From Lachnospiraceae bacterium (GTDB lineage Bacteria > Bacillota > Clostridia > Lachnospirales > Lachnospiraceae), in contig JAGBEO010000011.1 in NCBI GenBank assembly GCA_017936885.1, positions 124,001 to 188,000 of the forward strand: a DNA stretch of 64,000 nt, in the 5' to 3' direction. The notes below the pieces were generated by a model. It did not search any database. It had not been told where the DNA came from and saw only the letters and a list, made by a program, of their open reading frames with translations. The position numbers were made by a program, and so were the translations under genes. Numbering within the stretch: the first letter of the stretch is position 1; the number at the start of each line of letters is the position of its first letter. Below are positions 1 to 64,000 of this stretch, one piece after another.

Positions 1-426
1 GAATACTGTGAGCAGGTAAGAGATTATGTGAAGGAACATCACATGGAGGATATGGTCACAGTGAAGACCAATGTGCCGCGCAGTAACATGGAACAGGAAT
101 ATTTAGCGGCGGATGTGTATGTGATTCCCAGTACGTTGGAGATGGCATCGGTATCCCAATTAGAGGCGATGAGTTATTCTCTGCCCGTCATATGCAGCGA
201 TACCAACGGTACCGCCTGTTATGTGGAGAATGGTGTGACGGGATATCAGTTCAGGGACTGCGATCAGGAAGACCTGTTAGAGAAACTGGATGAAATGCTG
301 TCAGACAAGAACCGCATGAAAGAAATGGGGGCGGCAGGGTACCGTGCTCTGACGGAGAAATATAATTTTGATAAGTATTTTGCATCGATTATGCAGATAC
401 GTGAAAAGTGTGAGAAAAACTTCTAG
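1..426 (+). CDS. Glycosyltransferase family 4 protein, C-terminal part (5' end outside window)
   Basis: The reading frame is open from the first base, so the gene starts to the left of the window. About 141 codons are visible. They match the C-terminal Rossmann domain of a GT4 (GT-B fold) glycosyltransferase: a stretch reading VIPSTLEMASVSQLEAMSY corresponds to the family's E-x7-E nucleotide-sugar binding motif (usually written EGFG-PxEAM), followed by PVICSD and the ENGVTGYQF segment typical of these enzymes. Donor and acceptor cannot be told from this part. It probably belongs to the glycan operon continuing to the right, although a 157-base gap with hairpins separates it from the next gene. 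Confidence 0.85.
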   Translation, partial: EYCEQVRDYVKEHHMEDMVTVKTNVPRSNMEQEYLAADVYVIPSTLEMASVSQLEAMSYSLPVICSDTNGTACYVENGVTGYQFRDCDQEDLLEKLDEMLSDKNRMKEMGAAGYRALTEKYNFDKYFASIMQIREKCEKNF

Positions 427-474
427 AGCTTGCACCAATGGGAGCTATGCTAAGAAGTTCTAAATCGCATACGA

Positions 475-517
475 AAGAACGCAAAAACAGCGTTCTTCCC
501 ACGAAATTTATTCGTGG
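475..517 (+). promoter_or_regulatory. Two tandem stem-loops in the 427-583 intergenic region
   Basis: Hairpin 1 pairs AAGAACGC (475-482) with GCGTTCTT (490-497) around an A-rich 7-base loop. Hairpin 2 pairs CCACGAA (499-505) with TTCGTGG (511-517) around ATTTA. Only one base separates them. The sequence after hairpin 2 is T/G-rich but not a clean U-tract, so this could be a weak terminator for the gene on the left or a leader element. No known riboswitch consensus was recognised. Confidence 0.5.
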
Positions 518-547
518 TTGGATTTGTTTGTGTTGAATAGTTACAAT
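518..547 (+). promoter_or_regulatory. Candidate sigma-70 promoter before the GT-D gene
   Basis: TTGGAT (518-523) and TACAAT (542-547) are spaced by 18 bases. The elements deviate from consensus and the spacing is one longer than ideal, so this is a moderate candidate. It begins at the base of hairpin 2, an arrangement expected where one unit ends and another begins. Predicted initiation near 554 would leave almost no leader before the GGAGGG ribosome binding site, which weakens the call. Confidence 0.3.
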
Positions 548-553
548 TTAAAC

Positions 554-593
554 GGAGGGAAAGGTGCGGACAGCATCTTATAGATGGGATTGA
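554..593 (+). promoter_or_regulatory. Ribosome binding site with a nine-codon overlapping leader ORF
   Basis: A strong GGAGGG (554-559) lies 25 bases before the ATG of the next gene, too far for normal use, and an in-frame stop at 581-583 rules out an earlier start for that gene. The site is instead correctly placed for GTG at 564, which opens a nine-codon frame (MRTASYRWD) ending at TGA 591-593, across the ATG at 584. This arrangement would permit translational coupling. It is read from sequence only. Confidence 0.3.
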
Positions 594-1525
594 AGAGAAA
601 AGTAAAAGATATTTTGGCGGCGATCGTTTATTTTCTGTATGAAAAAGGCATCCTGCACAATTCTATTAAAGTGCATACCATTGACGAGACCATTGATGAA
701 CTGTTGCATACGGAAAAGAGTATGGTGCGTTTCGGTGACGGTGAGATCGTTATGATTAAGGGTGTGGATCTGATGCTTCAGAAGGCGGCACCGGAAATTG
801 CGGACGGGCTGGCGCAGATACTTGCCTATAATGAGGATGACCTGATGGTTACGATTCCCGGTATCTTCGATACCCTGTCGGATCACCGGCCCGCCAGCAG
901 GCAGTTTTGGAGAGACCACTTGCTTTTTTGCCGTAAGACTTATGAGAAGTATTGTAATCCCAACCGAATATACGGGACGACTTTTGTGTCGCGGTGTTAT
1001 TACTATCCATCGGATAGAACTCCCTGTGCAGGCTGGTTTGCCAAAATCAAGAAAATATGGGAGAATAAGAATATTGTTGTGGTGGAGGGAACGAAAACCC
1101 ACAACGGTGTCGGCACAGATTTATTAAACAGTGCGGCAAGTATTGAGAGAATTATCTGCCCGCCCAAGGATGCCTACAGCGCGCTGCCTGAGATTATAAA
1201 GGCATGCGAGCAGTATGGGAAGGACAGGCTGTTTCTGCTGTCGGTGGGGGTGGCTGCGAAGTTCCTTGCGGTGGAGTTGTTTCAGAAGGGTTACCGGGTA
1301 TTGGATATCGGTAATCTGGATTTGGAGTATGAGTGGTTTGTAAGAAAGACACCGGATAAGATGCCACTTGAGAAGCATGAAATAACGGGAGAGGCGGCAA
1401 ACCGTAAGATGGCGCAGCAGGAAACGGCAGCGGAAATTGAGGTGCTGATTCCCGGAGGAGGTACGATGCGGCAGCCTGCTATGGGGTATATACAATATCT
1501 GGAACAGATACGGGTGTGGTTGTAG
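584..1525 (+). CDS. GT-D fold glycosyltransferase (DUF1792 family)
   Basis: A 313-residue soluble protein. The motif MVRFGDGE near residues 47-54 followed by the lysine of MIKG is the hallmark of the DUF1792/GT-D family, where the Asp-Gly-Glu (DxE) binds the metal-sugar nucleotide. The family was defined on streptococcal enzymes that extend glycans on serine-rich adhesins; here a role in extending a surface glycan is inferred. Further family-like segments are VTIPGIFDTL, VVVEGTKTHNGVGTDLL and LLSVGVAAKFLAVEL, the last resembling the Rossmann strand and helix that close the domain. The start is the first ATG after an in-frame stop. Its end overlaps the next gene by ten bases, so the two are translated from one message. 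The exact sugar is not known. Confidence 0.85.
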   Translation: MGLKRKVKDILAAIVYFLYEKGILHNSIKVHTIDETIDELLHTEKSMVRFGDGEIVMIKGVDLMLQKAAPEIADGLAQILAYNEDDLMVTIPGIFDTLSDHRPASRQFWRDHLLFCRKTYEKYCNPNRIYGTTFVSRCYYYPSDRTPCAGWFAKIKKIWENKNIVVVEGTKTHNGVGTDLLNSAASIERIICPPKDAYSALPEIIKACEQYGKDRLFLLSVGVAAKFLAVELFQKGYRVLDIGNLDLEYEWFVRKTPDKMPLEKHEITGEAANRKMAQQETAAEIEVLIPGGGTMRQPAMGYIQYLEQIRVWL

Positions 1526-2166
1526 CATACGACCGGCTGGCGGAATTAGAAACAGAATGTTGTCAATGGGTAGAAGGATGCAGGGAGTATATGATAGACA
1601 GTAAGGAAGCCTATAGCAGATATTTAGAGCAGGATAAAATTGCGCTTGGCAGACGTATGGACAGGCACCCCCGGCTATTCGGGGATGAAATCTGGAAATA
1701 TGAGAGACTGCTTCGCAAGGTGGAGTATTATTCAAATTGTAAAAGTGGTCCGGTAAGCAGACTGATCTGTAAATTTTATTCTTTTAGATTTCACAGGCTG
1801 GGGGTAAAGCTTGGCTTTACCATATCGCCCAATGTATTTGAAGAGGGGCTGGCGATTCCCCACTATGGTACAATTGTGGTACATGGCAATGCGAAGGTGG
1901 GAAAGAACTGCCGTTTGCAGGAAGGCGTGACCATAGGTGCAACGAACGGAAGCCATGAGGCGGCAAGAATTGGAAGCAATTGCTATTTTGGCAGCGGCGC
2001 CAAGGTGATCGGAGCCGTGACGATAGCCGATGATGTAGCAGTGGGCGCGAACGCTGTAATAACGAAGGATATTACAGAGGCGGGGACTACCTGGGCAGGA
2101 GCACCAGCCAGAAAGATTAGCGACAGGGATTCACACAGTAATCTTTGTCAGGATTTGTTTGAGTGA
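1516..2166 (+). CDS. Serine-acetyltransferase-like hexapeptide acyltransferase
   Basis: A 216-residue protein. The N-terminal half (about 1-95) is helical and charged; the C-terminal half (about 100-205) is a left-handed beta helix of hexapeptide repeats. Segments IPHYGTIVVHGNAKVGKNCRLQ and GVTIGATNG, then IGSNCYFGSGAKVIGAVTIADDVAVGANAVITKDI, follow the order seen in serine O-acetyltransferase-type enzymes, with the catalytic His probably that of IPHYG or VVHGN. In glycan clusters this subfamily usually acetylates a sugar hydroxyl or amine using acetyl-CoA, which is the inferred role; true cysteine synthesis is less likely because no cysteine gene is nearby. It starts inside the end of the GT-D gene (ten-base overlap), pointing to translational coupling. 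Confidence 0.8.
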   Translation: MVVAYDRLAELETECCQWVEGCREYMIDSKEAYSRYLEQDKIALGRRMDRHPRLFGDEIWKYERLLRKVEYYSNCKSGPVSRLICKFYSFRFHRLGVKLGFTISPNVFEEGLAIPHYGTIVVHGNAKVGKNCRLQEGVTIGATNGSHEAARIGSNCYFGSGAKVIGAVTIADDVAVGANAVITKDITEAGTTWAGAPARKISDRDSHSNLCQDLFE

Positions 2167-2217
2167 CCAATATTGTGCAAAACAGGACAGAAAGATAATA
2201 TGAGGAGCAGCTCACAT

Positions 2218-3999
2218 ATGAGTAAACAGAAAGAGACAAAGCAGGCAGGTATGCTTTCCAAATTGGCATATATTTTTGATAAAAGAGATAAGTGGAAGAT
2301 AACGGTATTGCTGGTGGCGGTAGTTATCGGCAGCTTCTTAGAACTTCTGGGCGTTACCATTTTTATGCCTTTTATCAATATCATATCCGACCAGAGTAGC
2401 ATACAGAAAACATGGTATCTGAGATGGATGTACGAGACGTTGCATTTTAGAAATCCGAAGAGTTTTCTGCTGGCTATTTCGGCAGGTATTATTGTTGTAT
2501 ATATTGTGAAAAATGCTTATCTGATTCTGGAGAGAAATTATATTTTCAAATTCTCATACAATACGCAGATGAAGCTGTCTACGAAGCTGTTAGATACGTA
2601 CATGAAAGAGCCGTATACCTTCCATCTGAATAAAAATATAGCCACGCTGCAAAGAAGCCTGTATGAAGATACTTCGAGGTTTATGCAGGTGGTGCTGTAT
2701 TCCTTAGAACTTGTGGCAGAGCTGGCAGTCTGCATCGTGTTGGTGCTGTATCTTCTGACGGTCAGCAAATCCATAACGGTTATTGTGTTCGGACTCCTGG
2801 TAGTGTGTGTAGGAGCATTTCTAATGCTGACGAGAAAATACAGCAGGAGACTGGGACAGCAGAATCAAGGCTATGAAGGCAAAATTTTTCAATGGATGAA
2901 CCAGTCGATAGGTGGTATCAAGGAAATTAAAATATTAGAACGGGAAAGCTATTTTACGGATGCGTTTCAGAGTTATTTTAAAAAGTTTGCGAGAGGCTTA
3001 CAGGTGGCAAGAACTATTTCTATTCTGCCCAAATACGTGGTAGAGGCAGTAGCTATGTCGGGACTTATGGTTGCAATTGCCGTTAAACTGTTATTCGGCG
3101 AGGCAGATATGACGTATTATCTGCCCCAGCTTACCGCATTTGCCGTGGCGGCAATGCGGCTGATGCCCAGTGTGGGACGAATTAACGAGCACGCTACGAA
3201 TATGCTTTATGCGCTGCCATCGGTAGATTTGGTATATCATGATTTGACGGAAATTGCGGATTATATTGAGCAGCAGGATAAGGAGATAAAAGAAGACTGG
3301 ACCCTGCACGATGCGATCAGGGTGCAGGATGTAACCTACTATTACCCGGATACGGATGAGCCGGTTATCGACGGTGCCAATTTTGTAATTGAGAAAGGCA
3401 AAACGGCGGCCTTTATCGGTGCCTCCGGTGCGGGTAAGACAACTATGGTGGATATTATTCTGGGACTTTTGGTGCCGCAGAAGGGTGTTGTAATGGCAGA
3501 TGATATTAATGTGCATGTAAAGCCTAAGACTTTCCATGCACAAGTGGGGTATATTCCGCAGGTGATTTATCTGTCCGATGATACCATACGCAATAATATA
3601 GCCTTCGGCGTTAAGAAGGCTGATATTGACGAACAGGCGGTGCTGGCTGCCGTGAAGCAGGCGCAGCTGACAGAGTTTATCGACAGCCTGCCCCACGGAC
3701 TGGATACGATTGTGGGGGACAGAGGTGTCAGATTATCCGGCGGACAGAGACAGCGTATCGGTATTGCCAGGGCACTTTATCATGACCCGGAGATATTGGT
3801 ACTTGACGAAGCTACTTCGGCACTGGATAATGAAACCGAGTCTGCGGTTATGGAAGCTATCGACAATTTACAGGGGACGAAGACAATGATTATCATTGCC
3901 CACAGGCTGACAACGATTCGGAATGTAGATGTCATCTATGAAGTAGGGGATGGCAAGGTTACAGAGAAGAGCAAGGCAGAGGTGTTTGACGCGAATTGA
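2218..3999 (+). CDS. ABC transporter, fused permease and ATPase (PglK/MsbA-like flippase)
   Basis: A half transporter of about 593 residues: six membrane helices (about 25-330), then a nucleotide-binding domain with Walker A GASGAGKTT (401-409), signature LSGGQ (506-510), Walker B ILVLDEATSALD and switch histidine in IIAHRLTT. Conservation in the permease (LEXLG near the first helix, KNXYL) is that of the PglK-type exporters that flip lipid-linked oligosaccharides; this substrate is inferred from the neighbours. ATG 2218 is chosen because AGGAG (2203-2207) sits ten bases upstream; TTG 2173 and ATG 2200 are alternatives with poorer sites. A second, divergent copy lies at 31244-33037. Confidence 0.9.
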   Translation: MSKQKETKQAGMLSKLAYIFDKRDKWKITVLLVAVVIGSFLELLGVTIFMPFINIISDQSSIQKTWYLRWMYETLHFRNPKSFLLAISAGIIVVYIVKNAYLILERNYIFKFSYNTQMKLSTKLLDTYMKEPYTFHLNKNIATLQRSLYEDTSRFMQVVLYSLELVAELAVCIVLVLYLLTVSKSITVIVFGLLVVCVGAFLMLTRKYSRRLGQQNQGYEGKIFQWMNQSIGGIKEIKILERESYFTDAFQSYFKKFARGLQVARTISILPKYVVEAVAMSGLMVAIAVKLLFGEADMTYYLPQLTAFAVAAMRLMPSVGRINEHATNMLYALPSVDLVYHDLTEIADYIEQQDKEIKEDWTLHDAIRVQDVTYYYPDTDEPVIDGANFVIEKGKTAAFIGASGAGKTTMVDIILGLLVPQKGVVMADDINVHVKPKTFHAQVGYIPQVIYLSDDTIRNNIAFGVKKADIDEQAVLAAVKQAQLTEFIDSLPHGLDTIVGDRGVRLSGGQRQRIGIARALYHDPEILVLDEATSALDNETESAVMEAIDNLQGTKTMIIIAHRLTTIRNVDVIYEVGDGKVTEKSKAEVFDAN

Positions 4000-4089
4000 C
4001 GGCAGGCTTTCAGAACGTCTGAAAAGAGAGAAGACCGGAAACTGAGGCAATGCGGCAGCCGGTTATCTTAGAAAGAACAGGATTATAAT

Positions 4090-5724
4090 ATGCAAGAGCA
4101 GAAAGCCAGAAACATTCTTGGAATGCAACTGAACAAGAGGGCGGCAGACAGGTTATTTTACCTGTCTCTTGTCATGCTTGCGCTTTTTTTGTTCTTGTTC
4201 ACAGGATCAGGGGAACCGGTGTTGTTTGATGACAGCGGTGCTTATCTGACCATTGACAGGATAGAGGGGGTTATGCCCGTTTATCCGTTATTTCTGCTTA
4301 TTAATCAATATTTGTTCGGTAATGACAGCTATCTGCAAATTGTCATTGTGGAACAGGCGATTTTAGCGGTTGTCTGTATAGTTGTTTTTGTGAAAGTTAT
4401 TAAGGATACTTTTTTCCTGCGTTATTTGGAAGCGTATGTGGTCTTTGTACTGGCATTACTCCCTTTTATGACGGATATGCCGCAGGCTATGTCCACACAG
4501 GAGATCTTGACGGAAGGGATTGCCTATGCACTTTTCTATATATTTGCTATTATGCTCTTAAAGGCCGTTTGGACGAAGCGTTTTGTGTGGATAGCAGGGG
4601 CATTTGCGATGACCTTTGTGTTAGCGATGGTGCGCTCACAGTTGCAGATACTGTTTGGTGTGTGCGGTATCGTATTTCTGTATGTGTTGTGCTGTGTAAG
4701 AAAGGGAACAGGCAGGTGGAATCTGCTGCTTCGCATTGTAGCAGGAGGATTAGGCTGTCTGATTATTATGCTGGCAGGTGTTGTCCTGACATCCCGTACT
4801 GCTTCCTCATATAAAACAATGATTCGGGATAATGAGAAGTTCTATGCATTTGCCATGAAAATACAGCAGCCTGATGCATATGAGGATTATCTGGAAGAGA
4901 AAGAATTGTTGGAGACACGTCCTAAAGAAGAGTTAGAATGGAATGTGGGAGAGATAGACTGGAACGATGCTCCGGAAGGGAAACTTGTGACAAGACCGTT
5001 TACTGCCAGTCAGTATGTGAGCCTCGTCTTCTCCAGAGGTATGTATGAGGCAGATAAAGAAGATGCGGCACTTTTTGAAAATGAGATATTACGGGAGCTT
5101 TTCTTAGAGTTATATGAAGCTGCCGATGCCGAAAAGCAGCGGTATGTTTATGCACAGAAAGGCTTGTGGATGTGGAAAGATATCGTCGGTGGAATCGGTA
5201 TGGTCGGAAAGACCTGTCTTGCCGTTCCTTCGGAGTATTATGTGACATATCATCCAGAGATTATTCTGTCGGATGATTTCAGCGATATCCGCAACGCACA
5301 TTTGCAGGAAATTGGCATGACACTTCTTGAGGCGCACTGGGGAAGATTTCTGTATCATACACTAATGTTGCTTCCTTCTGCGTTTATCTGTACAGTATTT
5401 TTTCAGGTGGCACCGCTGTACGGTTTGTGTCATCTGATAACCTTGTTCCTCTATGTATCTGCAATCGTTCTTATGATTTGGGGGTATGCAGACAAGAAGG
5501 CTGATAATAGATATGGAGAATTCATGGCATTTGTTCTCGGCACGAATGTGGTTATGGTGCTTATCATTTCCCTCATCTTTTTCGGACAGCAAAGATATCT
5601 GGTCTACAATTTCGGCATTTTCTATATAGCATATGGTTTACTCTTATGGGAGTTATGGAAGTGCCGTATTCGTGACTGGGCGGTGGGAAAGTATAATGCA
5701 TGTAAAGCAAATAGAAACAATTGA
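4090..5724 (+). CDS. Polytopic membrane protein, probable GT-C-type glycosyltransferase
   Basis: A 544-residue protein with a first helix at about 20-38, some seven further helices up to about residue 235, a large extracytoplasmic loop rich in acidic residues (about 240-420) and three or four C-terminal helices. The first outer loop carries LFDDSGAYL about residue 45-53 and GVMPVYPLFLL, the position where GT-C enzymes that use polyprenyl-phosphate sugars place their catalytic acidic residues. No exact family was recognised. AGGA seven bases before the ATG supports the start. It follows the flippase gene by 90 bases, a gap containing only a small hairpin (TTTCAGA/TCTGAAA, 4008-4024). Confidence 0.7.
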   Translation: MQEQKARNILGMQLNKRAADRLFYLSLVMLALFLFLFTGSGEPVLFDDSGAYLTIDRIEGVMPVYPLFLLINQYLFGNDSYLQIVIVEQAILAVVCIVVFVKVIKDTFFLRYLEAYVVFVLALLPFMTDMPQAMSTQEILTEGIAYALFYIFAIMLLKAVWTKRFVWIAGAFAMTFVLAMVRSQLQILFGVCGIVFLYVLCCVRKGTGRWNLLLRIVAGGLGCLIIMLAGVVLTSRTASSYKTMIRDNEKFYAFAMKIQQPDAYEDYLEEKELLETRPKEELEWNVGEIDWNDAPEGKLVTRPFTASQYVSLVFSRGMYEADKEDAALFENEILRELFLELYEAADAEKQRYVYAQKGLWMWKDIVGGIGMVGKTCLAVPSEYYVTYHPEIILSDDFSDIRNAHLQEIGMTLLEAHWGRFLYHTLMLLPSAFICTVFFQVAPLYGLCHLITLFLYVSAIVLMIWGYADKKADNRYGEFMAFVLGTNVVMVLIISLIFFGQQRYLVYNFGIFYIAYGLLLWELWKCRIRDWAVGKYNACKANRNN

Positions 5725-5810
5725 TAGTAATAAAGTGATGATATGTGAAGATAGAGTGTTGAACCGGCAAAACGGGAACAAGGAATAGTATAAGAGTAAG
5801 GATTGCGTTT

Positions 5811-6542
5811 ATGAAACAGGATAAAAAGGTATTGATTATTATTCCTGCCTATAATGAGGCGGAAAATATAGAACATGTAGTCGGTCATATGATGGAAGAA
5901 GCACCGCAGTATGATTATCTGGTAGTCAATGACGGGTCTACTGACAATACACTGGAATTATGCCGGAGAGGCAATTTTCACTATCTGGATTTGTCTATCA
6001 ATATGGGCATCGGCGGGGCCGTGCAGGCGGGCTATGTCTATGCTTACAAGAATGATTATGATATTGCAGTGCAGATGGACGGTGACGGACAGCACGACAT
6101 AGCTTATCTGAATGATATGTTACAGCCTATTTTGGAAAAAAAAGCGGATGTGGTAATCGGTTCCCGTTTTCTTAAGAAAGAAGGGTTTCAATCCTCAGCA
6201 GGCAGACGAATGGGCATTAATATTCTGAGTGGTTTAATCCGGCTGACGACAGGGCAGAGAATTATGGATGTGACAAGCGGTTACCGTGCCGTAAATCGTA
6301 TGTTTATCGATATTTACAGTAAAGATTATCCGACGGATTATCCGGAACCGGAGGCTATTGTGGCGGCAATCATGCACAGGGGAAGGGTGAAAGAGGTGCC
6401 CGTACAGATGAAAGCCAGAGAGGGCGGGAGCAGCTCTATTACCTTTAAAAAATCCATTTATTATATGATAAAAGTGACATTGGCAATATTTATATGCCGT
6501 TTAAGTTACGGGGTTCGCAGAGCACCGAAACCGGAAGAATAA
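5811..6542 (+). CDS. Glycosyltransferase family 2, DPM1-like (polyprenyl-phosphate sugar synthase)
   Basis: A 243-residue GT-A protein. Visible family motifs are IPAYNEAENIE (about 10-20), VVNDGSTDNT (about 39-48) and the metal-binding QMDGDGQHD (about 89-97), then VIGSRF and the VTSGYRAVNR segment characteristic of dolichol-phosphate-mannose-synthase-like enzymes. The C-terminal end has one hydrophobic stretch (YYMIKVTLAIFICRL). Members of this group load a sugar on undecaprenyl phosphate for GT-C enzymes outside the membrane. The neighbouring DUF2304 gene is its usual partner, and several GT-C-like proteins occur in the window. AAGGA eight bases before the ATG supports the start. Confidence 0.9.
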   Translation: MKQDKKVLIIIPAYNEAENIEHVVGHMMEEAPQYDYLVVNDGSTDNTLELCRRGNFHYLDLSINMGIGGAVQAGYVYAYKNDYDIAVQMDGDGQHDIAYLNDMLQPILEKKADVVIGSRFLKKEGFQSSAGRRMGINILSGLIRLTTGQRIMDVTSGYRAVNRMFIDIYSKDYPTDYPEPEAIVAAIMHRGRVKEVPVQMKAREGGSSSITFKKSIYYMIKVTLAIFICRLSYGVRRAPKPEE

Positions 6543-6563
6543 TTAGTGAGAGGAGTGCAGGGC

Positions 6564-6944
6564 ATGATACCTTCTACCCTAAGGATTACACTGATAGCAG
6601 CAGTAATCTGTTATTTTATTATAATTTTATATTTTCTGAAACAGCGTGCGCTGAATTTGAAATATACCCTGTTGTGGCTGTTAGCCGGTGCTGTTATGGG
6701 AATCCTTGTGATAGTACCGGAATTGCTTACTGCGATTATTCATATATTCGGTATTCAGGATAATATGAACGGTTTGTTTATTTTCTGTATTGGATTTATT
6801 ATTATGATTTTGTTATCGTTGACGTCCATAGCTTCCAGACAGAATCGCAAGATCAGAACCTTAACACAGGAACTGGCAATACTTGATAAGCGGCTGAGAG
6901 AGTTAGAAACTGTCGTAGGAGAGTATAAAGGAGCAGACAGATAA
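6564..6944 (+). CDS. DUF2304 membrane protein, partner of the DPM-like transferase
   Basis: A protein of 126 residues with three predicted membrane helices (about 7-25, 33-52, 66-86) and a charged, coiled-coil-like C-terminal tail (TLTQELAILDKRLRELE). Size, layout and position immediately after a DPM1-like GT2 match the DUF2304 family, which is thought to help anchor or modulate that enzyme. ATG 6564 is preferred because AGGAG (6551-6555) is eight bases upstream; an in-frame GTG at 6546 lacks a site. The family's biochemical role is not established. Confidence 0.85.
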   Translation: MIPSTLRITLIAAVICYFIIILYFLKQRALNLKYTLLWLLAGAVMGILVIVPELLTAIIHIFGIQDNMNGLFIFCIGFIIMILLSLTSIASRQNRKIRTLTQELAILDKRLRELETVVGEYKGADR

Positions 6945-6962
6945 AACTGGAGAAATAGATTT

Positions 6963-8867
6963 ATGGTTCATGTAAGAAAAAAAGGAGATTATCGCATCCT
7001 CCTTTTAATACCGTTATTGGCTATATTAGTGGGATTATTATATGAAAAAGAGCAAGTTTTGGATGTACAGAGCGATTGTATTGAGAGTTTGTCTTTTGAG
7101 GTAAAAGAAGGTGCGGCAGAAGAAACAATTATTCCCTTTTACAGTCAGAAGGATAATATGTTTTATCTGTTCCTTCCTTCTTATGCAGATACATCAAATG
7201 TGAGGATATATTTTGAAGGGGCGGAAAAGATAACATTTGAAGAAGCGGGAGAAAGTCATGAACTGAAAAAGGGTATGACTATGCAAAATCTCCAATTAGA
7301 CAAAGTATATCAGACTGCGTTTGTGAAGAACTCGCAAACTGAAAGAGAAACGCAGTTTATGATGATGCGTTCCGCTTTTCTGCCGACGCTTTTTATTCAG
7401 ACGCAGTCAGGTACGATGGAGACGGTAGATACCGATAAATCCTATCAGGAACCGGGGAATTATGTTCTGATGGATGCTGAAGGAGCACTTGTATACGCGG
7501 ATAATTTAGATCATATTACCGGAAGGGGTAATTCCACGTGGAAATATCCCAAGAAGTCCTATAGCATTAAACTTGCAAATCCGGCAGATCTGCTTGGAAT
7601 GGGAAGTGCCCGGGCTTGGATATTGCTGAGTAATGTGGAAGATATTACTTATCTGAGAAATAAAATCACCTATGACATGGCAGTCTCGGCAGGAATGACC
7701 GGGGCACCGGAGTCGAGGTACATAGATTTGTATATCAATAATGAATACAATGGAATGTATCTTCTTTGTGAGAAGATTGAACCGGGAGAGAACAGGATTC
7801 CGATGACGGATCTGGGGCTTGAAAATAAGAAGCTCAATAAAGAAATACAGCTTTCGGAATCGGTCTATACGGAGCGGAGCAAGGGCGTATATCTGGAAAA
7901 GAATCCTAAGGATATATCCGGCGGTTATATTATAGAACGGGACGAATATTCGAAATACACGGAAGAAATCAGCGGGTTCCAATCTTCACTGCTGGGAGAT
8001 TTATATGTAATCAAAAGCCCTGAGTATGCATCGGCGGAGGAAGTGGCTTATATCAGTGGTCTGTTTGCTGAGATGGAAGAAGCGATTGTTGCACAGAACG
8101 GTGTTAATCAGGATACCGGAGAAAGCTATCTGCATTATATTGACTTACAATCCTTTGCGCAGAAATACATGATAGAGGAAATCTGCAAAAATAACGGTGG
8201 GGGAGCGACCAGCTCTTATTTCTATAAACCGGAAGATGCGGTCAGCACCAAAATATTTGGGGGGCCGGTCTGGGATTATGATAAGGCATACGGAGCGGTG
8301 GACGGCATCAATGACAGCAGACGGGATCTGTGTTATTTAACACAGCGTAATGAAGGTACTACATTATTCTGGTATCTGAATCAGCAGCCTGAATTTAAGG
8401 AAGCAGTAAGTGAATGTTATGAAAAGTTCTTTGCAGACTATCTTACAGAGGTACTTAATGAGAAAATCGAAGAGTATATGTCTCAGATGCACTGTTCGGC
8501 GGATATGGATGTAATCAGATGGCAGGAGATCTATGGGATACCCGAACCGTATGAAAAGAGAGTCAGTGTGATTACAGATTTTATCACAGAGAGGAAAGCA
8601 TTTCTGGACGAAGTATGGTTACAGGATGCGGAAGTGTGTACTGTTCACTTTGTGGCACCGGAATGGTACCGCGACACTTATATGAGTGCCGTTAAAGGCG
8701 AATGCCTGACAGCAATACCGATGCAGGAAAAAGGGCAGGAGTCAAACGGCAGGATTTTTGAAGGCTGGTATACGGAAAGCGGGGAAGAATTTGATATGGC
8801 ACAGCCGTTATATGAGGATGTGACGGTGTATGCAAAGAGTCATGAGGTGTCTGACCGGGAAGAATGA
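6963..8867 (+). CDS. CotH-type kinase-like exported protein with C-terminal InlB/Flg_new repeat
   Basis: A 634-residue protein with an N-terminal hydrophobic anchor (about 10-26), so probably held on the outer face of the membrane. The central domain (about 150-560) is CotH: RGNSTWKYPKKSYSIKL (about 187-203), NGMYLLCEKIE, YIIERDEY and PVWDYDKAYG (about 432-441), the last carrying the acidic metal-binding residues. CotH proteins are atypical kinases first known from spore coats; some phosphorylate secreted proteins. The C-terminal 75 residues contain FEGWYTESGEEFD and VTVYAK, a Listeria-Bacteroides (InlB B) repeat. CotH genes often occur with VTC and DUF4956 genes, both present far downstream (45270-46720). 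The substrate is unknown. Confidence 0.88.
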   Translation: MVHVRKKGDYRILLLIPLLAILVGLLYEKEQVLDVQSDCIESLSFEVKEGAAEETIIPFYSQKDNMFYLFLPSYADTSNVRIYFEGAEKITFEEAGESHELKKGMTMQNLQLDKVYQTAFVKNSQTERETQFMMMRSAFLPTLFIQTQSGTMETVDTDKSYQEPGNYVLMDAEGALVYADNLDHITGRGNSTWKYPKKSYSIKLANPADLLGMGSARAWILLSNVEDITYLRNKITYDMAVSAGMTGAPESRYIDLYINNEYNGMYLLCEKIEPGENRIPMTDLGLENKKLNKEIQLSESVYTERSKGVYLEKNPKDISGGYIIERDEYSKYTEEISGFQSSLLGDLYVIKSPEYASAEEVAYISGLFAEMEEAIVAQNGVNQDTGESYLHYIDLQSFAQKYMIEEICKNNGGGATSSYFYKPEDAVSTKIFGGPVWDYDKAYGAVDGINDSRRDLCYLTQRNEGTTLFWYLNQQPEFKEAVSECYEKFFADYLTEVLNEKIEEYMSQMHCSADMDVIRWQEIYGIPEPYEKRVSVITDFITERKAFLDEVWLQDAEVCTVHFVAPEWYRDTYMSAVKGECLTAIPMQEKGQESNGRIFEGWYTESGEEFDMAQPLYEDVTVYAKSHEVSDREE

Positions 8868-8931
8868 TCTGCCGTATATTTGATATTTGTGCCGGACACT
8901 GGAATAAACCGTTTAGAATGGATGATTGAAT

Positions 8932-10050
8932 ATGCTTACAATTGCAATAGATTTATTATGGCTCCGGCCGAAAAAGGTCGGAGGAACAGAATTTTATATC
9001 AGGAATTTATTGGATGGCTTCTTACAACTTAAGGAGCCTTTTCACCTTTTTTTACTGGTATCGCAGGATAATAAGGAATCGCTGGAACACTATGCGGAGG
9101 ATGAACGGATTACCCTGTTGGAGACAAAAGTGGTATCTGCCAATATTGCAGGAAGAATCCTATGGCAGTTCTTCTGTCAGAACAGATTCCTTCGTAAGCA
9201 TGGAATCCGAAAATGTTTTATTCCGGTATATTGCAGACCTCTATTTAACGGCGGTATCACCTATGTGAATGTAATCCATGATCTGCAGGCGGCGCATTAC
9301 CCGGAGTACCACCCCTTTCATGAGATTGCATATTCCAAGCTTTGCTGGTGGCTGGATATTCATTTTTCGAAACATATTGTGGCAATTTCAGACTGGGTAA
9401 GGGACGATATCATGAAAAGATATCATGTAAAGCCGGAGAAAATAACTACGATCTATAATCCCATTACGGTCAACCAGGACGAGGCAGCTTCTTTTGAACA
9501 ATTGTCAGAAAAGTACAGTATACAGGAAAAAGAGTATTATTATACGGTGGCACAGTTGATTCCTCATAAAAATTTGAATACGCTCATAGAGGTTATGAAT
9601 CAGATCAAGGAGCAAAAGATTGCTTTGCCGCGGAAACTGTTGATCTCTGGTGTGAATGGAGAAAGCCGCAGGAAACTGGAGGAGCAGATTCGCGACAGGG
9701 GTTTGGAGCAGGAAGTGTGTCTGACAGGTTTCGTGGAGAATGACGAGAGAAATGCGCTGTATCAATACAGCAGAGCATTCCTGTTTCCCAGTGTCTTTGA
9801 AGGGTTTGGTATGCCGCCGGTGGAGGCGATGCTTTTTGGAACGATTGTAATTGCAACCGATAAGACTTGTATTCCTGAGGTAACCCAGGGGAAAGCTAAC
9901 TATGTGAAGGACCCTTACGATGTGGAAGAATGGATTCGGGTGATGCGTAATCCGGTGGATCGAATCGGGGAAGTTGATTTTAGTGTGTATGATCAGATGA
10001 AGCTGACAAGGAAGTATTATACTCTGCTGGTAAAAATGTTGGGAGATTAG
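8932..10050 (+). CDS. Glycosyltransferase family 4
   Basis: A GT-B enzyme of about 372 residues. The N-terminal domain begins with AIDLLWLRPKKVGGTEFY, where the glycine-rich loop contacts the acceptor side; VIHDLQAAHYPEYH and VAISDWVRDDI mark the middle, and the C-terminal donor domain has VAQLIPHKNLN, VCLTGFVENDE and the FEGFGMPPVEAM motif (about 290). The similarity is to RfaB/mannosyltransferase-type GT4 enzymes with retaining chemistry; sugar and linkage cannot be read. ATG 8932 is taken as start because it immediately precedes the first beta strand; an in-frame TTG lies two codons earlier. No strong ribosome site is visible. Confidence 0.88.
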   Translation: MLTIAIDLLWLRPKKVGGTEFYIRNLLDGFLQLKEPFHLFLLVSQDNKESLEHYAEDERITLLETKVVSANIAGRILWQFFCQNRFLRKHGIRKCFIPVYCRPLFNGGITYVNVIHDLQAAHYPEYHPFHEIAYSKLCWWLDIHFSKHIVAISDWVRDDIMKRYHVKPEKITTIYNPITVNQDEAASFEQLSEKYSIQEKEYYYTVAQLIPHKNLNTLIEVMNQIKEQKIALPRKLLISGVNGESRRKLEEQIRDRGLEQEVCLTGFVENDERNALYQYSRAFLFPSVFEGFGMPPVEAMLFGTIVIATDKTCIPEVTQGKANYVKDPYDVEEWIRVMRNPVDRIGEVDFSVYDQMKLTRKYYTLLVKMLGD

Positions 10051-10167
10051 GGGTAAGAAGGATTATTCCGGTATGAAGGATCGGTGTTACGCAATTATTT
10101 GTGCCTTGCGCAATGTATGCGGAGCATATATGTAAATTTGCAGGCTTGGCAAGAATGGGGTACTAAT

Positions 10168-11079
10168 GTGGAAAAACTTGCAGTTATTTTAGTGAATTAC
10201 AACGGAAAACAATATAATGAGGCGTGCATCGAGTCTCTTCTGGCTAATCAGACTTCTTTTGAACAGAAGATTATCGTGGTAGATAATGCGTCAAAGGATG
10301 ATTCTATTCGGGTTTTGAAGGAGCGTTACGGAACTGATACGAGGGTAGAGCTGATAGCCTTGGAGGACAACTATGGTTTTTCTTATGCCAATAACGTAGG
10401 AATAAGAAAAGCGATGGCTGAGGGAGCAGATTATGTTTTGCTTCTGAATAATGATACGGAGATTTCAGAGGATATGCTTACGCAGTTAGAAGCGTGTGCC
10501 AAAAGGCATCCTGACAGCATGATTGCACCGAAGATTTATTACAGTGACCACAGGGATGTGATCTGGTCTGCGGGAGGAAAGGTATCGCCTATGATTCGGA
10601 AAGTAAGCCATATCGGCATAGACCAGGTAGACAGAGGGCAGTTTGAAGAAGAGATAGAGATTGGTTTCGCTACGGGATGTGCCTTGCTGATTCCGCGAGG
10701 CGTAATAGAACAGGCGGGGTTGTTAGATGAGGATTTTTTCCTATATTACGAGGATACAGAATACAGCCTTCGTCTCGCAAAGATGGGGATTCCTATTTAT
10801 TTTTGTCCGAAGGCGGTCATGTACCACAAGGTGGGCGCCAGCTCCAAAGGGGCGGACAGTCCCTTATGTGCTTATTATATTGCCCGCAACTGGCTGATAT
10901 GTAATAAGAAGCATCTGAGGGGAAGATATCTTTTGTTCTTAGTTTATTATGTGATAAACAGATCAGTCTGCTGCCTGTTTTGGCTGGCACATGGAAAAGC
11001 TGTGCTGGTGCAAGCTACCTGGCGGGGAATACGGGATTTTCAACAGAGCAGGTATGGCAAATCGAGGTACTATGGATGA
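10168..11079 (+). CDS. Glycosyltransferase family 2 (rhamnosyltransferase-like)
   Basis: A GT-A protein of about 303 residues. AVILVNYNGKQYNEACIESL opens the fold, VVDNASKDDS and NNDTEISEDML (about 93-103, the metal-binding Asp region) follow, and FFLYYEDTEYSLR plus YHKVGASS are the signatures of the WbbL/rhamnosyltransferase-like GT2 subgroup. A hydrophobic segment near the C-terminus (YLLFLVYYVINRSVCCLFWL) suggests membrane association. GTG 10168 is preferred since the first strand starts within four residues and a TGGGG lies just upstream; the frame stays open to GTG 10084, so up to 28 extra residues are possible. Confidence 0.82.
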   Translation: MEKLAVILVNYNGKQYNEACIESLLANQTSFEQKIIVVDNASKDDSIRVLKERYGTDTRVELIALEDNYGFSYANNVGIRKAMAEGADYVLLLNNDTEISEDMLTQLEACAKRHPDSMIAPKIYYSDHRDVIWSAGGKVSPMIRKVSHIGIDQVDRGQFEEEIEIGFATGCALLIPRGVIEQAGLLDEDFFLYYEDTEYSLRLAKMGIPIYFCPKAVMYHKVGASSKGADSPLCAYYIARNWLICNKKHLRGRYLLFLVYYVINRSVCCLFWLAHGKAVLVQATWRGIRDFQQSRYGKSRYYG

Positions 11080-11101
11080 GGGAAAGGTTTGGGCATTGTA
11101 A

Positions 11102-12556
11102 GTGTTATTTAATAGTATAGAGTATTTGATCTTTTTTCCGTTGGTGGTGTTGATATATTATGTGATACCTAAGAAATACAGATATATATGGCTGTTATTG
11201 GCGAGTTATTATTTTTATATGTGCTGGAGTCCGGAGTATGCCATATTAATCGCGCTCTCCACTGTTATTACATATTTGAGTGGTCTAGGTCTTGATAAGG
11301 CAAAAATACCCGGAGGGTATAGGGCAACATTAGCCAAAATGATAGTAATACTGAGCTGTGTGAGCAATCTATCTATTTTATTTTTTTATAAGTATTTCCA
11401 GTGGATGATAGATAACATAAACAACATATTTCATAGTTCTTTGTCTATTCCTTTCAGCATTCTCTTACCGGTTGGAATATCTTTTTATACGTTCCAGGCA
11501 TTAAGTTACACAATAGATGTGTATAGAGGGGAAATAGAGGCAGAAAAAAATATAATTCGGTATGCATTGTTTGTATCCTTTTTCCCTCAGCTTGTGGCGG
11601 GACCTATTGAACGATCGGCTAACTTGCTTACCCAGATAGATGAAATACATGAAAAAAGGTTTGACTACCAGAATGTGCGAAGCGGGTTATGCCTGATGAT
11701 ATATGGTATGTTTTTGAAGCTTGTTATTTCCGATAGAGCTGCCATCTATGTGGATAATGTTTTCGATCATTACAGCCAGTGTGGATTTTTAGAGCTGGCT
11801 TTAGCAGCTGTTATGTTTGCAATTCAGATATTGTGTGATTTTAATGGTTATAGTACGATTGCCAAGGGAAGTGCTAAAGTTTTAAATATAGATCTCATGG
11901 ACAATTTTAAACAGCCTTATCTCGCGACGTCTATTAAACAGTTTTGGAGAAGATGGCATATCTCTCTGACATCATGGTTTACGGATTATCTTTATAAACC
12001 GCTTGGAGGAAGCAGAAAAGGAATTATGCGTAAAATGCTGAATACCATGATCGTATTCGGAGTGAGTGGATTATGGCATGGTGCCAGTTGGCATTATGTT
12101 GCGTGGGGCATCTTACATGGGATTTTTCAGAATATAGGAACAGTTTTTGATAGGTTTTGCAATAAAAATCAGGTTAGAGAAATGACGATTTTGGGAAAAA
12201 TTGCTCGGATTGTAATAACCTTTATGATTACAGATATTGCATGGGTATTTTTCAGGGCTGAGTCATGCAGTCAAGCGATAGGATTTTTTAGACAAATGTT
12301 TATTTCTTTCAGGGAACAATCATTGCTGGAATTTGGTCTTCGAATACATGATTGGGTGATATTAGGGATGGCGGTGGCGCTTCTTCTGATTGTGGATATT
12401 ATGCATGAAAACGGCATAAGATTTCGGGAAAAGATATTTGCCATGCCTATTTATTTTAGATGGAGCGTTTATATGCTTGCTGTTTGGGGAGTCTTAATAT
12501 TTGGCATATACGGAGTAGAATATGATGCAAGTCAATTTATTTATTTCCAATTTTAG
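11102..12556 (+). CDS. MBOAT family O-acyltransferase (AlgI/DltB-like)
   Basis: A 484-residue polytopic protein starting with MLFNSIEYLIFFP, the standard beginning of AlgI/PatA-like enzymes (the start codon is GTG). Conserved MBOAT signatures are LLPVGISFYTFQALSY, FVSFFPQLVAGPI, IKQFWRRWHISLTSWFTDYL (about 279-298) and SGLWHGASWHYVAWG (about 321-335), where the His of LWHGA is the catalytic base. These enzymes move acyl groups, usually acetyl, to the outer side of the membrane. The next gene, overlapping by 35 bases, encodes an SGNH protein, the normal partner that transfers the acyl group onto a glycan. Base composition is more A/T-rich than in the genes to the left. Confidence 0.93.
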   Translation: MLFNSIEYLIFFPLVVLIYYVIPKKYRYIWLLLASYYFYMCWSPEYAILIALSTVITYLSGLGLDKAKIPGGYRATLAKMIVILSCVSNLSILFFYKYFQWMIDNINNIFHSSLSIPFSILLPVGISFYTFQALSYTIDVYRGEIEAEKNIIRYALFVSFFPQLVAGPIERSANLLTQIDEIHEKRFDYQNVRSGLCLMIYGMFLKLVISDRAAIYVDNVFDHYSQCGFLELALAAVMFAIQILCDFNGYSTIAKGSAKVLNIDLMDNFKQPYLATSIKQFWRRWHISLTSWFTDYLYKPLGGSRKGIMRKMLNTMIVFGVSGLWHGASWHYVAWGILHGIFQNIGTVFDRFCNKNQVREMTILGKIARIVITFMITDIAWVFFRAESCSQAIGFFRQMFISFREQSLLEFGLRIHDWVILGMAVALLLIVDIMHENGIRFREKIFAMPIYFRWSVYMLAVWGVLIFGIYGVEYDASQFIYFQF

Positions 12557-13880
12557 AAAATATAAAGATACTATTATATTTGCTGGCTTGGCAGTCTTAT
12601 TTGTGATTTTATTTGGAGCCACTAACCGACTGTTTTCTTATTTTGCTATGGATGATGTTTCTTCTTATACAAGAATCACTATGCATGAATTATATGGACA
12701 GGATGAAAATATTGATATTTTGTTTTTGGGGTCATCTCATTGTTATAGAGCGCTGAATCCTGAAATTACGGATTCGATATTTGAAGAAAATACTTTTAAT
12801 GGCGGTACATCCGCCCAGTGTTTAGACGGAAGTTATGCTATACTGGTGGAAGCGGATAAAAAGAATGATTTGAAAACGGTATATTTAGAAATGTATTATG
12901 GAGTGCAGGGTAACGAATATAAAAAGAGAACCGAAATGACATCCACTTATGCTATCAGTGATTATATGCGGCCATCTGTCAATAAATTTTGTTATCTCAT
13001 TAATGCAAGTGATAAAGAATATTGGATGAATGGATTTATGCCCGCAGTCAGAAACAGAAATCAGTTGATGGAGAAAGGTTACTTAAAAGATATCTTGATG
13101 AAGAAGAGCCAGGCTTCTTATAAAAATTATGAATATCCGGCAAAAAATAACGAAAGATATCAGGGAAAGGGATATGTTGCGCGTTACTTTTCTATTGAAA
13201 ATAACGGATTCAGTCATGAAGGAGGATGGACTGGTATTTCGGAACAGAAATTCACCAATGATGATATAAAGTCTATTAAAAATATTATAGATTATTGCGA
13301 GAAACATCAGATTGAACTTGTATTATTTGTTTCACCAATGCCTGATTACTTACTTACGGGAACCGGAAACTACGATAATTACATTAATCAGGTTGAAAAG
13401 ATTGCGGATGAGCATGGAATAAAATATTATGATTTCAATCTGCTCAAAGAACAATATTTTCCGAACCAAAGTACTTATTTTGCAGATACCGATCATTTGA
13501 ATGTTTATGGTGCGAAGAAATTCAGCGAGTTGTTCGCAATGTTTTTTACAGGGAAATTATCGAAAGAAGAGATGTTTTATGCTAGCTATGAAGAAAAAAT
13601 GAAAAATACACCTGCACAGGTCTATGGAATTGTTTATGATATAGAAGAGAGTGAGGAAGAAAAGGAAATCAGTATCATACCTATATGCAATAAAAATCCT
13701 GATATTTATTGTACAATTTATAAAAAGGCATACAATTCAGAAAAATATACAGAAATAGAGACGTTAACAGTATTACAGAATGTTACTGTACCTGTAGATG
13801 AGAAAGGAGAACTTTGTATATATTTCTATAGTGACCCTCGTGGAGAAAATATGACAAATGAAATTCATATCAACTATTAA
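12522..13880 (+). CDS. SGNH-hydrolase-like membrane-anchored acyltransferase partner (AlgX/DltD-like)
   Basis: A protein of about 452 residues with a single N-terminal membrane anchor (about 19-38), so the domain lies outside the cell. The SGNH catalytic blocks are LFLGSSHCYRAL (Ser in GSSH, about residue 67) and DTDHLNVYGAKKF (about 321-333, catalytic Asp and His). FNGGTSAQ and VLFVSPMPDY fit the Gly and Asn/Pro blocks. About 100 C-terminal residues form an additional beta-rich domain without a recognised family. CGGAG (12511-12515) suits both ATG 12522 and ATG 12525. The 35-base overlap with the MBOAT gene indicates that the two proteins act together in O-acylation of a surface polymer. Confidence 0.85.
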   Translation: MMQVNLFISNFRKYKDTIIFAGLAVLFVILFGATNRLFSYFAMDDVSSYTRITMHELYGQDENIDILFLGSSHCYRALNPEITDSIFEENTFNGGTSAQCLDGSYAILVEADKKNDLKTVYLEMYYGVQGNEYKKRTEMTSTYAISDYMRPSVNKFCYLINASDKEYWMNGFMPAVRNRNQLMEKGYLKDILMKKSQASYKNYEYPAKNNERYQGKGYVARYFSIENNGFSHEGGWTGISEQKFTNDDIKSIKNIIDYCEKHQIELVLFVSPMPDYLLTGTGNYDNYINQVEKIADEHGIKYYDFNLLKEQYFPNQSTYFADTDHLNVYGAKKFSELFAMFFTGKLSKEEMFYASYEEKMKNTPAQVYGIVYDIEESEEEKEISIIPICNKNPDIYCTIYKKAYNSEKYTEIETLTVLQNVTVPVDEKGELCIYFYSDPRGENMTNEIHINY

Positions 13881-13925
13881 ACGAGCAGAGTGTTGCGTTT
13901 GCATTGACAAAGGGAGTGTGCTATT

Positions 13926-15032
13926 ATGAAAAAAGGTTATTATATCCATTTCCAGGGGCGGGAGTCTATTGGAGTCAGTAAGAAGATTGACATGCAGTTA
14001 GAGGAATTTGAGAAGTTCTTTGATATGCAGGAATTAGAAATTAAAACACCTGTCAGATCTTTACCGGAGCGGGTTCTGGGACTGTTTCCTACGATGTCAA
14101 TCAAGAGAGATTATGAAGAGGCTCTTAAGCAGTTAGATCATCCTGATTTTCTCTATATCAGGAGAACAGTTGCTGATCGGGCATATTTGCGTTTTTGGAA
14201 GAAAGTTAAAGAAAGATATCCTGACTGCAAGATTATTATAGAGATATTTTCCTATCCTTATGACAAGGATGATTTCGGGAAATGGAATGCATGGCCGTTT
14301 TATCTGAAAGAGCTGATCTATCGTCCGAAATTAAAACGGTACGTGGATCGGTTTGTAACTTATACAGAGGATGAAGAAATCTTCGGGATTCCTACGATAC
14401 GGTCTGTCAATGGCATTCATGTGGACCGCGTGAAACAGATAGCGGGGCATTTTACAGACAATCAGATTAATCTGATCGCAGTGGCATTTATGCAGAGACA
14501 CCACGGCTATGAGCGTATCATAGAGGGGCTGCATCAGTATTATAGTGAAAATCCGCAGCCGGAGTATCAGGTCAATATGCATCTGGTGGGCGATGGCCCT
14601 GAGAAGCCGTTTTATCAGGAATTGGTACAGAAATACAGGCTTGAGAATTTTGTGAAATTCTATCCGACCATGTCAGGACAGGAGTTGGATGCATTATACG
14701 ACAGTTGTGATATCGCGCTTGCTTCTTTTGGAATGTATAAGGCAGGATTTCATGGCAAGATGAGTGCTTTAAAGACAAGGGAATGTCTGGCGAAGGGGAT
14801 GCCTATGCTTACCGGGTGTCCAATTGATGTATTGGATGATACGTACCCTTATGCGAAACTTTTTCCCAACAACGGAAGCGTGGTTGACACGGATGAGATT
14901 GTTGCCTTTTATAAGAAAATTCGGGGTATGACGGCGGACAAGCAGGAAATGGCTGACCGTATCAGACAGTTTGCGGCTGAGCATGTCAGTATGGAAGCTG
15001 CCATGAAGCCGATTATTGAGTATATAGTGTGA
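13926..15032 (+). CDS. Glycosyltransferase, GT-B fold (GT4-like)
   Basis: A 368-residue protein. The N-terminal half starts with GYYIHFQGRESIGVSKKID, a glycine loop after the first strand. The C-terminal half contains LHLVGDGPEKPFY, VKFYPTMSGQELDALYDSCDIAL, and KTRECLAKGMPML, which replaces the usual ExxxxG motif of GT4 enzymes. No membrane segment is visible. GGGAG nine bases before the ATG supports the start. It sits directly before the diacetamido-uronic acid genes and could transfer one of the sugars they make, but that is an inference from position. Confidence 0.75.
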   Translation: MKKGYYIHFQGRESIGVSKKIDMQLEEFEKFFDMQELEIKTPVRSLPERVLGLFPTMSIKRDYEEALKQLDHPDFLYIRRTVADRAYLRFWKKVKERYPDCKIIIEIFSYPYDKDDFGKWNAWPFYLKELIYRPKLKRYVDRFVTYTEDEEIFGIPTIRSVNGIHVDRVKQIAGHFTDNQINLIAVAFMQRHHGYERIIEGLHQYYSENPQPEYQVNMHLVGDGPEKPFYQELVQKYRLENFVKFYPTMSGQELDALYDSCDIALASFGMYKAGFHGKMSALKTRECLAKGMPMLTGCPIDVLDDTYPYAKLFPNNGSVVDTDEIVAFYKKIRGMTADKQEMADRIRQFAAEHVSMEAAMKPIIEYIV

Positions 15033-15102
15033 GAAGACTTTTACGTTTGCAGAACAGATATGGTTCTGGGGACAAGGAAGCGCAGGAAAGGCATAGAATA
15101 TA

Positions 15103-16173
15103 ATGATTACACATATTGTGGGCAACCGCCCCCAGTTTATTAAATTAGCACCGTTGTACCGTGCCCTTAACCAGGCAGGCTGTGTGCAGAATATTATCCA
15201 TAGCGGACAGCATTATGATGAGAATATGTCAGATGTATTTTTTCAGGAATTAGGCATACCGAACCCTTATGTGAATCTGATGGCAGGCGGTGGCAGCCAT
15301 GCACAGATGACGGCTAAGGCAATGCTGGGTCTGGAAGAAGAACTGTTAGATAAAAAGCCGAGTCTTGTAATTCTCTATGGTGATACGAATACTACGTTAG
15401 CCGGTGCTGTTGTGGCATCTAAACTGTGTATTCCGATTGCGCATGTGGAAGCAGGCCCAAGAGTGCATTGCAAGGCGAATCCTGAAGAATGCAACCGGAT
15501 TGCCACAGATCATCTGTCTGATATTCTTTTCTGTCCGGATCAGATATCCATGCAGAATCTGCAAAAGGAAGGATTAGGTGATCGGGCATATATGACGGGT
15601 GACATCATGTATGATACCTATCTGTCGATTGCGGAGAAAACCGCACAGGATGCATCACAGGAAGAAATTATCGTGATGACCTGGCACAGACAGGAAAACA
15701 CTTCCGGTAAAGAGCGGATGGAGAGTATTTTAAATCTGGTACAGCAATTGGGTGATAAGGTAGTCTGCCCGCTGCATCCCCGTACCAGAAAGTGTCTGAC
15801 GGAATACGGATTGATGGAGAAAGCAGAAGCGATTCCTAATTTTGAGATCATAGATCCGGTGGGGTATATGGATATGGTTGCACTGATGCAGAGAGCGAAG
15901 CTGATCCTGACGGATTCAGGCGGCGTGTCCAAAGAGTCTTCTTATGCGGGAGCTAAATGCCTGTTTATGCTTGACTTGGATGTATGGGAAGATCTGGTGC
16001 GGGATGACTGGATTCATAAGGTTGATCCGCAGGATCAGACAAGGGTAGAAGAGGCGCTTGCGTTTGCAAGACGGGCGAAACACGTACCGCAGGCAGACAG
16101 ACCGAAGTATTATGGAGACGGTCACGCGGCAGCTAAGATGGTGCAGGCATTGCAGGAGAAAAATTTAATTTAG
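15103..16173 (+). CDS. UDP-HexNAc 2-epimerase, WbpI/WlbD-like
   Basis: A 356-residue member of the non-hydrolysing UDP-GlcNAc 2-epimerase family: GNRPQFIKLAPL at the N-terminus, IIHSGQHYDENMSD, LYGDTNTTLAGA, HVEAGPR (about 115-121), NRIATDHLSD and DSGGVSKES (about 270-278). The variant HVEAGPR and the surrounding context with WlbA, WlbB and WlbC homologues point to WbpI/WlbD, which converts UDP-2,3-diacetamido-glucuronic acid to the manno form, rather than housekeeping WecB. The substrate is inferred from context. The start follows AGGAAAGG by about 12 bases. Confidence 0.85.
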   Translation: MITHIVGNRPQFIKLAPLYRALNQAGCVQNIIHSGQHYDENMSDVFFQELGIPNPYVNLMAGGGSHAQMTAKAMLGLEEELLDKKPSLVILYGDTNTTLAGAVVASKLCIPIAHVEAGPRVHCKANPEECNRIATDHLSDILFCPDQISMQNLQKEGLGDRAYMTGDIMYDTYLSIAEKTAQDASQEEIIVMTWHRQENTSGKERMESILNLVQQLGDKVVCPLHPRTRKCLTEYGLMEKAEAIPNFEIIDPVGYMDMVALMQRAKLILTDSGGVSKESSYAGAKCLFMLDLDVWEDLVRDDWIHKVDPQDQTRVEEALAFARRAKHVPQADRPKYYGDGHAAAKMVQALQEKNLI

Positions 16174-16181
16174 TAAATATA

Positions 16182-16283
16182 ATGATGCCGATCAGACAAG
16201 AAACACTTTCTGCAGAAAGCAGGAAAGTGATTGGAAATAAGACAGATACAGCGGCGGAAATGAGAAAACGCATGACTGCATGA
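16182..16283 (+). other. Intergenic segment with a 33-codon open frame and a hairpin
   Basis: Between the epimerase and dehydrogenase genes an ATG frame of 33 codons (MMPIRQETLSAESRKVIG...) runs 16182-16283. It lacks a ribosome binding site and any recognisable family, so it may be chance. Inside it a stem-loop pairs CACTTTC-TGC (16204-16213) with GCA-G-GAAAGTG (16219-16229), with one bulged G and an AGAAA loop; no U-tract follows, so it is not a typical terminator. It could be an RNA processing or stability element in the operon message. Confidence 0.25.
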
Positions 16284-16307
16284 AATCAAGGAAAGAGTGA
16301 AAAACAT

Positions 16308-17381
16308 ATGAAATATGCACTAATCGGATGTGGAAGAATTTCACCGAATCATATCGTAGCGGCACAGAAAAATAATTTGGAGATCGTAGCGATCTGTGAC
16401 TTGGAACAGCATAATATGAGAGACAAGGTAGTAAAGTTCAGACTTCCGTCTACGGTCAAATGCTACACGGATTATAAAGAAATGCTGATCAATGAAAAGC
16501 CGGAGCTTGTTGCTATAGCAACGGAAAGTGGAAAGCATGCGCAGATAGCCGTTGACTGTATGACGATCGGACATGCCAATCTCATCATTGAGAAGCCAAT
16601 TGCGCTGTCTCTGGCGGATGCGGACCGGATTATCGAAACGGCGACAAAAGAGAATTTGAAAGTTTGCGCCTGTCATCAGAACCGTTTTAACAAGTCAATT
16701 CAAAAGATCCGGGAAGCGGTTGAGATGGAACGCTTCGGCAGAATGTTCCATGGTACGGCGCATATCAGATGGGCGAGAGATTATGAATATTATTCCAGGG
16801 CCAAATGGCGCGGCACATGGGAGCAGGACGGCGGTGCACTGATGAATCAGTGTATTCATAATATAGACCTGCTGCGCTGGATGATGGGAGACGAAATAGA
16901 CTGTGTCGTAGGCATGACTGACAGGCTGAAACACAATTATATAGAAGCAGAAGATTTAGGCATTGCCCTGATTAAATTTAAGAATGGCGCCTATGGCATT
17001 ATAGAAGGAACAACCAATGTGTACCCGTCCAATTTGGAAGAGACATTGTATCTGTTTGGGGAAAAAGGAACGGTGAAAGCGGGCGGCAGTTCCGTCAATG
17101 TCATAGAGGAGTGGCGGTTTGCAGATGTGCTGGATGATCCTGAGGAGGTTAAAGCGCAGTTCCATGAGAATCCCCCTAATGTGTACGGCTATGGACATAC
17201 ACCGCTGTATGCCGATGTGATTGAAGCGATTGAGAATGACAGAGCACCTTATGTGGATGCGGAAGCGGGCAAGAGAGCTTTGGAGTTAGTGCTTGCGATT
17301 TATCAGTCTGCGGCAACAGGGGAAGTAGTGAAGCTGCCTATGGATAGCTGTGCAACGACAGATTTTAAAGGCAGATTCTAG
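16308..17381 (+). CDS. UDP-N-acetylglucosaminuronate 3-dehydrogenase-like oxidoreductase (WlbA/WbpB family)
   Basis: A 357-residue Gfo/Idh/MocA protein. The Rossmann start ALIGCGRISPNHIVAA (3-18) binds NAD; EKPIALSLADAD (about 96-107) holds the conserved Glu-Lys-Pro; HQNRFNKSI and RGTWEQDGGALMNQCIHNIDLLRW (about 165-188) carry the catalytic region with His in CIHNIDL. These match WlbA/WbpB, which oxidises C3 of UDP-GlcNAcA before transamination. The WlbB- and WlbC-like genes follow at once, and the epimerase precedes it. The UDP-GlcNAc 6-dehydrogenase that supplies the substrate was not found in the window. Confidence 0.88.
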   Translation: MKYALIGCGRISPNHIVAAQKNNLEIVAICDLEQHNMRDKVVKFRLPSTVKCYTDYKEMLINEKPELVAIATESGKHAQIAVDCMTIGHANLIIEKPIALSLADADRIIETATKENLKVCACHQNRFNKSIQKIREAVEMERFGRMFHGTAHIRWARDYEYYSRAKWRGTWEQDGGALMNQCIHNIDLLRWMMGDEIDCVVGMTDRLKHNYIEAEDLGIALIKFKNGAYGIIEGTTNVYPSNLEETLYLFGEKGTVKAGGSSVNVIEEWRFADVLDDPEEVKAQFHENPPNVYGYGHTPLYADVIEAIENDRAPYVDAEAGKRALELVLAIYQSAATGEVVKLPMDSCATTDFKGRF

Positions 17382-17400
17382 GAAAGGCATGGTGTTTGAT

Positions 17401-17955
17401 ATGTCTTATTTTGTACATGAGAGCAGTTATATAGACGATGATGTAATAATAGGAGACGGTACTAAAATATGGCATTTCTGTCATGTACAGTCCGAAGCGG
17501 TGATAGGCAAAGATTGTTCCCTTGGGCAGAATGTTAATATTTCTAATCGGGTTGTGATCGGGGACCGGGTCAAGATTCAAAACAATGTATCCGTATATGA
17601 AGGCGTTGAATTAGAAGACGGCGTATTCTGTGGTCCATCCTGTGTTTTTACCAATGATCTGACTCCGAGAGCGGAATTCCCCAAGGGGCATGAAAATTAT
17701 AAAAAAACTATTATCAGACGCGGAGCAAGCATCGGTGCCAATGCTACTGTGGTGTGCGGACATGAAGTGGGAGAATATGCCATGATAGCGGCAGGCGCGG
17801 TCGTGACAAAGAATGTCCCTCCCCATGCGCTGATGGCAGGGATACCGGCTGCAAGGATCGGCTGGGTATGCAAGTGTGGCAGCGTATTAACTGAGGAATT
17901 GAAATGCCCGATATGCGGACTAAATTATGAGGGCAAAGTTTGTAATAAAGAATAA
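17401..17955 (+). CDS. UDP-3-amino-uronate N-acetyltransferase (WlbB/WbpD-like) with C-terminal zinc ribbon
   Basis: A hexapeptide-repeat acetyltransferase of 184 residues. It begins SYFVHESSYIDDDVIIGDGTKIWHF, nearly the family consensus, and continues with LGQNVNISN, IQNNVSVYEGVELEDGVFCGPSC and FTNDLTPRAEFP, all typical for WlbB/WbpD, which acetylates the 3-amino group of UDP-2-acetamido-3-amino-glucuronate with acetyl-CoA. The last 30 residues add a four-Cys zinc-ribbon-like tail (CKCG...CPICG, about 157-175). ATG 17401 fits the family start; AGGAAAGG (17380-17387) overlaps the end of the previous gene. Confidence 0.9.
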   Translation: MSYFVHESSYIDDDVIIGDGTKIWHFCHVQSEAVIGKDCSLGQNVNISNRVVIGDRVKIQNNVSVYEGVELEDGVFCGPSCVFTNDLTPRAEFPKGHENYKKTIIRRGASIGANATVVCGHEVGEYAMIAAGAVVTKNVPPHALMAGIPAARIGWVCKCGSVLTEELKCPICGLNYEGKVCNKE

Positions 17956-18036
17956 GAAGAGTAATTACAGAGTCGTATTTTGCGGGAGAGAAGTGAGCGA
18001 TACGATGATGTGGTAATAGGGAGACAGTATCGGGAT

Positions 18037-19167
18037 ATGGAATTTCGTGATTTGAAGGAACAGTATAAACAGAATAAACAAGCAATAGACTGCGCGATTG
18101 CCGGGGTATTAGACAGTACGCATTTTATCAGCGGCCCGCAGGTGGAGGAATTGGAGAAGAAGCTTGCAGGATATGTAGGTGTAAAGCATTGTATTAGTTG
18201 CGGAAACGGGACAGACGCACTTCTGCTTGCTCTGATGGCATGGAATATCGGAGCTGGGGATCTAGTGTTCGTTCCGGATTTTACTTTCTTTTCTTCCGCA
18301 GAGGTGATTGCTACCGTGGGAGCGACTCCTGTCTTTGTGGATGTTGATTATGATACATTTAATATGGATGTGGAAAGCTTGAAACGCGCGATTGCGGCAG
18401 TTGATGAACAGGACCGGCACCGCATGAAAGCGGTTATCGCGGTTGATTTATTCGGACAGCCGGCAAGACTGGATGAAATTAAGGCAGTTGCTTCAGATAA
18501 TGGTATGCTTCTGCTGGAAGACGGCGCACAGGGCTTTGGCGGAGAATTGAATGGAAAGAAAGCGTGCAGCTTCGGGGATATCTCGATTACTTCCTTCTTC
18601 CCGGCGAAACCGCTTGGATGCTACGGAGATGGCGGCGCTGTCTTTACAGACAATGATAGCTGGGCAGAACTGATAAGGTCCCTGCGGGTGCATGGAAAAG
18701 GTACTGATAAATACGATAATATAAGAATCGGAATGAATTCCCGTCTGGATACTTTGCAGGCGGCTGTTTTGATAGAAAAATTAAAGATTTTCAAGGAATA
18801 TGAGCTGGAGCAGTGTGACAAGGTAGCAAAGCTATATGATGAAAGATTAGAGGGTGTAGTACGCACGCCGAAGATACTCCCCGGAATGCGCTCCAGTTGG
18901 GCACAGTACACGGTGAAATTCGAGAATAAAGAGTTAAGGGATAAAGCGATGGCTGTATTAAAAGAGCATGGTATCCCTACAGCGGTATACTACGCAAAGC
19001 CGATGCATGCACAGAAGGCTTTTGCGGATGTGCTGTCAGATGTGGATGAACTGAAAGTCAGCACGAAGCTGTGTGATGTGGTGCTGTCGCTGCCGATGCA
19101 CCCCTATATAAAGGAAGAGACGATTACACAAATATGTGATATGATTAAAGAAGTGACGGCAGTATGA
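18037..19167 (+). CDS. DegT/DnrJ/EryC1 aminotransferase (WlbC/WbpE-like)
   Basis: A PLP aminotransferase of about 376 residues. MEFRDLKEQYKQNK is the normal family start. GNGTDALLLAL binds the cofactor phosphate, FFSSAEVIATVGATPVFVDVD is the DegT signature, LLEDGAQGFGG holds the Asp that contacts the pyridine nitrogen, and the internal aldimine Lys is residue 191 in FFPAKPLGCYGDGG. Between WlbA-, WlbB- and WlbD-like genes, the likely reaction is transamination of the 3-keto sugar from glutamate. The frame extends to 17980 but the added residues are not conserved in the family. The end overlaps the next gene by four bases (ATGA). Confidence 0.9.
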   Translation: MEFRDLKEQYKQNKQAIDCAIAGVLDSTHFISGPQVEELEKKLAGYVGVKHCISCGNGTDALLLALMAWNIGAGDLVFVPDFTFFSSAEVIATVGATPVFVDVDYDTFNMDVESLKRAIAAVDEQDRHRMKAVIAVDLFGQPARLDEIKAVASDNGMLLLEDGAQGFGGELNGKKACSFGDISITSFFPAKPLGCYGDGGAVFTDNDSWAELIRSLRVHGKGTDKYDNIRIGMNSRLDTLQAAVLIEKLKIFKEYELEQCDKVAKLYDERLEGVVRTPKILPGMRSSWAQYTVKFENKELRDKAMAVLKEHGIPTAVYYAKPMHAQKAFADVLSDVDELKVSTKLCDVVLSLPMHPYIKEETITQICDMIKEVTAV

Positions 19168-20387
19168 AAAGAAAACTGTATCTGATTACAAAGACATTCC
19201 CACATGAAGGCGGGGAAACAGCATTTTTATCTCCGGAGTTCCCGTATTTATCAGAGAATTTCGATGTGACAGTTGTTACTACGGAGCAGACAGCAGATGA
19301 GAAACGGATGGGATCAGAAATCAGCATTATCCCGCAAGTGCACCTCTTAGATAAATTATCAGGGCTGTTACGGTTCCTTGGCAATGCTGATGCATGGAGA
19401 GAGTTTGCTGATATTATTCGATCCGGGCATGACAGACTGGCTCAGATTTGCAGAGGGTTGATGTTTGGAACAGCCGCAGAGAATTTTTACAGACGGCTGC
19501 GCAAAGAGACAGACATGTGTAGGGAGACGGATGCCATTTATTATTTTTACTGGGCGGATTACAAGTGCTTCGGGCTGACGATGCACCGCAGCAAATATCC
19601 GCATATTCATGTTGTGGCGAGAACCCACGGTTACGAGCTGTATGATGAGCGGGAACTATACGGCAGACAGTTTTTTAAGCCGCAAATGGACAGAGAGCTT
19701 GACTGCCTCGTTTTTGTATCGGAATACGGCAAAAACTATTATTTGAACAGATATCACAAGAAGGATGGCGTCAAATATCCATTGCACCGTCTGGGGATCA
19801 GGAAGCATACAGACAAGGCACCATGGATTGCGAGAGATCAGGAATTTGTGCTTGTCAGTTGCTCCAATGTGGTAGATATTAAAAGAATTGATTTGATTAT
19901 AGATGGTCTGGCACTGGTGGAAGAGCCTGTCAGATGGATACACATAGGTGACGGAACCTTAAGAAATAGTCTTCAGGACAAGGCAAGAGAGATTCTGGGA
20001 CGAAAAAAGAATATTACTTATGAATGGAAGGGTACAATGCCTAACCATGCAGTGATGGAATTTTACAGGCAGCAGCCGGTGCACTGTTTTATTACTACTA
20101 CTTCTACGGAAGGTGGGAATCCGGTATCCATACAAGAGGCACTGTCTTATGGAATTCCTGTTATTGGAACGAAAGTCAGCGACATTCCCTTTATGGTGGA
20201 GGGAAACGGTATTCTCCTTAGTGAGAATCCTGATCCGCAGGAGATAGCCGGGGCGATCAGCAGGATGTGCCGGATGGAAGAAAAAGCGTATAATGATTGG
20301 CGGGAAAAGGCATATCAGAAATTTATAAGTGCCTATGATGCGGACAAGCTTCATCCTGAAATGGTGAAGGAACTTTTAGAACTCTGA
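19164..20387 (+). CDS. Glycosyltransferase family 4
   Basis: A 407-residue GT-B protein, translationally coupled to the aminotransferase gene through ATGA. The N-terminus KRKLYLITKTFPHEGGETAFL places a Pro-His-Glu-Gly-Gly loop after the first strand. The donor domain shows FVLVSCSNVVDIKRIDLIIDGL, WIHIGDGTLRN, YEWKGTMPN and TTTSTEGGNPVSIQEALSYG (about 310-329), a well-conserved GT4 motif with Glu-Gly-Gly in the usual place. Coupling to the diacetamido-uronic acid genes makes transfer of that sugar a reasonable guess. Confidence 0.87.
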   Translation: MKRKLYLITKTFPHEGGETAFLSPEFPYLSENFDVTVVTTEQTADEKRMGSEISIIPQVHLLDKLSGLLRFLGNADAWREFADIIRSGHDRLAQICRGLMFGTAAENFYRRLRKETDMCRETDAIYYFYWADYKCFGLTMHRSKYPHIHVVARTHGYELYDERELYGRQFFKPQMDRELDCLVFVSEYGKNYYLNRYHKKDGVKYPLHRLGIRKHTDKAPWIARDQEFVLVSCSNVVDIKRIDLIIDGLALVEEPVRWIHIGDGTLRNSLQDKAREILGRKKNITYEWKGTMPNHAVMEFYRQQPVHCFITTTSTEGGNPVSIQEALSYGIPVIGTKVSDIPFMVEGNGILLSENPDPQEIAGAISRMCRMEEKAYNDWREKAYQKFISAYDADKLHPEMVKELLEL

Positions 20388-20468
20388 TAAAAAGTGACTT
20401 GTGATTTGCTCTGCAAACATGAAATGGTGAAGCATATTGAGATAATAGCATCGGAATGGACGATTTAT

Positions 20469-22166
20469 ATGACTGAAAAAGAGAATTTACGAGGCTGGCT
20501 TGCAGCCGGAAATCTAAATATAGAATGTCTGGGAACTTGTCAGAATTTGGGAGACTGTGTGGCGCAGTACAGCAATCTGCTTGGCAAATTTTCGGAGGAT
20601 CAGATCTTCTTCAATCAGGAGAAGCAGATCTGTTTTTTAACCGGATATGTGTATAACAAGACAGATTTCTTAAAGACAGAGTTTGGAAACGACTGGCCGG
20701 CATCCTTTGCTGCATCGCTTGGACAGGATACGAAAGAACATTTTCAGAAGCTGCGGGGAGCTTTCTGCGGTTATACTTACGATAAAGAAAAAAAAGAGGC
20801 GCTGATTTATACGGATCATACCTCTAATAAAGCAGTTTACTACTACGTAGACGGTGATAAATGGATCGTATCTAATTACGTGGATTTTATTGTACGCGTT
20901 CTGCGGGCAAACGGAATCACTTATCATTTCAATCCCACTGCGGCTAAGTATATGCTGACCTATGGATATATGCTGGATGACAGCACTTATGTAGAAGAAA
21001 TTCACAGGCTGATGCCGGGATGCTATGGCATGATTAGGAATGGAAAAATTGCTGTCACACAATACTATAAGTTAGAATGTCACGAGCAGAAGATGACGGA
21101 AGAAGAGGCATTGGAGAAGCTGGATCAGGCGTTCCGTCAGGCGATTGCACGTGAATTTGATAAAGATAAGGAATACGGATACCGGCATTTGGTAGATTTG
21201 AGTGCCGGACTGGACAGCCGTATGGTGTGCTTCGTGGCACATGATATGGGATATACGGAGCAGACAAATATTTCATACAGTAAACTGGGATACCGGGACG
21301 ATATTATTTCCGGTAAGATTGCCCGATATCTTGGTCATGAATATCTGTTTAAATCGCTGGACGATATCAGATGGATGTATGATGTGGATGAAATGACGCT
21401 CAAAAATAACGGGGCAGCGATCTGTCTTGGTATGACGGGCGGCAACAGGATGCTTAAGTCAATCAATATGGAGTGTTATGGAATCGAGCATACAGGTATT
21501 ATTGGCGGTCCTACTATGGCAAGCTACTATAAGGATAGAAATCTGGCTTATGGAAAACCGAGATATGGATTGAACAGTTATTCCGGTAAATTGCATTACT
21601 CCTTTGATGAGAAGGTGCTTGCGCAGCATGAGACGCAGGAGGCTTTTGCGATGAACACCAGAGGACTTCTGGGTATGCAGGTTTCCTATATGACCCGTCA
21701 GAATTATATTGAGACTTCCTCTCCCTTTGCGGATGTGGACATGCTGGAGACAGCCTTTTCCATTCCTTTTGAGTATCGCAAGGATGACAGACTGTATCTG
21801 AAATGGATTGAGACGAAATATCCCGGTGCGGCGAAGTTTGGCTGGGAGAAATGGGGCGGTGTAAAGCCCAAAAAGAGCCATATTTTTCTCAGGAAGGTAA
21901 AAACAACGCAGAGACTGCTGTATGGCTATCTGTGCGGGCTGTTTCATGTGGCAAATCCGGAGTCCATGAATCCTATGGATTATTGGTATAATAATGATAA
22001 GCAGATCAGGATTTATCTGAATGAAATGTATGAAGCACGTATCGGAAACGATGTGCTGCCGCAGGAACTGACGGATGATATGAAGTCACTGTATCAGACT
22101 GGAAATTTTATTGACAAGAGTCTGGTGTTAACAGTGCTGAGCGCAGTGCACTTGTATTTTGACTAA
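20469..22166 (+). CDS. Asparagine-synthase-like protein lacking the N-terminal glutaminase Cys
   Basis: About 566 residues from ATG 20469 (GGAATGGA nine bases upstream; the frame is open back to 20394). The first 190 residues have the beta-sandwich layout of a class II glutamine amidotransferase (ICFLTGYVYNK, LRGAFCGYTYD, VSNYVDFIVRVL) but no Cys at position 2 of any plausible start. The second half is an asparagine-synthase ATP pyrophosphatase with DLSAGLDSRM (about 243-252), a PP-loop in which the usual SGGLDS reads SAGLDS. In O-antigen clusters such proteins amidate a uronic-acid carboxylate; with the preceding diacetamido-uronate genes that is the inferred role, with ammonia from another source. 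Confidence 0.75.
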   Translation: MTEKENLRGWLAAGNLNIECLGTCQNLGDCVAQYSNLLGKFSEDQIFFNQEKQICFLTGYVYNKTDFLKTEFGNDWPASFAASLGQDTKEHFQKLRGAFCGYTYDKEKKEALIYTDHTSNKAVYYYVDGDKWIVSNYVDFIVRVLRANGITYHFNPTAAKYMLTYGYMLDDSTYVEEIHRLMPGCYGMIRNGKIAVTQYYKLECHEQKMTEEEALEKLDQAFRQAIAREFDKDKEYGYRHLVDLSAGLDSRMVCFVAHDMGYTEQTNISYSKLGYRDDIISGKIARYLGHEYLFKSLDDIRWMYDVDEMTLKNNGAAICLGMTGGNRMLKSINMECYGIEHTGIIGGPTMASYYKDRNLAYGKPRYGLNSYSGKLHYSFDEKVLAQHETQEAFAMNTRGLLGMQVSYMTRQNYIETSSPFADVDMLETAFSIPFEYRKDDRLYLKWIETKYPGAAKFGWEKWGGVKPKKSHIFLRKVKTTQRLLYGYLCGLFHVANPESMNPMDYWYNNDKQIRIYLNEMYEARIGNDVLPQELTDDMKSLYQTGNFIDKSLVLTVLSAVHLYFD

Positions 22167-22230
22167 TAAGATATATTTTAAGGGGTGGCTGCTTTAGAAT
22201 AGAAATAACAGCAGCATCTTAAGAATCTGA

Positions 22231-22332
22231 GTGAAAACGCATGGTTTCAAAGTAAAGATTAAATTTGGATGGTTCTTCTTAGTATTTATGAATGGATGCG
22301 GTATTGCAGATGAGGCTGTGACGTCAGTATAG
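22231..22332 (+). other. Short open frame (33 codons), possibly a gene remnant
   Basis: The 210-base gap before the next gene holds a GTG frame reading KTHGFKVKIKFGWFFLVF then NGCGIADEAVTSV. A short basic segment followed by a hydrophobic helix loosely recalls the start of M50/SpoIVFB-type membrane proteases, but the His-Glu-x-x-His motif is absent since the frame stops. There is no convincing ribosome site. It could be a decayed gene, a tiny membrane protein or chance. Confidence 0.2.
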
Positions 22333-22376
22333 GCAACCAGCGATACGCAGGCTGAGAAAGGAGCATAATCATAGAG

Positions 22377-23753
22377 ATGAAAAAACAAGTACAAGAGGTT
22401 GATTTTCTTATCATATACGAGCACAAGGTAAGAGAACTTGAGAATATGTGCCTTATTAAATATGAGCTTCAGAAAAGAGGCTATACGGTCGTTATCAAGC
22501 ATATCGAGGATCAGGAGGCATTAGAAGCAGTTAAACCGATTTACCACGCAAAAGTAGTTACCACCATGGCATGTTATCAAAATGCTTCTTTAGAGTGGCA
22601 TACCAAGGATTTCGTAGCATTTGACAAAGTAATCGATATGCAGTGGGAAAATATTGTGTACCCCAAAGATGAGAAGGCGGGTGTCTTTAAGAATTATACA
22701 GGCATCGGAAGAGAAGTGGTCAGAGTATCATGGGGAGAAGCAAATAAGAGAAGACTGTTGGAGTCGGCGCATATGGACCCGAAGAATATTAAAGTAGTGG
22801 GTCATGTGGGTATGGACTTTTTGAGAGATGAATTAAAAGGATATTATCTGAGCAGAGAAGAACTTTTTAAAGAGTATGCTTTACCTGCGGATAAAAAAGT
22901 ATTGCTGTTTGCATCTCCTTTCTATGCCGACAATCTGTCAGAGGAGTATATTGCTGGTATGTGCAGGAAGCATGGGGATGATTGGCGTGATTATTATGAT
23001 TTCATGATGAAATCTGAGAAAACAATTCTCGAATGGATGGAGAAGCTGTGCAACAGCAGGGATGACGTTCTGGTAATTTACAGACCCCATCCGGGACATA
23101 TTGGAAAACATATGTCGGAAGTGGCGGCAAGATGTGATAATTTTAAGGTAATCAGCGACCGCTCTGTCAAACAGTGGATTGTGACAAGCGATATTGTATA
23201 TACGGGTAACAGTTCCACTATCGTGGAAGCGTTTTTTGCGGGGAAAATGTGCCATCTGCTGTTCCCTTATGAGACGACAGAAGGATTTGAACTGAAACTG
23301 GTCAGTGCAGGCAGGAAGATAAAGACCTATGAGGAATTTTTCCAGACTGTGCAGGAAGAAAACCCTGTATTCCCCATTGAAAAAGAAGCTATCAATGAAA
23401 TTTATCTGGTAGATGAAAAAGTGCCCAGTTACGTGAAGTTTGCGGATATGGCGGAAGAAGTGTTAAAAGATCCTTCCTATGCGCTGACGAAGGAGCAGTT
23501 GTCTTCTTATCGCAGAAAGCAGCCTCTTCCTGTCAGAGTGCAGAAGAAACTTCAGTGTTGGGATTGGTTCTATGATAAGTATAAAAAAGCCCTTGCGGAT
23601 GAAAACTGTCATAACAAATGGATCTTGAAGCAAAGAGCATTACGGGAGCAGAAGGCAGAGGCACATAAGCGGTTTGCAATTGAAAGTACAAGTGAGGAAG
23701 AGATTAATGCTATTGTAGCGAAGATTGCGGCGCAGTTGGAGCATAATAAGTAA
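22377..23753 (+). CDS. Surface carbohydrate biosynthesis protein, GT-B fold
   Basis: A 458-residue soluble protein of the family annotated as surface carbohydrate biosynthesis protein, related in fold to CDP-glycerol glycerophosphotransferases. Recognisable parts are FLIIYEHKVRELENMCLIKYEL at the N-terminus, WGEANKRRLL, VVGHVGMDF, VIYRPHPGH (about 232-240) and YTGNSSTIVEAFFAGK (about 274-289), the last two corresponding to the donor-binding motifs of TagF-like and Kdo/sialyl-type transferases. The following three genes appear to make a CMP-activated sugar, so this is a candidate for the enzyme that uses it. AAAGGAG lies about 13 bases before the ATG. Confidence 0.75.
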   Translation: MKKQVQEVDFLIIYEHKVRELENMCLIKYELQKRGYTVVIKHIEDQEALEAVKPIYHAKVVTTMACYQNASLEWHTKDFVAFDKVIDMQWENIVYPKDEKAGVFKNYTGIGREVVRVSWGEANKRRLLESAHMDPKNIKVVGHVGMDFLRDELKGYYLSREELFKEYALPADKKVLLFASPFYADNLSEEYIAGMCRKHGDDWRDYYDFMMKSEKTILEWMEKLCNSRDDVLVIYRPHPGHIGKHMSEVAARCDNFKVISDRSVKQWIVTSDIVYTGNSSTIVEAFFAGKMCHLLFPYETTEGFELKLVSAGRKIKTYEEFFQTVQEENPVFPIEKEAINEIYLVDEKVPSYVKFADMAEEVLKDPSYALTKEQLSSYRRKQPLPVRVQKKLQCWDWFYDKYKKALADENCHNKWILKQRALREQKAEAHKRFAIESTSEEEINAIVAKIAAQLEHNK

Positions 23754-23793
23754 TATCAATGTATAGATGAATAAATAAACGGAGGAAAATAGT

Positions 23794-24474
23794 ATGAGCG
23801 ACAAAATTACAGCAGTTGTACCGGTAAAAGGAAGCAGTTCCAGATTACCAAACAAAAACATATTACCATTCGGAGATTCTAATTTATTACAGCACAAAAT
23901 TGAGCAGTTAAAGCAGGTCAAGGGACTTCATGAGATTATTGTATCTTCTGATTCTGATGAGATGCTTGCAATCGGTGAGAAATGCGGTGTTAAAGCAATT
24001 AAAAGACCGATTCAGTATGCCAACGAGTCAGTGCCTTTTGGTATGTTCTTGGAGTATGTGTGCGATATTATTGAAGGTGATCATTTAATGTGGGCATGTG
24101 CCACATCTCCTTGTGTGGAGCCATATCTGTATGAGAAGGCGATCAAGACTTATTTTGAGAAATTGCAGGAAGGCTACGATTCCTTAATTACCTGCTCTCC
24201 TTATCAGACATATCTGATGGATGAGAACGGTCCTTTGAATTTTAAGATGGGATTAGAGCATAAGAACTCCGAGCAGCTTCCGCTGTTATATCATTTTACG
24301 AATGGTATTGATCTGGCTCCCAAGGATAAGGTTAAGGAGTGGCACTATAACTATGGACCGAAATATTACAAACTGCTTGTGAATAAGAGAGAAGCAGCAG
24401 ATATTGATGATGTGTATGATTATGAGATGGCTAAGATTTTGTATGCGATGAAAGACCCTAATCCGACGGTGTAG
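23794..24474 (+). CDS. CMP-sugar synthetase (acylneuraminate cytidylyltransferase family, NeuA/KdsB-like)
   Basis: A 226-residue cytidylyltransferase. VPVKGSSSRLPNKNILPFG (about 9-27) is the CTP-binding loop, a version of the P-x-R/K-G-x-S-x-x-x-x-x-KN motif; IVSSDSDEML follows, and DIDDVYDYEMA near the C-terminus is the terminal metal-binding segment. The family activates sialic, legionaminic, pseudaminic or Kdo-type acids. No NeuB, PseI or KdsA condensing enzyme is present, but an aldolase and a KdsC-like phosphatase come next. CGGAGG in front of the ATG is a strong ribosome site. Confidence 0.88.
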   Translation: MSDKITAVVPVKGSSSRLPNKNILPFGDSNLLQHKIEQLKQVKGLHEIIVSSDSDEMLAIGEKCGVKAIKRPIQYANESVPFGMFLEYVCDIIEGDHLMWACATSPCVEPYLYEKAIKTYFEKLQEGYDSLITCSPYQTYLMDENGPLNFKMGLEHKNSEQLPLLYHFTNGIDLAPKDKVKEWHYNYGPKYYKLLVNKREAADIDDVYDYEMAKILYAMKDPNPTV

Positions 24475-24569
24475 GATTTGATATGACGTTTACATCACTA
24501 CCTTGTTCGGAGCAGACGGACAGCTATGTAATATATGATTTAGCAGAAAGAAGATAGAAGGTGACGTGT

Positions 24570-26174
24570 ATGGCAAATATCAGGTTACTTGACTGTACCC
24601 TTCGGGATGGCGGTTATATCAATGACTGGAATTTTGGGAAACATACCATTCAGGATATATTAGCGAAATTGGTTGAATCCAATGTAGATTATGTGGAAGT
24701 GGGATTTTTGCGGGATTGTGAGTATGAGCCGGATAAGTCGCTTTTTAATAATTGTGCGGAAATAGCTAATATACTTCCTGAGAATAGAGGTAAGACGAAG
24801 TTTACGGCGATGTCTCTGCACAATAAATACAGTATAGATAAGCTGGAGCCGTATGACGGCAAAACCATTGATGCTATCAGAGTAACGTTCCACGATTATG
24901 ATATTGATGAGGGTCTTGCCTATATTCGTAGGGTTAAAGAAAAAGGTTACAAGGTATTTGTCAATCCGATCAATATCATGGGATATTCGGATGAGATGAT
25001 TTTACAGCTTTTAAAGAAAGTCAATGAGCTGCATCCTTATGCCTTCTCCATTGTAGATACCTTTGGTTCCATGATGAAGGATGACCTGCTTCGTATCTAC
25101 TCGCTGATCGAACATAATTTAAGCAAAGATATTGTGATAGGTCTTCATTTACATGAAAATCTGGCATTGTCTTATTCACTGGCGCAGGATTTTATCAATA
25201 TGAAAGCCAGCGACAGAGAGTGTGTAATCGATGCCTCCATGCTCGGAATGGGACGTTCTCCGGGCAATCTGTGTATGGAGCTTATCATGGACTATATGAA
25301 TAAAAGACAGTCCGGTCACTATGATGTGAATCCGGTGTTGGACGGTATCGATGATCATATTGCACGGCTGAAGCAGATAGAGGCATGGGGTTACGATACT
25401 GCTTATGCAATTTCTGCAAAATATAATCTGCATCGCAATTATGCGGAGTTTCTGTTAGACAAAGGGCGTCTTCGTGCAAAACAGATTAACCAGATTCTGG
25501 GCAGCGTTGAGGCGGGCAAGAAGACTGCCTATGATGAGGCTTATATTGAGAGGCTGTATCAGGACTTCCAGAATAATGCCATAGATGATGCACAGGTATT
25601 GCAGAAATTATCGCAGGAACTGGCACATAAGAACTGTCTGATTCTGGCACCCGGCCCAAGTATTTTAGAAGAGAAGGACAAAGTGGCAGCTTATATTGAG
25701 AAAGAAAAACCTGTTGTTTTGTCTGCGAATTTTGTGCCGGACGGTTATCATGCTGATTATGTGTTTTGCTGTAATGCGGTGCGGTTAGAGACAATTCTCG
25801 GTAAAAAGAGTCTGCCTGATCTGGTGATTACCTCTAATCTTCTTGATATGTGTGAAGAGAAGGCATTACAGGCGAGAGGTGATAAGACAGAAGTGTTGGA
25901 AGTAAATTATATGGATCTTAGTTTCCGAGAGAATGAACCTTCGGATAATAGTGTGATTATGCTGCTTCGCTTATTGAAAAAATTGGAAGTCGGGCGGGTT
26001 GCTTTAGCAGGATTTGACGGTTATCACACTGATTACAAGGCAAACTATGTGGCTGATTATATGGCAAGCCAGCATACCAAGGGCGAAGAGGAAAATAAGA
26101 AGATCAAGGGCTATATGGAACAACTGGAGAAACAGATGGAGATTCAGTATGTGACGAAATCCCTTTATCATTAA
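24570..26174 (+). CDS. DRE-TIM aldolase fused to a C-terminal Rossmann-like domain
   Basis: A 534-residue two-domain protein. Residues 1-300 form an HMG-CoA-lyase/4-hydroxy-2-oxovalerate-aldolase type barrel: LLDCTLRDGGYINDW (5-19) supplies the Arg-Asp pair, GLHLHEN (about 190-196) the metal-binding histidines, and GMGRSPGN the active-site loop. Residues from about 350 begin NCLILAPGPSILEEK and continue VVLSANFVP and ALAGFDGYH, a Rossmann-like fold with the GPS loop seen in MptE/DUF115/Maf-type proteins; that assignment is tentative. Between a CMP-sugar synthetase and a KdsC-like phosphatase, the aldolase may add pyruvate to a sugar aldehyde. ATG 24570 follows AGAAGGTG. Confidence 0.8.
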   Translation: MANIRLLDCTLRDGGYINDWNFGKHTIQDILAKLVESNVDYVEVGFLRDCEYEPDKSLFNNCAEIANILPENRGKTKFTAMSLHNKYSIDKLEPYDGKTIDAIRVTFHDYDIDEGLAYIRRVKEKGYKVFVNPINIMGYSDEMILQLLKKVNELHPYAFSIVDTFGSMMKDDLLRIYSLIEHNLSKDIVIGLHLHENLALSYSLAQDFINMKASDRECVIDASMLGMGRSPGNLCMELIMDYMNKRQSGHYDVNPVLDGIDDHIARLKQIEAWGYDTAYAISAKYNLHRNYAEFLLDKGRLRAKQINQILGSVEAGKKTAYDEAYIERLYQDFQNNAIDDAQVLQKLSQELAHKNCLILAPGPSILEEKDKVAAYIEKEKPVVLSANFVPDGYHADYVFCCNAVRLETILGKKSLPDLVITSNLLDMCEEKALQARGDKTEVLEVNYMDLSFRENEPSDNSVIMLLRLLKKLEVGRVALAGFDGYHTDYKANYVADYMASQHTKGEEENKKIKGYMEQLEKQMEIQYVTKSLYH

Positions 26175-26252
26175 AAGATAAAATATTCTGAATAAAGAGA
26201 TGGTTTTAAAATCTGATTTAGGATCATCTTTTTGCGTTGGAGAGCAGTAGAA

Positions 26253-26774
26253 ATGAATGATTGGATGAAGATCAAATATCTGATTATCGATGTGGACGGC
26301 ACTATGACAGATGCCGGAATCTATTATGATGAGCACGGCAATGAACTGAAAAAATTCTGTACCAAAGATGCCGCCGGATTTTTTGCGGCGAGGCAGGCAG
26401 GTATTAAGATTATGGTGCTTACGGGCAGAGAATGTGCTGCTACCACCAGAAGAATGCAAGAGATGAAAGTGGATTATCTGGTGCAAAACTGTAAGGATAA
26501 GATTACTTACCTTACACAGTTTATGAAGGAAAATGAAATAAACGGAGAAGAGATGGGTTATCTTGGGGATGATCTCAACGATCTGTCGCCGATGAAATTA
26601 TGCGGTTTTGTAGGCTGTCCCGCCGATGCCTGCAGGGAAGTGAAAGAGCGGGCTGATTATGTGTCTGATGTTAAGGGCGGTTATGGAGCCGTCAGAGATA
26701 TTATAGAGCATATGCTGCGTGAAAGAGGCGAGTGGGAGAAGGCTACTGCCGAAATTTACGGAATCGGTGTATAG
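26253..26774 (+). CDS. KdsC-like HAD phosphatase
   Basis: A 173-residue HAD protein of the KdsC/NeuA-C type without a cap domain. The catalytic motif I is IIDVDGTMTDAG (Asp13 nucleophile, Asp15 acid/base), motif II is VLTGRE (Thr), and motifs III/IV are the Lys of CKDKI and GYLGDDLND (about 103-111). KdsC hydrolyses Kdo-8-phosphate and relatives hydrolyse sialic-acid-9-phosphate; with the upstream aldolase and cytidylyltransferase, dephosphorylation of an ulosonate phosphate is the likely step. Start: GGAGAG (26239-26244) eight bases before ATG 26253. Confidence 0.88.
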   Translation: MNDWMKIKYLIIDVDGTMTDAGIYYDEHGNELKKFCTKDAAGFFAARQAGIKIMVLTGRECAATTRRMQEMKVDYLVQNCKDKITYLTQFMKENEINGEEMGYLGDDLNDLSPMKLCGFVGCPADACREVKERADYVSDVKGGYGAVRDIIEHMLRERGEWEKATAEIYGIGV

Positions 26775-26864
26775 AACAGGGGAATGAGTTTGAAATTATA
26801 ATTAAAGCAGGAAAGCATGATTTGCATTTTGCAGTGTAAGCATTTCACAGCGAGGATAATATTC

Positions 26865-27944
26865 ATGAGACCAAGAATGAATGTTTTTATCACAACTTCA
26901 AAAAAGAGCCTGCATTTGGCATATCCCGCAATCGTATCCCTATTTGAGCATAATCAGGATTCAGAAGTATTTCTTTATATTGCATCTGAGGATTTGGTAC
27001 AGGAGGATATCGAAGCAGAGAGCGAGCAGGCTTCCCGATATGGGCACCATATTATTATATGCAGCTTTGACGAAGAAGCCTGCCGTAAACAGATTGTAAG
27101 TTCCGACTCAGAGCACTGGCCTGTGGGGGCCATGTCTTGCTACTGGATGTTTCATGAACTTTTACCTCAGGAAGTGGAACGTATTCTGGCGATTGAGGCA
27201 GATACGGTGACAACAGGTTCCCTTAGAGAGTTTTATGAGATTGATCTGGAAGGCAGTTATGCCGCATGTCCTGATCCGGAGCATAAGCCGCTGAATCATA
27301 AGAATGTTATGGATAAGCTGCAAGGAGATTTGCTTACATTTGTGGGTTCTGTTTATGATGTGAAGAAGATCAGAGATGACTTTTCACTACAGGATATTTT
27401 GCAGATGGATGGAGAAATATCAAAGAAATATGGACAGTCGCAGATGGAACTGACTTTTGGTGTATTGTTCAGAGGAAAGATAAAGTATATTCCGGCACCT
27501 TTGTACAGTATAGAGGAGAACCGCCATTTTGTGGAGCGGTTTGGATACGACTATATGAAAGAATGTGAAGAGACTTGTAAGCTGCTTCATTTTTCTTCTA
27601 CAGGAGATAAAGAAAAGCCGTGGAATCCTACTAATATTATGCCCGGCTATTTGTACTGGTGGGATTATGCACGAAAGAGTCCATATTACAAGAAGTATTT
27701 TGAAGAGCAATGGAAGATTTACGAAAGACAGAAGGAGAAGAATGCAGCGTTAAAGAAAAATATCAGCTATAGAAATATTCTGATTGTAACCATTATTCTG
27801 ATGTTGGTTTTGGATATCATAGTGATGGGCGCTATTCTTAGAGAGTGGTATGTGATACCGCTTATGATAGCGCTTGGCGCAGGAGCTTTTGCGGGAGCGG
27901 TACTTATCAGGAAAATACTGAGTGTTCTTCATAGGGAGAGTTAA
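26865..27944 (+). CDS. GT8-like glycosyltransferase with C-terminal membrane helices
   Basis: A 359-residue protein. The GT-A domain opens MNVFITTSKKSLHLAYPAI; LAIEADTVTTGSL (about 109-121) occupies the place of the GT8 LDxD metal site, with Glu-Ala-Asp instead of Asp-x-Asp; LLHFSSTGDKEKPWNP is the C-terminal H-x-x-G-x-x-KPW box. After it come a charged helix and two hydrophobic helices (about 303-325, 331-350), probably anchoring the enzyme to the inner face of the membrane. GAGG nine bases before ATG 26865 decides the start. Confidence 0.8.
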   Translation: MRPRMNVFITTSKKSLHLAYPAIVSLFEHNQDSEVFLYIASEDLVQEDIEAESEQASRYGHHIIICSFDEEACRKQIVSSDSEHWPVGAMSCYWMFHELLPQEVERILAIEADTVTTGSLREFYEIDLEGSYAACPDPEHKPLNHKNVMDKLQGDLLTFVGSVYDVKKIRDDFSLQDILQMDGEISKKYGQSQMELTFGVLFRGKIKYIPAPLYSIEENRHFVERFGYDYMKECEETCKLLHFSSTGDKEKPWNPTNIMPGYLYWWDYARKSPYYKKYFEEQWKIYERQKEKNAALKKNISYRNILIVTIILMLVLDIIVMGAILREWYVIPLMIALGAGAFAGAVLIRKILSVLHRES

Positions 27945-27948
27945 GGAA

Positions 27949-29007
27949 TTGAAAATTATTGAATTGCTTAGAAAAAGTGAAAAACTGGTGTATTTTAACC
28001 GGTGCAGGATTCATCGTAATAAACCGGAATTCCGGCATATGGTTCTGAATGGTTATCAGAACGCGGATTTTCTGGAATTGCATACTTATGGCAGGGAATA
28101 TGAGGGAATGACGATCTATCTGGCTGATGAAAAAGGCTCAGGTATGGGGTTTTTTGCCGAACTGGGAGTAACACTTATCAAACTGTATTATGCGGATGAA
28201 AGAGGGTTTGTGCCCTATGTTTCATGGGGAAAGGATTATCTGTATTATGAGCCGGATGGAGTTGACGGTGAGAAGAATGCCTTTCTCTATTTTTTTGAAC
28301 CGGTATCCGGGGTAGAAAGCATTGAACATGCATGTCATGTGGTGAATTCTGAAGATAGTCATTATGCACAGGTCAAATCGCTTTTTCATGCGGTCAGTTA
28401 TGATTTACCGGAAGCATATGTGGATGCTATGGCAAGAATGGTAAAGAAATATATTCGCTATAATGATAAGACAAAGCGGTATTTGGAACAGGAATACGGG
28501 AAATTACTCGGAACAGAAAAGACTGTCGGGGTACATTTCAGAGGAACCGATTTTAGAAAGGGATATAATAATCATCCTGTACCGGTTCAGATTGAGCAGG
28601 AAATTGGGAAAGTACGAGAACTTCTGGAGAAATCCGATTACACGAAGATATTCCTTGCCACGGATGAACAGATGGCTGTGGATAAGTTCAGAGAGGCATT
28701 CGGGGATAAAGTCTGCATTTATGAGGATACCTATCGGGATCAGGGTACGGATGAATCGATTGCATTCAGTGAAGACGGACGTAATCGCCATCATTATATG
28801 CTGGCAAGGGAAGTATTGCGTGACCAGTATACGCTGATTAATTGTGATGGGCTGGTGTGTGGTTATTCCAATGTTACATTTCTTGCACGGGTTATGAGAC
28901 GGGCATGGTATGAAAAGGAATGGGAAGATTTTGTGTTGATTGATAATGGGTTGTATCATAATAGTAATTCGTTTTCGAACAGTGTAGGGAGTAGGAAGAA
29001 AAGGTAA
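27949..29007 (+). CDS. Fucosyltransferase-like glycosyltransferase (O-FucT/NodZ-type fold), copy 1
   Basis: A protein of about 352 residues. TVGVHFRGTDFR (about 192-203) is the HxRxTD-type GDP-sugar motif shared by GT23, GT11 and protein O-fucosyltransferases, followed by IFLATDEQMAVDKFREAFGDKV (donor domain strand) and LINCDGLVCGYSNVTFLARVM, a C-terminal segment like the one contacting the donor. The start is uncertain: TTG 27949 follows GGGAG (27934-27938) by ten bases, while GTG 27922 would overlap the preceding gene. The nearest relative in the window is the next gene. A fucose or related GDP-sugar donor is inferred. Confidence 0.72.
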   Translation: MKIIELLRKSEKLVYFNRCRIHRNKPEFRHMVLNGYQNADFLELHTYGREYEGMTIYLADEKGSGMGFFAELGVTLIKLYYADERGFVPYVSWGKDYLYYEPDGVDGEKNAFLYFFEPVSGVESIEHACHVVNSEDSHYAQVKSLFHAVSYDLPEAYVDAMARMVKKYIRYNDKTKRYLEQEYGKLLGTEKTVGVHFRGTDFRKGYNNHPVPVQIEQEIGKVRELLEKSDYTKIFLATDEQMAVDKFREAFGDKVCIYEDTYRDQGTDESIAFSEDGRNRHHYMLAREVLRDQYTLINCDGLVCGYSNVTFLARVMRRAWYEKEWEDFVLIDNGLYHNSNSFSNSVGSRKKR

Positions 29008-29015
29008 AGTTCAGT

Positions 29016-30005
29016 ATGAAGGACACTTTTGTATATAAGATTGCATCATTTATATGGCGAAAAACTTTTATAAAATGTAGAGAATGTTACAGAGACAGAA
29101 AGTACAGAGAATATTGGGAAGAACACAGAATATGTGAGGGAAATAGAAATCCTGATAAAACATTTTATGTTGTTCGCCGCAGAGAGGTTTATATAGGTTT
29201 ATTTTCATATTATATGACGAATGTCTGTCAGGTAGCAAAGGCATTGGAAAACGGATATATTCCGGTGATTGATTTGCAAAACAGTGCCAATATGTACTTA
29301 AAACCGGAGCAAATTGGGAAAGTGAATGCATGGGAGTATTATTTCGAACAACCATGCGGATATTCTCTCGGTGATATTAAAGGAAGCAAAAATATAATTT
29401 TAGGGGGAGGATACTGGCGAGAGTATGGAATGTTCCCATATAATGATATAAATTATCTGATGGACAGAGACGGTGAAATAGCGAAATACAGAGAAATAGC
29501 GAGAAAGTATTTTAGATTTAATGGTACTGTACAACAGAAAATAGATGCAGAATGGAAACAATTTGAAAGGAAAAAAGTATTGGGAGTGTTGTGCAGAGGA
29601 ACGGATTATACGTCAAACAGACCGCATGGTCATTGCATACAGCCATCTTTACAGGAAATGTTTGTTAAAGTAGAGGATGTTCTACAAACTTATGGATGTG
29701 ATTCTATTTTTCTTGGGACAGAAGATAAATTGATATATGATGAATTTAAAGAAAAATATGGAGATATGGTTTTTACGAACAGAAAGAAATTTATCGAATA
29801 TCATGGCGAAGGCTCTATTGGAAAACTGGTAACATGTAATGTAGAAGATGCTTATGAGGAAGGCTTGGAATATCTTGTTACGATTGCGCTGTTATCTAAA
29901 TGTGATTGTTTTGTAGGCGGGCACACTTCTGGAACGGTAGGGGTTATGTTGATGGAAGAAAGTTTTGAATATTGTTATATATTTGATCTTGGCTTGTATG
30001 AATAA
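29016..30005 (+). CDS. Fucosyltransferase-like glycosyltransferase, copy 2
   Basis: A 329-residue protein with the same layout as the preceding gene product: VLGVLCRGTDYT (about 188-199) aligns with GVHFRGTDFR, SIFLGTEDKLIYDEFKEKYGDMV aligns with the donor strand, and LLSKCDCFVGGHTSGTVGVMLM aligns with the C-terminal box. The His of the motif is replaced by Leu-Cys here. The two genes are divergent tandem paralogues, so the acceptors or linkages probably differ. Its codons are clearly more A/T-rich than the copy before it, suggesting separate acquisition. AAAAGG overlapping the previous stop serves as ribosome site. Confidence 0.72.
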   Translation: MKDTFVYKIASFIWRKTFIKCRECYRDRKYREYWEEHRICEGNRNPDKTFYVVRRREVYIGLFSYYMTNVCQVAKALENGYIPVIDLQNSANMYLKPEQIGKVNAWEYYFEQPCGYSLGDIKGSKNIILGGGYWREYGMFPYNDINYLMDRDGEIAKYREIARKYFRFNGTVQQKIDAEWKQFERKKVLGVLCRGTDYTSNRPHGHCIQPSLQEMFVKVEDVLQTYGCDSIFLGTEDKLIYDEFKEKYGDMVFTNRKKFIEYHGEGSIGKLVTCNVEDAYEEGLEYLVTIALLSKCDCFVGGHTSGTVGVMLMEESFEYCYIFDLGLYE

Positions 30006-30329
30006 AATATTTATCCTTATACCGATATAAATCATCGGGAAAATGTTATGTCCAAAATTAACTGCCACGTATTAATTGGTGAAATTTTAGAAGATGTATG
30101 AATTATTGTGCAGTATAATATAAAAATATTGGAAGCATATAAATGACAGTGTTTGTAAATAGAACAAACTGTTGCATTTAATGGATGTATGAAGGAAATC
30201 GAAAGAAAAGGCAAATTGTTGAGTAATGGGTAAAAATACATTGCAAGTGTAGTGTGACAGTGGAGCGGTTGGTGCAATTGATTGTTAATGATTAAGTCCA
30301 TATTCAGGACTTGATAAGAGGATTATGGA
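30006..30329 (+). other. Intergenic region, 324 bases, A/T-rich, no gene found
   Basis: No plausible coding frame or clear promoter was seen. A TATAAT occurs at 30114-30119 but has no matching -35 element. Near the right end a hairpin pairs AAGTCC (30294-30299) with GGACTT (30307-30312) around a 7-base loop, immediately before the AAGAGGA ribosome site (30316-30322) of the next gene. That position could influence translation initiation. The gap lies between two fucosyltransferase-like genes and may be a recombination scar. Confidence 0.4.
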
Positions 30330-31247
30330 ATGAAAGTATCTGATAAGTTTGAAAGTATTTTAAAGACAATTGTATGGTGGTGCAAACCTCTGATTGAGAA
30401 ATGTATAAGAAATCCTGCTGTTATATTTAGAATGGATGGTGGTACATGTTCGCAGATTGTTGACTATGTGAGTTTTAAAATATTGGCAGAAAAGACAGGC
30501 TGTAATATGTTGATGGATATTACATGGTATGACAGATATGGAGAAGGAAAAGAAAGTATTCTTGCAAGACCGTATAATATTGATAAGTTGTTTGAACTGG
30601 AAGAATATCGGACCGCGGGAAAAGTACAGGCTTGGTTATATAAAGTTCTTTTTTCATATTTTCCATCCGATGATATGATAACAAAAGGTTTTGGTGTTAA
30701 TTTAGGTACTTTTAAAATGCCTGATGCTCCATGCTATCTACAGGGCTATTATAAATATGAACTTGCTGAAATAGAAAGGAACATAGGAAAATATTGCTCA
30801 TTGAAAGATAAACAAGACATATTAGATCCTGATAATATGGTTATATATGAGGAGATTGCATCGTGTGGCAATCCGATAGGTGTACATGTCAGGCGTGGAG
30901 ATATGTCAGTAGAGGGGGGATACTGGGAGGTATTACCCAATAAGTATTTTATTAATGTATGCGAAGACTTAAATAAACGAGACAGTGTTTTTTACTTTTT
31001 TTCAGAAGAACCGCAGTGGATTTTAGATCAGATTATCCCTTATATAAATATTCAATATAGGATAGTATATAATACGGCGTTTGACGGATACAAAGATTTA
31101 TATTTATTAAGCAGATGCAAATATCAGGTAAAGAGTCAAGGAAGTTTTGGAGAATATGCTTATATTTTGAATTCGAGAGAAGATAAAAATATGGTTGTTT
31201 ATGATAAGGATAACCCAAGATTATGGAAATGGAGTTCTAAGTTATGA
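30330..31247 (+). CDS. Glycosyltransferase family 11 (alpha-1,2-fucosyltransferase-like)
   Basis: A 305-residue protein with the GT11 signature GVHVRRGDM (about 184-192), in which the H-x-R-R-G-D residues bind the GDP part of GDP-fucose. VFYFFSEEPQWI and YKDLYLLSRCKYQVKSQGSFGEYAYIL are the next two conserved blocks. Length matches the family (about 290-310). A strong AAGAGGA precedes the ATG by seven bases, and the stop overlaps the following ABC transporter gene by four bases. GDP-fucose synthesis genes were not seen in the window, so the donor is inferred. Confidence 0.82.
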   Translation: MKVSDKFESILKTIVWWCKPLIEKCIRNPAVIFRMDGGTCSQIVDYVSFKILAEKTGCNMLMDITWYDRYGEGKESILARPYNIDKLFELEEYRTAGKVQAWLYKVLFSYFPSDDMITKGFGVNLGTFKMPDAPCYLQGYYKYELAEIERNIGKYCSLKDKQDILDPDNMVIYEEIASCGNPIGVHVRRGDMSVEGGYWEVLPNKYFINVCEDLNKRDSVFYFFSEEPQWILDQIIPYINIQYRIVYNTAFDGYKDLYLLSRCKYQVKSQGSFGEYAYILNSREDKNMVVYDKDNPRLWKWSSKL

Positions 31248-33037
31248 AGCACGAATTAGACAAAATAAAAGATCTATTTCATAAATTAAATGTGATATTG
31301 TCAAAACAGCAAAAATTATATGGTGGCGTCATATTTGTTTGTACAATACTCGCTGCTGTTATGGAGACTATTGGAGTATCTGTTATCATTCCTGTGGTTC
31401 AGGGACTTATGGATACCGAAGGGTTATGGAACAAATGGTATATCCAGCCATTCTTAGGGGTATTTGACATTCAGAGAACGCAGACTTTGATTATATTGGT
31501 TTGCGGAGAAGTGATAACTGTATATATATTAAAGAATCTGTATTTTATTTTATATACGTGGCTTGTACGAAAGTATACATATAAGATTAAAAGAGAATTG
31601 GGAATAAGAGTTATGAAATCTTATATGAAACAAGGGTATATTTTCTTTGTGAATAATAATACCAGTAGATTAATACAAGGAATATCAGGCGATGTGAATT
31701 CTGTAAATGTTATATTAGATGGATTTTTTAGTTTGTCTACAAAATTGATGACAGTAATAGCAATAGGGGTATTTATGCTGGCTCAATCTCCATCTACAGC
31801 AATTCTTCTGATGATACTTGCAGTGGTCAGTGTATTTGCAATTCAACTATTGTATAAAAAAACACTTATAAAATATGGCATACTTCTTAGAGAAGCGGAA
31901 CGAGAAAATTCAAAGGCATCATTAGAAGCGATACAGGGAAGTAAAGAAATATTAGTTACTAAGCGGCAGGATTTTTATGTAAAAAAATATGTTGATAGTA
32001 TCAACAAACATATAAAAGCCTGCATTAAAATTGAGATGGCAACGCTGACGCCAGGATACATAATCGAAATGATTTGTATAGCTGGTTTATTAACAGCGAT
32101 TGTGGTACAAACGGAAACAGTTGGAGCATCTGCAGAAATGATAGAAACATTGTCAGTAGTTGCCGTATCAGCATTCCGAATATTGCCAAATGTATCTGCG
32201 ATTAGTAGTACACTTAATTCTATAAGAAGTCGTATGCCATCATTTAATGCAGCATATGAAACGATAAGACAGGTAGAAATATTAGAGAAGAAGCATGATG
32301 ATGGGGCTGTGAAAGAAGTATATCAAGAAAAAGATAAAATTGTTTTTAATAATGAAATTAGACTGAATAATGTTTCTTATCGTTATCCTCAAACAGAAAA
32401 ATATATTTTAAAAAGTGTGGATTTTGTAATTAAAGCAAGAACATCTATTGGTATCATAGGGCCTTCCGGAGCTGGGAAATCCACCTTGGTGGATGTTTTA
32501 CTTGGACTCCTTATTCCGGAACAGGGTAATATTACCATGGATGGGGAAGATATTCAGAATCTTGGAGTAAAATGGAATCGTAATGTGGGATATGTACCGC
32601 AGAGCGTTTATTTGGTTGACGCAGATATACGTGAGAATATTGCATTTGGCATTCCTACAAAGTATATTGAGGATGAGATGGTGTGGAAGGCATTGGAAAT
32701 GGCACAATTGGCTGATTTTGTAAGAAAGCAGCCTAATGGGTTGGATACCTGTGTTGGGGAAAGGGGTGTAAAATTTTCCGGTGGACAAAGACAAAGGGTG
32801 GCAATTGCAAGGGCATTGTATTTAAATCCGGAGATTCTGATTTTGGATGAGGCGACCGCCGCACTAGATAACGAGACCGAGAAGACACTGATGGAAGCAA
32901 TAGAATCTCTTCAGGGAAGGAAGACTCTGATTGTTGTTGCGCATAGATTGACCACAATTAAAAATTGTGATTATATATATGAAGTGACTAATGGTAAAAT
33001 TATTGAAAGGGATAAAGCAGAAATTTGGGGTAAGTAA
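31244..33037 (+). CDS. ABC transporter, fused permease and ATPase (second PglK-like flippase)
   Basis: A 597-residue half transporter with six N-terminal membrane helices (about 20-335) and an ATPase: Walker A GPSGAGKST near residue 406, signature FSGGQ near 512 in place of LSGGQ, Walker B ILILDEATAALD, switch His in VVAHRLTT. Segments LEKILY-like KNLYFIL and METIGVSVIIPVVQ parallel the copy at 2218-3999 but the two differ over most of the permease, so they may serve two different lipid-linked glycans. ATGA coupling to the GT11 gene suggests that it exports the fucosylated unit. Confidence 0.9.
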   Translation: MKHELDKIKDLFHKLNVILSKQQKLYGGVIFVCTILAAVMETIGVSVIIPVVQGLMDTEGLWNKWYIQPFLGVFDIQRTQTLIILVCGEVITVYILKNLYFILYTWLVRKYTYKIKRELGIRVMKSYMKQGYIFFVNNNTSRLIQGISGDVNSVNVILDGFFSLSTKLMTVIAIGVFMLAQSPSTAILLMILAVVSVFAIQLLYKKTLIKYGILLREAERENSKASLEAIQGSKEILVTKRQDFYVKKYVDSINKHIKACIKIEMATLTPGYIIEMICIAGLLTAIVVQTETVGASAEMIETLSVVAVSAFRILPNVSAISSTLNSIRSRMPSFNAAYETIRQVEILEKKHDDGAVKEVYQEKDKIVFNNEIRLNNVSYRYPQTEKYILKSVDFVIKARTSIGIIGPSGAGKSTLVDVLLGLLIPEQGNITMDGEDIQNLGVKWNRNVGYVPQSVYLVDADIRENIAFGIPTKYIEDEMVWKALEMAQLADFVRKQPNGLDTCVGERGVKFSGGQRQRVAIARALYLNPEILILDEATAALDNETEKTLMEAIESLQGRKTLIVVAHRLTTIKNCDYIYEVTNGKIIERDKAEIWGK

Positions 33038-33075
33038 TATATAATGACTTTTAAGAATGAAAGGATAAAAAGAAA

Positions 33076-34164
33076 ATGGAGAGAATGGATTCAGAACTAA
33101 AATTATCTTGTTTGATTACGAATTATAATCAAATTGAATGGATCGGAGAGGCTGTTGAATCCATTTTAAAACAAAATTTAAAATATAATTATGAAATTTT
33201 GATTGGTGATGATGGATCAAATGATGGTTCTTTGGAATTTTTAATTCAGAAATATGGAAAAATACCTCAAATTAGATTTTTAGTTCAGGAAAGAAAAGAG
33301 GGGGTTAAAGAGTTTCCAAATTGGAGACACAGCAGGCTTATTTTCCGGCTTATTGATGAGGCAAAAGGAGAATATGTTTCCATTTTAGATGGAGACGATT
33401 ACTTTTGTGATTTTAACCATTTTCGGCATAAAATAGAATTGTTGGACAAAAGAGAAAATAGAAATTGTGTTGCCTGTTATGGAAATATGTATAGGCTTGT
33501 CGATGGAAAGCTTGAACTTTATGCAGGAGTTCCTTATACGGAAGGTCAATATCAATGGCAGAAAGACATGATATATATTCATCTAGCAACTGCAGTTATT
33601 CGCAGAAAGGCCTTAGAGAATGTGCCAAGGAATATTTATTATGAAGAATTTGCTGATTGGCAGATTACTACATGGCTTGCCCATAAAGGGACGTTTTATT
33701 ATGTGCCCAATCCGTGTTTTGTATATCGGGTGTTGCCGAAGTCCATGTGGAACGGTGCTTCAGCGGAATTGAATGCTTTGCGCTCCGTTATAGTATGCGA
33801 TTTGAATTATCAGGCATACGGTGGAAAACGTATTAGTGTATACAAAGCACGTAAAACTCCAATTTTGTTACTGTACAATAAAAAGGCATTTGTGGAGAAT
33901 ATTGACTATGAAATGTGGAACAATTTTGTACTGAAATATCGTGCAAAAGTAGCGTATATGTTATTAAATAGAAAAAGCTTGAAATTAACAGAAAAAATAT
34001 GGTTATTCATTTTTTGTTTTAGATTGAAAGCGCCTTGGAAAGTACTATGTCACAAACTTATAGGATATTGTATAGGAATTAGTCAAATATGCAACCCTAA
34101 AATTTCAATGGAACAAAAACGGGTATTAATGAAAAATTGGTGGATGCGTATAACAAAGAGATAA
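33076..34164 (+). CDS. Glycosyltransferase family 2
   Basis: A 362-residue GT-A protein. CLITNYNQIEWIGEAVESIL, ILIGDDGSNDGS and ILDGDDYF (about 104-111, metal-binding Asp residues) are the three expected blocks; FADWQITTWLAHKG is the acceptor-side motif corresponding to ED in many GT2 enzymes. The C-terminal 100 residues are basic and partly hydrophobic, consistent with peripheral membrane binding. AAAGGA 11 bases before the ATG supports the start. Sugar specificity cannot be told. The composition is A/T-rich, like the genes before it. Confidence 0.85.
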   Translation: MERMDSELKLSCLITNYNQIEWIGEAVESILKQNLKYNYEILIGDDGSNDGSLEFLIQKYGKIPQIRFLVQERKEGVKEFPNWRHSRLIFRLIDEAKGEYVSILDGDDYFCDFNHFRHKIELLDKRENRNCVACYGNMYRLVDGKLELYAGVPYTEGQYQWQKDMIYIHLATAVIRRKALENVPRNIYYEEFADWQITTWLAHKGTFYYVPNPCFVYRVLPKSMWNGASAELNALRSVIVCDLNYQAYGGKRISVYKARKTPILLLYNKKAFVENIDYEMWNNFVLKYRAKVAYMLLNRKSLKLTEKIWLFIFCFRLKAPWKVLCHKLIGYCIGISQICNPKISMEQKRVLMKNWWMRITKR

Positions 34165-34183
34165 TACTGAGGAAATGTATGTT

Positions 34184-35386
34184 ATGAATAGGCATAAGGC
34201 GGTTATGTTTGTATTAGATTCTTTCTGGCCGAATCAGGATGGTGTATCGACGGTTGTGCAGTATTTGTCAGAGGGATTGGTTGAAAAAGGACATGATGTA
34301 TGTGTGTTAGCAAATGCCAAAGGTAGAGATTTACCGGCTAGGGAAGAACATAATGGTGTTGTTATTCGAAGAATGAATATAGCCACACGTTGGCCGATTT
34401 ATTATAAAGCAATGGATGATAAGTCTGATATACAGAATTATCATGATGTAGTCGTCGAATATGCACCGGATGTGATAATTATTGAAAGTCTGTGCAGTTG
34501 GAGTAATGACTGGTTTATGACATTTGCAGATGAACTGTCTTGTCAAAAAATCCTGCACTTGCATAGTGATATTTCTGACTATGGTGTGTATGGATGGAGA
34601 AAAGTAGATTATAAGGTACGAAACATAGGTAATATTTTGTATCAAATACGTATGCAGCATAAAGCGGGAAACTATTGGAAAAGTATCAATGACAGTCTTT
34701 GTAAATATAATATGTTGTTGTATTTAACAGATGTGCATACCAATATTAGAGCATTAGGACAGCGTAGTATTTGTCATGTTGAAAAGCTTGAAAATGCTGT
34801 CGATGACATTTTTTTTGAAGAAAGCCTTAGTCATGAAAATATAGAAAATGATGTGTGCCGATTTCTATGTGTTGCTAATTACATGGAAAGAAAGAATCAA
34901 AGGTATTTGTTGGAGGCATATGAGAGGGCAACATTCCAATCTAAAACGGAGTTGATTATTGTTGGAAATGGCAGCAAAGCGTATATGGAAGGACTGCAGG
35001 ATTTTGCAAATGAGATTGTGAAGAAAGACAATGGATATAAGAATATTGTGTTCTATCGAGGGATAGCCAGGGATAAAATACTGGAATTATATAAGATATC
35101 TCATATTTTTGTTCTATCTTCAATATGGGAAGAGAGTCCTATTGTTGTCAGAGAGGCTGCAGCTTGTGGTATGCCTGTAATTTCTACTGATGTTGGGGAT
35201 GTGAGAACTATTGAAGGGTGCCGGGTAGTACATTCTGTTAATGAAATGGCGTCATCCATGGCAGAGTATGAAAGAGATCTGAATTTGCGAAAAACACATG
35301 GACAGCAACTAAGTAATTGGGCACAAAAGCATTGCAGAAGAAGTGTGGCAGTGGATCGATTAGAGCAGTTGATAAATAGAGAATAA
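34184..35386 (+). CDS. Glycosyltransferase family 4
   Basis: A 400-residue GT-B protein. VMFVLDSFWPNQDGVSTVVQYLSEGL carries the acceptor-side glycine loop; IIESLCSWSND and ILHLHSDISDYG follow; the donor domain has VANYMERKNQRYLLEAYE, IIVGNGSKAYMEGL, and SSIWEESPIVVREAAACG (about 312-329), the E-x7-E motif. ATG 34184 is favoured because GAGGAAA lies nine to eleven bases upstream, while ATG 34175 is too close to it. This is the last gene before a clear promoter, so it probably ends the left operon, though no terminator was found behind it. Confidence 0.87.
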   Translation: MNRHKAVMFVLDSFWPNQDGVSTVVQYLSEGLVEKGHDVCVLANAKGRDLPAREEHNGVVIRRMNIATRWPIYYKAMDDKSDIQNYHDVVVEYAPDVIIIESLCSWSNDWFMTFADELSCQKILHLHSDISDYGVYGWRKVDYKVRNIGNILYQIRMQHKAGNYWKSINDSLCKYNMLLYLTDVHTNIRALGQRSICHVEKLENAVDDIFFEESLSHENIENDVCRFLCVANYMERKNQRYLLEAYERATFQSKTELIIVGNGSKAYMEGLQDFANEIVKKDNGYKNIVFYRGIARDKILELYKISHIFVLSSIWEESPIVVREAAACGMPVISTDVGDVRTIEGCRVVHSVNEMASSMAEYERDLNLRKTHGQQLSNWAQKHCRRSVAVDRLEQLINRE

Positions 35387-35414
35387 AGCAGTGTTTCTTA
35401 ATTGATATAGGGTA

Positions 35415-35430
35415 TTTTGTTGAAACAAAA
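35415..35430. promoter_or_regulatory. Palindrome overlapping the -35 box (candidate operator)
   Basis: TTTTGTT (35415-35421) and AACAAAA (35424-35430) form a 7+7 inverted repeat with a two-base centre. It covers the -35 element of the promoter next to it, the usual place for a repressor site. It could also be chance in A/T-rich DNA; no second copy was noticed nearby. Confidence 0.35.
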
Positions 35431-35448
35431 GTATTTTGGCGTTATAAT
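35420..35448 (+). promoter_or_regulatory. Sigma-70 promoter opening the right-hand operon
   Basis: TTGAAA (35420-35425) and a perfect TATAAT (35443-35448) are separated by exactly 17 bases, in a 137-base intergenic gap. Predicted initiation is near 35455, leaving a leader of about 69 bases before ATG 35524. No terminator occurs before 48797, so this promoter could drive all genes from the cytidylyltransferase fusion to the GT-C gene. It is one of the two best promoters in the window. Confidence 0.75.
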
Positions 35449-35523
35449 ACACCGAGTAAGAAAACATGAATTGTATCATAAGTCTGAAAAACGATTTAAT
35501 ATGAAAAGCAGTAGGTGAGACGT

Positions 35524-37347
35524 ATGCAGGCAATAATCTTAGCAGCAGGAATGGGGAAAAGATTAAAGGAGTTAACACAAAATAATACAAAATGTATGGT
35601 CAAAGTAAATGGAGTTACTTTGATAGAACGGGTACTGCATCAATTAGAACAATTGCATTTATCAAGAATTGTGATTGTTGTGGGTTACGAAAGACAGAAG
35701 TTAATTGACTATATTGGGACATTGAACATACAGACTCCGATATGTTTTATTGATAATCCTATTTATGATAAGACAAACAATATATATTCATTGGCTTTGG
35801 CAAAAGAGTATCTGATAAAGGAAGATACTTTATTGTTGGAATCAGATCTTATTTTTGAAGACAGTGTGCTGCATTTACTTCTGGATGATCCGAGGGAAAC
35901 ACTTGCGCTGGTGGATAAATATGAAAGCTGGATGGATGGTACTTGTGTAAAAATAGGACCGGATGATGCTATTGAGGCATTTATACCGGGAAAGAAATTT
36001 GTTTTTGAAGATATACCGGAGTATTACAAAACGGTTAACGTTTATAAATTCAGCAAGCATTTCTCTTTAACTCATTATGTGCCCTTTTTAGAGGCATATT
36101 CTTCGGCGTTAGGAAACAATCAATATTATGAACAAGTGCTTAGGGTTATTACCATGCTGGATGAGCCTGAAATAAAAGCTAAAAAGCTTGAGGGACAGTT
36201 ATGGTATGAGATAGATGATATTCAGGATTTGGATATTGCATCATCTATGTTTTCGGAGAGTGAAGAGGAAAAAGTATCAAGTATACAGTCGAGATATGGT
36301 GGATACTGGAGATATCCAAAACTGATTGATTTTTGCTATTTGGTTAATCCTTATTACCCACCGCAAAAGTTAATGGATGAGATAAAAGCAAATTCGGATA
36401 CCCTTCTTACCCAATATCCCTCCGGGATGAAAGTTAACAGTCTGTTGGCGGCCAGAAATTTTGGGGTTCATCAGGAGCATATTATTGTGGGAAATGGGGC
36501 AGCCGAGTTAATTAAATGTTTGATGGAGAAATTAGAGGGTAAGATTGGCTTTGTCCGTCCTACGTTTGAAGAATATCCTAATCGTTATAACCAAGCAGAT
36601 AGTGTTATTTTTGCGCCGGACAATGCTGATTTTTCATACTCTGCGGAAGATTTGAAACAATTTATTAAGGATCGGGAAATAAATACTTTTATTTTGGTTA
36701 ACCCTGACAATCCGAGTGGTAATTATATCCCTCATAGAGATGTTATACATTTAGTTGAGTGGTGCAAAAATGAGGGGATTGATATAATTGTAGATGAGTC
36801 TTTTAGTGATTTTTCAGATGAGAAAGATAATACACTGATAACGGAAGAGATTATGAATCAATATCCTAATCTGGTTGTGATGAAATCAATTTCTAAATCA
36901 TATGGTGTTCCGGGTGTACGTCTGGGAATTTTGGCCTCTTCAAACGAAAAACTGATTTCAGAGATGAAAAAGGAAGTATCTATTTGGAATATTAATTCAT
37001 TTGCAGAATTTTATATGCAAATTGCAGAGAAATATAAAAATGATTATAAAGTCTCTTTGGATAAACTGCGGAAAGAACGTGATTACTTGCAAGAAGAGCT
37101 TGATAAGATTACGGATTTTCGTGTGATTCCTTCTCAGGCGAATTATGTCATGGTTGAGCTTATGAGGGGAAAAACCGCAAAAGAATTAACCCAAAATATG
37201 TTACTTAAATATAATTTATTTATCAAGGATTTATCTTCTAAGATTTCCCAGGGAGAGTATATCCGATTGGCAGTACGCAACAGAGAGGATAATAATAAAC
37301 TTATTTATGCACTGAAAAATGAATTGGGGATGTGTAGTTGTGAATAG
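35524..37347 (+). CDS. LicC-like cytidylyltransferase fused to a class I/II PLP enzyme
   Basis: A 607-residue fusion. Residues 1-235 are a LicC-type nucleotidyltransferase: ILAAGMGKRL (4-13), KCMVKVNG, KTNNIYSLALA and LLESDLIFED (about 103-112, metal-binding Asp). Residues 255-605 are a HisC/CobD-like PLP enzyme: GNGAAELIK, NPDNPSGN (about 394-401), VDESFSDF, internal Lys458 in SISKSYGVPGVRLG, and a C-terminal Arg in IRLAVRN. Known relatives include LicC-like PntC of phosphonate pathways and phosphoserine/phosphothreonine decarboxylases. Formation of a CDP-amino-alcohol from phosphoserine, or handling of an aminophosphonate, are both possible. No PEP mutase was seen. AGGTGAG precedes ATG 35524. 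Confidence 0.85.
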   Translation: MQAIILAAGMGKRLKELTQNNTKCMVKVNGVTLIERVLHQLEQLHLSRIVIVVGYERQKLIDYIGTLNIQTPICFIDNPIYDKTNNIYSLALAKEYLIKEDTLLLESDLIFEDSVLHLLLDDPRETLALVDKYESWMDGTCVKIGPDDAIEAFIPGKKFVFEDIPEYYKTVNVYKFSKHFSLTHYVPFLEAYSSALGNNQYYEQVLRVITMLDEPEIKAKKLEGQLWYEIDDIQDLDIASSMFSESEEEKVSSIQSRYGGYWRYPKLIDFCYLVNPYYPPQKLMDEIKANSDTLLTQYPSGMKVNSLLAARNFGVHQEHIIVGNGAAELIKCLMEKLEGKIGFVRPTFEEYPNRYNQADSVIFAPDNADFSYSAEDLKQFIKDREINTFILVNPDNPSGNYIPHRDVIHLVEWCKNEGIDIIVDESFSDFSDEKDNTLITEEIMNQYPNLVVMKSISKSYGVPGVRLGILASSNEKLISEMKKEVSIWNINSFAEFYMQIAEKYKNDYKVSLDKLRKERDYLQEELDKITDFRVIPSQANYVMVELMRGKTAKELTQNMLLKYNLFIKDLSSKISQGEYIRLAVRNREDNNKLIYALKNELGMCSCE

Positions 37348-37363
37348 GTAAGGAGAACACAGA

Positions 37364-39007
37364 ATGATTAAGAGACTATGCAAAGGCGCATCTGCAGGAA
37401 TCAGCATTAGTGTAGCAATGTGCTTTTTGTATTTCATATATGCGCCGTTGGAATTGTTTTTTACGAATACAGATGAATTTTGGTTTGATTTGTCAGTGTT
37501 ATTGACAGCTATGGGAGCAACATTCTTGGTAGCTGTATTACTGTGTGTATGCGTAATGATTTTTCTTAGTACCAAGCTGCACAGAGTGTATGATTTTGCG
37601 GTGATTGCATGCGGCGTTATTTATATTGCAACCTATATACAGGGTAATTTTCTTGTAAAGAATCTTCCTCCGCTGGATGGAACTGCTATTGACTGGTCAG
37701 ATTATCCCATTGAGAGAATCAAGTCCATATTGGTATGGATTGCGGTAATAGTATTGATGCTGATTCTTATTAAAGTAGTGCAGATGGACAGGCTGCAGGC
37801 TGCCGTTAAATGGATAAGTTGTGGAGCCACAGCTATGCTGCTGATTACGATTAGCAGTCTTTGCGTTATGTCAAAGGGGTATGAGAGTAAAGCCAATTTA
37901 ACCGTCAGTACCAAAGATTTATTTGAAGTTTCGGAAAATCATAATTTCATTATTCTTCTGCTGGATGCTGCCGACTCTTCAGTTTTTACGGAACTTTTGG
38001 ACAAGCATCCTGAATATGAGGACATCTTTGAAGATTTTACCTATTATCGGAATACGATGGGAGTATACTCCTTTACGAAACATTCTATTCCTTTTATTTT
38101 ATCAGGTGACTGGTATGAAAATGATGAGACCTTTGAAGAGTATTCAATGAATGCCTATATGGAATCATCTCTTTTTGAAGAACTTGAAAAGCAGAATTAT
38201 AAAATGGGAATCTATGAAGAGGAGTTATTGTTGCCGGATGAGAGATTTCGCAAGTTTGATAATATTTTGTCAAATGAATGGGGAACCAGACCGTGGACAG
38301 CATTCGTTAGATGGCAGATTCAAATGGTAGGTTTTAAGTATGCACCATATGATTTGAAACGTATTTGTTTTGTTAATCCTAATGCATTTAAAAAGTTAAG
38401 GATTCCGCCGGAAGGATATGAAACTTTTACAGATTCCAATGTGGATTTCTATGAGGGGATTCTTAACGAGGAAGTAAGTTATACATCTGAAAACAGTTTT
38501 AAGTTTATTCATGTATCGGGGGCACATTTACCTTTTCGGTATGATGAGAATATGAATATCATTGAAGATGCGACCTATGAGACGAACATGGAAGCGAGTA
38601 TGACGATTGCCAGAGAATATTTGAATAAGTTGAGGGATAGTGGTGTATATGACAATTCAGTGATTATTGTGATGGCAGATCATGGTTTCAGTAGTACTGA
38701 TTATGAGGAGCTATACCGTCAGAATCCGATTCTGTTTGTCAAAGGGATTGGAGAGAAACATGACATGCAGACTTCTCTGGCACCGGTGTCTTTCGTAGAT
38801 TTGCAGGAGGCATATCATAGACTGCTTACCGGAGCAGAGAGCACAGAGATTTTTGACTGTAAGGAAGGCGAAGAGCGGGAGCGAAGATATCTATTCTATC
38901 ATTATAACGATGAGTCTCCCATGTATGAATATAAGCAGACAGGTATGGCGTGGGATAGAGAAAGTTTTGTGCCTACAGGCAAAGAATATATATATGGAGA
39001 TGAGTAA
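37364..39007 (+). CDS. Membrane-bound alkaline-phosphatase-superfamily enzyme (sulfatase / phosphoethanolamine-transferase-like)
   Basis: A 547-residue protein with four N-terminal membrane helices (about 12-165) and an extracellular hydrolase domain. Metal and catalytic features: LLLDAADSSVF (about 198-208, first Asp), Thr238 in SFTKHSIPFILSG at the position of the nucleophile of EptA/LtaS-like enzymes, FIHVSGAHLPF (His, about 380) and IVMADHGFS (Asp-His, about 436). The architecture is that of phosphoethanolamine or phosphoglycerol transferases that decorate surface glycans outside the membrane. With the preceding CDP-forming fusion, transfer of a phospho-amino-alcohol is inferred. AAGGAG lies eight bases before the ATG. 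Confidence 0.8.
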   Translation: MIKRLCKGASAGISISVAMCFLYFIYAPLELFFTNTDEFWFDLSVLLTAMGATFLVAVLLCVCVMIFLSTKLHRVYDFAVIACGVIYIATYIQGNFLVKNLPPLDGTAIDWSDYPIERIKSILVWIAVIVLMLILIKVVQMDRLQAAVKWISCGATAMLLITISSLCVMSKGYESKANLTVSTKDLFEVSENHNFIILLLDAADSSVFTELLDKHPEYEDIFEDFTYYRNTMGVYSFTKHSIPFILSGDWYENDETFEEYSMNAYMESSLFEELEKQNYKMGIYEEELLLPDERFRKFDNILSNEWGTRPWTAFVRWQIQMVGFKYAPYDLKRICFVNPNAFKKLRIPPEGYETFTDSNVDFYEGILNEEVSYTSENSFKFIHVSGAHLPFRYDENMNIIEDATYETNMEASMTIAREYLNKLRDSGVYDNSVIIVMADHGFSSTDYEELYRQNPILFVKGIGEKHDMQTSLAPVSFVDLQEAYHRLLTGAESTEIFDCKEGEERERRYLFYHYNDESPMYEYKQTGMAWDRESFVPTGKEYIYGDE

Positions 39008-39009
39008 GA

Positions 39010-40917
39010 ATGACCATTCTGTATAATGTGTTTGAGAAAATAATGAATGGCTGTTATTTCCTGTGCAGAAATTATGGTCTGGCAATTATTCTGTTTACTT
39101 TTATCAGTAAAATAGTATTGCTTCCTGTATCTGTCTGGGTGCATAAGAATTCCATTAAAATGGTTAAGATGCAGCCGGATATTAATTTCCTAAAGGCGCA
39201 GTATTTTGGGGATAAGGATTCAATTGCGGAGGAGCAGAGCAAACTTTATAAAAGAGAAAAATATAATCCGGCAGCTTCTATTATTCCGCTGGCAGTGCAG
39301 ATTGTTTTATTGTTGGGAGTGGTATACGCTATTAGGGCAGGAATTGATAATCCACAAATCAGTATGGATTTCTGCGGTATCAATCTAAGTCTGATCCCCA
39401 GTGAAATGGGTGTAGTACTGTTGTATTCACCGATAGTGGCTGGATTGTCGGCTTGGATATTGTGTGTTGCACAGAATAGCAGAAATGTATTGCAGGCTGA
39501 ACAATCTATGTGGAATAAATTTGGTACTATGGCATTTTCAGTGGGACTATCTTTATATCTTGGGTGGTTTGTACCTGTTGGAGTGGCGTTGTACTGGGTG
39601 TGCAGTAATTTGATGGCTGTGCTGCAGCTTTTGATTTTAAATGTAGTAATCAATCCTAAGAAATATATTGATTATGAGAGACTTAGTGAAAGTAAGAAGG
39701 CATTAGAGACACTTGGCAGCGTTGGTAGTGAGAAGAACCGGAAAACAACGCTCATAGAGCGGAGACGTGAGAAACAGGACTATAAGCGCTTTTTCTCAGT
39801 TGTGAATAAGCATCTGGTATTTTATTCGGAAGGCAGTGGCTTTTATAAGTATTTCAAGGGATACATTGAATACTTGTTAGAATATACGAATCTCCAAATA
39901 CACTATATTACCAGCGATCCGGAGGATGCTGTTTTTAAGCTTGCTGAAAAGCAGGAAAGAATTCATGCTTATTATATAGGTGAGAAAAAGCTTATTACAT
40001 TAATGATGAAAATGGATGCAGATGTGGTACTAATGACTATGCCTGATCTGGAGAATTATCACATCAAGAGAAGTTATGTGCGAAAGGATATTGAATATAT
40101 TTATATTCCGCACGGAATGGACAGTCTAAATTTGACAATGAGAACCGGTGCAATGGATCATTACGACACGATTTTCTGTGTAGGAAAGCATCAGAGCGAG
40201 GAAGTGCGTAAAACAGAAGCTGTGTATGGGCTGCCGGAGAAGACACTGATAGATTGTGGATATCCGCTTTTGGATGATATGAGAGCAGATTTTTGCAGGA
40301 TGGAAAGAAAGGAAGATGACAAGCTTAAGATTTTGATAGCGCCGTCATGGCAGAAAGACAATATTGTTGATAATTGTTTGGAAGAGATACTTGATCAGTT
40401 AAAAGGGCAGGATTATCAGATTACGGTTCGTCCGCATCCGCAGCATGTGCGGCATCAAAAGGAAAAGATGGAAGGGTTAAAACAACAATATCAGAATGAT
40501 TCGGATATCGTTATTCAGACAGATTTTTCATCTAATTCGACAGTTTTTGAGGCAGATCTGATGATTACGGATTGGTCGGGAATTGCTTATGAGTATGCGT
40601 ATACCACGCAGAGACCGGTATTGTTTATCAATACACCCATGAAGATTATGAATCCTGAATATCAGAAGATTGATACAATTCCACTTAATATCTGGCTTAG
40701 AGATGAGATCGGACATTCGCTGGAATTATCGGAATTGTCTAAGGTACAGGATACGGTGAAAGAACTTATATTGAGGAGAGATGAATATTATAATAAAATC
40801 GGAGCCTTTGTTGAGGAATATGTATACAATGTGGGAAACAGCGCTGAAATAGGTGCTAAGTATATTATAAACAGAATTCAGGAGAAGATACAGACAAGGA
40901 AGGAGAATCGCGAATGA
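39010..40917 (+). CDS. YidC/Oxa1-like domain fused to a CDP-glycerol glycerophosphotransferase-like domain
   Basis: A 635-residue fusion. The first 220 residues match YidC/Oxa1: YGLAIILFTFISKIVLLPVSV, then KMVKMQPDINFLKAQY in the cytoplasmic hairpin, and VPVGVALYWVCSNLMAVLQ in the last helix. A basic linker (about 225-262) leads to a GT-B domain of the TagF/TagB family: YIYIPHGMDSL, VGKHQSEEV, VRPHPQH (about 474-480) and DWSGIAYEYAYTTQRPVLF (about 521-539), which carries the donor-phosphate motif. The hydrophobic part probably acts as anchor or lipid/substrate gate rather than as general insertase. Only two bases separate it from the previous gene. Confidence 0.87.
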   Translation: MTILYNVFEKIMNGCYFLCRNYGLAIILFTFISKIVLLPVSVWVHKNSIKMVKMQPDINFLKAQYFGDKDSIAEEQSKLYKREKYNPAASIIPLAVQIVLLLGVVYAIRAGIDNPQISMDFCGINLSLIPSEMGVVLLYSPIVAGLSAWILCVAQNSRNVLQAEQSMWNKFGTMAFSVGLSLYLGWFVPVGVALYWVCSNLMAVLQLLILNVVINPKKYIDYERLSESKKALETLGSVGSEKNRKTTLIERRREKQDYKRFFSVVNKHLVFYSEGSGFYKYFKGYIEYLLEYTNLQIHYITSDPEDAVFKLAEKQERIHAYYIGEKKLITLMMKMDADVVLMTMPDLENYHIKRSYVRKDIEYIYIPHGMDSLNLTMRTGAMDHYDTIFCVGKHQSEEVRKTEAVYGLPEKTLIDCGYPLLDDMRADFCRMERKEDDKLKILIAPSWQKDNIVDNCLEEILDQLKGQDYQITVRPHPQHVRHQKEKMEGLKQQYQNDSDIVIQTDFSSNSTVFEADLMITDWSGIAYEYAYTTQRPVLFINTPMKIMNPEYQKIDTIPLNIWLRDEIGHSLELSELSKVQDTVKELILRRDEYYNKIGAFVEEYVYNVGNSAEIGAKYIINRIQEKIQTRKENRE

Positions 40918-41180
40918 TTAAGAAAATAGTGAAAGAGATACTTTGTGTGGGATATTTTACAGCTTGTTTTATGTTGATGTTTGGTGTTAATTTACAGGCA
41001 TATATAGATCCTTCGGTAATGACTTATGTAATTCAGGCCGTGGCGGGAATTGCTGTTGCACTGGGTGCGGCTGTGGGTATCTACTGGCGAAGGGCTAAGA
41101 AGAAACTTGATAATAAGCTTGGACTTGATGAGAACAGAAATAAGATAGTAGAATCTGATGATATAGAGATTAAACAATAA
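40914..41180 (+). CDS. Small two-helix membrane protein
   Basis: An 88-residue protein with helices at about 9-28 and 36-58, then a short Arg/Lys-rich stretch (WRRAKKKL) and a charged tail. The stretch AYIDPSVMTYVIQAVAGIAV between and within the helices is distinctive. No named family was recognised. It is coupled to the YidC fusion by ATGA with AAGGAG ten bases upstream, so it is very likely translated and may be a subunit or scaffold for the fused enzyme. Confidence 0.75.
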   Translation: MIKKIVKEILCVGYFTACFMLMFGVNLQAYIDPSVMTYVIQAVAGIAVALGAAVGIYWRRAKKKLDNKLGLDENRNKIVESDDIEIKQ

Positions 41181-41223
41181 GGATTGACCTTACAATTGGA
41201 GTGAGAGGAAGTCCTGAGAGAAT

Positions 41224-41691
41224 ATGAATAAACGATGGAGACGTTGGATTGTAATCGCGGTGACAGCACTAATTGCATGGATGTTATCTCATTACTGGCT
41301 GCAATTAGCAGTTGTCATAGGTGATTCTATGGAGCCGACGTATCATAATTTGCAGTTTGTATTGTTAGATAAGCACACAAGAAGCTTGGAGCGTGGGGAT
41401 GTTATTGCCTTTCGAAATGAGGCAACAGACGGTTATCTGATTAAAAGAGTTATCGCATTACCAGGAGATAGTGTTTTGATAGATAATGGAATACTTTATG
41501 TGAATGGAGAAGTTAGCAGTTTATATTCAAATGAAGAAATCGCGTATGCTGGTATTGCTGAAAATGAGATATCTCTTACGACAAATGAGTATTTTGTCAT
41601 TGGAGATAATCATGAATATAGCCGGGATAGCCGTTATGAAGAGATCGGATGTGTTTATAATACGGAGATAATTGGCAGGGTGATAGAATAA
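41224..41691 (+). CDS. Signal peptidase I (S26 family)
   Basis: A 155-residue protein with one N-terminal membrane helix (about 8-30). The catalytic Ser35 lies in GDSMEPTY and the general-base Lys74 in LIKRVIALPGD, a 39-residue spacing typical of Gram-positive SipS-type enzymes; GDNHEYSRDSRYEEIG is box E. It cleaves secretory signal peptides on the outer membrane face. Placement inside a glycan operon rather than alone suggests a dedicated substrate, perhaps one of the exported enzymes or the giant surface proteins encoded nearby. Confidence 0.92.
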   Translation: MNKRWRRWIVIAVTALIAWMLSHYWLQLAVVIGDSMEPTYHNLQFVLLDKHTRSLERGDVIAFRNEATDGYLIKRVIALPGDSVLIDNGILYVNGEVSSLYSNEEIAYAGIAENEISLTTNEYFVIGDNHEYSRDSRYEEIGCVYNTEIIGRVIE

Positions 41692-41969
41692 CAAAACTTC
41701 ACCTACAGAGGAGATGGAAAAAGGATCACGACCTTATTCCAGCTATGAAAGATGGAGAAACGATACGACCAAAGCATGTGTAGGTCAAGATCTGTTGATG
41801 AGGCAAGTCATTTCCATCAGTTAAAAGAAATTACGGCATTTTAGTTGTTGAGATGCTGCATTTCCAGACAAGATAATGGATTACTCAATAAATAAAAATC
41901 TTTATGTGAGATGATAGTGGAGCAAATTGAGTCATTGATTTGGAAAATATAATATGGAAGGAAAAGATT
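41692..41969 (+). other. Intergenic region, 278 bases, no supported gene
   Basis: The longest forward frame is 30 codons (41752-41844, MEKRYDQSMCR...) without a ribosome site or family resemblance. No promoter, terminator or large repeat was seen. The region separates the five-gene phospho-decoration group from the deacetylase gene and might be a relic of a lost gene. Confidence 0.35.
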
Positions 41970-42701
41970 ATGAAGTTTACCTATAAGGCATATAAAGAAT
42001 TGTTGATGCTGCTTATAGATCAGGGTTATAAATTTTGTAACTATCATGATTATCAGAATTATAATATGAGTGTGATTATCCGCCATGACATCGATATGGA
42101 TATAGAAAAAGCGGTCAGAATGGCGCAGATAGAAGCAGAAATGGGTGTTACATCCACGTATTTTGTACTGGTTACGAGTAACTTCTACAATATTTTTTCC
42201 AAAGAAAATCAGGCTATGCTTCGAAAACTGCATGAGCTGGGACACGAAGTAGGGCTTCACTTTGACGAGGCAAAATATGACGGGGAAACAGATTTGGTGC
42301 GTGCTATGGAACAGGAAGCAGTGCTATTGGAGCAGTGCATTGGACGTCCCGTGTGGAGTGTATCTATGCACAGACCTTCTAAGAAGACGTTGGAAGCAGA
42401 CTATTTAATAAAGGGCGGGCAGATTGTCAACAGTTATGGTACGGAATTCTTCCGCAATCATAAATATGTGTCCGATTCCAGAAGAAACTGGCGGGAAAAT
42501 GTACATGCTATTATCAGAAGCGGCAAATATGCCAGACTGCATGTGTTGACTCATCCTTTCTGGTACGATGTGGAGGAAAAGACTGCAAGGGAGGCTTTAA
42601 AGAGTTTTTGTGAGAGCAGAACAGGGACGTGTTATGGATGGATGCAGGATAATGTAAGAGATTTGGATGAGATTCTGAGAAGGTCGGAACTGTGTTTATA
42701 G
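41970..42701 (+). CDS. Polysaccharide-deacetylase-like protein (NodB-type fold)
   Basis: A 243-residue protein with IIRHDIDMDIEKAVRMA near residue 33, the RHDxD form of motif 1 (catalytic Asp and metal-binding Asp), ELGHEVGLHFDEA as motif 2 (metal-binding His), SMHRPSKKT as motif 3 and LHVLTHPFWY as motif 5. No signal peptide is present, so it would act in the cytoplasm, probably removing an acyl group from a sugar precursor. AAGGA seven to eight bases before ATG 41970 decides the start. The following LpxD-like acyltransferase gene may re-acylate the freed amine. Confidence 0.78.
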   Translation: MKFTYKAYKELLMLLIDQGYKFCNYHDYQNYNMSVIIRHDIDMDIEKAVRMAQIEAEMGVTSTYFVLVTSNFYNIFSKENQAMLRKLHELGHEVGLHFDEAKYDGETDLVRAMEQEAVLLEQCIGRPVWSVSMHRPSKKTLEADYLIKGGQIVNSYGTEFFRNHKYVSDSRRNWRENVHAIIRSGKYARLHVLTHPFWYDVEEKTAREALKSFCESRTGTCYGWMQDNVRDLDEILRRSELCL

Positions 42702-42774
42702 GATTGCCAGAACGGCAATGATTGACCAAGTGCCTTGAAATGGCGGTTTTGTGTCCGTGGAAATGAGGATTCAT

Positions 42775-43662
42775 ATGGTAACAATAGCGGAAATTGAGGT
42801 GTTCCTGAAACAGGAACGACAGGAATATAAAGTTCAGATGGCAAAAGATGTAGCAATACAGGGATTCTCATCATTGGATAACTATCGGTCCGGAACCATG
42901 ACATGGATTAAATCTGCTGATAAATGGAAAGATAATCTGCCGGATATTGCGTTATGTATTGTGCAGGAAGGGGTAGAACTTCCGATTTCCAACCAGATTA
43001 TCTGCCGTAATTCTAAAGCGGTTTTTTTCTCTTTGATAGAACATTTTTTTGCTCGGAAGGAGGAAGAAGAACCAATCGGGAAGAATACAGTAATCGGTTC
43101 TCATGTACAACTTGGCAGGAATGTCAGGATAGGACATAATTGTTCTATTACCGGGGATGTAGTCATCGGTGATGACACGGTAATTTCCGATAACGTAGTC
43201 ATTAAGAATAAGGTACGTATTGGAAAAAGATGTACCATACAAGCGTTAACCATGATCGGAGAGGACGGATTCGGAGCCTATGAAGAAGAAAATCATCGTA
43301 AAGTCATGATTAAACACTATGGCGGGGTGACTATCGGTAATGATGTATTTATCAGCAGTCATGTGGATATAGAGCGGGGCACGATTGATGATACTTATAT
43401 CGGGGACGGCACGAAAATTGCACCTTGTACCCTGATTGCGCACAATACACGGGTGGATAAGGATGCTGTGCTGATCTGTTCTCATTTATATGGGAGTGTT
43501 CATGTAGGAGAGAACAGTTGGGTTGTAGGCAGTATTGTCAAGAACCAGTGCAGCGTGGGAGATAACACAATGATCGGGATAGGTTCCGCAGTAATTCATG
43601 ATGTTGAAGCAGGTAAGGTGGCTGTTGGTATTCCGGCAAGAATTATCAGAGAAAAAATTTAA
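42775..43662 (+). CDS. LpxD-like hexapeptide acyltransferase
   Basis: A 295-residue protein. An N-terminal uridine-binding-like domain (about 1-95) resembles the first domain of LpxD (TMTWIKSADKW, LCIVQEG). Residues 100-290 are hexapeptide repeats: IGKNTVIGSHVQLGRNVRIGHNC, MIGEDGFGAYEEENHRKV and HYGGVTIGNDVFISSHVDIERG, the order of the LpxD active-site region, where a His of the HxxGG or SHV segment would be catalytic. The organism seems to be Gram-positive, so lipid A is not expected; the enzyme probably N-acylates another UDP-sugar. TGAGGA six bases before ATG 42775 sets the start. Confidence 0.83.
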   Translation: MVTIAEIEVFLKQERQEYKVQMAKDVAIQGFSSLDNYRSGTMTWIKSADKWKDNLPDIALCIVQEGVELPISNQIICRNSKAVFFSLIEHFFARKEEEEPIGKNTVIGSHVQLGRNVRIGHNCSITGDVVIGDDTVISDNVVIKNKVRIGKRCTIQALTMIGEDGFGAYEEENHRKVMIKHYGGVTIGNDVFISSHVDIERGTIDDTYIGDGTKIAPCTLIAHNTRVDKDAVLICSHLYGSVHVGENSWVVGSIVKNQCSVGDNTMIGIGSAVIHDVEAGKVAVGIPARIIREKI

Positions 43663-43721
43663 ATATTGTATAAACATTATATAAATAGTCTGTGTTTTGT
43701 GTTCTCGGGTATTTGGAAGTG

Positions 43722-43730
43722 TGATAGAAT
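43722..43730 (+). promoter_or_regulatory. Candidate extended -10 promoter element
   Basis: TG-A-TAGAAT: TG at 43722-43723 and the hexamer at 43725-43730. No good -35 box lies 17 bases upstream, so activity would rely on the extended -10. It lies in an 85-base gap before the PIG-L gene. A secondary promoter inside the operon is possible; the evidence is weak. Confidence 0.25.
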
Positions 43731-43753
43731 AATGAAACTGGCGGTCAATGATA

Positions 43754-45235
43754 ATGGGCAAAAAGATGTTGCTTGTGGTTCCCCATCAGGACGATGAAAT
43801 ATTTGTGGGTGGAGGATTATTAAGAATATTTTCTAAGAGCAAAGATTATGAAGTACATGTGGTTTTTACGACAAACGGAGATTTCTTTCCGTCAGAGGGA
43901 GAGATACGTCTTAGGGAATCTTTGCGTGTTTTGACGAAATTATATGTTATTCCGGAAAAGAATATCTCCTTTTTAGGGTATGGTGACGGATGGCAGGGTG
44001 GCAAGCACTTGTATAATCTGCAAAGAACACAGATGACAACGTCAATATGCGGTAGGAGAGAAACCTACGGAATCACTGAACATGAGGATTACAGATGGAT
44101 AAAGTCAGGAAGACATAGTGTGTACTGTAGAGATAATTTCAAAGCAGATATGAAAGAACTTATGTCAGATATTATGGCGGATATTATTATAGCTGTAGAT
44201 TATGATAAGCATCCGGATCACAAAGCGGCATCCTTGATGGCGGAGGAATGTATCGGCGAACTGTTAAAGGAACACCCGAATTATCGTCCTATTGTCTTAA
44301 AACGATATGCGTATGACGGTGTGTGGAAAGGGAAAGCCGATTTTTTTGATCTACCGCGCAAGAGAACAATATTGTCGCAGTTTGAAGAAGCTCCGTATTT
44401 GGAGGAGGATAAGATTTGTATTGGGATGCCGGCGGAGTGCAGTACTCCATACTTGCGGCATAACTTTCTCTATATTGCTGCCAAGTGCTATAAAACGCAG
44501 GAGGTATGGCAGAAGGCAGATGAAATCATTAATATTGATGAGGTTTACTGGAGAAGAAATACTAATAATCTGCTGTATGAAGCGGAACTGAAAGCTTCCT
44601 CAGGGCAGGTAGAGTTTATTCGGGACTTCAAATTGTATGATTGTGATGATATCATGAAAAAGCAGTTTGTGATGAAGCAATGTGCATGGCTTCCGGTTGT
44701 CTCAGACCATGACAGAAGAATTCATATTCATTTCAATCATCCACAGACAATAGAACAGATTAATATTTATGCGTTGGGCAATCCAAGTAAGGACAGGTTG
44801 TCAGGAGAATTTGTGCTGGATAATGGTGTGCGATTATTTACTGGAAATATTTGCCTAAACGGGAAGAAAAATAAATTTACACTGGAGAGGCAGAGTAATA
44901 TTATCAACATAGATTTTTATATCACCGATTGTGTAGGTAATCCGGCAGGGATTACGGAAATGGAAATATTGCCGCAAAGAGACGGCAGTGTGCCGGAGGA
45001 ATTACAGAAGTTTGTTTTTCGGGAAGATTCTTTTGAGTTTAACACAGTTCATAAATTGGGAATGCAGATTGAGAGGACAATGTTTTCTTTAAAGAGGAAA
45101 CTGTATAGATGGTTTCCTAATGAATTTTTCTTAAAAAGATACTATCCGGAACTTGGGAAGAAAAGACAATGGTTATTTATTTATAGAATTAAATTTGTAT
45201 GGGAACGTGTAAACAGTAAATTTGGTAATCCTTGA
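43754..45235 (+). CDS. PIG-L/LmbE-family deacetylase with C-terminal galactose-binding-like domain
   Basis: A 493-residue protein. The N-terminal PIG-L domain has VVPHQDDEIFVGGG (about 8-21) with the zinc-binding His and Asp-Asp, and DYDKHPDHKAA (about 152-162) with the second histidine pair. Residues from about 300 to 425 form a beta-rich module (IHIHFNHPQTIEQINIYA, FVLDNGVRLFTG, GITEMEILP) with the look of an F5/8-type galactose-binding fold; the last 70 are basic. PIG-L enzymes deacetylate GlcNAc linked to lipids or nucleotides. No signal peptide is visible. The appended domain would bind glycan and is not part of the minimal family. Confidence 0.83.
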   Translation: MGKKMLLVVPHQDDEIFVGGGLLRIFSKSKDYEVHVVFTTNGDFFPSEGEIRLRESLRVLTKLYVIPEKNISFLGYGDGWQGGKHLYNLQRTQMTTSICGRRETYGITEHEDYRWIKSGRHSVYCRDNFKADMKELMSDIMADIIIAVDYDKHPDHKAASLMAEECIGELLKEHPNYRPIVLKRYAYDGVWKGKADFFDLPRKRTILSQFEEAPYLEEDKICIGMPAECSTPYLRHNFLYIAAKCYKTQEVWQKADEIINIDEVYWRRNTNNLLYEAELKASSGQVEFIRDFKLYDCDDIMKKQFVMKQCAWLPVVSDHDRRIHIHFNHPQTIEQINIYALGNPSKDRLSGEFVLDNGVRLFTGNICLNGKKNKFTLERQSNIINIDFYITDCVGNPAGITEMEILPQRDGSVPEELQKFVFREDSFEFNTVHKLGMQIERTMFSLKRKLYRWFPNEFFLKRYYPELGKKRQWLFIYRIKFVWERVNSKFGNP

Positions 45236-45269
45236 AAGGCAGCTTGTTTTATTAGGATAGGACGAGAGC

Positions 45270-45986
45270 GTGTCCAATGAGAGATTTTATTTGACTGCTG
45301 GGGAGGACAATGTGTACAGAGTAGAAAATAAATATAACTGCAGTGAGGAAGAAATGTATATTTTGCAGCACAGATTGGAAGGTGTCTTAAAAGCCGACAG
45401 TAATGAGAATCATCCGGAAGGCTATAGTATCATCAGTCTTTATTTTGATGATATGAAAGATACTTGCCTGAGAGATACTGTAGATGGGGTGGAATTGCGT
45501 GACAAATACCGCATCAGGATATATAATAATTCTTTGGATACAATTAAGCTGGAAGTGAAGTCCAAGAAGGACAGCCGTATTCTTAAGAAGTCCAGAACTA
45601 TCACGAGGAATCAGATGGAACAGTTGCTTTGCGGAGAGTGTATAGAGGATTCGGCATCGATGGATGACCCGGCAACCCTTTTTAATCTTGCTATTAAGAC
45701 GAAAGGGTTACGGCCCAAAGTGATTGTGGCGTATGAGCGGAAAGCTTATATATTCGAGCCGGGCAATACCAGAATTACGCTTGACAGGAATGTGCGCGCA
45801 AGCAATCGTATTGAGGATTTTGGCAAAGATAATATAAGTTATGATTTCATAAATGAGTATGATAAGGTTTTAGAAGTCAAGTATGATGAATTTATTCCGG
45901 GCTTTTTATTACAACTGTTGGAGTTGGGAAATATGCAGCAGACTTCGTATTCCAAATATCAGTTATGCAGGGAGATATATTTATAA
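45270..45986 (+). CDS. VTC-domain protein (polyphosphate-polymerase-like)
   Basis: A 238-residue protein with the basic tunnel signatures of the VTC family: YRVENKYNCSEEE, SLYFDDMKDTCLRDTVDG, RDKYRIRIYN, KLEVKSKKDSRILKKSRTI, VAYERKAYI, RITLDRNVRA and VLEVKYDEFIP. In yeast Vtc4 this domain makes polyphosphate from ATP; bacterial homologues are mostly uncharacterised and often sit beside DUF4956 and CotH genes. The following gene encodes DUF4956 and a CotH protein is encoded at 6963. Start codon is GTG with AGGATAGGA shortly upstream. Whether it makes polyphosphate here is not known. Confidence 0.88.
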   Translation: MSNERFYLTAGEDNVYRVENKYNCSEEEMYILQHRLEGVLKADSNENHPEGYSIISLYFDDMKDTCLRDTVDGVELRDKYRIRIYNNSLDTIKLEVKSKKDSRILKKSRTITRNQMEQLLCGECIEDSASMDDPATLFNLAIKTKGLRPKVIVAYERKAYIFEPGNTRITLDRNVRASNRIEDFGKDNISYDFINEYDKVLEVKYDEFIPGFLLQLLELGNMQQTSYSKYQLCREIYL

Positions 45987-46039
45987 TAAAGATTGGGGAT
46001 AAAAGATGATACCCCCGGAGAAAGTAAAGGAGAGATACC

Positions 46040-46720
46040 ATGTCAGTCAAAGATGTCATTAAAAGCAGTGTGTATGAGAGTCTGGGAGGGGGCACGAATT
46101 TATCGGTTGCCAATATTCTGCTGATTCTTGCAGTTGCGTGTTTGTTAGGTCTGTATATTTTTGCGGTGTATAAATTATCCAGCAAATCTGCTTTTTATTC
46201 CAAGGACTTGAATGTGACGATGGCGGGAATGCCGCTCATCATAGCAGCTATTATGATCGCGATGCAGTCTAATCTGTTGGTGTCATTAGGTATGGTGGGT
46301 GCATTGTCTATTGTCAGATTCCGTAATGCAGTGAAGAACCCGGTTGATTTGCTGTATTTGTTCTGGTCTATCAGTACCGGTATTATTGTGGGAGTAGGTC
46401 TTTACATACTCGCGCTGGTGCTGTGTATTGTGATGACGATACTTCTTATTGTGCTGGATATGATTCCGAACGCGAAAGCGCCGGATTTACTGGTACTTCG
46501 CGGTGAGGCGGACAAGATGGATTATGCCGGATTAGAGACACTTATGAAAGAATATTGTAAATATCATAAGGAAAAATCCAGATGTATTAAGAACGGAGAG
46601 ACTGAACTGATTATAGAAATCAGAACTTCAAAGAAAGAAGAATTGTTACAGAAACTGACAGCAAAGGAACATATGACACAGGTTAATTGCATTTCGCATG
46701 ATGGAGAGTGCAGAGTATAA
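46040..46720 (+). CDS. DUF4956 membrane protein
   Basis: A 226-residue protein with about four membrane helices (about 24-44, 62-80, 82-95, 108-145) and a soluble C-terminal ferredoxin-like segment of about 75 residues. The stretch LGMVGALSIVRFRNAVKNPVDLLYLFWSI is the conserved core of DUF4956. The family is the habitual partner of VTC-domain genes, as here (53 bases downstream of one). It may form the channel or anchor for the VTC protein. AAGGAGAGA before the ATG is a strong ribosome site. Confidence 0.88.
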   Translation: MSVKDVIKSSVYESLGGGTNLSVANILLILAVACLLGLYIFAVYKLSSKSAFYSKDLNVTMAGMPLIIAAIMIAMQSNLLVSLGMVGALSIVRFRNAVKNPVDLLYLFWSISTGIIVGVGLYILALVLCIVMTILLIVLDMIPNAKAPDLLVLRGEADKMDYAGLETLMKEYCKYHKEKSRCIKNGETELIIEIRTSKKEELLQKLTAKEHMTQVNCISHDGECRV

Positions 46721-46768
46721 ACGGGACAATACCGGAACATAATGTGATTAACTAAAGGCGGAAAAGAC

Positions 46769-48766
46769 ATGTTGATTGCTGTTTTGCTGTTATATAGTAA
46801 TATTCATATTTACAAAATGAAAAAGTACATCCGGGATGCGGGTCTTAACTCTTATATTGAGGCCTGCTGTGTCTGGATGCTCTTTTTATTTGCGTTGACA
46901 GAAGGATTATCCGTGTTCCATGCGGTAAGATTTATGGCGTTATTTGTATTCTGGGCAGTTTTTGATATTTTTTTAGCGTTAATATTTATATTGCAGTGGA
47001 AGAAATCCGGTCTTGGAATCAGTGAACTGTGCGGGATACAAGGAAGGAAAATGTACGGAGACAGAATCGAAGGCATACAGAAGAAGGGCAGAATAAGAAA
47101 TCTGCGCAGCTATTTTTATTATGGCATCCTGGTTTTAACCGGATTGGCGGTTTTCCTTTTGGCACTGCTTACTACACCGAACAACTGGGATTCCATGACC
47201 TATCATCTTTCACGTATTGCCTACTGGACGCAGAACCGTTCCGTAGAACATTATGCAACGAATTGTCTCAGGGAGATTGCCAGTCCTGTTTTGGCTGAAT
47301 TCGTGAATCTGCATGTATATATATTGTGCAGAGGCAAAGATATCCTTTTTAATCTGTTGCAGGCAGCTTCCTATTTTACCTGTACCGTATTGGTGGGAGC
47401 TATTGCGCGTAAGCTGGGATGTGACAAGCTGTTTCGTTTTATTGCCATGCTGATCTATATGTCCATGCCGATTGCATTTGCGGAGGCGCTGACTACGCAG
47501 GTGGATAATTTTGCTACGGTCTGGCTGCTATTTTTTGTATATATACTGTTAGATTTGATAGAACAGAAAGAAAACTTAGTATTTGATTTGACCACGGTTT
47601 GTAAAGTGTGTACATTAGGATTGTGCGTTGCATGGGGATATCTGACAAAACCGTCTGTTTGTTTCGGAATGGTCATATTTGCAGTTTGGCTGCTTGTCAG
47701 ATGTAGTGTGAGAAAAGATAAAATTTGGAATTTGGTCAGATTAGCGCTGTGTGCACTGCCCTGTGTTATCTTGCCGCTTGTACCGGAGCTTTGGCGTAAT
47801 TTTGCAACTTTTCATTCTTATGCCAGCAAGACGACCGGGGCAAGACAGCTTGTGGGAACGTTGCAGCCTTCCTATGTGTTCGTAAATTTTGTTAAAAATT
47901 TTACTTTTAATATGCCGATAGCTTTACTTAAGGACAGTCACGAGTTCTTTGTTAAATTTGCGGTGAAAGCAGCAGAGCTTCTGCGAGTGGAATTAGACGC
48001 GGAATCTATATCCGAAGACGGAAGGGTATTTGGTCTGCATGCTCCTCAGACTTACGGATATGACACGGCAATCAATCCTGTCGTACTTTGGGCATTCGTT
48101 TTCTGTGTTATCTGGGCAGTGATACGTTTTAGAAAGACAGATTGGAAAAACCTTGCAAACAGTTATCTGATCTGTGCTTCCGTTTCTTTTTGTATTTTTT
48201 GTGCGGTTTTAAGATGGGAGCCTTTTGTGACCCGGTATATGGTGTCCTATCTGGCACTTTTATGCCCCATGATCGCATCACAGATTCAATTACGGACTAT
48301 AGAAGAGAGCGGGCAGAAACTGCGGTATGGTATTGTGGGGGTTATAAGTGTTCTGTGTATTATGGAATTGGTGAATCTCTTGAATTTTCATCTGGATATA
48401 TACAGATATAAGGGCGCCAATAACAGACCCTATGGATATTTCGCATCCAGAAGGGAAGAAACACAGTATTATTCCGATGTGGCGGATGAGATTAAGGGGA
48501 AGGACTATCAATCAGTTGGATTATACGTCATGAAAGGGGATGCATATCAGTATCCGGTATGGGCTATGCTGGGGGATCGGCATATGGAACATGTGAATGT
48601 GCAGAATGAATCGTCTGTGTATGTGGATGAAGCATTCACGCCGGATTGTATTATCTGGTTTGCGGCGCTTCCGGAGGATACGGTTACGATCAACGGCAGA
48701 GTCTATGATCAAGTGCAAGACTTTGGAGATAATCACTATCTGCTGTATACGGAGCAGAGGGAATGA
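46769..48766 (+). CDS. GT-C fold membrane glycosyltransferase (GT39/ArnT-like)
   Basis: A 665-residue protein with some twelve membrane helices in the first 570 residues and a small soluble C-terminal domain. The first outer loop has NNWDSMTYHLSRIAYWTQN (about 140-158); the Asp followed by Tyr-His is the catalytic region of polyprenyl-phosphate-dependent GT-C enzymes. TQVDNFATVW and YLTKPSVCFG correspond to later conserved loops. It would use a lipid-linked sugar of the kind made by the DPM-like enzyme at 5811. It is the last gene of the operon: an intrinsic terminator begins 30 bases after its stop. Confidence 0.8.
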   Translation: MLIAVLLLYSNIHIYKMKKYIRDAGLNSYIEACCVWMLFLFALTEGLSVFHAVRFMALFVFWAVFDIFLALIFILQWKKSGLGISELCGIQGRKMYGDRIEGIQKKGRIRNLRSYFYYGILVLTGLAVFLLALLTTPNNWDSMTYHLSRIAYWTQNRSVEHYATNCLREIASPVLAEFVNLHVYILCRGKDILFNLLQAASYFTCTVLVGAIARKLGCDKLFRFIAMLIYMSMPIAFAEALTTQVDNFATVWLLFFVYILLDLIEQKENLVFDLTTVCKVCTLGLCVAWGYLTKPSVCFGMVIFAVWLLVRCSVRKDKIWNLVRLALCALPCVILPLVPELWRNFATFHSYASKTTGARQLVGTLQPSYVFVNFVKNFTFNMPIALLKDSHEFFVKFAVKAAELLRVELDAESISEDGRVFGLHAPQTYGYDTAINPVVLWAFVFCVIWAVIRFRKTDWKNLANSYLICASVSFCIFCAVLRWEPFVTRYMVSYLALLCPMIASQIQLRTIEESGQKLRYGIVGVISVLCIMELVNLLNFHLDIYRYKGANNRPYGYFASRREETQYYSDVADEIKGKDYQSVGLYVMKGDAYQYPVWAMLGDRHMEHVNVQNESSVYVDEAFTPDCIIWFAALPEDTVTINGRVYDQVQDFGDNHYLLYTEQRE

Positions 48767-48796
48767 TGTTTAATTTAATGTTTTGTATAAAAAGTG

Positions 48797-48837
48797 AAAA
48801 CTGATGCTGAAATTTCCAGTGTCAGTTTTTATTTTTT
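48797..48837 (+). terminator. Intrinsic terminator of the right-hand glycan operon
   Basis: Stem AAAACTGATGCTG (48797-48809) pairs with CAGTGTCAGTTTT (48817-48829) over 13 base pairs including two G-U pairs, loop AAATTTC, followed by TTATTTTTT-type U-tract to 48837. This is a complete rho-independent terminator and closes the transcript starting at about 35455. Confidence 0.88.
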
Positions 48838-48838
48838 G

Positions 48839-48847
48839 TGTTATGAT
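48839..48847 (+). promoter_or_regulatory. Extended -10 promoter directly after the terminator
   Basis: TG (48839-48840), one base, then TATGAT (48842-48847). The position of a -35 box (48819-48824) falls in the terminator's descending arm and reads GTGTCA, a poor match, so the extended -10 would be the main determinant. Initiation near 48854 gives a 99-base leader for the giant glucosaminidase gene. Confidence 0.4.
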
Positions 48848-48952
48848 GCAGGTAGACATAACTTATTAAGAACAAGTATAGTTATGAAAGGTAAGATTTG
48901 CCTTTTATTATGATAATAATGTGAAGCGATTCAAAAGAGGTAATAAGACAGG

Positions 48953-51900
48953 ATGAAAAAGATGAACAAAAAGAAACATACCGTGTATTCATATCCGTGT
49001 AGATGGCTGACATTTATTCTGTGTCTTGCACTGTGCCTGGGAAGCAGTTCTTTACAGGTACTGGCGGTGGAAGAAACCGTATTGTATACAGATTATGAAG
49101 GTGATAACAGCCAGAGCATGGAGGGCTCCACCGATATTTCCGGCAATACGGAAGATACAGGAAATCAGGATATGCCAACAGATCCTGATGCCCCGGAGGA
49201 TTCCAATGACTCGGAGAACGGAGAAGAAACGGACAATCAAACAGGGGCAGAAGACTCGGCAGGTTCAGAGAACAGCGGTAATCTGACTGATCAGCCGGAG
49301 GATGAGAAAGCACAGGAAGATAACGTTTCGCCGGATCAGCCGGAGGATCAGGTAAAAGACGATTTGGAGGACAGTGAAGGTTCGGAACAGATATCCGATA
49401 ATGATTTGGAAACGGTTTCTGAAAATAATCTGGATTCTGTTTCGGAGAACGATCTGGATGAAGAACGTGCTATACATATAAAAGAAGCAGAAGAGGCTTT
49501 TGCGAAGTTGGCGGAAGAAAAAGTACTGATGGCGTTGTTGTATCATGCCGACAGCTATCAGGTGCGAAGGGAAGCGGACAAAGATAGTGCGGTTACTGCC
49601 ACTTTAGAGATAGGGCATACCGTATATCTGCGTGGTGTGAAGATTACAGAGGAAGACATCTGGTATCAGGTGCAGTTTTGGCTTGACGGCAATGAGCAGA
49701 CGGGATATATCCAAAGTTATTATCTGGCATACTCGGATGAAGATTGGATTGCATGGGAAAAAGAATATGTGACACCTCTCTGGAAGACGGAGAATGAATT
49801 CAGTCGTTCAGCGTATGGGATGACTACATATGCGGTTATGGAAAGCGCAGTGGATTATTCGGATATCTCAGCATTTCCTTCTGCCTATCAGAGTGATCTG
49901 CGGAGCTTGAAAGCAGCGCATCCGAACTGGACTTTTGTACCCATGAATACGGGACTTGATTTTAATACGGTGGTCAAGAATGAGATGGGAGACAAGAGCC
50001 TGATTCAGAATACAAGCAGCAATAGTTCTAAAGGATGGGTAGGCAAGTTATACAGCGGCAGTTGGTATTATGCCACAGAAGCAGGAGTGTCCCATTATCT
50101 GAATCCCTGCAATTTTTTAAAGGAAGAGTATATTTTTCAGTTTGAACAGTTGACGTTTAATGCTTCCTATCACAATGTGACGGCTGTACAGGCCTTTCTG
50201 AACAGTACTTTTATGAAAGGCGCAATACCGGGAGACTCAGGCAACAGAACCTATGCACAGGCATTTTATGAGATTGGCAAGAGCCGTAAATTAAGCCCGA
50301 TCCATTTGGCATCCCGTGTATATCAAGAGCAGGGAAAGGGAACATCCCCGTTGATATCGGGTACTTACAGCGGCTATAGTGGGTACTATAATTATTTTAA
50401 TGTGGGAGCCAGCGGCAAAACAGATGCGGAAGTAATCGAGAATGGTTTGAAATATGCCAAATCAAAAGGTTGGAATACGCGCTACAAGTCCCTTGAGGGA
50501 GGCGCGGCTACGATTGGGAATAACTATGTTTTGAAAGGGCAGGATACTCCGTATTTGCAGAAATTTAATGTGGACGGCAATTATAATGCTCTTTACACCC
50601 ACCAGTATATGCAGAATATCCAGGCACCGGCCAGTGAATCCCAGAGTACAAGAAAAATGTATTCCGGCGCCGGAAGTCTTAATTCGGCCTTTGTATTCAA
50701 GATTCCTGTTTATAAGAATATGCCCGGAGGAACAGGATTAACGTTAAATAAGACAAGTCATACGATGAATAAGGGTGATACCCTGCAACTGTCGGCAACG
50801 TTGGATGGCATTGAGAGTACGGACGGACAATTTGCTGTGACATGGAAAAGTGATGACAGTTCTGTTGCCACGGTACAGGAAGGACTTGTTACAGCCTGCG
50901 ATGTGGGAGAGACCGTCATTACAGCTTCTTGTGACGGCTATGTGGCATCCTGCAAGATCATTGTGAAAAATCCGTTGCAGACTATCACCCTTCAATATGA
51001 CGGAGAAACGGTCACAACGGAATATCCCGTGGTGCTGAGAAGGGCAGATACCGTGGTTGCAGATACGAGCGGTTTCAGTGCACAAGAAATCAAAGAAAAT
51101 GTATCTGCTGCAACATTACAGGTATCTTTTGAACCGGAGGACACAACGGACGACAGAACCATTGTTTGGTCAACATCGGATACTAAGATAGCTACTGTAA
51201 AAGCAGATACGGCAGATCCAACTAAGGCAGTTGTCACAGCCAAGGCAACAGGTGAGGTGACAATCACAGCCAAAGCATCGAAAGCGGGCAATAAAACCGC
51301 AACATGTAAAGTTAAGGTGATTGCACCTGTTTATAAAGTGGAATTGACGAATCCAAATGCGCAATCCTCAGATTTGGCAGATACGACAACATTGTTTGCA
51401 GGACAGAGCGTTAGCTTAAATGCAGAGTATTTTCCTAAGAATACCACATCCGATACGCAGATTATATGGAGTGGTTCGAACGATAAAGTTGCAACGGTTA
51501 AAAATGGCAAAGTGACAGCGGCGTCGGCTGGAACGGTCAAGATTACGGCACAGATAAAAGGGTACGAAGAAGGAGAAAAGGTCTATTCCGCTACCCATAC
51601 GATTGTTGTCAAGGAATGTACAGTAACCTTTATGAAGAAAGACGGCAAGACGGTGCTGAAAAGTCAGACTTTGGGATATGGAGAGACGATATCGAAAGCA
51701 GACTTCCCTGTGGAAGAGAAGGTTAATGGCAGTCTGTTTATCGGCTGGTACACAGGTCAAAACGGTACAGGCAGCTTATTTGATGAAACAACAGGAGTCT
51801 ATAAAGAGAACGTAACATTATATCCCTACTATGAAGAACAGGGCAAAGGTTTCTATGTAGTACCCGTAGGAGACCAGACTTATACGGGCAGCGCCATCAA

Positions 51901-53812
51901 GCCGGTTATTCAGGTATACGACGGAGTAAAATATGAAGAAGGTGACAGAGAATTAATCCCGCTGGTTCTAAATCAGGATTACACTGTATCCTATAAGAAT
52001 AATAAGAACGTGAATGCAGAAGGCAGCAAAGCAGTCCCAACCATCACGGTTAAGGGAAAAGGAAATTATGCGGGAACTCAGTATGTGTATTTCAATATCG
52101 TGCCAAAGGCATTGACAGATGCTGATATCATTGCAGATGATATCACGGTGGCATACAGCGGTAAGACGATTAAAAGTGCACCTAAAGTAATGCGCGGCGG
52201 TAAGAAACTGGCTGTTAAGACAGATTATACGGTCTCTTATCCGCAAACAGGAACCGGAGCTTATCAGAAGGCCGGAACTTATCCGGTTGTGATTACCGGA
52301 AAGGGCGGTTACGCGGGAACCATTACCGTTTATGAAACCATTACACAGGATGTAATGATGAGCAAGGTCAGCATAGCCAAGATCCCGAATCAGACCTATT
52401 GCAATGATCTGGTGGACAAGGAAGCGGGGATCGGTATTACACCTCCGGGTTTGATCGTGAAGTATAAGAATAATGTTCTGACAGAGAGTGAAGACGGTGG
52501 TCTGACAGGGGATTACACTGTAACCTATCAGAACAATATGGCGGTTGGAACGGCAACCGCGACGATCACGGCGGTAGAGGGAAGCGGCTTTACGGGAAGT
52601 AAGAGTGCAACGTATAAGATCGTTGGTACCTCTATAACGAAAGCCAAAGTGACTGGAATTATCGCTAAGGATTATACCGGCAATGAAGAGGATGTGAAGC
52701 AGAGCGATTACACATTGACACTGAATGACAGGGAATTGGTGGAAGATGTAGATTATGTTGTATCTTACAGTAATATTTCCAAGGTTGGGACAGCCAAGAT
52801 TACGTTTCAGGGGATCAATGAATATACCGGTAAGGTTACGAAAAGCTATAAGATCAATGCCTATAATATTTCTTTGGGTGAATCCGGAGATAACGTATGT
52901 ATCAGTATGAAATATTATCTGCAGGGAGAGGATAAGAGTGCTGCCGGGAATATAGATTTCATAGAAGAAATAACAGCCCCCTATGTAAAAGGCGGCAGCA
53001 AACCGATGGTGGTGCTGTATTTTAACGATATCGAACTGACACCGGGCAAAGATTATACCATCAGGTATGCTAATAATAATGCGGTCACAACTTATGATAT
53101 GCCGGAGAAAAAACTGCCGAAGATTACCATAACCGGAAAAGGAAATTTTAAAGGGAGTTTTAGCGGCACGTGGTGCATCACGGACGGACAGATGTCCGAT
53201 GAAAACGGCAAACTCACTATGACAGTTAATGATGTTGTTTATAAGAATAAGAAAGGGGCATATAAGTCCGCTGTTAGCATTAAGGATGTAAGCGGAAGCA
53301 AGCTGGCAGCAGGGAAGGACTATGATAAGAATCTAATCTACACATATGAAGAAGAAATTCGGTTGGAGAACGCGGATGGCAGCATTACTTTGCGGCAGGC
53401 GGGTGATACAGTAGAGACAGCGGATATTGTACCGGCAGGAACGGTTATTCGTGTGACGGCGATAGGAAAAGGTGCATATGCCGGAGAAACCGCGGATGGC
53501 GCATTCATTTCCAAGACTTATCGGGTTGTGGCATCGAACATTTCCGGCGCGAAAGTTAAAACAGTATCCAAGTCTTATCTGAATGGCAGGGCAGTAACCT
53601 TGAAACCGGAGGATCTGACAGTGACCTTTAAAGGAGTAACAGAGCCGCTTGTATATGGTGTAGATTATGTGATTGATCAAGAAACCTATACCAACAATAT
53701 TAAGAAAGGCAGAGCAACGGTTATCATACGCGGAATTGGTGATTACGGTGGAGAGAAGAAAATAACATATACTATTGGTGCTAAACAGATTTTGTGGTGG
53801 AAAAGTAATTAA
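48953..53812 (+). CDS. Giant secreted glucosaminidase with SH3, Big2, InlB and MBG-like repeats
   Basis: A 1619-residue exported protein. Signal peptide 1-38 (basic, hydrophobic LTFILCLALCLG, cleavage near VLA-VEE); acidic linker to about 180 with the repeated S-E-N-D/N-L-D motif; SH3-like domain about 190-265; glucosaminidase domain about 300-560 with SPIHLASRVYQEQGKG, whose Glu (about 458) is the likely catalytic acid; three Big2 Ig-like domains about 590-885; an InlB-type repeat (FIGWYTGQNGTGS) about 890-965; then about five MBG-like repeats (YTG..., GxDYxVxYxNN, GKGNYxG) to the end. It probably cuts peptidoglycan while binding the wall. No LPXTG or SLH anchor is visible. ATG 48962 is an alternative start with AGGA eight bases upstream. 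Confidence 0.9.
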   Translation: MKKMNKKKHTVYSYPCRWLTFILCLALCLGSSSLQVLAVEETVLYTDYEGDNSQSMEGSTDISGNTEDTGNQDMPTDPDAPEDSNDSENGEETDNQTGAEDSAGSENSGNLTDQPEDEKAQEDNVSPDQPEDQVKDDLEDSEGSEQISDNDLETVSENNLDSVSENDLDEERAIHIKEAEEAFAKLAEEKVLMALLYHADSYQVRREADKDSAVTATLEIGHTVYLRGVKITEEDIWYQVQFWLDGNEQTGYIQSYYLAYSDEDWIAWEKEYVTPLWKTENEFSRSAYGMTTYAVMESAVDYSDISAFPSAYQSDLRSLKAAHPNWTFVPMNTGLDFNTVVKNEMGDKSLIQNTSSNSSKGWVGKLYSGSWYYATEAGVSHYLNPCNFLKEEYIFQFEQLTFNASYHNVTAVQAFLNSTFMKGAIPGDSGNRTYAQAFYEIGKSRKLSPIHLASRVYQEQGKGTSPLISGTYSGYSGYYNYFNVGASGKTDAEVIENGLKYAKSKGWNTRYKSLEGGAATIGNNYVLKGQDTPYLQKFNVDGNYNALYTHQYMQNIQAPASESQSTRKMYSGAGSLNSAFVFKIPVYKNMPGGTGLTLNKTSHTMNKGDTLQLSATLDGIESTDGQFAVTWKSDDSSVATVQEGLVTACDVGETVITASCDGYVASCKIIVKNPLQTITLQYDGETVTTEYPVVLRRADTVVADTSGFSAQEIKENVSAATLQVSFEPEDTTDDRTIVWSTSDTKIATVKADTADPTKAVVTAKATGEVTITAKASKAGNKTATCKVKVIAPVYKVELTNPNAQSSDLADTTTLFAGQSVSLNAEYFPKNTTSDTQIIWSGSNDKVATVKNGKVTAASAGTVKITAQIKGYEEGEKVYSATHTIVVKECTVTFMKKDGKTVLKSQTLGYGETISKADFPVEEKVNGSLFIGWYTGQNGTGSLFDETTGVYKENVTLYPYYEEQGKGFYVVPVGDQTYTGSAIKPVIQVYDGVKYEEGDRELIPLVLNQDYTVSYKNNKNVNAEGSKAVPTITVKGKGNYAGTQYVYFNIVPKALTDADIIADDITVAYSGKTIKSAPKVMRGGKKLAVKTDYTVSYPQTGTGAYQKAGTYPVVITGKGGYAGTITVYETITQDVMMSKVSIAKIPNQTYCNDLVDKEAGIGITPPGLIVKYKNNVLTESEDGGLTGDYTVTYQNNMAVGTATATITAVEGSGFTGSKSATYKIVGTSITKAKVTGIIAKDYTGNEEDVKQSDYTLTLNDRELVEDVDYVVSYSNISKVGTAKITFQGINEYTGKVTKSYKINAYNISLGESGDNVCISMKYYLQGEDKSAAGNIDFIEEITAPYVKGGSKPMVVLYFNDIELTPGKDYTIRYANNNAVTTYDMPEKKLPKITITGKGNFKGSFSGTWCITDGQMSDENGKLTMTVNDVVYKNKKGAYKSAVSIKDVSGSKLAAGKDYDKNLIYTYEEEIRLENADGSITLRQAGDTVETADIVPAGTVIRVTAIGKGAYAGETADGAFISKTYRVVASNISGAKVKTVSKSYLNGRAVTLKPEDLTVTFKGVTEPLVYGVDYVIDQETYTNNIKKGRATVIIRGIGDYGGEKKITYTIGAKQILWWKSN

Positions 53813-53850
53813 GATTTTCTTAAAAACACAAGATATAGTGGGAAATCCAC

Positions 53851-53879
53851 TTGTATTGCACAAGTGAAAATGCTATAAT
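53851..53879 (+). promoter_or_regulatory. Sigma-70 promoter of the BspA-like gene
   Basis: TTGTAT (53851-53856) and TATAAT (53874-53879) with a 17-base spacer and a TG one base before the -10 (53871-53872), giving both a -35 and an extended -10. Initiation near 53886 leaves about 81 bases of leader. No clear terminator follows the glucosaminidase gene, so read-through may add to expression. Confidence 0.75.
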
Positions 53880-53966
53880 CAAAACGTTATAAGTGATTTT
53901 ATGTAAATCGAATTTATAGTTCACATGGAGATAAAAAAGCAAAGCACAGGAAAAGGTGGAGAAAAG

Positions 53967-56900
53967 ATGAAAAAGAGAAGGGTACTTGCATTATTGTTGG
54001 CATTGAGTCTGGCGGTCAGTATGAATGGCATGACGGCTTTGGCAGCAGGAATGGGTGACATGCAGATGGCAGAGTTATCGCTTGAAGACGAGTCTGAGGC
54101 GAGAGAAGATGGCGGGCAAGGGAATGACCCTGTAGAAGAAACTGTCCCGACCGACAATGTGGACGAAGAAGATTCTGAAGCGAAGACGGATGATAAAGAG
54201 TTAGATCCCGGATCAGAACAGACGCCGGAGGATTCCGGTGATTCAGATGAGTCCGGTAATCCGAACGATGATAAAAAGGATGATGATTCTGACGTGGAAG
54301 ATGGTTCTGAAACGGATGAACAGCCGGATGCAGATACTGATCTGGAGGATAATAAGGACGGCATGGTGGAAGAAGAACCGGATGCTGAGGAAACTCTGAC
54401 GGAAGAAAAGACAGAGGAAACAGAAAAGCAGGAGCCTGCTGAGGAGGAGAAGAAGCCTGAGGAAGAGGCGATTGTTCGCACGGTAAATTTTACTGACGAT
54501 ACAGGTATGCGTATTACCTATGACACTTACATAATCTATGATGAACAGACGAAACAGACAAGGACGACTGACGGATTTAATTATGAGGTCGAAAATGGTG
54601 TGCTGGTAAGTTTAACAAAAGGTGACAATAAGGAGACAGTAACAGGTAACGTAGTGTTAAGCCAGCCGGGAGAGGGCGCTGATTATGAAAGGTTTACTTC
54701 TATTGCGGCTTCTGTTTTCCAGGGAAATGATAAGATTACCTATGTTAAGATCCCTGCGGGTGTAACAACGATAGAGGATAACACTTTCAAAGGCTGTACG
54801 GCGCTGAAAGGATGTTATATCCCTTCTAAGGTAACAAGTATCGGAAGCAGCGCTTTTGAAGGCTGTACATCACTGACACAGCTTGCGATCCCGAAGAGCG
54901 TTGCGTCTATTGGTACGAAAGCATTTTACGGAGACGCTAAACTTTTTATGGTACATATGAAAGATGCGGATTATTCTCAGTTAGCGGACATTGGAGAAAG
55001 CGCCTTTGAAGGATGCTCTGCATTGCAGAAGTTCTGCTCTGACGGAGAGTTCAATTTTCCGGAGAGTATTACAAGCGTAGGAGCCAGAGCATTCTACGGT
55101 TGTTCCAAAATCCCTAAGGTCATTATGGGGGCCGGGGTAACATCAATTGGCACGGAAGCATTTATGAACTGTACCTCAATGGAAGAATTATCTATATCCA
55201 GAGGTTGCGGTATTATTTCGCAGTATGCATTTGCCGGTTGTTCTAATTTGCAGACAGTTACATTTGTAAATAGTAATAATAGAACGAAAACGACTATTGA
55301 AAGTTATGCATTCAAAAATTGTACTTCGTTGGGGAGTATTGACATTCAGTCGTGGATTGAACAGATTAACTCATATGCTTTCTCAGGATGCAGCAGATTG
55401 GGAAAAATACGGATTAGATATGATGATGCAGTGTTGCAAACAGATGCGTTTCCAAACAGTAATCCTAATATTTGTCTTGTGGGAGCAGCAGGATCGACAG
55501 CTTCTGAATATGCCAGTAAAGCAAAGATTCGTTTTGTAGATCCGGAAGATGTTGAATCGAAACAATATTACACCTATACGACTAAAGTATCCGGTCCTGG
55601 AACGGATACAGATAAACCGATTTCAATTGTAGTGTCCAATAAGCGTGATGGTGGTGCAAGTGATATTAATGCATTGAATGGCGGTAAGGGTGTTGAGGCA
55701 GGGACAGAATTATATGTCTATATTTTGTATTATGACAATAAAAATATTCAGTTAGTGCCGAAAAGTCTTAAGTGTAATGGAACGGTTATTGAAGCGAAAG
55801 ATAGGATTTATACTTTTACAATGCCTGTTGGTGGTGCCGTAATCAGTGCAGAATTCGAAAATATAAATAGTTCTGTTGCTATAAAGGGCTTTGAGGATAA
55901 TGTAAGCACAGAATTGTCCAATGGCGATGAGTTGAAGATTGGTCAGACAACAAAATTGTTCCTGACAAGTGATTATCCGGGCGATGATAATTTGATTCCT
56001 GCTTCTAAGATTGAGTATTCCATTTCTCCATACTCATCCAAGTCAGTGGCAAGTGTTGCGTCTGACGGTACCATTAAGGCATTAGCAGTAGGAACTACGG
56101 TCATCTGTGCCAAGGTTAAGAGGGACGGCAACGGAAATTCTTTTACCAAGACAGTAACAATCCGGGTTTCCGCTGCTGATGTTGATTCCATTAAGATCAG
56201 AGCAACGGAATATGACAAATCGGTTATTGCACTGTCTGAAAGTGCAGATGGGGTGCAGAGCGCGTCTATTGACAGCGACAGAGTAACGAAAGCATATGCC
56301 TTTAAGCTGAAAGCAACAGCCTATGATGAGGAAGAAGATAATATGGCAGTAGCCTTTAAGTGGACAAGTAGCGATACCAAGGTTGCCAAGTTATCTGCAG
56401 CATCTACAACATCGGCGTCTCCCATCAATACGGTAACCATACCGGCGAATACAGACGGTGAGGCTACGATTACAGTAACGGCGACTAACGCGGACAAGAC
56501 AACTGTTACACAGAAATTTATTATCAGTGTTAAGAATTATAAGCCGAGACTGTCAGAGTCAACTATTACAATCAACCCTAATCAGAAAGAGGGTACCGTA
56601 CTGGAGATAATCAGCGCTTATGGTGAGGGAATTAATAAAGAGTCCATAGCTTTATATGCGGAGAAAGTTGATCTGGATTACAAGGATTTTAAGTTAGAGT
56701 ACGATGCAGCTAACAGTACGGATACTGTAGCAAGATTTATTGTGACTGCCAGCGATGGATTAGCGGATGGGACTTATAACCGAAGATTGAAAGTGGATGT
56801 AATGAATTCCACCTATAAAATCCCGGTGAAACTTGTTGTGAAGAAGACTGCACCGGATCCTAAAGTGGGTTTTGTCGCAAAACAGCCGAAATTGAATCTT

Positions 56901-58955
56901 TTCTATAAGAATGACGGTACCGAATTCAATATGACAGTTTCTAATCTCGGGAAAGATCAGATATCATCATATACGCTGGAGTCTCTAACTTCATCCGATG
57001 ATGATAAGCTCTTTACGGAAAACTTTCAGGTAGAGAAGGTGGACGGAAGTCATTGCAGGATTACCCAGAAGAGTAGTGAATTGAAGTATACTTCTAAGAA
57101 AAAACCGGCGGTTACGGGATATCTGGTACTGAAATTTGAAGGCTATAAGAGCAGTATTGTTAAAAAGTATAAAATTACAATTCCTACGCAGACAGTATCT
57201 CCGTCTTATGCATTGAGCAGAACATCAGATACCTATTATGCAGGCTGTGCTCAACAGGACATCGAATTACAGCTTCTGGATAAGAAGAATAAAAATGCAG
57301 TGGTGGATTTAAATGATGGATTCACTGTAAGGGTAAAAGCGGTTGAAGGAGCTACCAGAGCGGTAACAAGCTGTTCTGCTGAAACCAATGATGAGGGAGA
57401 AAGTATTATTCAGTTGCCGATGACGCAGAATCCTGCTGCCGGTAAGGTATACTTGGAAGTGACCAATGATGCGTGGGCTAATAATAAGACTTTTACTTAT
57501 ATATATACCATCAAAACAAGTTCTTCCGCACCGAAGATCAGTCTCACGAGTACCACTGTGACACTGAATCAAAGTTATCCGGAGCAGATGGTAACCTTCG
57601 GTCTGAAATCCAATCAGACAGACACGGTTATTTCTGATGAGCAGGAATTTTTGCCGAATGTAAATGATAGGACAAAGGCTTCATTAAAAGAACAGTATGC
57701 TAAACTGGATGTTACATATGAGAATGGTGTCGGTACAGTAACTATCAATGATTCTACGATTGCCAATGGTACTTATTGTTTTATATGTGATGCGGCAGAA
57801 TATGAGTATCGGGGGCGTAAACAAGGGGCAAATAAATTAACCCTTAATGTTAGGGTTGCCAAGGGTGTTCCCAGTGTTACCGCAAAAGGGACGGTTGCTT
57901 TTAATACCTTGGCAACAAAGAGTAATCAGGATGGGTCTTACAGTTACGTAGAAAAGTCGGAGCTGGTGTTTACAAAGAAGAATTTACCGGATGATTATGA
58001 ATATGACGTAGATGCGATGAAGAAAAGCATTACCTGTAATACGAAGGGATGCAGTGGATACGAAAAACGTTTTGAGTGGAACATAGACAGTGATAATAAT
58101 AAGCTGGTCGTGTCCATGAAGGAATGGTGCCCGAATAAGACTTACAGTTTCTCGATTACGCCCACGTTTGTCAATAGTTCTACTGGTAATGTGGTGGCAG
58201 CCAAGAAACTCAATTTTAATGTTAAGGTCTACAGCGGAAACATAAAGGTATCTTTATCTGCGAAGGGTAAATTGAATCTGCTGGATAGAAGCGGCGAATG
58301 CACCACGGCTAACAGTATTATGTATACGCCTAAATTTACAAATCTAAAAGATCAGGTAGTAGAGGCAGCAGTTTATGATGCCAACGGTGTTATGCCTGAA
58401 TATGATCCGGATAATGTGAGTAAGTTGTTCACGGTGAATGTTTCAACAGATGGGATGTTGTATGTGACCCCTAAACAGGGAGCAGAGCTGGAGAACAATA
58501 AGACTTACAAGATCATGATTTGGATGAAACTTAGAGATTATCAGGCTTTCGAGGATTATGACGGAAATGGTACATGGTCTAATGTGTTGTCTGTTAAGAC
58601 GGCACAGAGCTTGCCGAAGGTTACTACGGACAAGAATACAGTGAATTTATATTTGTCCAATAAGAGTTATGAAACATCCTTTATTGTGGATAAGCAGGAG
58701 GTTAAGTCCGTGAAGCCTGTGGGTAGGGTGACAAGTATTGCGTTCGATGAGAAGGATGCAAAGGCCAAGGAGAGTTTTGATATTAAATCTCAGCAACTGT
58801 CAGATGGTTCCCTGAAGGTTACATTGAAGTTAAAGAATACGGTATCATACAGTAACAATACTACGAATAAGATTAAAATGTATGTGGAGTTTGAAGGACA
58901 AGGAACGAATACGGCAGGAACACAGATTATCATGAATGTTAAGATTAATAAGTAA
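53967..58955 (+). CDS. Giant secreted BspA-type leucine-rich-repeat surface protein with Ig-like domains
   Basis: A 1662-residue exported protein. Signal peptide 1-27 (KKRRVLALLLALSLAVS, cleavage near ALA-AG); strongly acidic linker about 30-170; BspA/LRR_5 repeats about 225-530 with the pattern I-P-x-x-V-T-x-I-x-x-x-A-F-x-G-C (FKGCTALKGCYIPSKVTSIG, FEGCTSLTQLAIPKSV); a mixed beta domain with C-terminal AVISAEFENI; a Big2-like domain about 655-735 (SVASVASDGTIKALAVGTTVI); and several further Ig-like modules to the C-terminus. Such proteins bind host or matrix ligands. No LPXTG or SLH anchor was found. GGTGGAG before ATG 53967 sets the start; an upstream in-frame ATG (53925) lacks a good site. 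Confidence 0.9.
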   Translation: MKKRRVLALLLALSLAVSMNGMTALAAGMGDMQMAELSLEDESEAREDGGQGNDPVEETVPTDNVDEEDSEAKTDDKELDPGSEQTPEDSGDSDESGNPNDDKKDDDSDVEDGSETDEQPDADTDLEDNKDGMVEEEPDAEETLTEEKTEETEKQEPAEEEKKPEEEAIVRTVNFTDDTGMRITYDTYIIYDEQTKQTRTTDGFNYEVENGVLVSLTKGDNKETVTGNVVLSQPGEGADYERFTSIAASVFQGNDKITYVKIPAGVTTIEDNTFKGCTALKGCYIPSKVTSIGSSAFEGCTSLTQLAIPKSVASIGTKAFYGDAKLFMVHMKDADYSQLADIGESAFEGCSALQKFCSDGEFNFPESITSVGARAFYGCSKIPKVIMGAGVTSIGTEAFMNCTSMEELSISRGCGIISQYAFAGCSNLQTVTFVNSNNRTKTTIESYAFKNCTSLGSIDIQSWIEQINSYAFSGCSRLGKIRIRYDDAVLQTDAFPNSNPNICLVGAAGSTASEYASKAKIRFVDPEDVESKQYYTYTTKVSGPGTDTDKPISIVVSNKRDGGASDINALNGGKGVEAGTELYVYILYYDNKNIQLVPKSLKCNGTVIEAKDRIYTFTMPVGGAVISAEFENINSSVAIKGFEDNVSTELSNGDELKIGQTTKLFLTSDYPGDDNLIPASKIEYSISPYSSKSVASVASDGTIKALAVGTTVICAKVKRDGNGNSFTKTVTIRVSAADVDSIKIRATEYDKSVIALSESADGVQSASIDSDRVTKAYAFKLKATAYDEEEDNMAVAFKWTSSDTKVAKLSAASTTSASPINTVTIPANTDGEATITVTATNADKTTVTQKFIISVKNYKPRLSESTITINPNQKEGTVLEIISAYGEGINKESIALYAEKVDLDYKDFKLEYDAANSTDTVARFIVTASDGLADGTYNRRLKVDVMNSTYKIPVKLVVKKTAPDPKVGFVAKQPKLNLFYKNDGTEFNMTVSNLGKDQISSYTLESLTSSDDDKLFTENFQVEKVDGSHCRITQKSSELKYTSKKKPAVTGYLVLKFEGYKSSIVKKYKITIPTQTVSPSYALSRTSDTYYAGCAQQDIELQLLDKKNKNAVVDLNDGFTVRVKAVEGATRAVTSCSAETNDEGESIIQLPMTQNPAAGKVYLEVTNDAWANNKTFTYIYTIKTSSSAPKISLTSTTVTLNQSYPEQMVTFGLKSNQTDTVISDEQEFLPNVNDRTKASLKEQYAKLDVTYENGVGTVTINDSTIANGTYCFICDAAEYEYRGRKQGANKLTLNVRVAKGVPSVTAKGTVAFNTLATKSNQDGSYSYVEKSELVFTKKNLPDDYEYDVDAMKKSITCNTKGCSGYEKRFEWNIDSDNNKLVVSMKEWCPNKTYSFSITPTFVNSSTGNVVAAKKLNFNVKVYSGNIKVSLSAKGKLNLLDRSGECTTANSIMYTPKFTNLKDQVVEAAVYDANGVMPEYDPDNVSKLFTVNVSTDGMLYVTPKQGAELENNKTYKIMIWMKLRDYQAFEDYDGNGTWSNVLSVKTAQSLPKVTTDKNTVNLYLSNKSYETSFIVDKQEVKSVKPVGRVTSIAFDEKDAKAKESFDIKSQQLSDGSLKVTLKLKNTVSYSNNTTNKIKMYVEFEGQGTNTAGTQIIMNVKINK

Positions 58956-58966
58956 GAGGATGGTTT

Positions 58967-58997
58967 ACAGCGGTCGGTTTATCCGACCGCTGTTTCT
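58967..58997 (+). terminator. Intrinsic terminator after the BspA-like gene
   Basis: ACAGCGGTCGG (58967-58977) and CCGACCGCTGT (58983-58993) form a perfect 11-base-pair stem with loop TTTAT, followed by TTCTTTG. It starts 11 bases after the stop. In the minus direction the hairpin is followed by AAACC, so it ends only plus-strand transcription; the convergent gene at 59064 has no evident terminator of its own. Confidence 0.9.
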
Positions 58998-59063
58998 TTG
59001 AAATGTGCATTGTTGCAGAAATAATGAATCGTATATAATGCTTCAGAAAATAATGCGGATTCA

Positions 59064-60449
59064 TTAAAAAATTGTTCCAAAGTGTGCAATCAGATTTGAA
59101 ATATCCATCCAAGTGGCGTCATCACTGGGAATAATACGATACCAGTAACCTAACATACAGATAAGATTCCAAAGAGTACAGAAGATGCAGTAAACATATA
59201 CCATAATGCGGCATACTGTTTTGCCCGCAGTTTTGCTACCAGGCGCACCTTTATTTTCAACAAAGGAGAAGGTATATGCCATGAAAAAAGCAAATACGCA
59301 TAGAAAGTCAACAGCGACACGCTGTCCGAAGGAGCCGCCATACCACCAGCTCCACCATGCGCTGGATACATATGTTATGATAACAAGAAAAATAATCATT
59401 CCGATGTATAATTCATGGTGTTTTTTGTAAGAGCAGATTATTCCAATCACAGCAATGAGCAAAATCGGACTCCAGAAAAACAGTCCTTTTCGTATACTGA
59501 ACAGCCAGTTAATAGTCTGTGGTGCAAGCCAGTAAAAAGGTTCGTTGGAGCCATAGGAATAGATGAACCAGTGTCCGGTTGCCGTATGCCAATAACAGAG
59601 TTGGGGAAGAAGCGTAATAAAACCTGTGATTATGATAGGCAAGGCACGTTTTGGTTTCAGGATTGTCGCAAATCGAAGTTTTAAAGTATTTAGATCGCGA
59701 ACACCATAGAATATATATGTTAGGACGAACAAAATGTTCGTGTTACGTACCATGAAAATTAATCCTGCCAGAAAGCCGAAAATACAAGTATGAATGAGAT
59801 GATTTTTCCCTTGTCGGGCAGGACTTTCATACCAGCATAAGTAATACAGGAAAAGAATGAACAGAGTATAGGAATATATATGGGAGAAACAAGCATCATA
59901 GGATGCGTAATGAAACAGGTTTGTCCCGTAAGTAATAAATAAGCAGGTCATCAAAGCCACTTTTTCGGAAAACTTTCCATATTTTGTCAGTAATTTATAC
60001 AGAAAAATGGTGCCGACAATCCAGTAGAAAATGCCGCAAAACAATATGAAATACTGGTACAGATTCGTATAGCCCGTAGCAGTATGACTCCCGGTTAAAG
60101 TATCTTTTAATAAGGAAAGCAGATGTGCAGCTAAAAAGAAAGGGCTTTCCATGACAGCGGTTCCGACAGCATATTTGTTGACAAGTCCGCCGGCGGCCTG
60201 TATTAAGTCAAAAGGATGCTCCCAACCTTCTATAAAGCTAAAGGAAAAGTCGTGATAGATAAAAAATGCCGGAAGATAGAGAAAATAACCAAAGCCGTCA
60301 GAATAGACTTTGGGTGCATTCAATACTTTTATGTGATAAACCCATATGATGGAAAAAATCATAAGTAGTGTTGAAATACCAAGAAAAAGCATAAAAGGAA
60401 AATGTTTTTTATATTTGGCTAAAACGTTCATCTGTACAATAAACTCCAT
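59064..60449 (-). CDS. GT-C-like membrane protein, minus strand
   Basis: About 461 residues with ten or more membrane helices. The first outer loop has VYSDGFGYFLYLPAFFIYHDFSF (Asp-Gly region near residue 47), the place of the catalytic Asp in GT-C enzymes; MESPFFLAAHLL, SYDACFSHIYSY and SSAWWSWWYGGSFGQR are further motifs frequent in bacterial GT-C-type proteins. No soluble C-terminal domain is present. Start is uncertain: ATG at 60449 has AGGA 11 bases upstream, ATG 60458 and TTG 60494 are alternatives. It lies 14 to 59 bases after the XRE gene and is probably cotranscribed with it. Confidence 0.75.
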   Translation of the reverse strand: MEFIVQMNVLAKYKKHFPFMLFLGISTLLMIFSIIWVYHIKVLNAPKVYSDGFGYFLYLPAFFIYHDFSFSFIEGWEHPFDLIQAAGGLVNKYAVGTAVMESPFFLAAHLLSLLKDTLTGSHTATGYTNLYQYFILFCGIFYWIVGTIFLYKLLTKYGKFSEKVALMTCLFITYGTNLFHYASYDACFSHIYSYTLFILFLYYLCWYESPARQGKNHLIHTCIFGFLAGLIFMVRNTNILFVLTYIFYGVRDLNTLKLRFATILKPKRALPIIITGFITLLPQLCYWHTATGHWFIYSYGSNEPFYWLAPQTINWLFSIRKGLFFWSPILLIAVIGIICSYKKHHELYIGMIIFLVIITYVSSAWWSWWYGGSFGQRVAVDFLCVFAFFMAYTFSFVENKGAPGSKTAGKTVCRIMVYVYCIFCTLWNLICMLGYWYRIIPSDDATWMDISNLIAHFGTIF

Positions 60450-60508
60450 TTCTGTCATTTTCCTAATTATAGACTTGAAATGTGCAGAATTCAATATATT
60501 TGACCTTT

Positions 60509-60853
60509 TTAATCCGTTTGCTTTAAAAAACGAATATATTTTAATAAATCTCTTCTTTCCTTAGCATTAAGTTTTTGAATATCATATACTACGTCATGCA
60601 TGGTAATGTTACCGAGATATGGGCTTTTCAGATTTGTGTTGCCCAGATATCCGGTCTCGGCACCCAGTAGATAATCAGTACTCACTTTATAATATTTAGA
60701 TAATTCTTGCACAACCCAAATAGGGATTTCACGATTACCATTCTCATAGTTGGAATAGGTTTGTTGTGAAACGCCCAAATAATCGGCAACTGTTTTTTGT
60801 TTGAGATCATGATCTTCTCTTAAATCTCGAATAATTTCACGTAATTCTTTCAT
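60509..60853 (-). CDS. XRE-family transcriptional regulator
   Basis: A 114-residue protein. Residues 3-65 form a Cro/C1-type helix-turn-helix: LREDHDLKQKTVADYLGVSQQTYSNYENGNREIP, with the recognition helix at SQQTYSNYENG, followed by LSKYYKVSTDYLLGA. The remaining 45 residues (ending AKERRDLLKYIRFLKQ) may be a dimerisation or sensing tail, with no named ligand. AAGGG eight bases before ATG 60853 fixes the start. It faces the GT2 gene at 61167, and the 313-base region between them holds two identical-pattern inverted repeats, so it likely controls itself and both flanking transferase pairs. Confidence 0.9.
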   Translation of the reverse strand: MKELREIIRDLREDHDLKQKTVADYLGVSQQTYSNYENGNREIPIWVVQELSKYYKVSTDYLLGAETGYLGNTNLKSPYLGNITMHDVVYDIQKLNAKERRDLLKYIRFLKQTD

Positions 60854-60927
60854 TCTGAGCACCCTTCATAATCGAATTGCGGAATGTAATTATTATGGCA
60901 TTGAAATGTTGTCCTAAATGCTAACAC

Positions 60928-60942
60928 ACAACAAAAGGTTGT
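60928..60942. promoter_or_regulatory. Inverted repeat ACAAC-N5-GTTGT, operator candidate 1
   Basis: ACAAC (60928-60932), AAAAG, GTTGT (60938-60942). It is 75 bases upstream of the XRE start codon. The second copy has the same arms and spacing, and its centre is 55 bases away, close to five helical turns. A lone GTTGT half site also lies at 60908-60912. Confidence 0.6.
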
Positions 60943-60982
60943 ATAGAATAGTCCTTTGATAAGTAGTATGTGCATGTTTAAA

Positions 60983-60997
60983 ACAACAAATCGTTGT
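60983..60997. promoter_or_regulatory. Inverted repeat ACAAC-N5-GTTGT, operator candidate 2
   Basis: ACAAC (60983-60987), AAATC, GTTGT (60993-60997), between the XRE gene and the divergent GT2 gene. The arms are identical to copy 1 while the centres differ, as expected for a dimeric XRE-type regulator that reads only the arms. Confidence 0.6.
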
Positions 60998-61166
60998 AAA
61001 ACATAATTAATCATTTGTGGAAAAGTAAAAACATTAAATCAATGTGTTTCTGGGTAAAGAGAGAATAGCTAACAGGCAGAGATAGCATAATGTAAAACAA
61101 TATGGTAAAATATGATAATGAGTATTTAAGTAATAATAAAATATGCATAGAAAGCACAGGAACAAT

Positions 61167-61916
61167 ATGGTCAAAGTTTCTTTACTGGTCACAACTTATA
61201 ATGATCAGGATAATTTGGAGATTACGCTAACAAGTATAGAAAGTCAGGATTACCAAAAAATAGAAGTAGTTATTGTGGACGGGCAGTCTAAAGACAAGAC
61301 GCCGGAATTGATTAAGAAGTTTGCGGGTGCACATCAAGATGAGGCAGATTTCATTAGCGTGAAGTGGATATCTGAGCCGGACAAGGGGCTGTATGATGCT
61401 ATGAATAAGGCATTCGGACTTAGTAACGGAGACATTATAGCGGTTTGTAATGACAAACTGTGCAGGGAGGATGCGGTCAGCAAGTTAGTAAGAGCGATTG
61501 AACAGGGCGGAAGCGGGTGTATAGGTGCCCATGCAGATCTTGTCTATATGGAAGGAGAACGCATTGTCAGATCGTGGCACATGGGAGAGGGAAACTTGCG
61601 GCAGGGATGGATGCCGGGGCATCCTACCTTATTCCTAAAGCGGGAAATATATGAGAGATACGGTATTTATGATACGCGCTACCGATGTGCGGCAGATTAT
61701 GAGTTTATGGTGCGTTTCCTGAAGGATGAGGACAACCGTCTTGCCTATGTGCCGGAGGTTTTGGTAGCGATGTTTTACGGCGGAACGAGCAATGCCGGAC
61801 TTAGTAATTATTTGATATCTTTTAAAGAGGGATATCAGGCATTACGAAAGAACAAAGTAAAGTTTCCTTTTTGGATTACGGTAAAAAGGACTCTTCGGGT
61901 ATTAAAACAGTTTTAA
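61167..61916 (+). CDS. Glycosyltransferase family 2
   Basis: A 249-residue GT-A protein. VSLLVTTYNDQDNLEITLTSI, VVIVDGQSKDKT and EPDKGLYDAMNKAF are the first blocks (the last is the WcaA/colanic-type GT2 signature that contacts the uridine nucleotide); DIIAVCNDKLCREDA occupies the metal-site region, with Asn-Asp instead of the usual Asp-Asp; YDTRYRCAADYEFMVRFL is the acceptor-side motif. AGGA five bases before ATG 61167 is preferred over ATG 61143, which has no site. It diverges from the XRE gene and is followed by a GT-C gene. Confidence 0.85.
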   Translation: MVKVSLLVTTYNDQDNLEITLTSIESQDYQKIEVVIVDGQSKDKTPELIKKFAGAHQDEADFISVKWISEPDKGLYDAMNKAFGLSNGDIIAVCNDKLCREDAVSKLVRAIEQGGSGCIGAHADLVYMEGERIVRSWHMGEGNLRQGWMPGHPTLFLKREIYERYGIYDTRYRCAADYEFMVRFLKDEDNRLAYVPEVLVAMFYGGTSNAGLSNYLISFKEGYQALRKNKVKFPFWITVKRTLRVLKQF

Positions 61917-61979
61917 TGATCTGCGAAGGATTTGGCAGACTTGGCGATAGCTATGCGCGAAAAAGAGGGTTAGAAAACT

Positions 61980-63818
61980 ATGAGCAGCAAAAAGCAATTC
62001 TATTATATAGTTAATTTTATTATCAGGATCATTTTGGCGGTTGTTGTGTTTCTTCTATTTTTACACAGCATTTTCAGTACCAGTTTTATGGGATGGGTTG
62101 ATAAGGAAGACGGCAGCCTGCAGAGCAGGACATTAAATATTGCGGACAGCCCGTGGAAGCATCTGTTAATCCTGCTTTTGATAACCTTTATTTTGGTATT
62201 GTTTCGTACGATCAGTGCTAAAAGGAGAACCGATATCAAAGAAGAAGTTGGGATAATTGGAAAAGATGAACGTGTGCCATCTTACGAAAACAGAAAAAAA
62301 TATGTAGGTATGGTGGGAATAATAGCGTTTGTGGGAATCGTTGCTGCAGCCGTTTGGATTTTGGTGACGCGTTTTCTTCCGGGGTCTGATCCCTCCAAGG
62401 TATGTAACGTGGCATCCCAGTGGATGGCGGGAGATTTTTCGGCATTTGATGAGGGGCAATATCTTTTCTGTTATCCGTTTCAGTCAGGGATTGTGCTGTT
62501 TTACTATTTGTTGTCGAAGGTATTTGGTGACGGGAACTATGTGGCAATGCAGTTTGTGAATTTGGCTGCACTGACTGCCTTTTATTATCTGCTTTTTAAG
62601 ATATTCAGCAGATTCTGGAAATGGGAAAAGAAGGTTCTGCTTATTTCCTATCTCGCGCTGATTCTATGGGCTCCGCTCATGTTCTATGTCACTTATTTAT
62701 ACGGTATTTTGCCGGGAATGGCATGTTCGATTGGTGCGGCATATCTGGCGGTGTGCTATTTGGAGACAAGAAAGTGGTGGTATATGTTCCCGGCGGCGCT
62801 GCTTATGGGAATTGCCACGGTTCTTAAGATGAACTGTCTGATCTATCTGATTGCGATAGGTTGTTTTCTGGTCTATGATGCCATAGATATTCTGTTTATA
62901 TCGAAGCAAAAGGGGAAGAAATGGATTGTTTCGCTTGCTTTTGTGGCGGCTATGGGGTTGGGAGTTTACGGCTGTAATCAGGCAACGAATGCATATGTGG
63001 AACATTTGTCAGGCTATGAAATGCCGGAAGGGGAAGTTATGCTTTCCTGGGTAGTTATGGGGTTGTCGGAGGCTCCTAATGCACCTGGAAACTATAATGG
63101 TTATATTGGGAATGTTTTTTTTGATAATCATTTTGATACAGAGCTTGCCACAGAACAGTCCAAGGCGGATTTGAAGAATATTATTAAGCGAATGATTAAG
63201 AGTCCTATTGACAGCGGCGTAACTTTTTTTGCTAGAAAGACGGCATATCAGTGGAATGATCCGACCTTTATTGCCATGGAGCGGATGGAAGGACGCAAGT
63301 CGACCATTGCCGTATCTGCACAGGTGAGGAGCTTGATCGAAGGAAAAGGAAGAGTCATTCTTTCCGTAATTTTAAATACAGTGCAGACTGTGATTTTGAC
63401 AGGAATGCTGTTTTATCTGTTGTTTACAAGGAAAAGTTCGAATTTAAACGAATTGCTTGTTGCGGTAGTATTTCTCGGAGGGTTTTTATTTCATATGGTA
63501 TGGGAGTCCAGCCCTTCCTATACGTTTCCTTATTTCGTGCTGCTGATTCCTTATGCGGTAAAAGGCTTTGCAGAGTACGGAAGATGGGCGGAACAGGCAT
63601 ACAGATGGGTTGCGGAAAGCTCAGCAGAGCAGAAGAAACAGGATATGAAGAAGTGGTTTTCTAAGAAAAATACGCCTGTGATAGGTGCTGTAGCTGTAAT
63701 TCTGGTTCTGCTTATATTGTTTGCACAGACGAATTTGTTTGACCGTACAATAGCATTGGATGACGGTGCAGATGCATGGAGGCAATTTTACCAGATGCAG
63801 GATAATATATCAGAGTAA
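61980..63818 (+). CDS. GT-C-like membrane glycosyltransferase
   Basis: A 612-residue protein with helices at about 8-30 and 58-78, a charged loop, and then about nine further helices to residue 530, with one more near the C-terminus (VIGAVAVILVLLILFAQ). The loop GSDPSKVCNVASQWMAGDFSAFDEGQYLFCYPFQ (about 133-166) has the Asp and aromatic pattern of GT39/PMT-like GT-C enzymes; the segment TVLKMNCLIYLIAIG is also usual there. AGAGGG ten bases before the ATG supports the start. It probably glycosylates a lipid-linked or wall acceptor on the outer face together with the GT2 in front. Confidence 0.75.
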   Translation: MSSKKQFYYIVNFIIRIILAVVVFLLFLHSIFSTSFMGWVDKEDGSLQSRTLNIADSPWKHLLILLLITFILVLFRTISAKRRTDIKEEVGIIGKDERVPSYENRKKYVGMVGIIAFVGIVAAAVWILVTRFLPGSDPSKVCNVASQWMAGDFSAFDEGQYLFCYPFQSGIVLFYYLLSKVFGDGNYVAMQFVNLAALTAFYYLLFKIFSRFWKWEKKVLLISYLALILWAPLMFYVTYLYGILPGMACSIGAAYLAVCYLETRKWWYMFPAALLMGIATVLKMNCLIYLIAIGCFLVYDAIDILFISKQKGKKWIVSLAFVAAMGLGVYGCNQATNAYVEHLSGYEMPEGEVMLSWVVMGLSEAPNAPGNYNGYIGNVFFDNHFDTELATEQSKADLKNIIKRMIKSPIDSGVTFFARKTAYQWNDPTFIAMERMEGRKSTIAVSAQVRSLIEGKGRVILSVILNTVQTVILTGMLFYLLFTRKSSNLNELLVAVVFLGGFLFHMVWESSPSYTFPYFVLLIPYAVKGFAEYGRWAEQAYRWVAESSAEQKKQDMKKWFSKKNTPVIGAVAVILVLLILFAQTNLFDRTIALDDGADAWRQFYQMQDNISE

Positions 63819-64000
63819 TTGTCCTGTTGCCAATATGTCCTGTTGCGGCATTGGAACCGAAACAAGGAAAACGAAAGAGAAATTCGCCCGGTTTTCCTGC
63901 GTGATAAACTATTTTGAAACAGAATTAGTGTGCCAACAGAAGCTTGAATAAGAAGTATAATTTATATCGGATACAGAAAGCATAGAGCTTATTATGAATA
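63819..64000 (+). other. Right-end intergenic region with a weak promoter candidate
   Basis: No gene is complete here. A direct repeat TGTCCTGTTGC occurs at 63820-63830 and 63836-63846. TATAAT stands at 63956-63961 with a poor -35 (CCAACA, 63933-63938, 17-base spacer). An ATG at 63994 could open the next gene beyond the window. AGGAAAAC (63865) and GTTTTCCT (63891) can pair, but the 18-base loop and lack of a U-tract argue against a terminator. Confidence 0.3.

Follow-up and report, generated by a model that had tools for sequence, protein, structure and literature searches.

How does a YidC/Oxa1 domain, of the kind that inserts proteins into membranes, come to be joined to a TagF/TarL-like transferase domain, and what does it do there? 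The two stand in one reading frame in a Lachnospiraceae bacterium, within the 64,000-nucleotide stretch of DNA analysed here (the window). The original prediction offered a membrane anchor, a groove for a lipid-linked acceptor and an insertase dedicated to the small protein encoded next, and assumed a polyol-phosphate type of substrate. To our knowledge, no YidC/Oxa1 relative has a role in surface-glycan chemistry. We propose, giving the idea about an even chance, that the fusion makes up the cytosolic and membrane-bound half of a four-module machine that puts an aminoalkyl phosphate or phosphonate on a surface glycan. The features concerned are listed in Table 1, where GT stands for the Glyphos_transf domain.

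Table 1. Features of the fusion locus, with positions counted from the first letter of the window
Feature	Position	Strand	Description
Head-group activation protein	35515..37347	+	610 aa; NTP_transf_3 domain, cytidylyltransferase-like, joined to a CobD-like PLP enzyme
LTA-synthase-like membrane sulfatase (alkaline-phosphatase superfamily)	37364..39007	+	547 aa; predicted to have five spans and, after them, an outside domain
YidC-GT fusion protein	39010..40917	+	635 aa, unbroken from ATG to TGA; PF02096 and PF04464 over cut-off
YidC/Oxa1 domain	39073..39642	+	residues 22-211; five predicted membrane spans
Lys34, groove position	39109..39111	+	aligned with the E. coli YidC groove Arg (phmmer alignment to 5mg3)
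Linker between PF02096 and PF04464 matches	39643..39804	+	residues 212-265
Glyphos_transf domain (TagF/TarL-like)	39805..40635	+	residues 266-542; PF04464, 8qoy/8va1 profile matches, clade with family-2 GT
RPHP motif	40429..40440	+	residues 474-477; invariant in compared rows of both families (A1, n=56; A5, n=14)
YIDP protein	40914..41180	+	88 aa; start resembling a signal peptide; YIDPS motif; single span, predicted N-out/C-in
Signal peptidase I	41224..41691	+	TIGR02227 107.6 bits, cut-off 47

Results

The fusion and its relatives

Both domain assignments made from the letters alone hold. Pfam gives PF02096 (60KD_IMP) at 106 bits (cut-off 35, E 2.5e-30) and PF04464 (Glyphos_transf) at 55.5 bits (cut-off 22.1, E 6.1e-15) and nothing else, so that PF04991 (LicD) is absent from the fusion, and the NCBIfam model TIGR03592 (yidC_oxa1_cterm) scores 99.4 bits (cut-off 84.3). 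The closest solved structure to the first half is E. coli YidC (5mg3, E 6.8e-15, phmmer), and Kyte-Doolittle hydropathy shows five hydrophobic segments in this half with four basic residues after the fifth. When a profile of 14 GT domains was compared with solved structures, it matched the TagF-like capsule polymerase Cps3D (8qoy, 5.9e-9) and TarL (8va1, 9.2e-6); a profile of the whole fusion did not find the TagF-type chains. We take the domain to be of GT-B type, as its family is presumed to be. The fusion gene starts 2 bases past the sulfatase gene, and its stop shares 4 bases (ATGA) with the start of the 88-aa YIDP gene, in agreement with the coupling predicted for the two.

A search of one genome per species across 84,980 species confirmed 179 relatives. 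The best 80 of them were retrieved, and each of these 80 encodes the two domains within a single frame, with two of the loci (L047 and L075) truncated by a contig end. The unbroken frame is therefore not an artefact of two genes, as had been predicted, and chance or an accident of assembly is ruled out; unfused relatives may still occur among the other 99. The relatives include Lachnospiraceae, Oscillospiraceae, Solobacterium/Erysipelotrichaceae, Bacilli and Roseburia inulinivorans DSM 16841 (L076), and 14 records come from Saccharibacteria, which have tiny genomes. Within the window's own bacterial family the fusion occurred in 5 of 150 genomes (G000, G459, G488, G523 and G572), and the sole other genome of the window's genus among those 150 lacked it. 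Phylum-wide, the full-length fusion was found in 2 of 398 genomes, the window genome counted. None of 241 pattern matches in viral contigs was a relative.

Besides the fusion, the window genome encodes one YidC, of an ordinary 439 aa, whose neighbours we take from the look and order of the sequences to be rnpA-like and jag-like; no further Glyphos_transf match was found in this genome. Among 40 fusion-bearing genomes, representing 40 of the 80 loci, another YidC match was found in 38 and an ordinary-length YidC in 37. In G399 and G400 nothing but the fusion matched YidC, and in G416 a YidC-sulfatase and a frame of 205 aa were the sole additions to it. The fusion is an extra copy beside ordinary yidC, and the possibility that it serves as the sole YidC of the cell is ruled out by the window genome and by the 37 of 40.

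The sulfatase and the YIDP protein

Locus counts refer to 83 distinct loci of the window's fusion family (family 1), namely the best 80 and three others; L201 is the same DNA as L008. The LTA-synthase-like sulfatase was present in 59 of the 83, and in 58 of the 80 fetched. It matches PF00884 at 33 bits (cut-off 25), and a profile of 12 such sulfatases matches LtaS (2w5q) along one stretch at 6e-6; on the NCBIfam LtaS equivalog it scores 18.9 bits, far under the cut-off of 970. Five residues, D201, T238, H388, D439 and H440, are invariant in the 12 aligned rows (A4), and, with LtaS as the guide, they are of the metal-site type.

The YIDP profile was found in 79 of the 83 distinct loci (77 of the 80 fetched), which strongly supports the expectation that the small neighbour belongs with the fusion. 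Neither this profile nor that of the sulfatase was found in 20 canonical Glyphos_transf loci or 20 ordinary yidC loci, four of these 40 control loci being shorter than 12 kb and two of the four shorter than 8.1 kb. By hydropathy the mature YIDP protein has one span followed by six basic residues. In some relatives YIDP is joined to the GT (YIDP-GT), and in the one such protein analysed for hydropathy, that of L139, there is also one span, with its basic side facing the GT. The predicted spans and basic residues of the YidC part, the sulfatase, YIDP and the L139 YIDP-GT together place the GT inside and the sulfatase domain outside.

A possible maturing enzyme for the YIDP protein is signal peptidase I. 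Its gene was found in 17 of 28 loci where a stand-alone YIDP has a signal-peptide-like start and in 0 of 29 without such a start, a count on 57 of the 80 loci that omits 4 without a tblastn match, 5 without a start codon, 13 fused to the sulfatase and L010, which was misread. In the Saccharibacteria YIDP proteins examined, and in 8 of 9 YIDP-GT of the second family described below, the start lies too near the motif for a signal peptide.

Permuted fusions and a second family

The window arrangement, with sulfatase, YidC-GT and YIDP as separate genes, occurred exactly so in 26 of the 80 loci. In 13 of the 80 the YIDP segment forms the N-terminus of the sulfatase, and in four (L026, L081, L029 and L037) YidC, GT and sulfatase share one frame; Pfam reads L026 as sulfatase-YidC-GT and L081 as YidC-GT-sulfatase, and the other two were recognised by profile only.

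A second family came from large YidC frames of about 870-940 aa among the other YidC genes of fusion-bearing genomes. Pfam places the YidC domain over its cut-off in five of these frames, with a sulfatase-superfamily domain over cut-off in one and weaker in four. Their neighbours (four, of a 413-432 aa class) carry a YIDPGTGS span and a Glyphos_transf domain in the three that were scanned. Family 2 comprises 17 loci in 13 genomes, L148, a probable member with a cut YidC-sulfatase, being left out. All 17 have the YidC-sulfatase by profile and 14 have a YIDP-GT in the same locus; the remaining three belong to one genome (G441), whose YIDP-GT lies elsewhere, about 500 bases from a PEP mutase gene. 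L197 is intermediate, with a family-1-type sulfatase on a family-2 YidC. Strong YIDP-GT matches were found in 1 of 299 phylum genomes besides the window genome's own GT.

Because the same four parts (YidC, GT, YIDP and sulfatase) are fused in differing pairings, we consider them to form one machine, and their working together is the best-shown part of our proposal. The parts are not always complete. L253 and L254, both 12-kb loci, have YIDP and the sulfatase but no YidC or GT by these profiles, and in L145 (13 kb), where AEP (2-aminoethylphosphonate) genes accompany two sulfatases and a solo GT, the profiles found neither YidC nor YIDP. Since L145 has no YidC, this domain is not needed everywhere, and the sulfatase may be the hub to which YidC was added.

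Groove residue, kept positions and trees

The E. coli groove residue aligned with Lys34 is Arg366. In family 1 this column is filled in 55 of the 56 rows of A1, by K in 54 of them and by R in one; in family 2 all 17 rows have Asn or Gln, and the 49 ordinary YidC proteins have K 23 times, R 19 times, Y 5 times and N twice. A basic groove residue is thus not universal, given Asn/Gln in family 2 and Y or N in 7 of the 49 ordinary proteins. For the conserved Arg that was to be sought in the groove, the window bears out the basic charge but not the Arg itself, as it has Lys. Seven YidC-type positions (Lys34, P39, P56, Q97, Y195, W196 and N200) are kept in 20 of 20 family-1 rows, and a kept loop in this family resembles what we take to be the C1 loop of YidC. 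A direct salt bridge between the groove Lys and an Asp of YIDP was considered and is unsupported, in that family 2 retains the Asp although its groove residue is Asn or Gln.

Across the two GT families, where identity to the window domain is 23-27%, the positions T, D, R, H, RPHPQ and D-x-S are invariant (14 rows, A5). In a quick tree of 59 rows, a single clade with support 100 united the family-1 and family-2 GT domains with one solo GT, separate from 29 canonical Glyphos_transf domains (29 of 30 canonical loci used, same bacterial family), so the fusion GT does not group with these canonical teichoic-acid enzymes. In the quick tree of YidC domains (86 rows, of which 49 ordinary ones from 55 loci considered), each family formed one clade and the two were not sisters; a single joint clade was not rejected by the AU test (p 0.553).

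Head-group genes around the fusions

The 610-aa protein of the window combines PF12804 (44.8 bits) with PF00155 (116.2 bits), and on the CobD model TIGR01140 it scores 188.1 bits, under the cut-off of 290.55. It is a putative supplier of CDP-ethanolamine. The window genome gave no PEP mutase at E 1e-60 and no choline kinase at the threshold used, which fits the CobD-like/NTP_transf_3 protein as the supplier. In capsule synthesis of C. jejuni, according to an excerpt of PMC12409886, a serine-phosphate decarboxylase yields ethanolamine phosphate.

Head-group synthesis genes, counted by tblastn at 50 bits with best-query assignment in loci many of which are cut by contig ends, were found in 41 of 83 family-1 and 6 of 17 family-2 loci, compared to 1 of 20 canonical Glyphos_transf and 0 of 20 yidC loci (47/100 versus 1/20 canonical, Fisher p 2.9e-4 on raw counts with kinship ignored). 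Cytidylyltransferase-type genes occurred in 47/83, 7/17, 12/20 (all CTP_transf_like) and 0/20 of the same sets, respectively. The cassette of CobD-like PLP enzyme and cytidylyltransferase was found in 21 family-1 loci and 1 family-2 locus, the PEP mutase/AEP cassette in 8 and 3, and a choline kinase or BCCT carrier in 8 and 2 (of 83 and 17), so that all three cassette types are found in both families. No head-group synthesis gene and no cytidylyltransferase-type gene was found in 34 of 83 family-1 and 10 of 17 family-2 loci, nor even in 14 of the 50 family-1 loci of at least 12 kb.

Individual loci make the cassettes clearer. L063, L048 and L083 have NTP_transf_3 and Choline_kinase in one protein by Pfam, which we read as LicC-LicA, and L063 has a BCCT carrier as well. 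The AEP cassette of L005 is over the NCBIfam cut-offs (TIGR02320, TIGR03297 and TIGR03301), with 408.8, 466.6 and 474.6 bits for PEP mutase, phosphonopyruvate decarboxylase and AEP transaminase; L135, L145 and L146 have single AEP enzymes each (NCBIfam). Only a CTP_transf_like gene was found in L021, L050, L073 and L080, and an IspD-like one in L014. A LicD gene was present in 5 of 83 family-1 loci.

At the level of whole genomes (150, kinship ignored), PEP mutase was found in 5 of 10 genomes holding either family versus 10 of 140 others (p 9.5e-4). Choline kinase was not enriched (2/10 versus 36/140, p 1.0), and a genome-level link to it was dropped. Through the head-group genes, the evidence shifts from the polyol phosphate first assumed towards aminoalkyl phosphates and phosphonates.

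Discussion

A possible route for the head group

The head group (X, carried as P-X) would be phosphoethanolamine in the window, and 2-aminoethylphosphonate or phosphocholine in relatives. We suggest that the head-group cassette, whose genes are present, would make CDP-X or CMP-X. The GT, held at the inner face by the YidC domain, would then move P-X from CMP to an acceptor, for which a membrane lipid carrier is the likeliest candidate, although this carrier is a guess. The YidC domain with the YIDP helix would form a core in the membrane that links its inner and outer sides, most probably by letting lipid-linked P-X cross, and the LTA-synthase-like sulfatase domain, judging from its family, would transfer P-X onto the glycan outside. 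Of these steps the flipping is the least shown. According to an excerpt of a preprint (PMC10491306), E. coli YidC scrambles lipids in liposomes, and by analogy the YidC domain may pass lipid-linked P-X. We put it forward tentatively, as possible but doubtful, that what moves through the YidC groove is not protein but lipid-linked head groups: the GT would load them, the YIDP helix would gate the groove, and the sulfatase would hand them over to a surface glycan. Jointly with this, and held in the same doubt, two diverged YidC lineages may have come to serve one machine with their partners swapped.

Several observations count against the machine. The 34 and 10 loci without head-group or cytidylyltransferase genes, the unenriched choline kinase and the uncharged groove of family 2 are among them. 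L145 without YidC and YIDP, and L253 and L254 with YIDP beside the sulfatase alone, are others, as is the presence of LicD, a known transferase for such groups, in 5 of 83 family-1 loci.

Other explanations of the YidC domain

The presence of YIDP in nearly all family-1 loci could also mean that the YidC domain still inserts protein and has the YIDP helix as its main client, which would then serve the sulfatase. The small span predicted N-out/C-in with a short tail has the topology typical of YidC clients, the classic ones of this kind being Pf3 and M13 procoat; the groove Lys and the C1-like loop are kept in family 1; and the YIDP starts too near the motif for a signal peptide, in the Saccharibacteria examined and in most family-2 YIDP-GT, point the same way. 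However, an ordinary-length YidC is at hand in most fusion-bearing genomes, the helix of family 2 is a part of the GT while its groove has Asn/Gln throughout, YIDP stands without YidC in L253 and L254, and a dedicated insertase needs no fusion to an enzyme. We therefore think a dedicated insertase rather unlikely. To a scaffold we likewise attach a low probability. Here YidC would be a borrowed five-span anchor with no part in transport, tying the GT both to the membrane and to the sulfatase, as would suit a domain that swaps its fusion partner between GT and sulfatase, is dispensed with in L145 and lacks the groove charge in family 2. But the YidC-type positions kept in family 1 go beyond the needs of a mere anchor, and both families use YidC domains although any anchor would serve.

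The GT could instead be a polymerase or primase of the teichoic type that builds polyol phosphate from CDP-glycerol or CDP-ribitol, with the head-group genes serving some other enzyme such as LicD. The Pfam name of the domain is indeed CDP-glycerol glycerophosphotransferase, its profile matches Cps3D and TarL, and a few loci have only a CTP_transf_like or IspD-like gene. This is nevertheless very improbable in our judgment, because the GT clade stands apart from the canonical ones, LicD is too rare in the loci, and canonical loci, where TagD-like CTP_transf_like genes are common and a head-group gene was found once, show the reverse of the fusion family. Between the anchor, the lipid groove and the dedicated insertase of the original prediction we make no final choice; to them is added the LTA-synthase-like sulfatase, a partner which it had not named and which in some species shares a frame with YidC, YidC-GT or YIDP.

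Relation to known systems

Our preferred reading, a four-module machine for aminoalkyl head groups, has partial parallels in several systems. In common with YidC/Oxa1/Alb3 insertases, the fusion has PF02096 and TIGR03592 over cut-off, five predicted spans and, in family 1, the basic groove residue. Unlike them, it stands in glycan loci as an additional copy, joined to a transferase or a sulfatase, and its insertase activity is only putative. With TagF/TarL-type enzymes such as Cps3D and TarL it shares PF04464 over cut-off, the RPHP and D-x-S motifs and the profile match, but it forms its own clade, and in about half of the loci the neighbours make aminoalkyl and not polyol donors. The sulfatase resembles LtaS/LtaP and other membrane transferases of the alkaline-phosphatase superfamily in its profile match to LtaS structures on one stretch, and differs from LtaS in falling under the equivalog cut-off and in being coupled to GT, YidC and YIDP.

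In three-component glycosylation a lipid is loaded inside, flipped and used for transfer outside. We know of no homologous part. DltX of the Dlt system is a small protein. To the GtrA/GtrB/Gtr and GtcA systems (PMC7389260, PMC11127046) our proposal has a likeness in logic only, as an analogy, with the flip step here a supposition of ours. The Dlt system, in an excerpt of PMC5541007, likewise encodes a membrane protein, DltX, with its surface-modification genes, again by analogy only.

In their cassettes the loci resemble Lic, in which LicA-LicB-LicC-LicD transfer phosphocholine, and Pnt/PntC, with which they share choline kinase and cytidylyltransferase, the BCCT carrier and AEP enzymes. Here the set is YidC, GT, sulfatase and YIDP. 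An excerpt of the Pnt/PntC study (PMC6697681) calls the Pnt steps after Ppm enigmatic and points to LicD-like phosphotransferases, and its main text contains no mention of YidC, insertase, glycerophosphotransferase, sulfatase or TagF.

The original prediction was to be refuted if the fusion proved frequent and characterised before. Present in 5 of 150 genomes of its bacterial family, the fusion is indeed fairly common, but no report of the fusion, of the machine or of a YidC/Oxa1 relative in surface-glycan chemistry was found among titles and abstract beginnings of the open-licence literature. The string YIDPG gave one paper in that literature, which by its title is on another subject. Each part belongs to a known family, but the machine as such appears to be new, as does this role for a YidC relative.

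If our proposal is true, it would provide a transferase machine for phosphonate tailoring, for the steps after Ppm that the excerpt of PMC6697681 terms enigmatic. It would also give gut commensals a second route, beside LicD, for decoration of the phosphocholine type, and would provide a natural way to ask if the grooves of insertases carry lipids in the living cell.

The fusion in Saccharibacteria

The fusion, in which a YidC/Oxa1 domain is joined to a Glyphos_transf (GT) domain, truly belongs to Saccharibacteria, because it lay on the same contig as the ordinary yidC gene in eight of the nine Saccharibacteria genomes searched (those of loci L027, L032, L035, L039, L045, L046, L064 and L073). 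In these eight genomes, which were 0.7-0.9 Mb in size, about 14-25 kb separated the two genes.

Neighbouring genes and partial module sets

Among the 57 of 80 loci usable for the comparison, a signal peptidase I gene was present in 17 of the 28 in which the stand-alone YIDP, the small single-span protein, had a signal-peptide-like start, versus none of the 29 without such a start (p = 1.5e-7, uncorrected for kinship). The window itself carried such a gene, together with the others listed below. The long C-terminal part of the PIG-L-type protein matched no Pfam family at E 0.001.

Other genes of the window
Gene or protein	Position	Remark
CotH kinase-like	6963-8867	same window as glycan genes
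Signal peptidase I	41224-41691	
PIG-L-type deacetylase domain protein	43748-45235	domain at residues 8-168
VTC-domain	45270-45986	same window as glycan genes
DUF4956	46040-46720	same window as glycan genes
Two giant adjoining proteins (1619 and 1676 aa)	48953-58955	Big_2 and BspA-type leucine-rich repeats

Locus L134 (16.5 kb) held a tandem array of five YidC-sulfatase genes (921-936 aa) with one adjoining YIDP-GT gene. An operon of the 2-aminoethylphosphonate type (L145, 2194-11221) contained a solo GT of the fusion's GT clade and two membrane sulfatases, and no YidC or YIDP was found in it by profile. Small YIDPGTGS proteins were encoded at L253 (6006-6245) and L254 (5956-6207), where the profiles used for the four modules gave no YidC or GT match nearby; each adjoined a membrane sulfatase, and that of L253 also a weakly methyltransferase-like protein. 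Membrane sulfatases in general may have YIDP as their partner.
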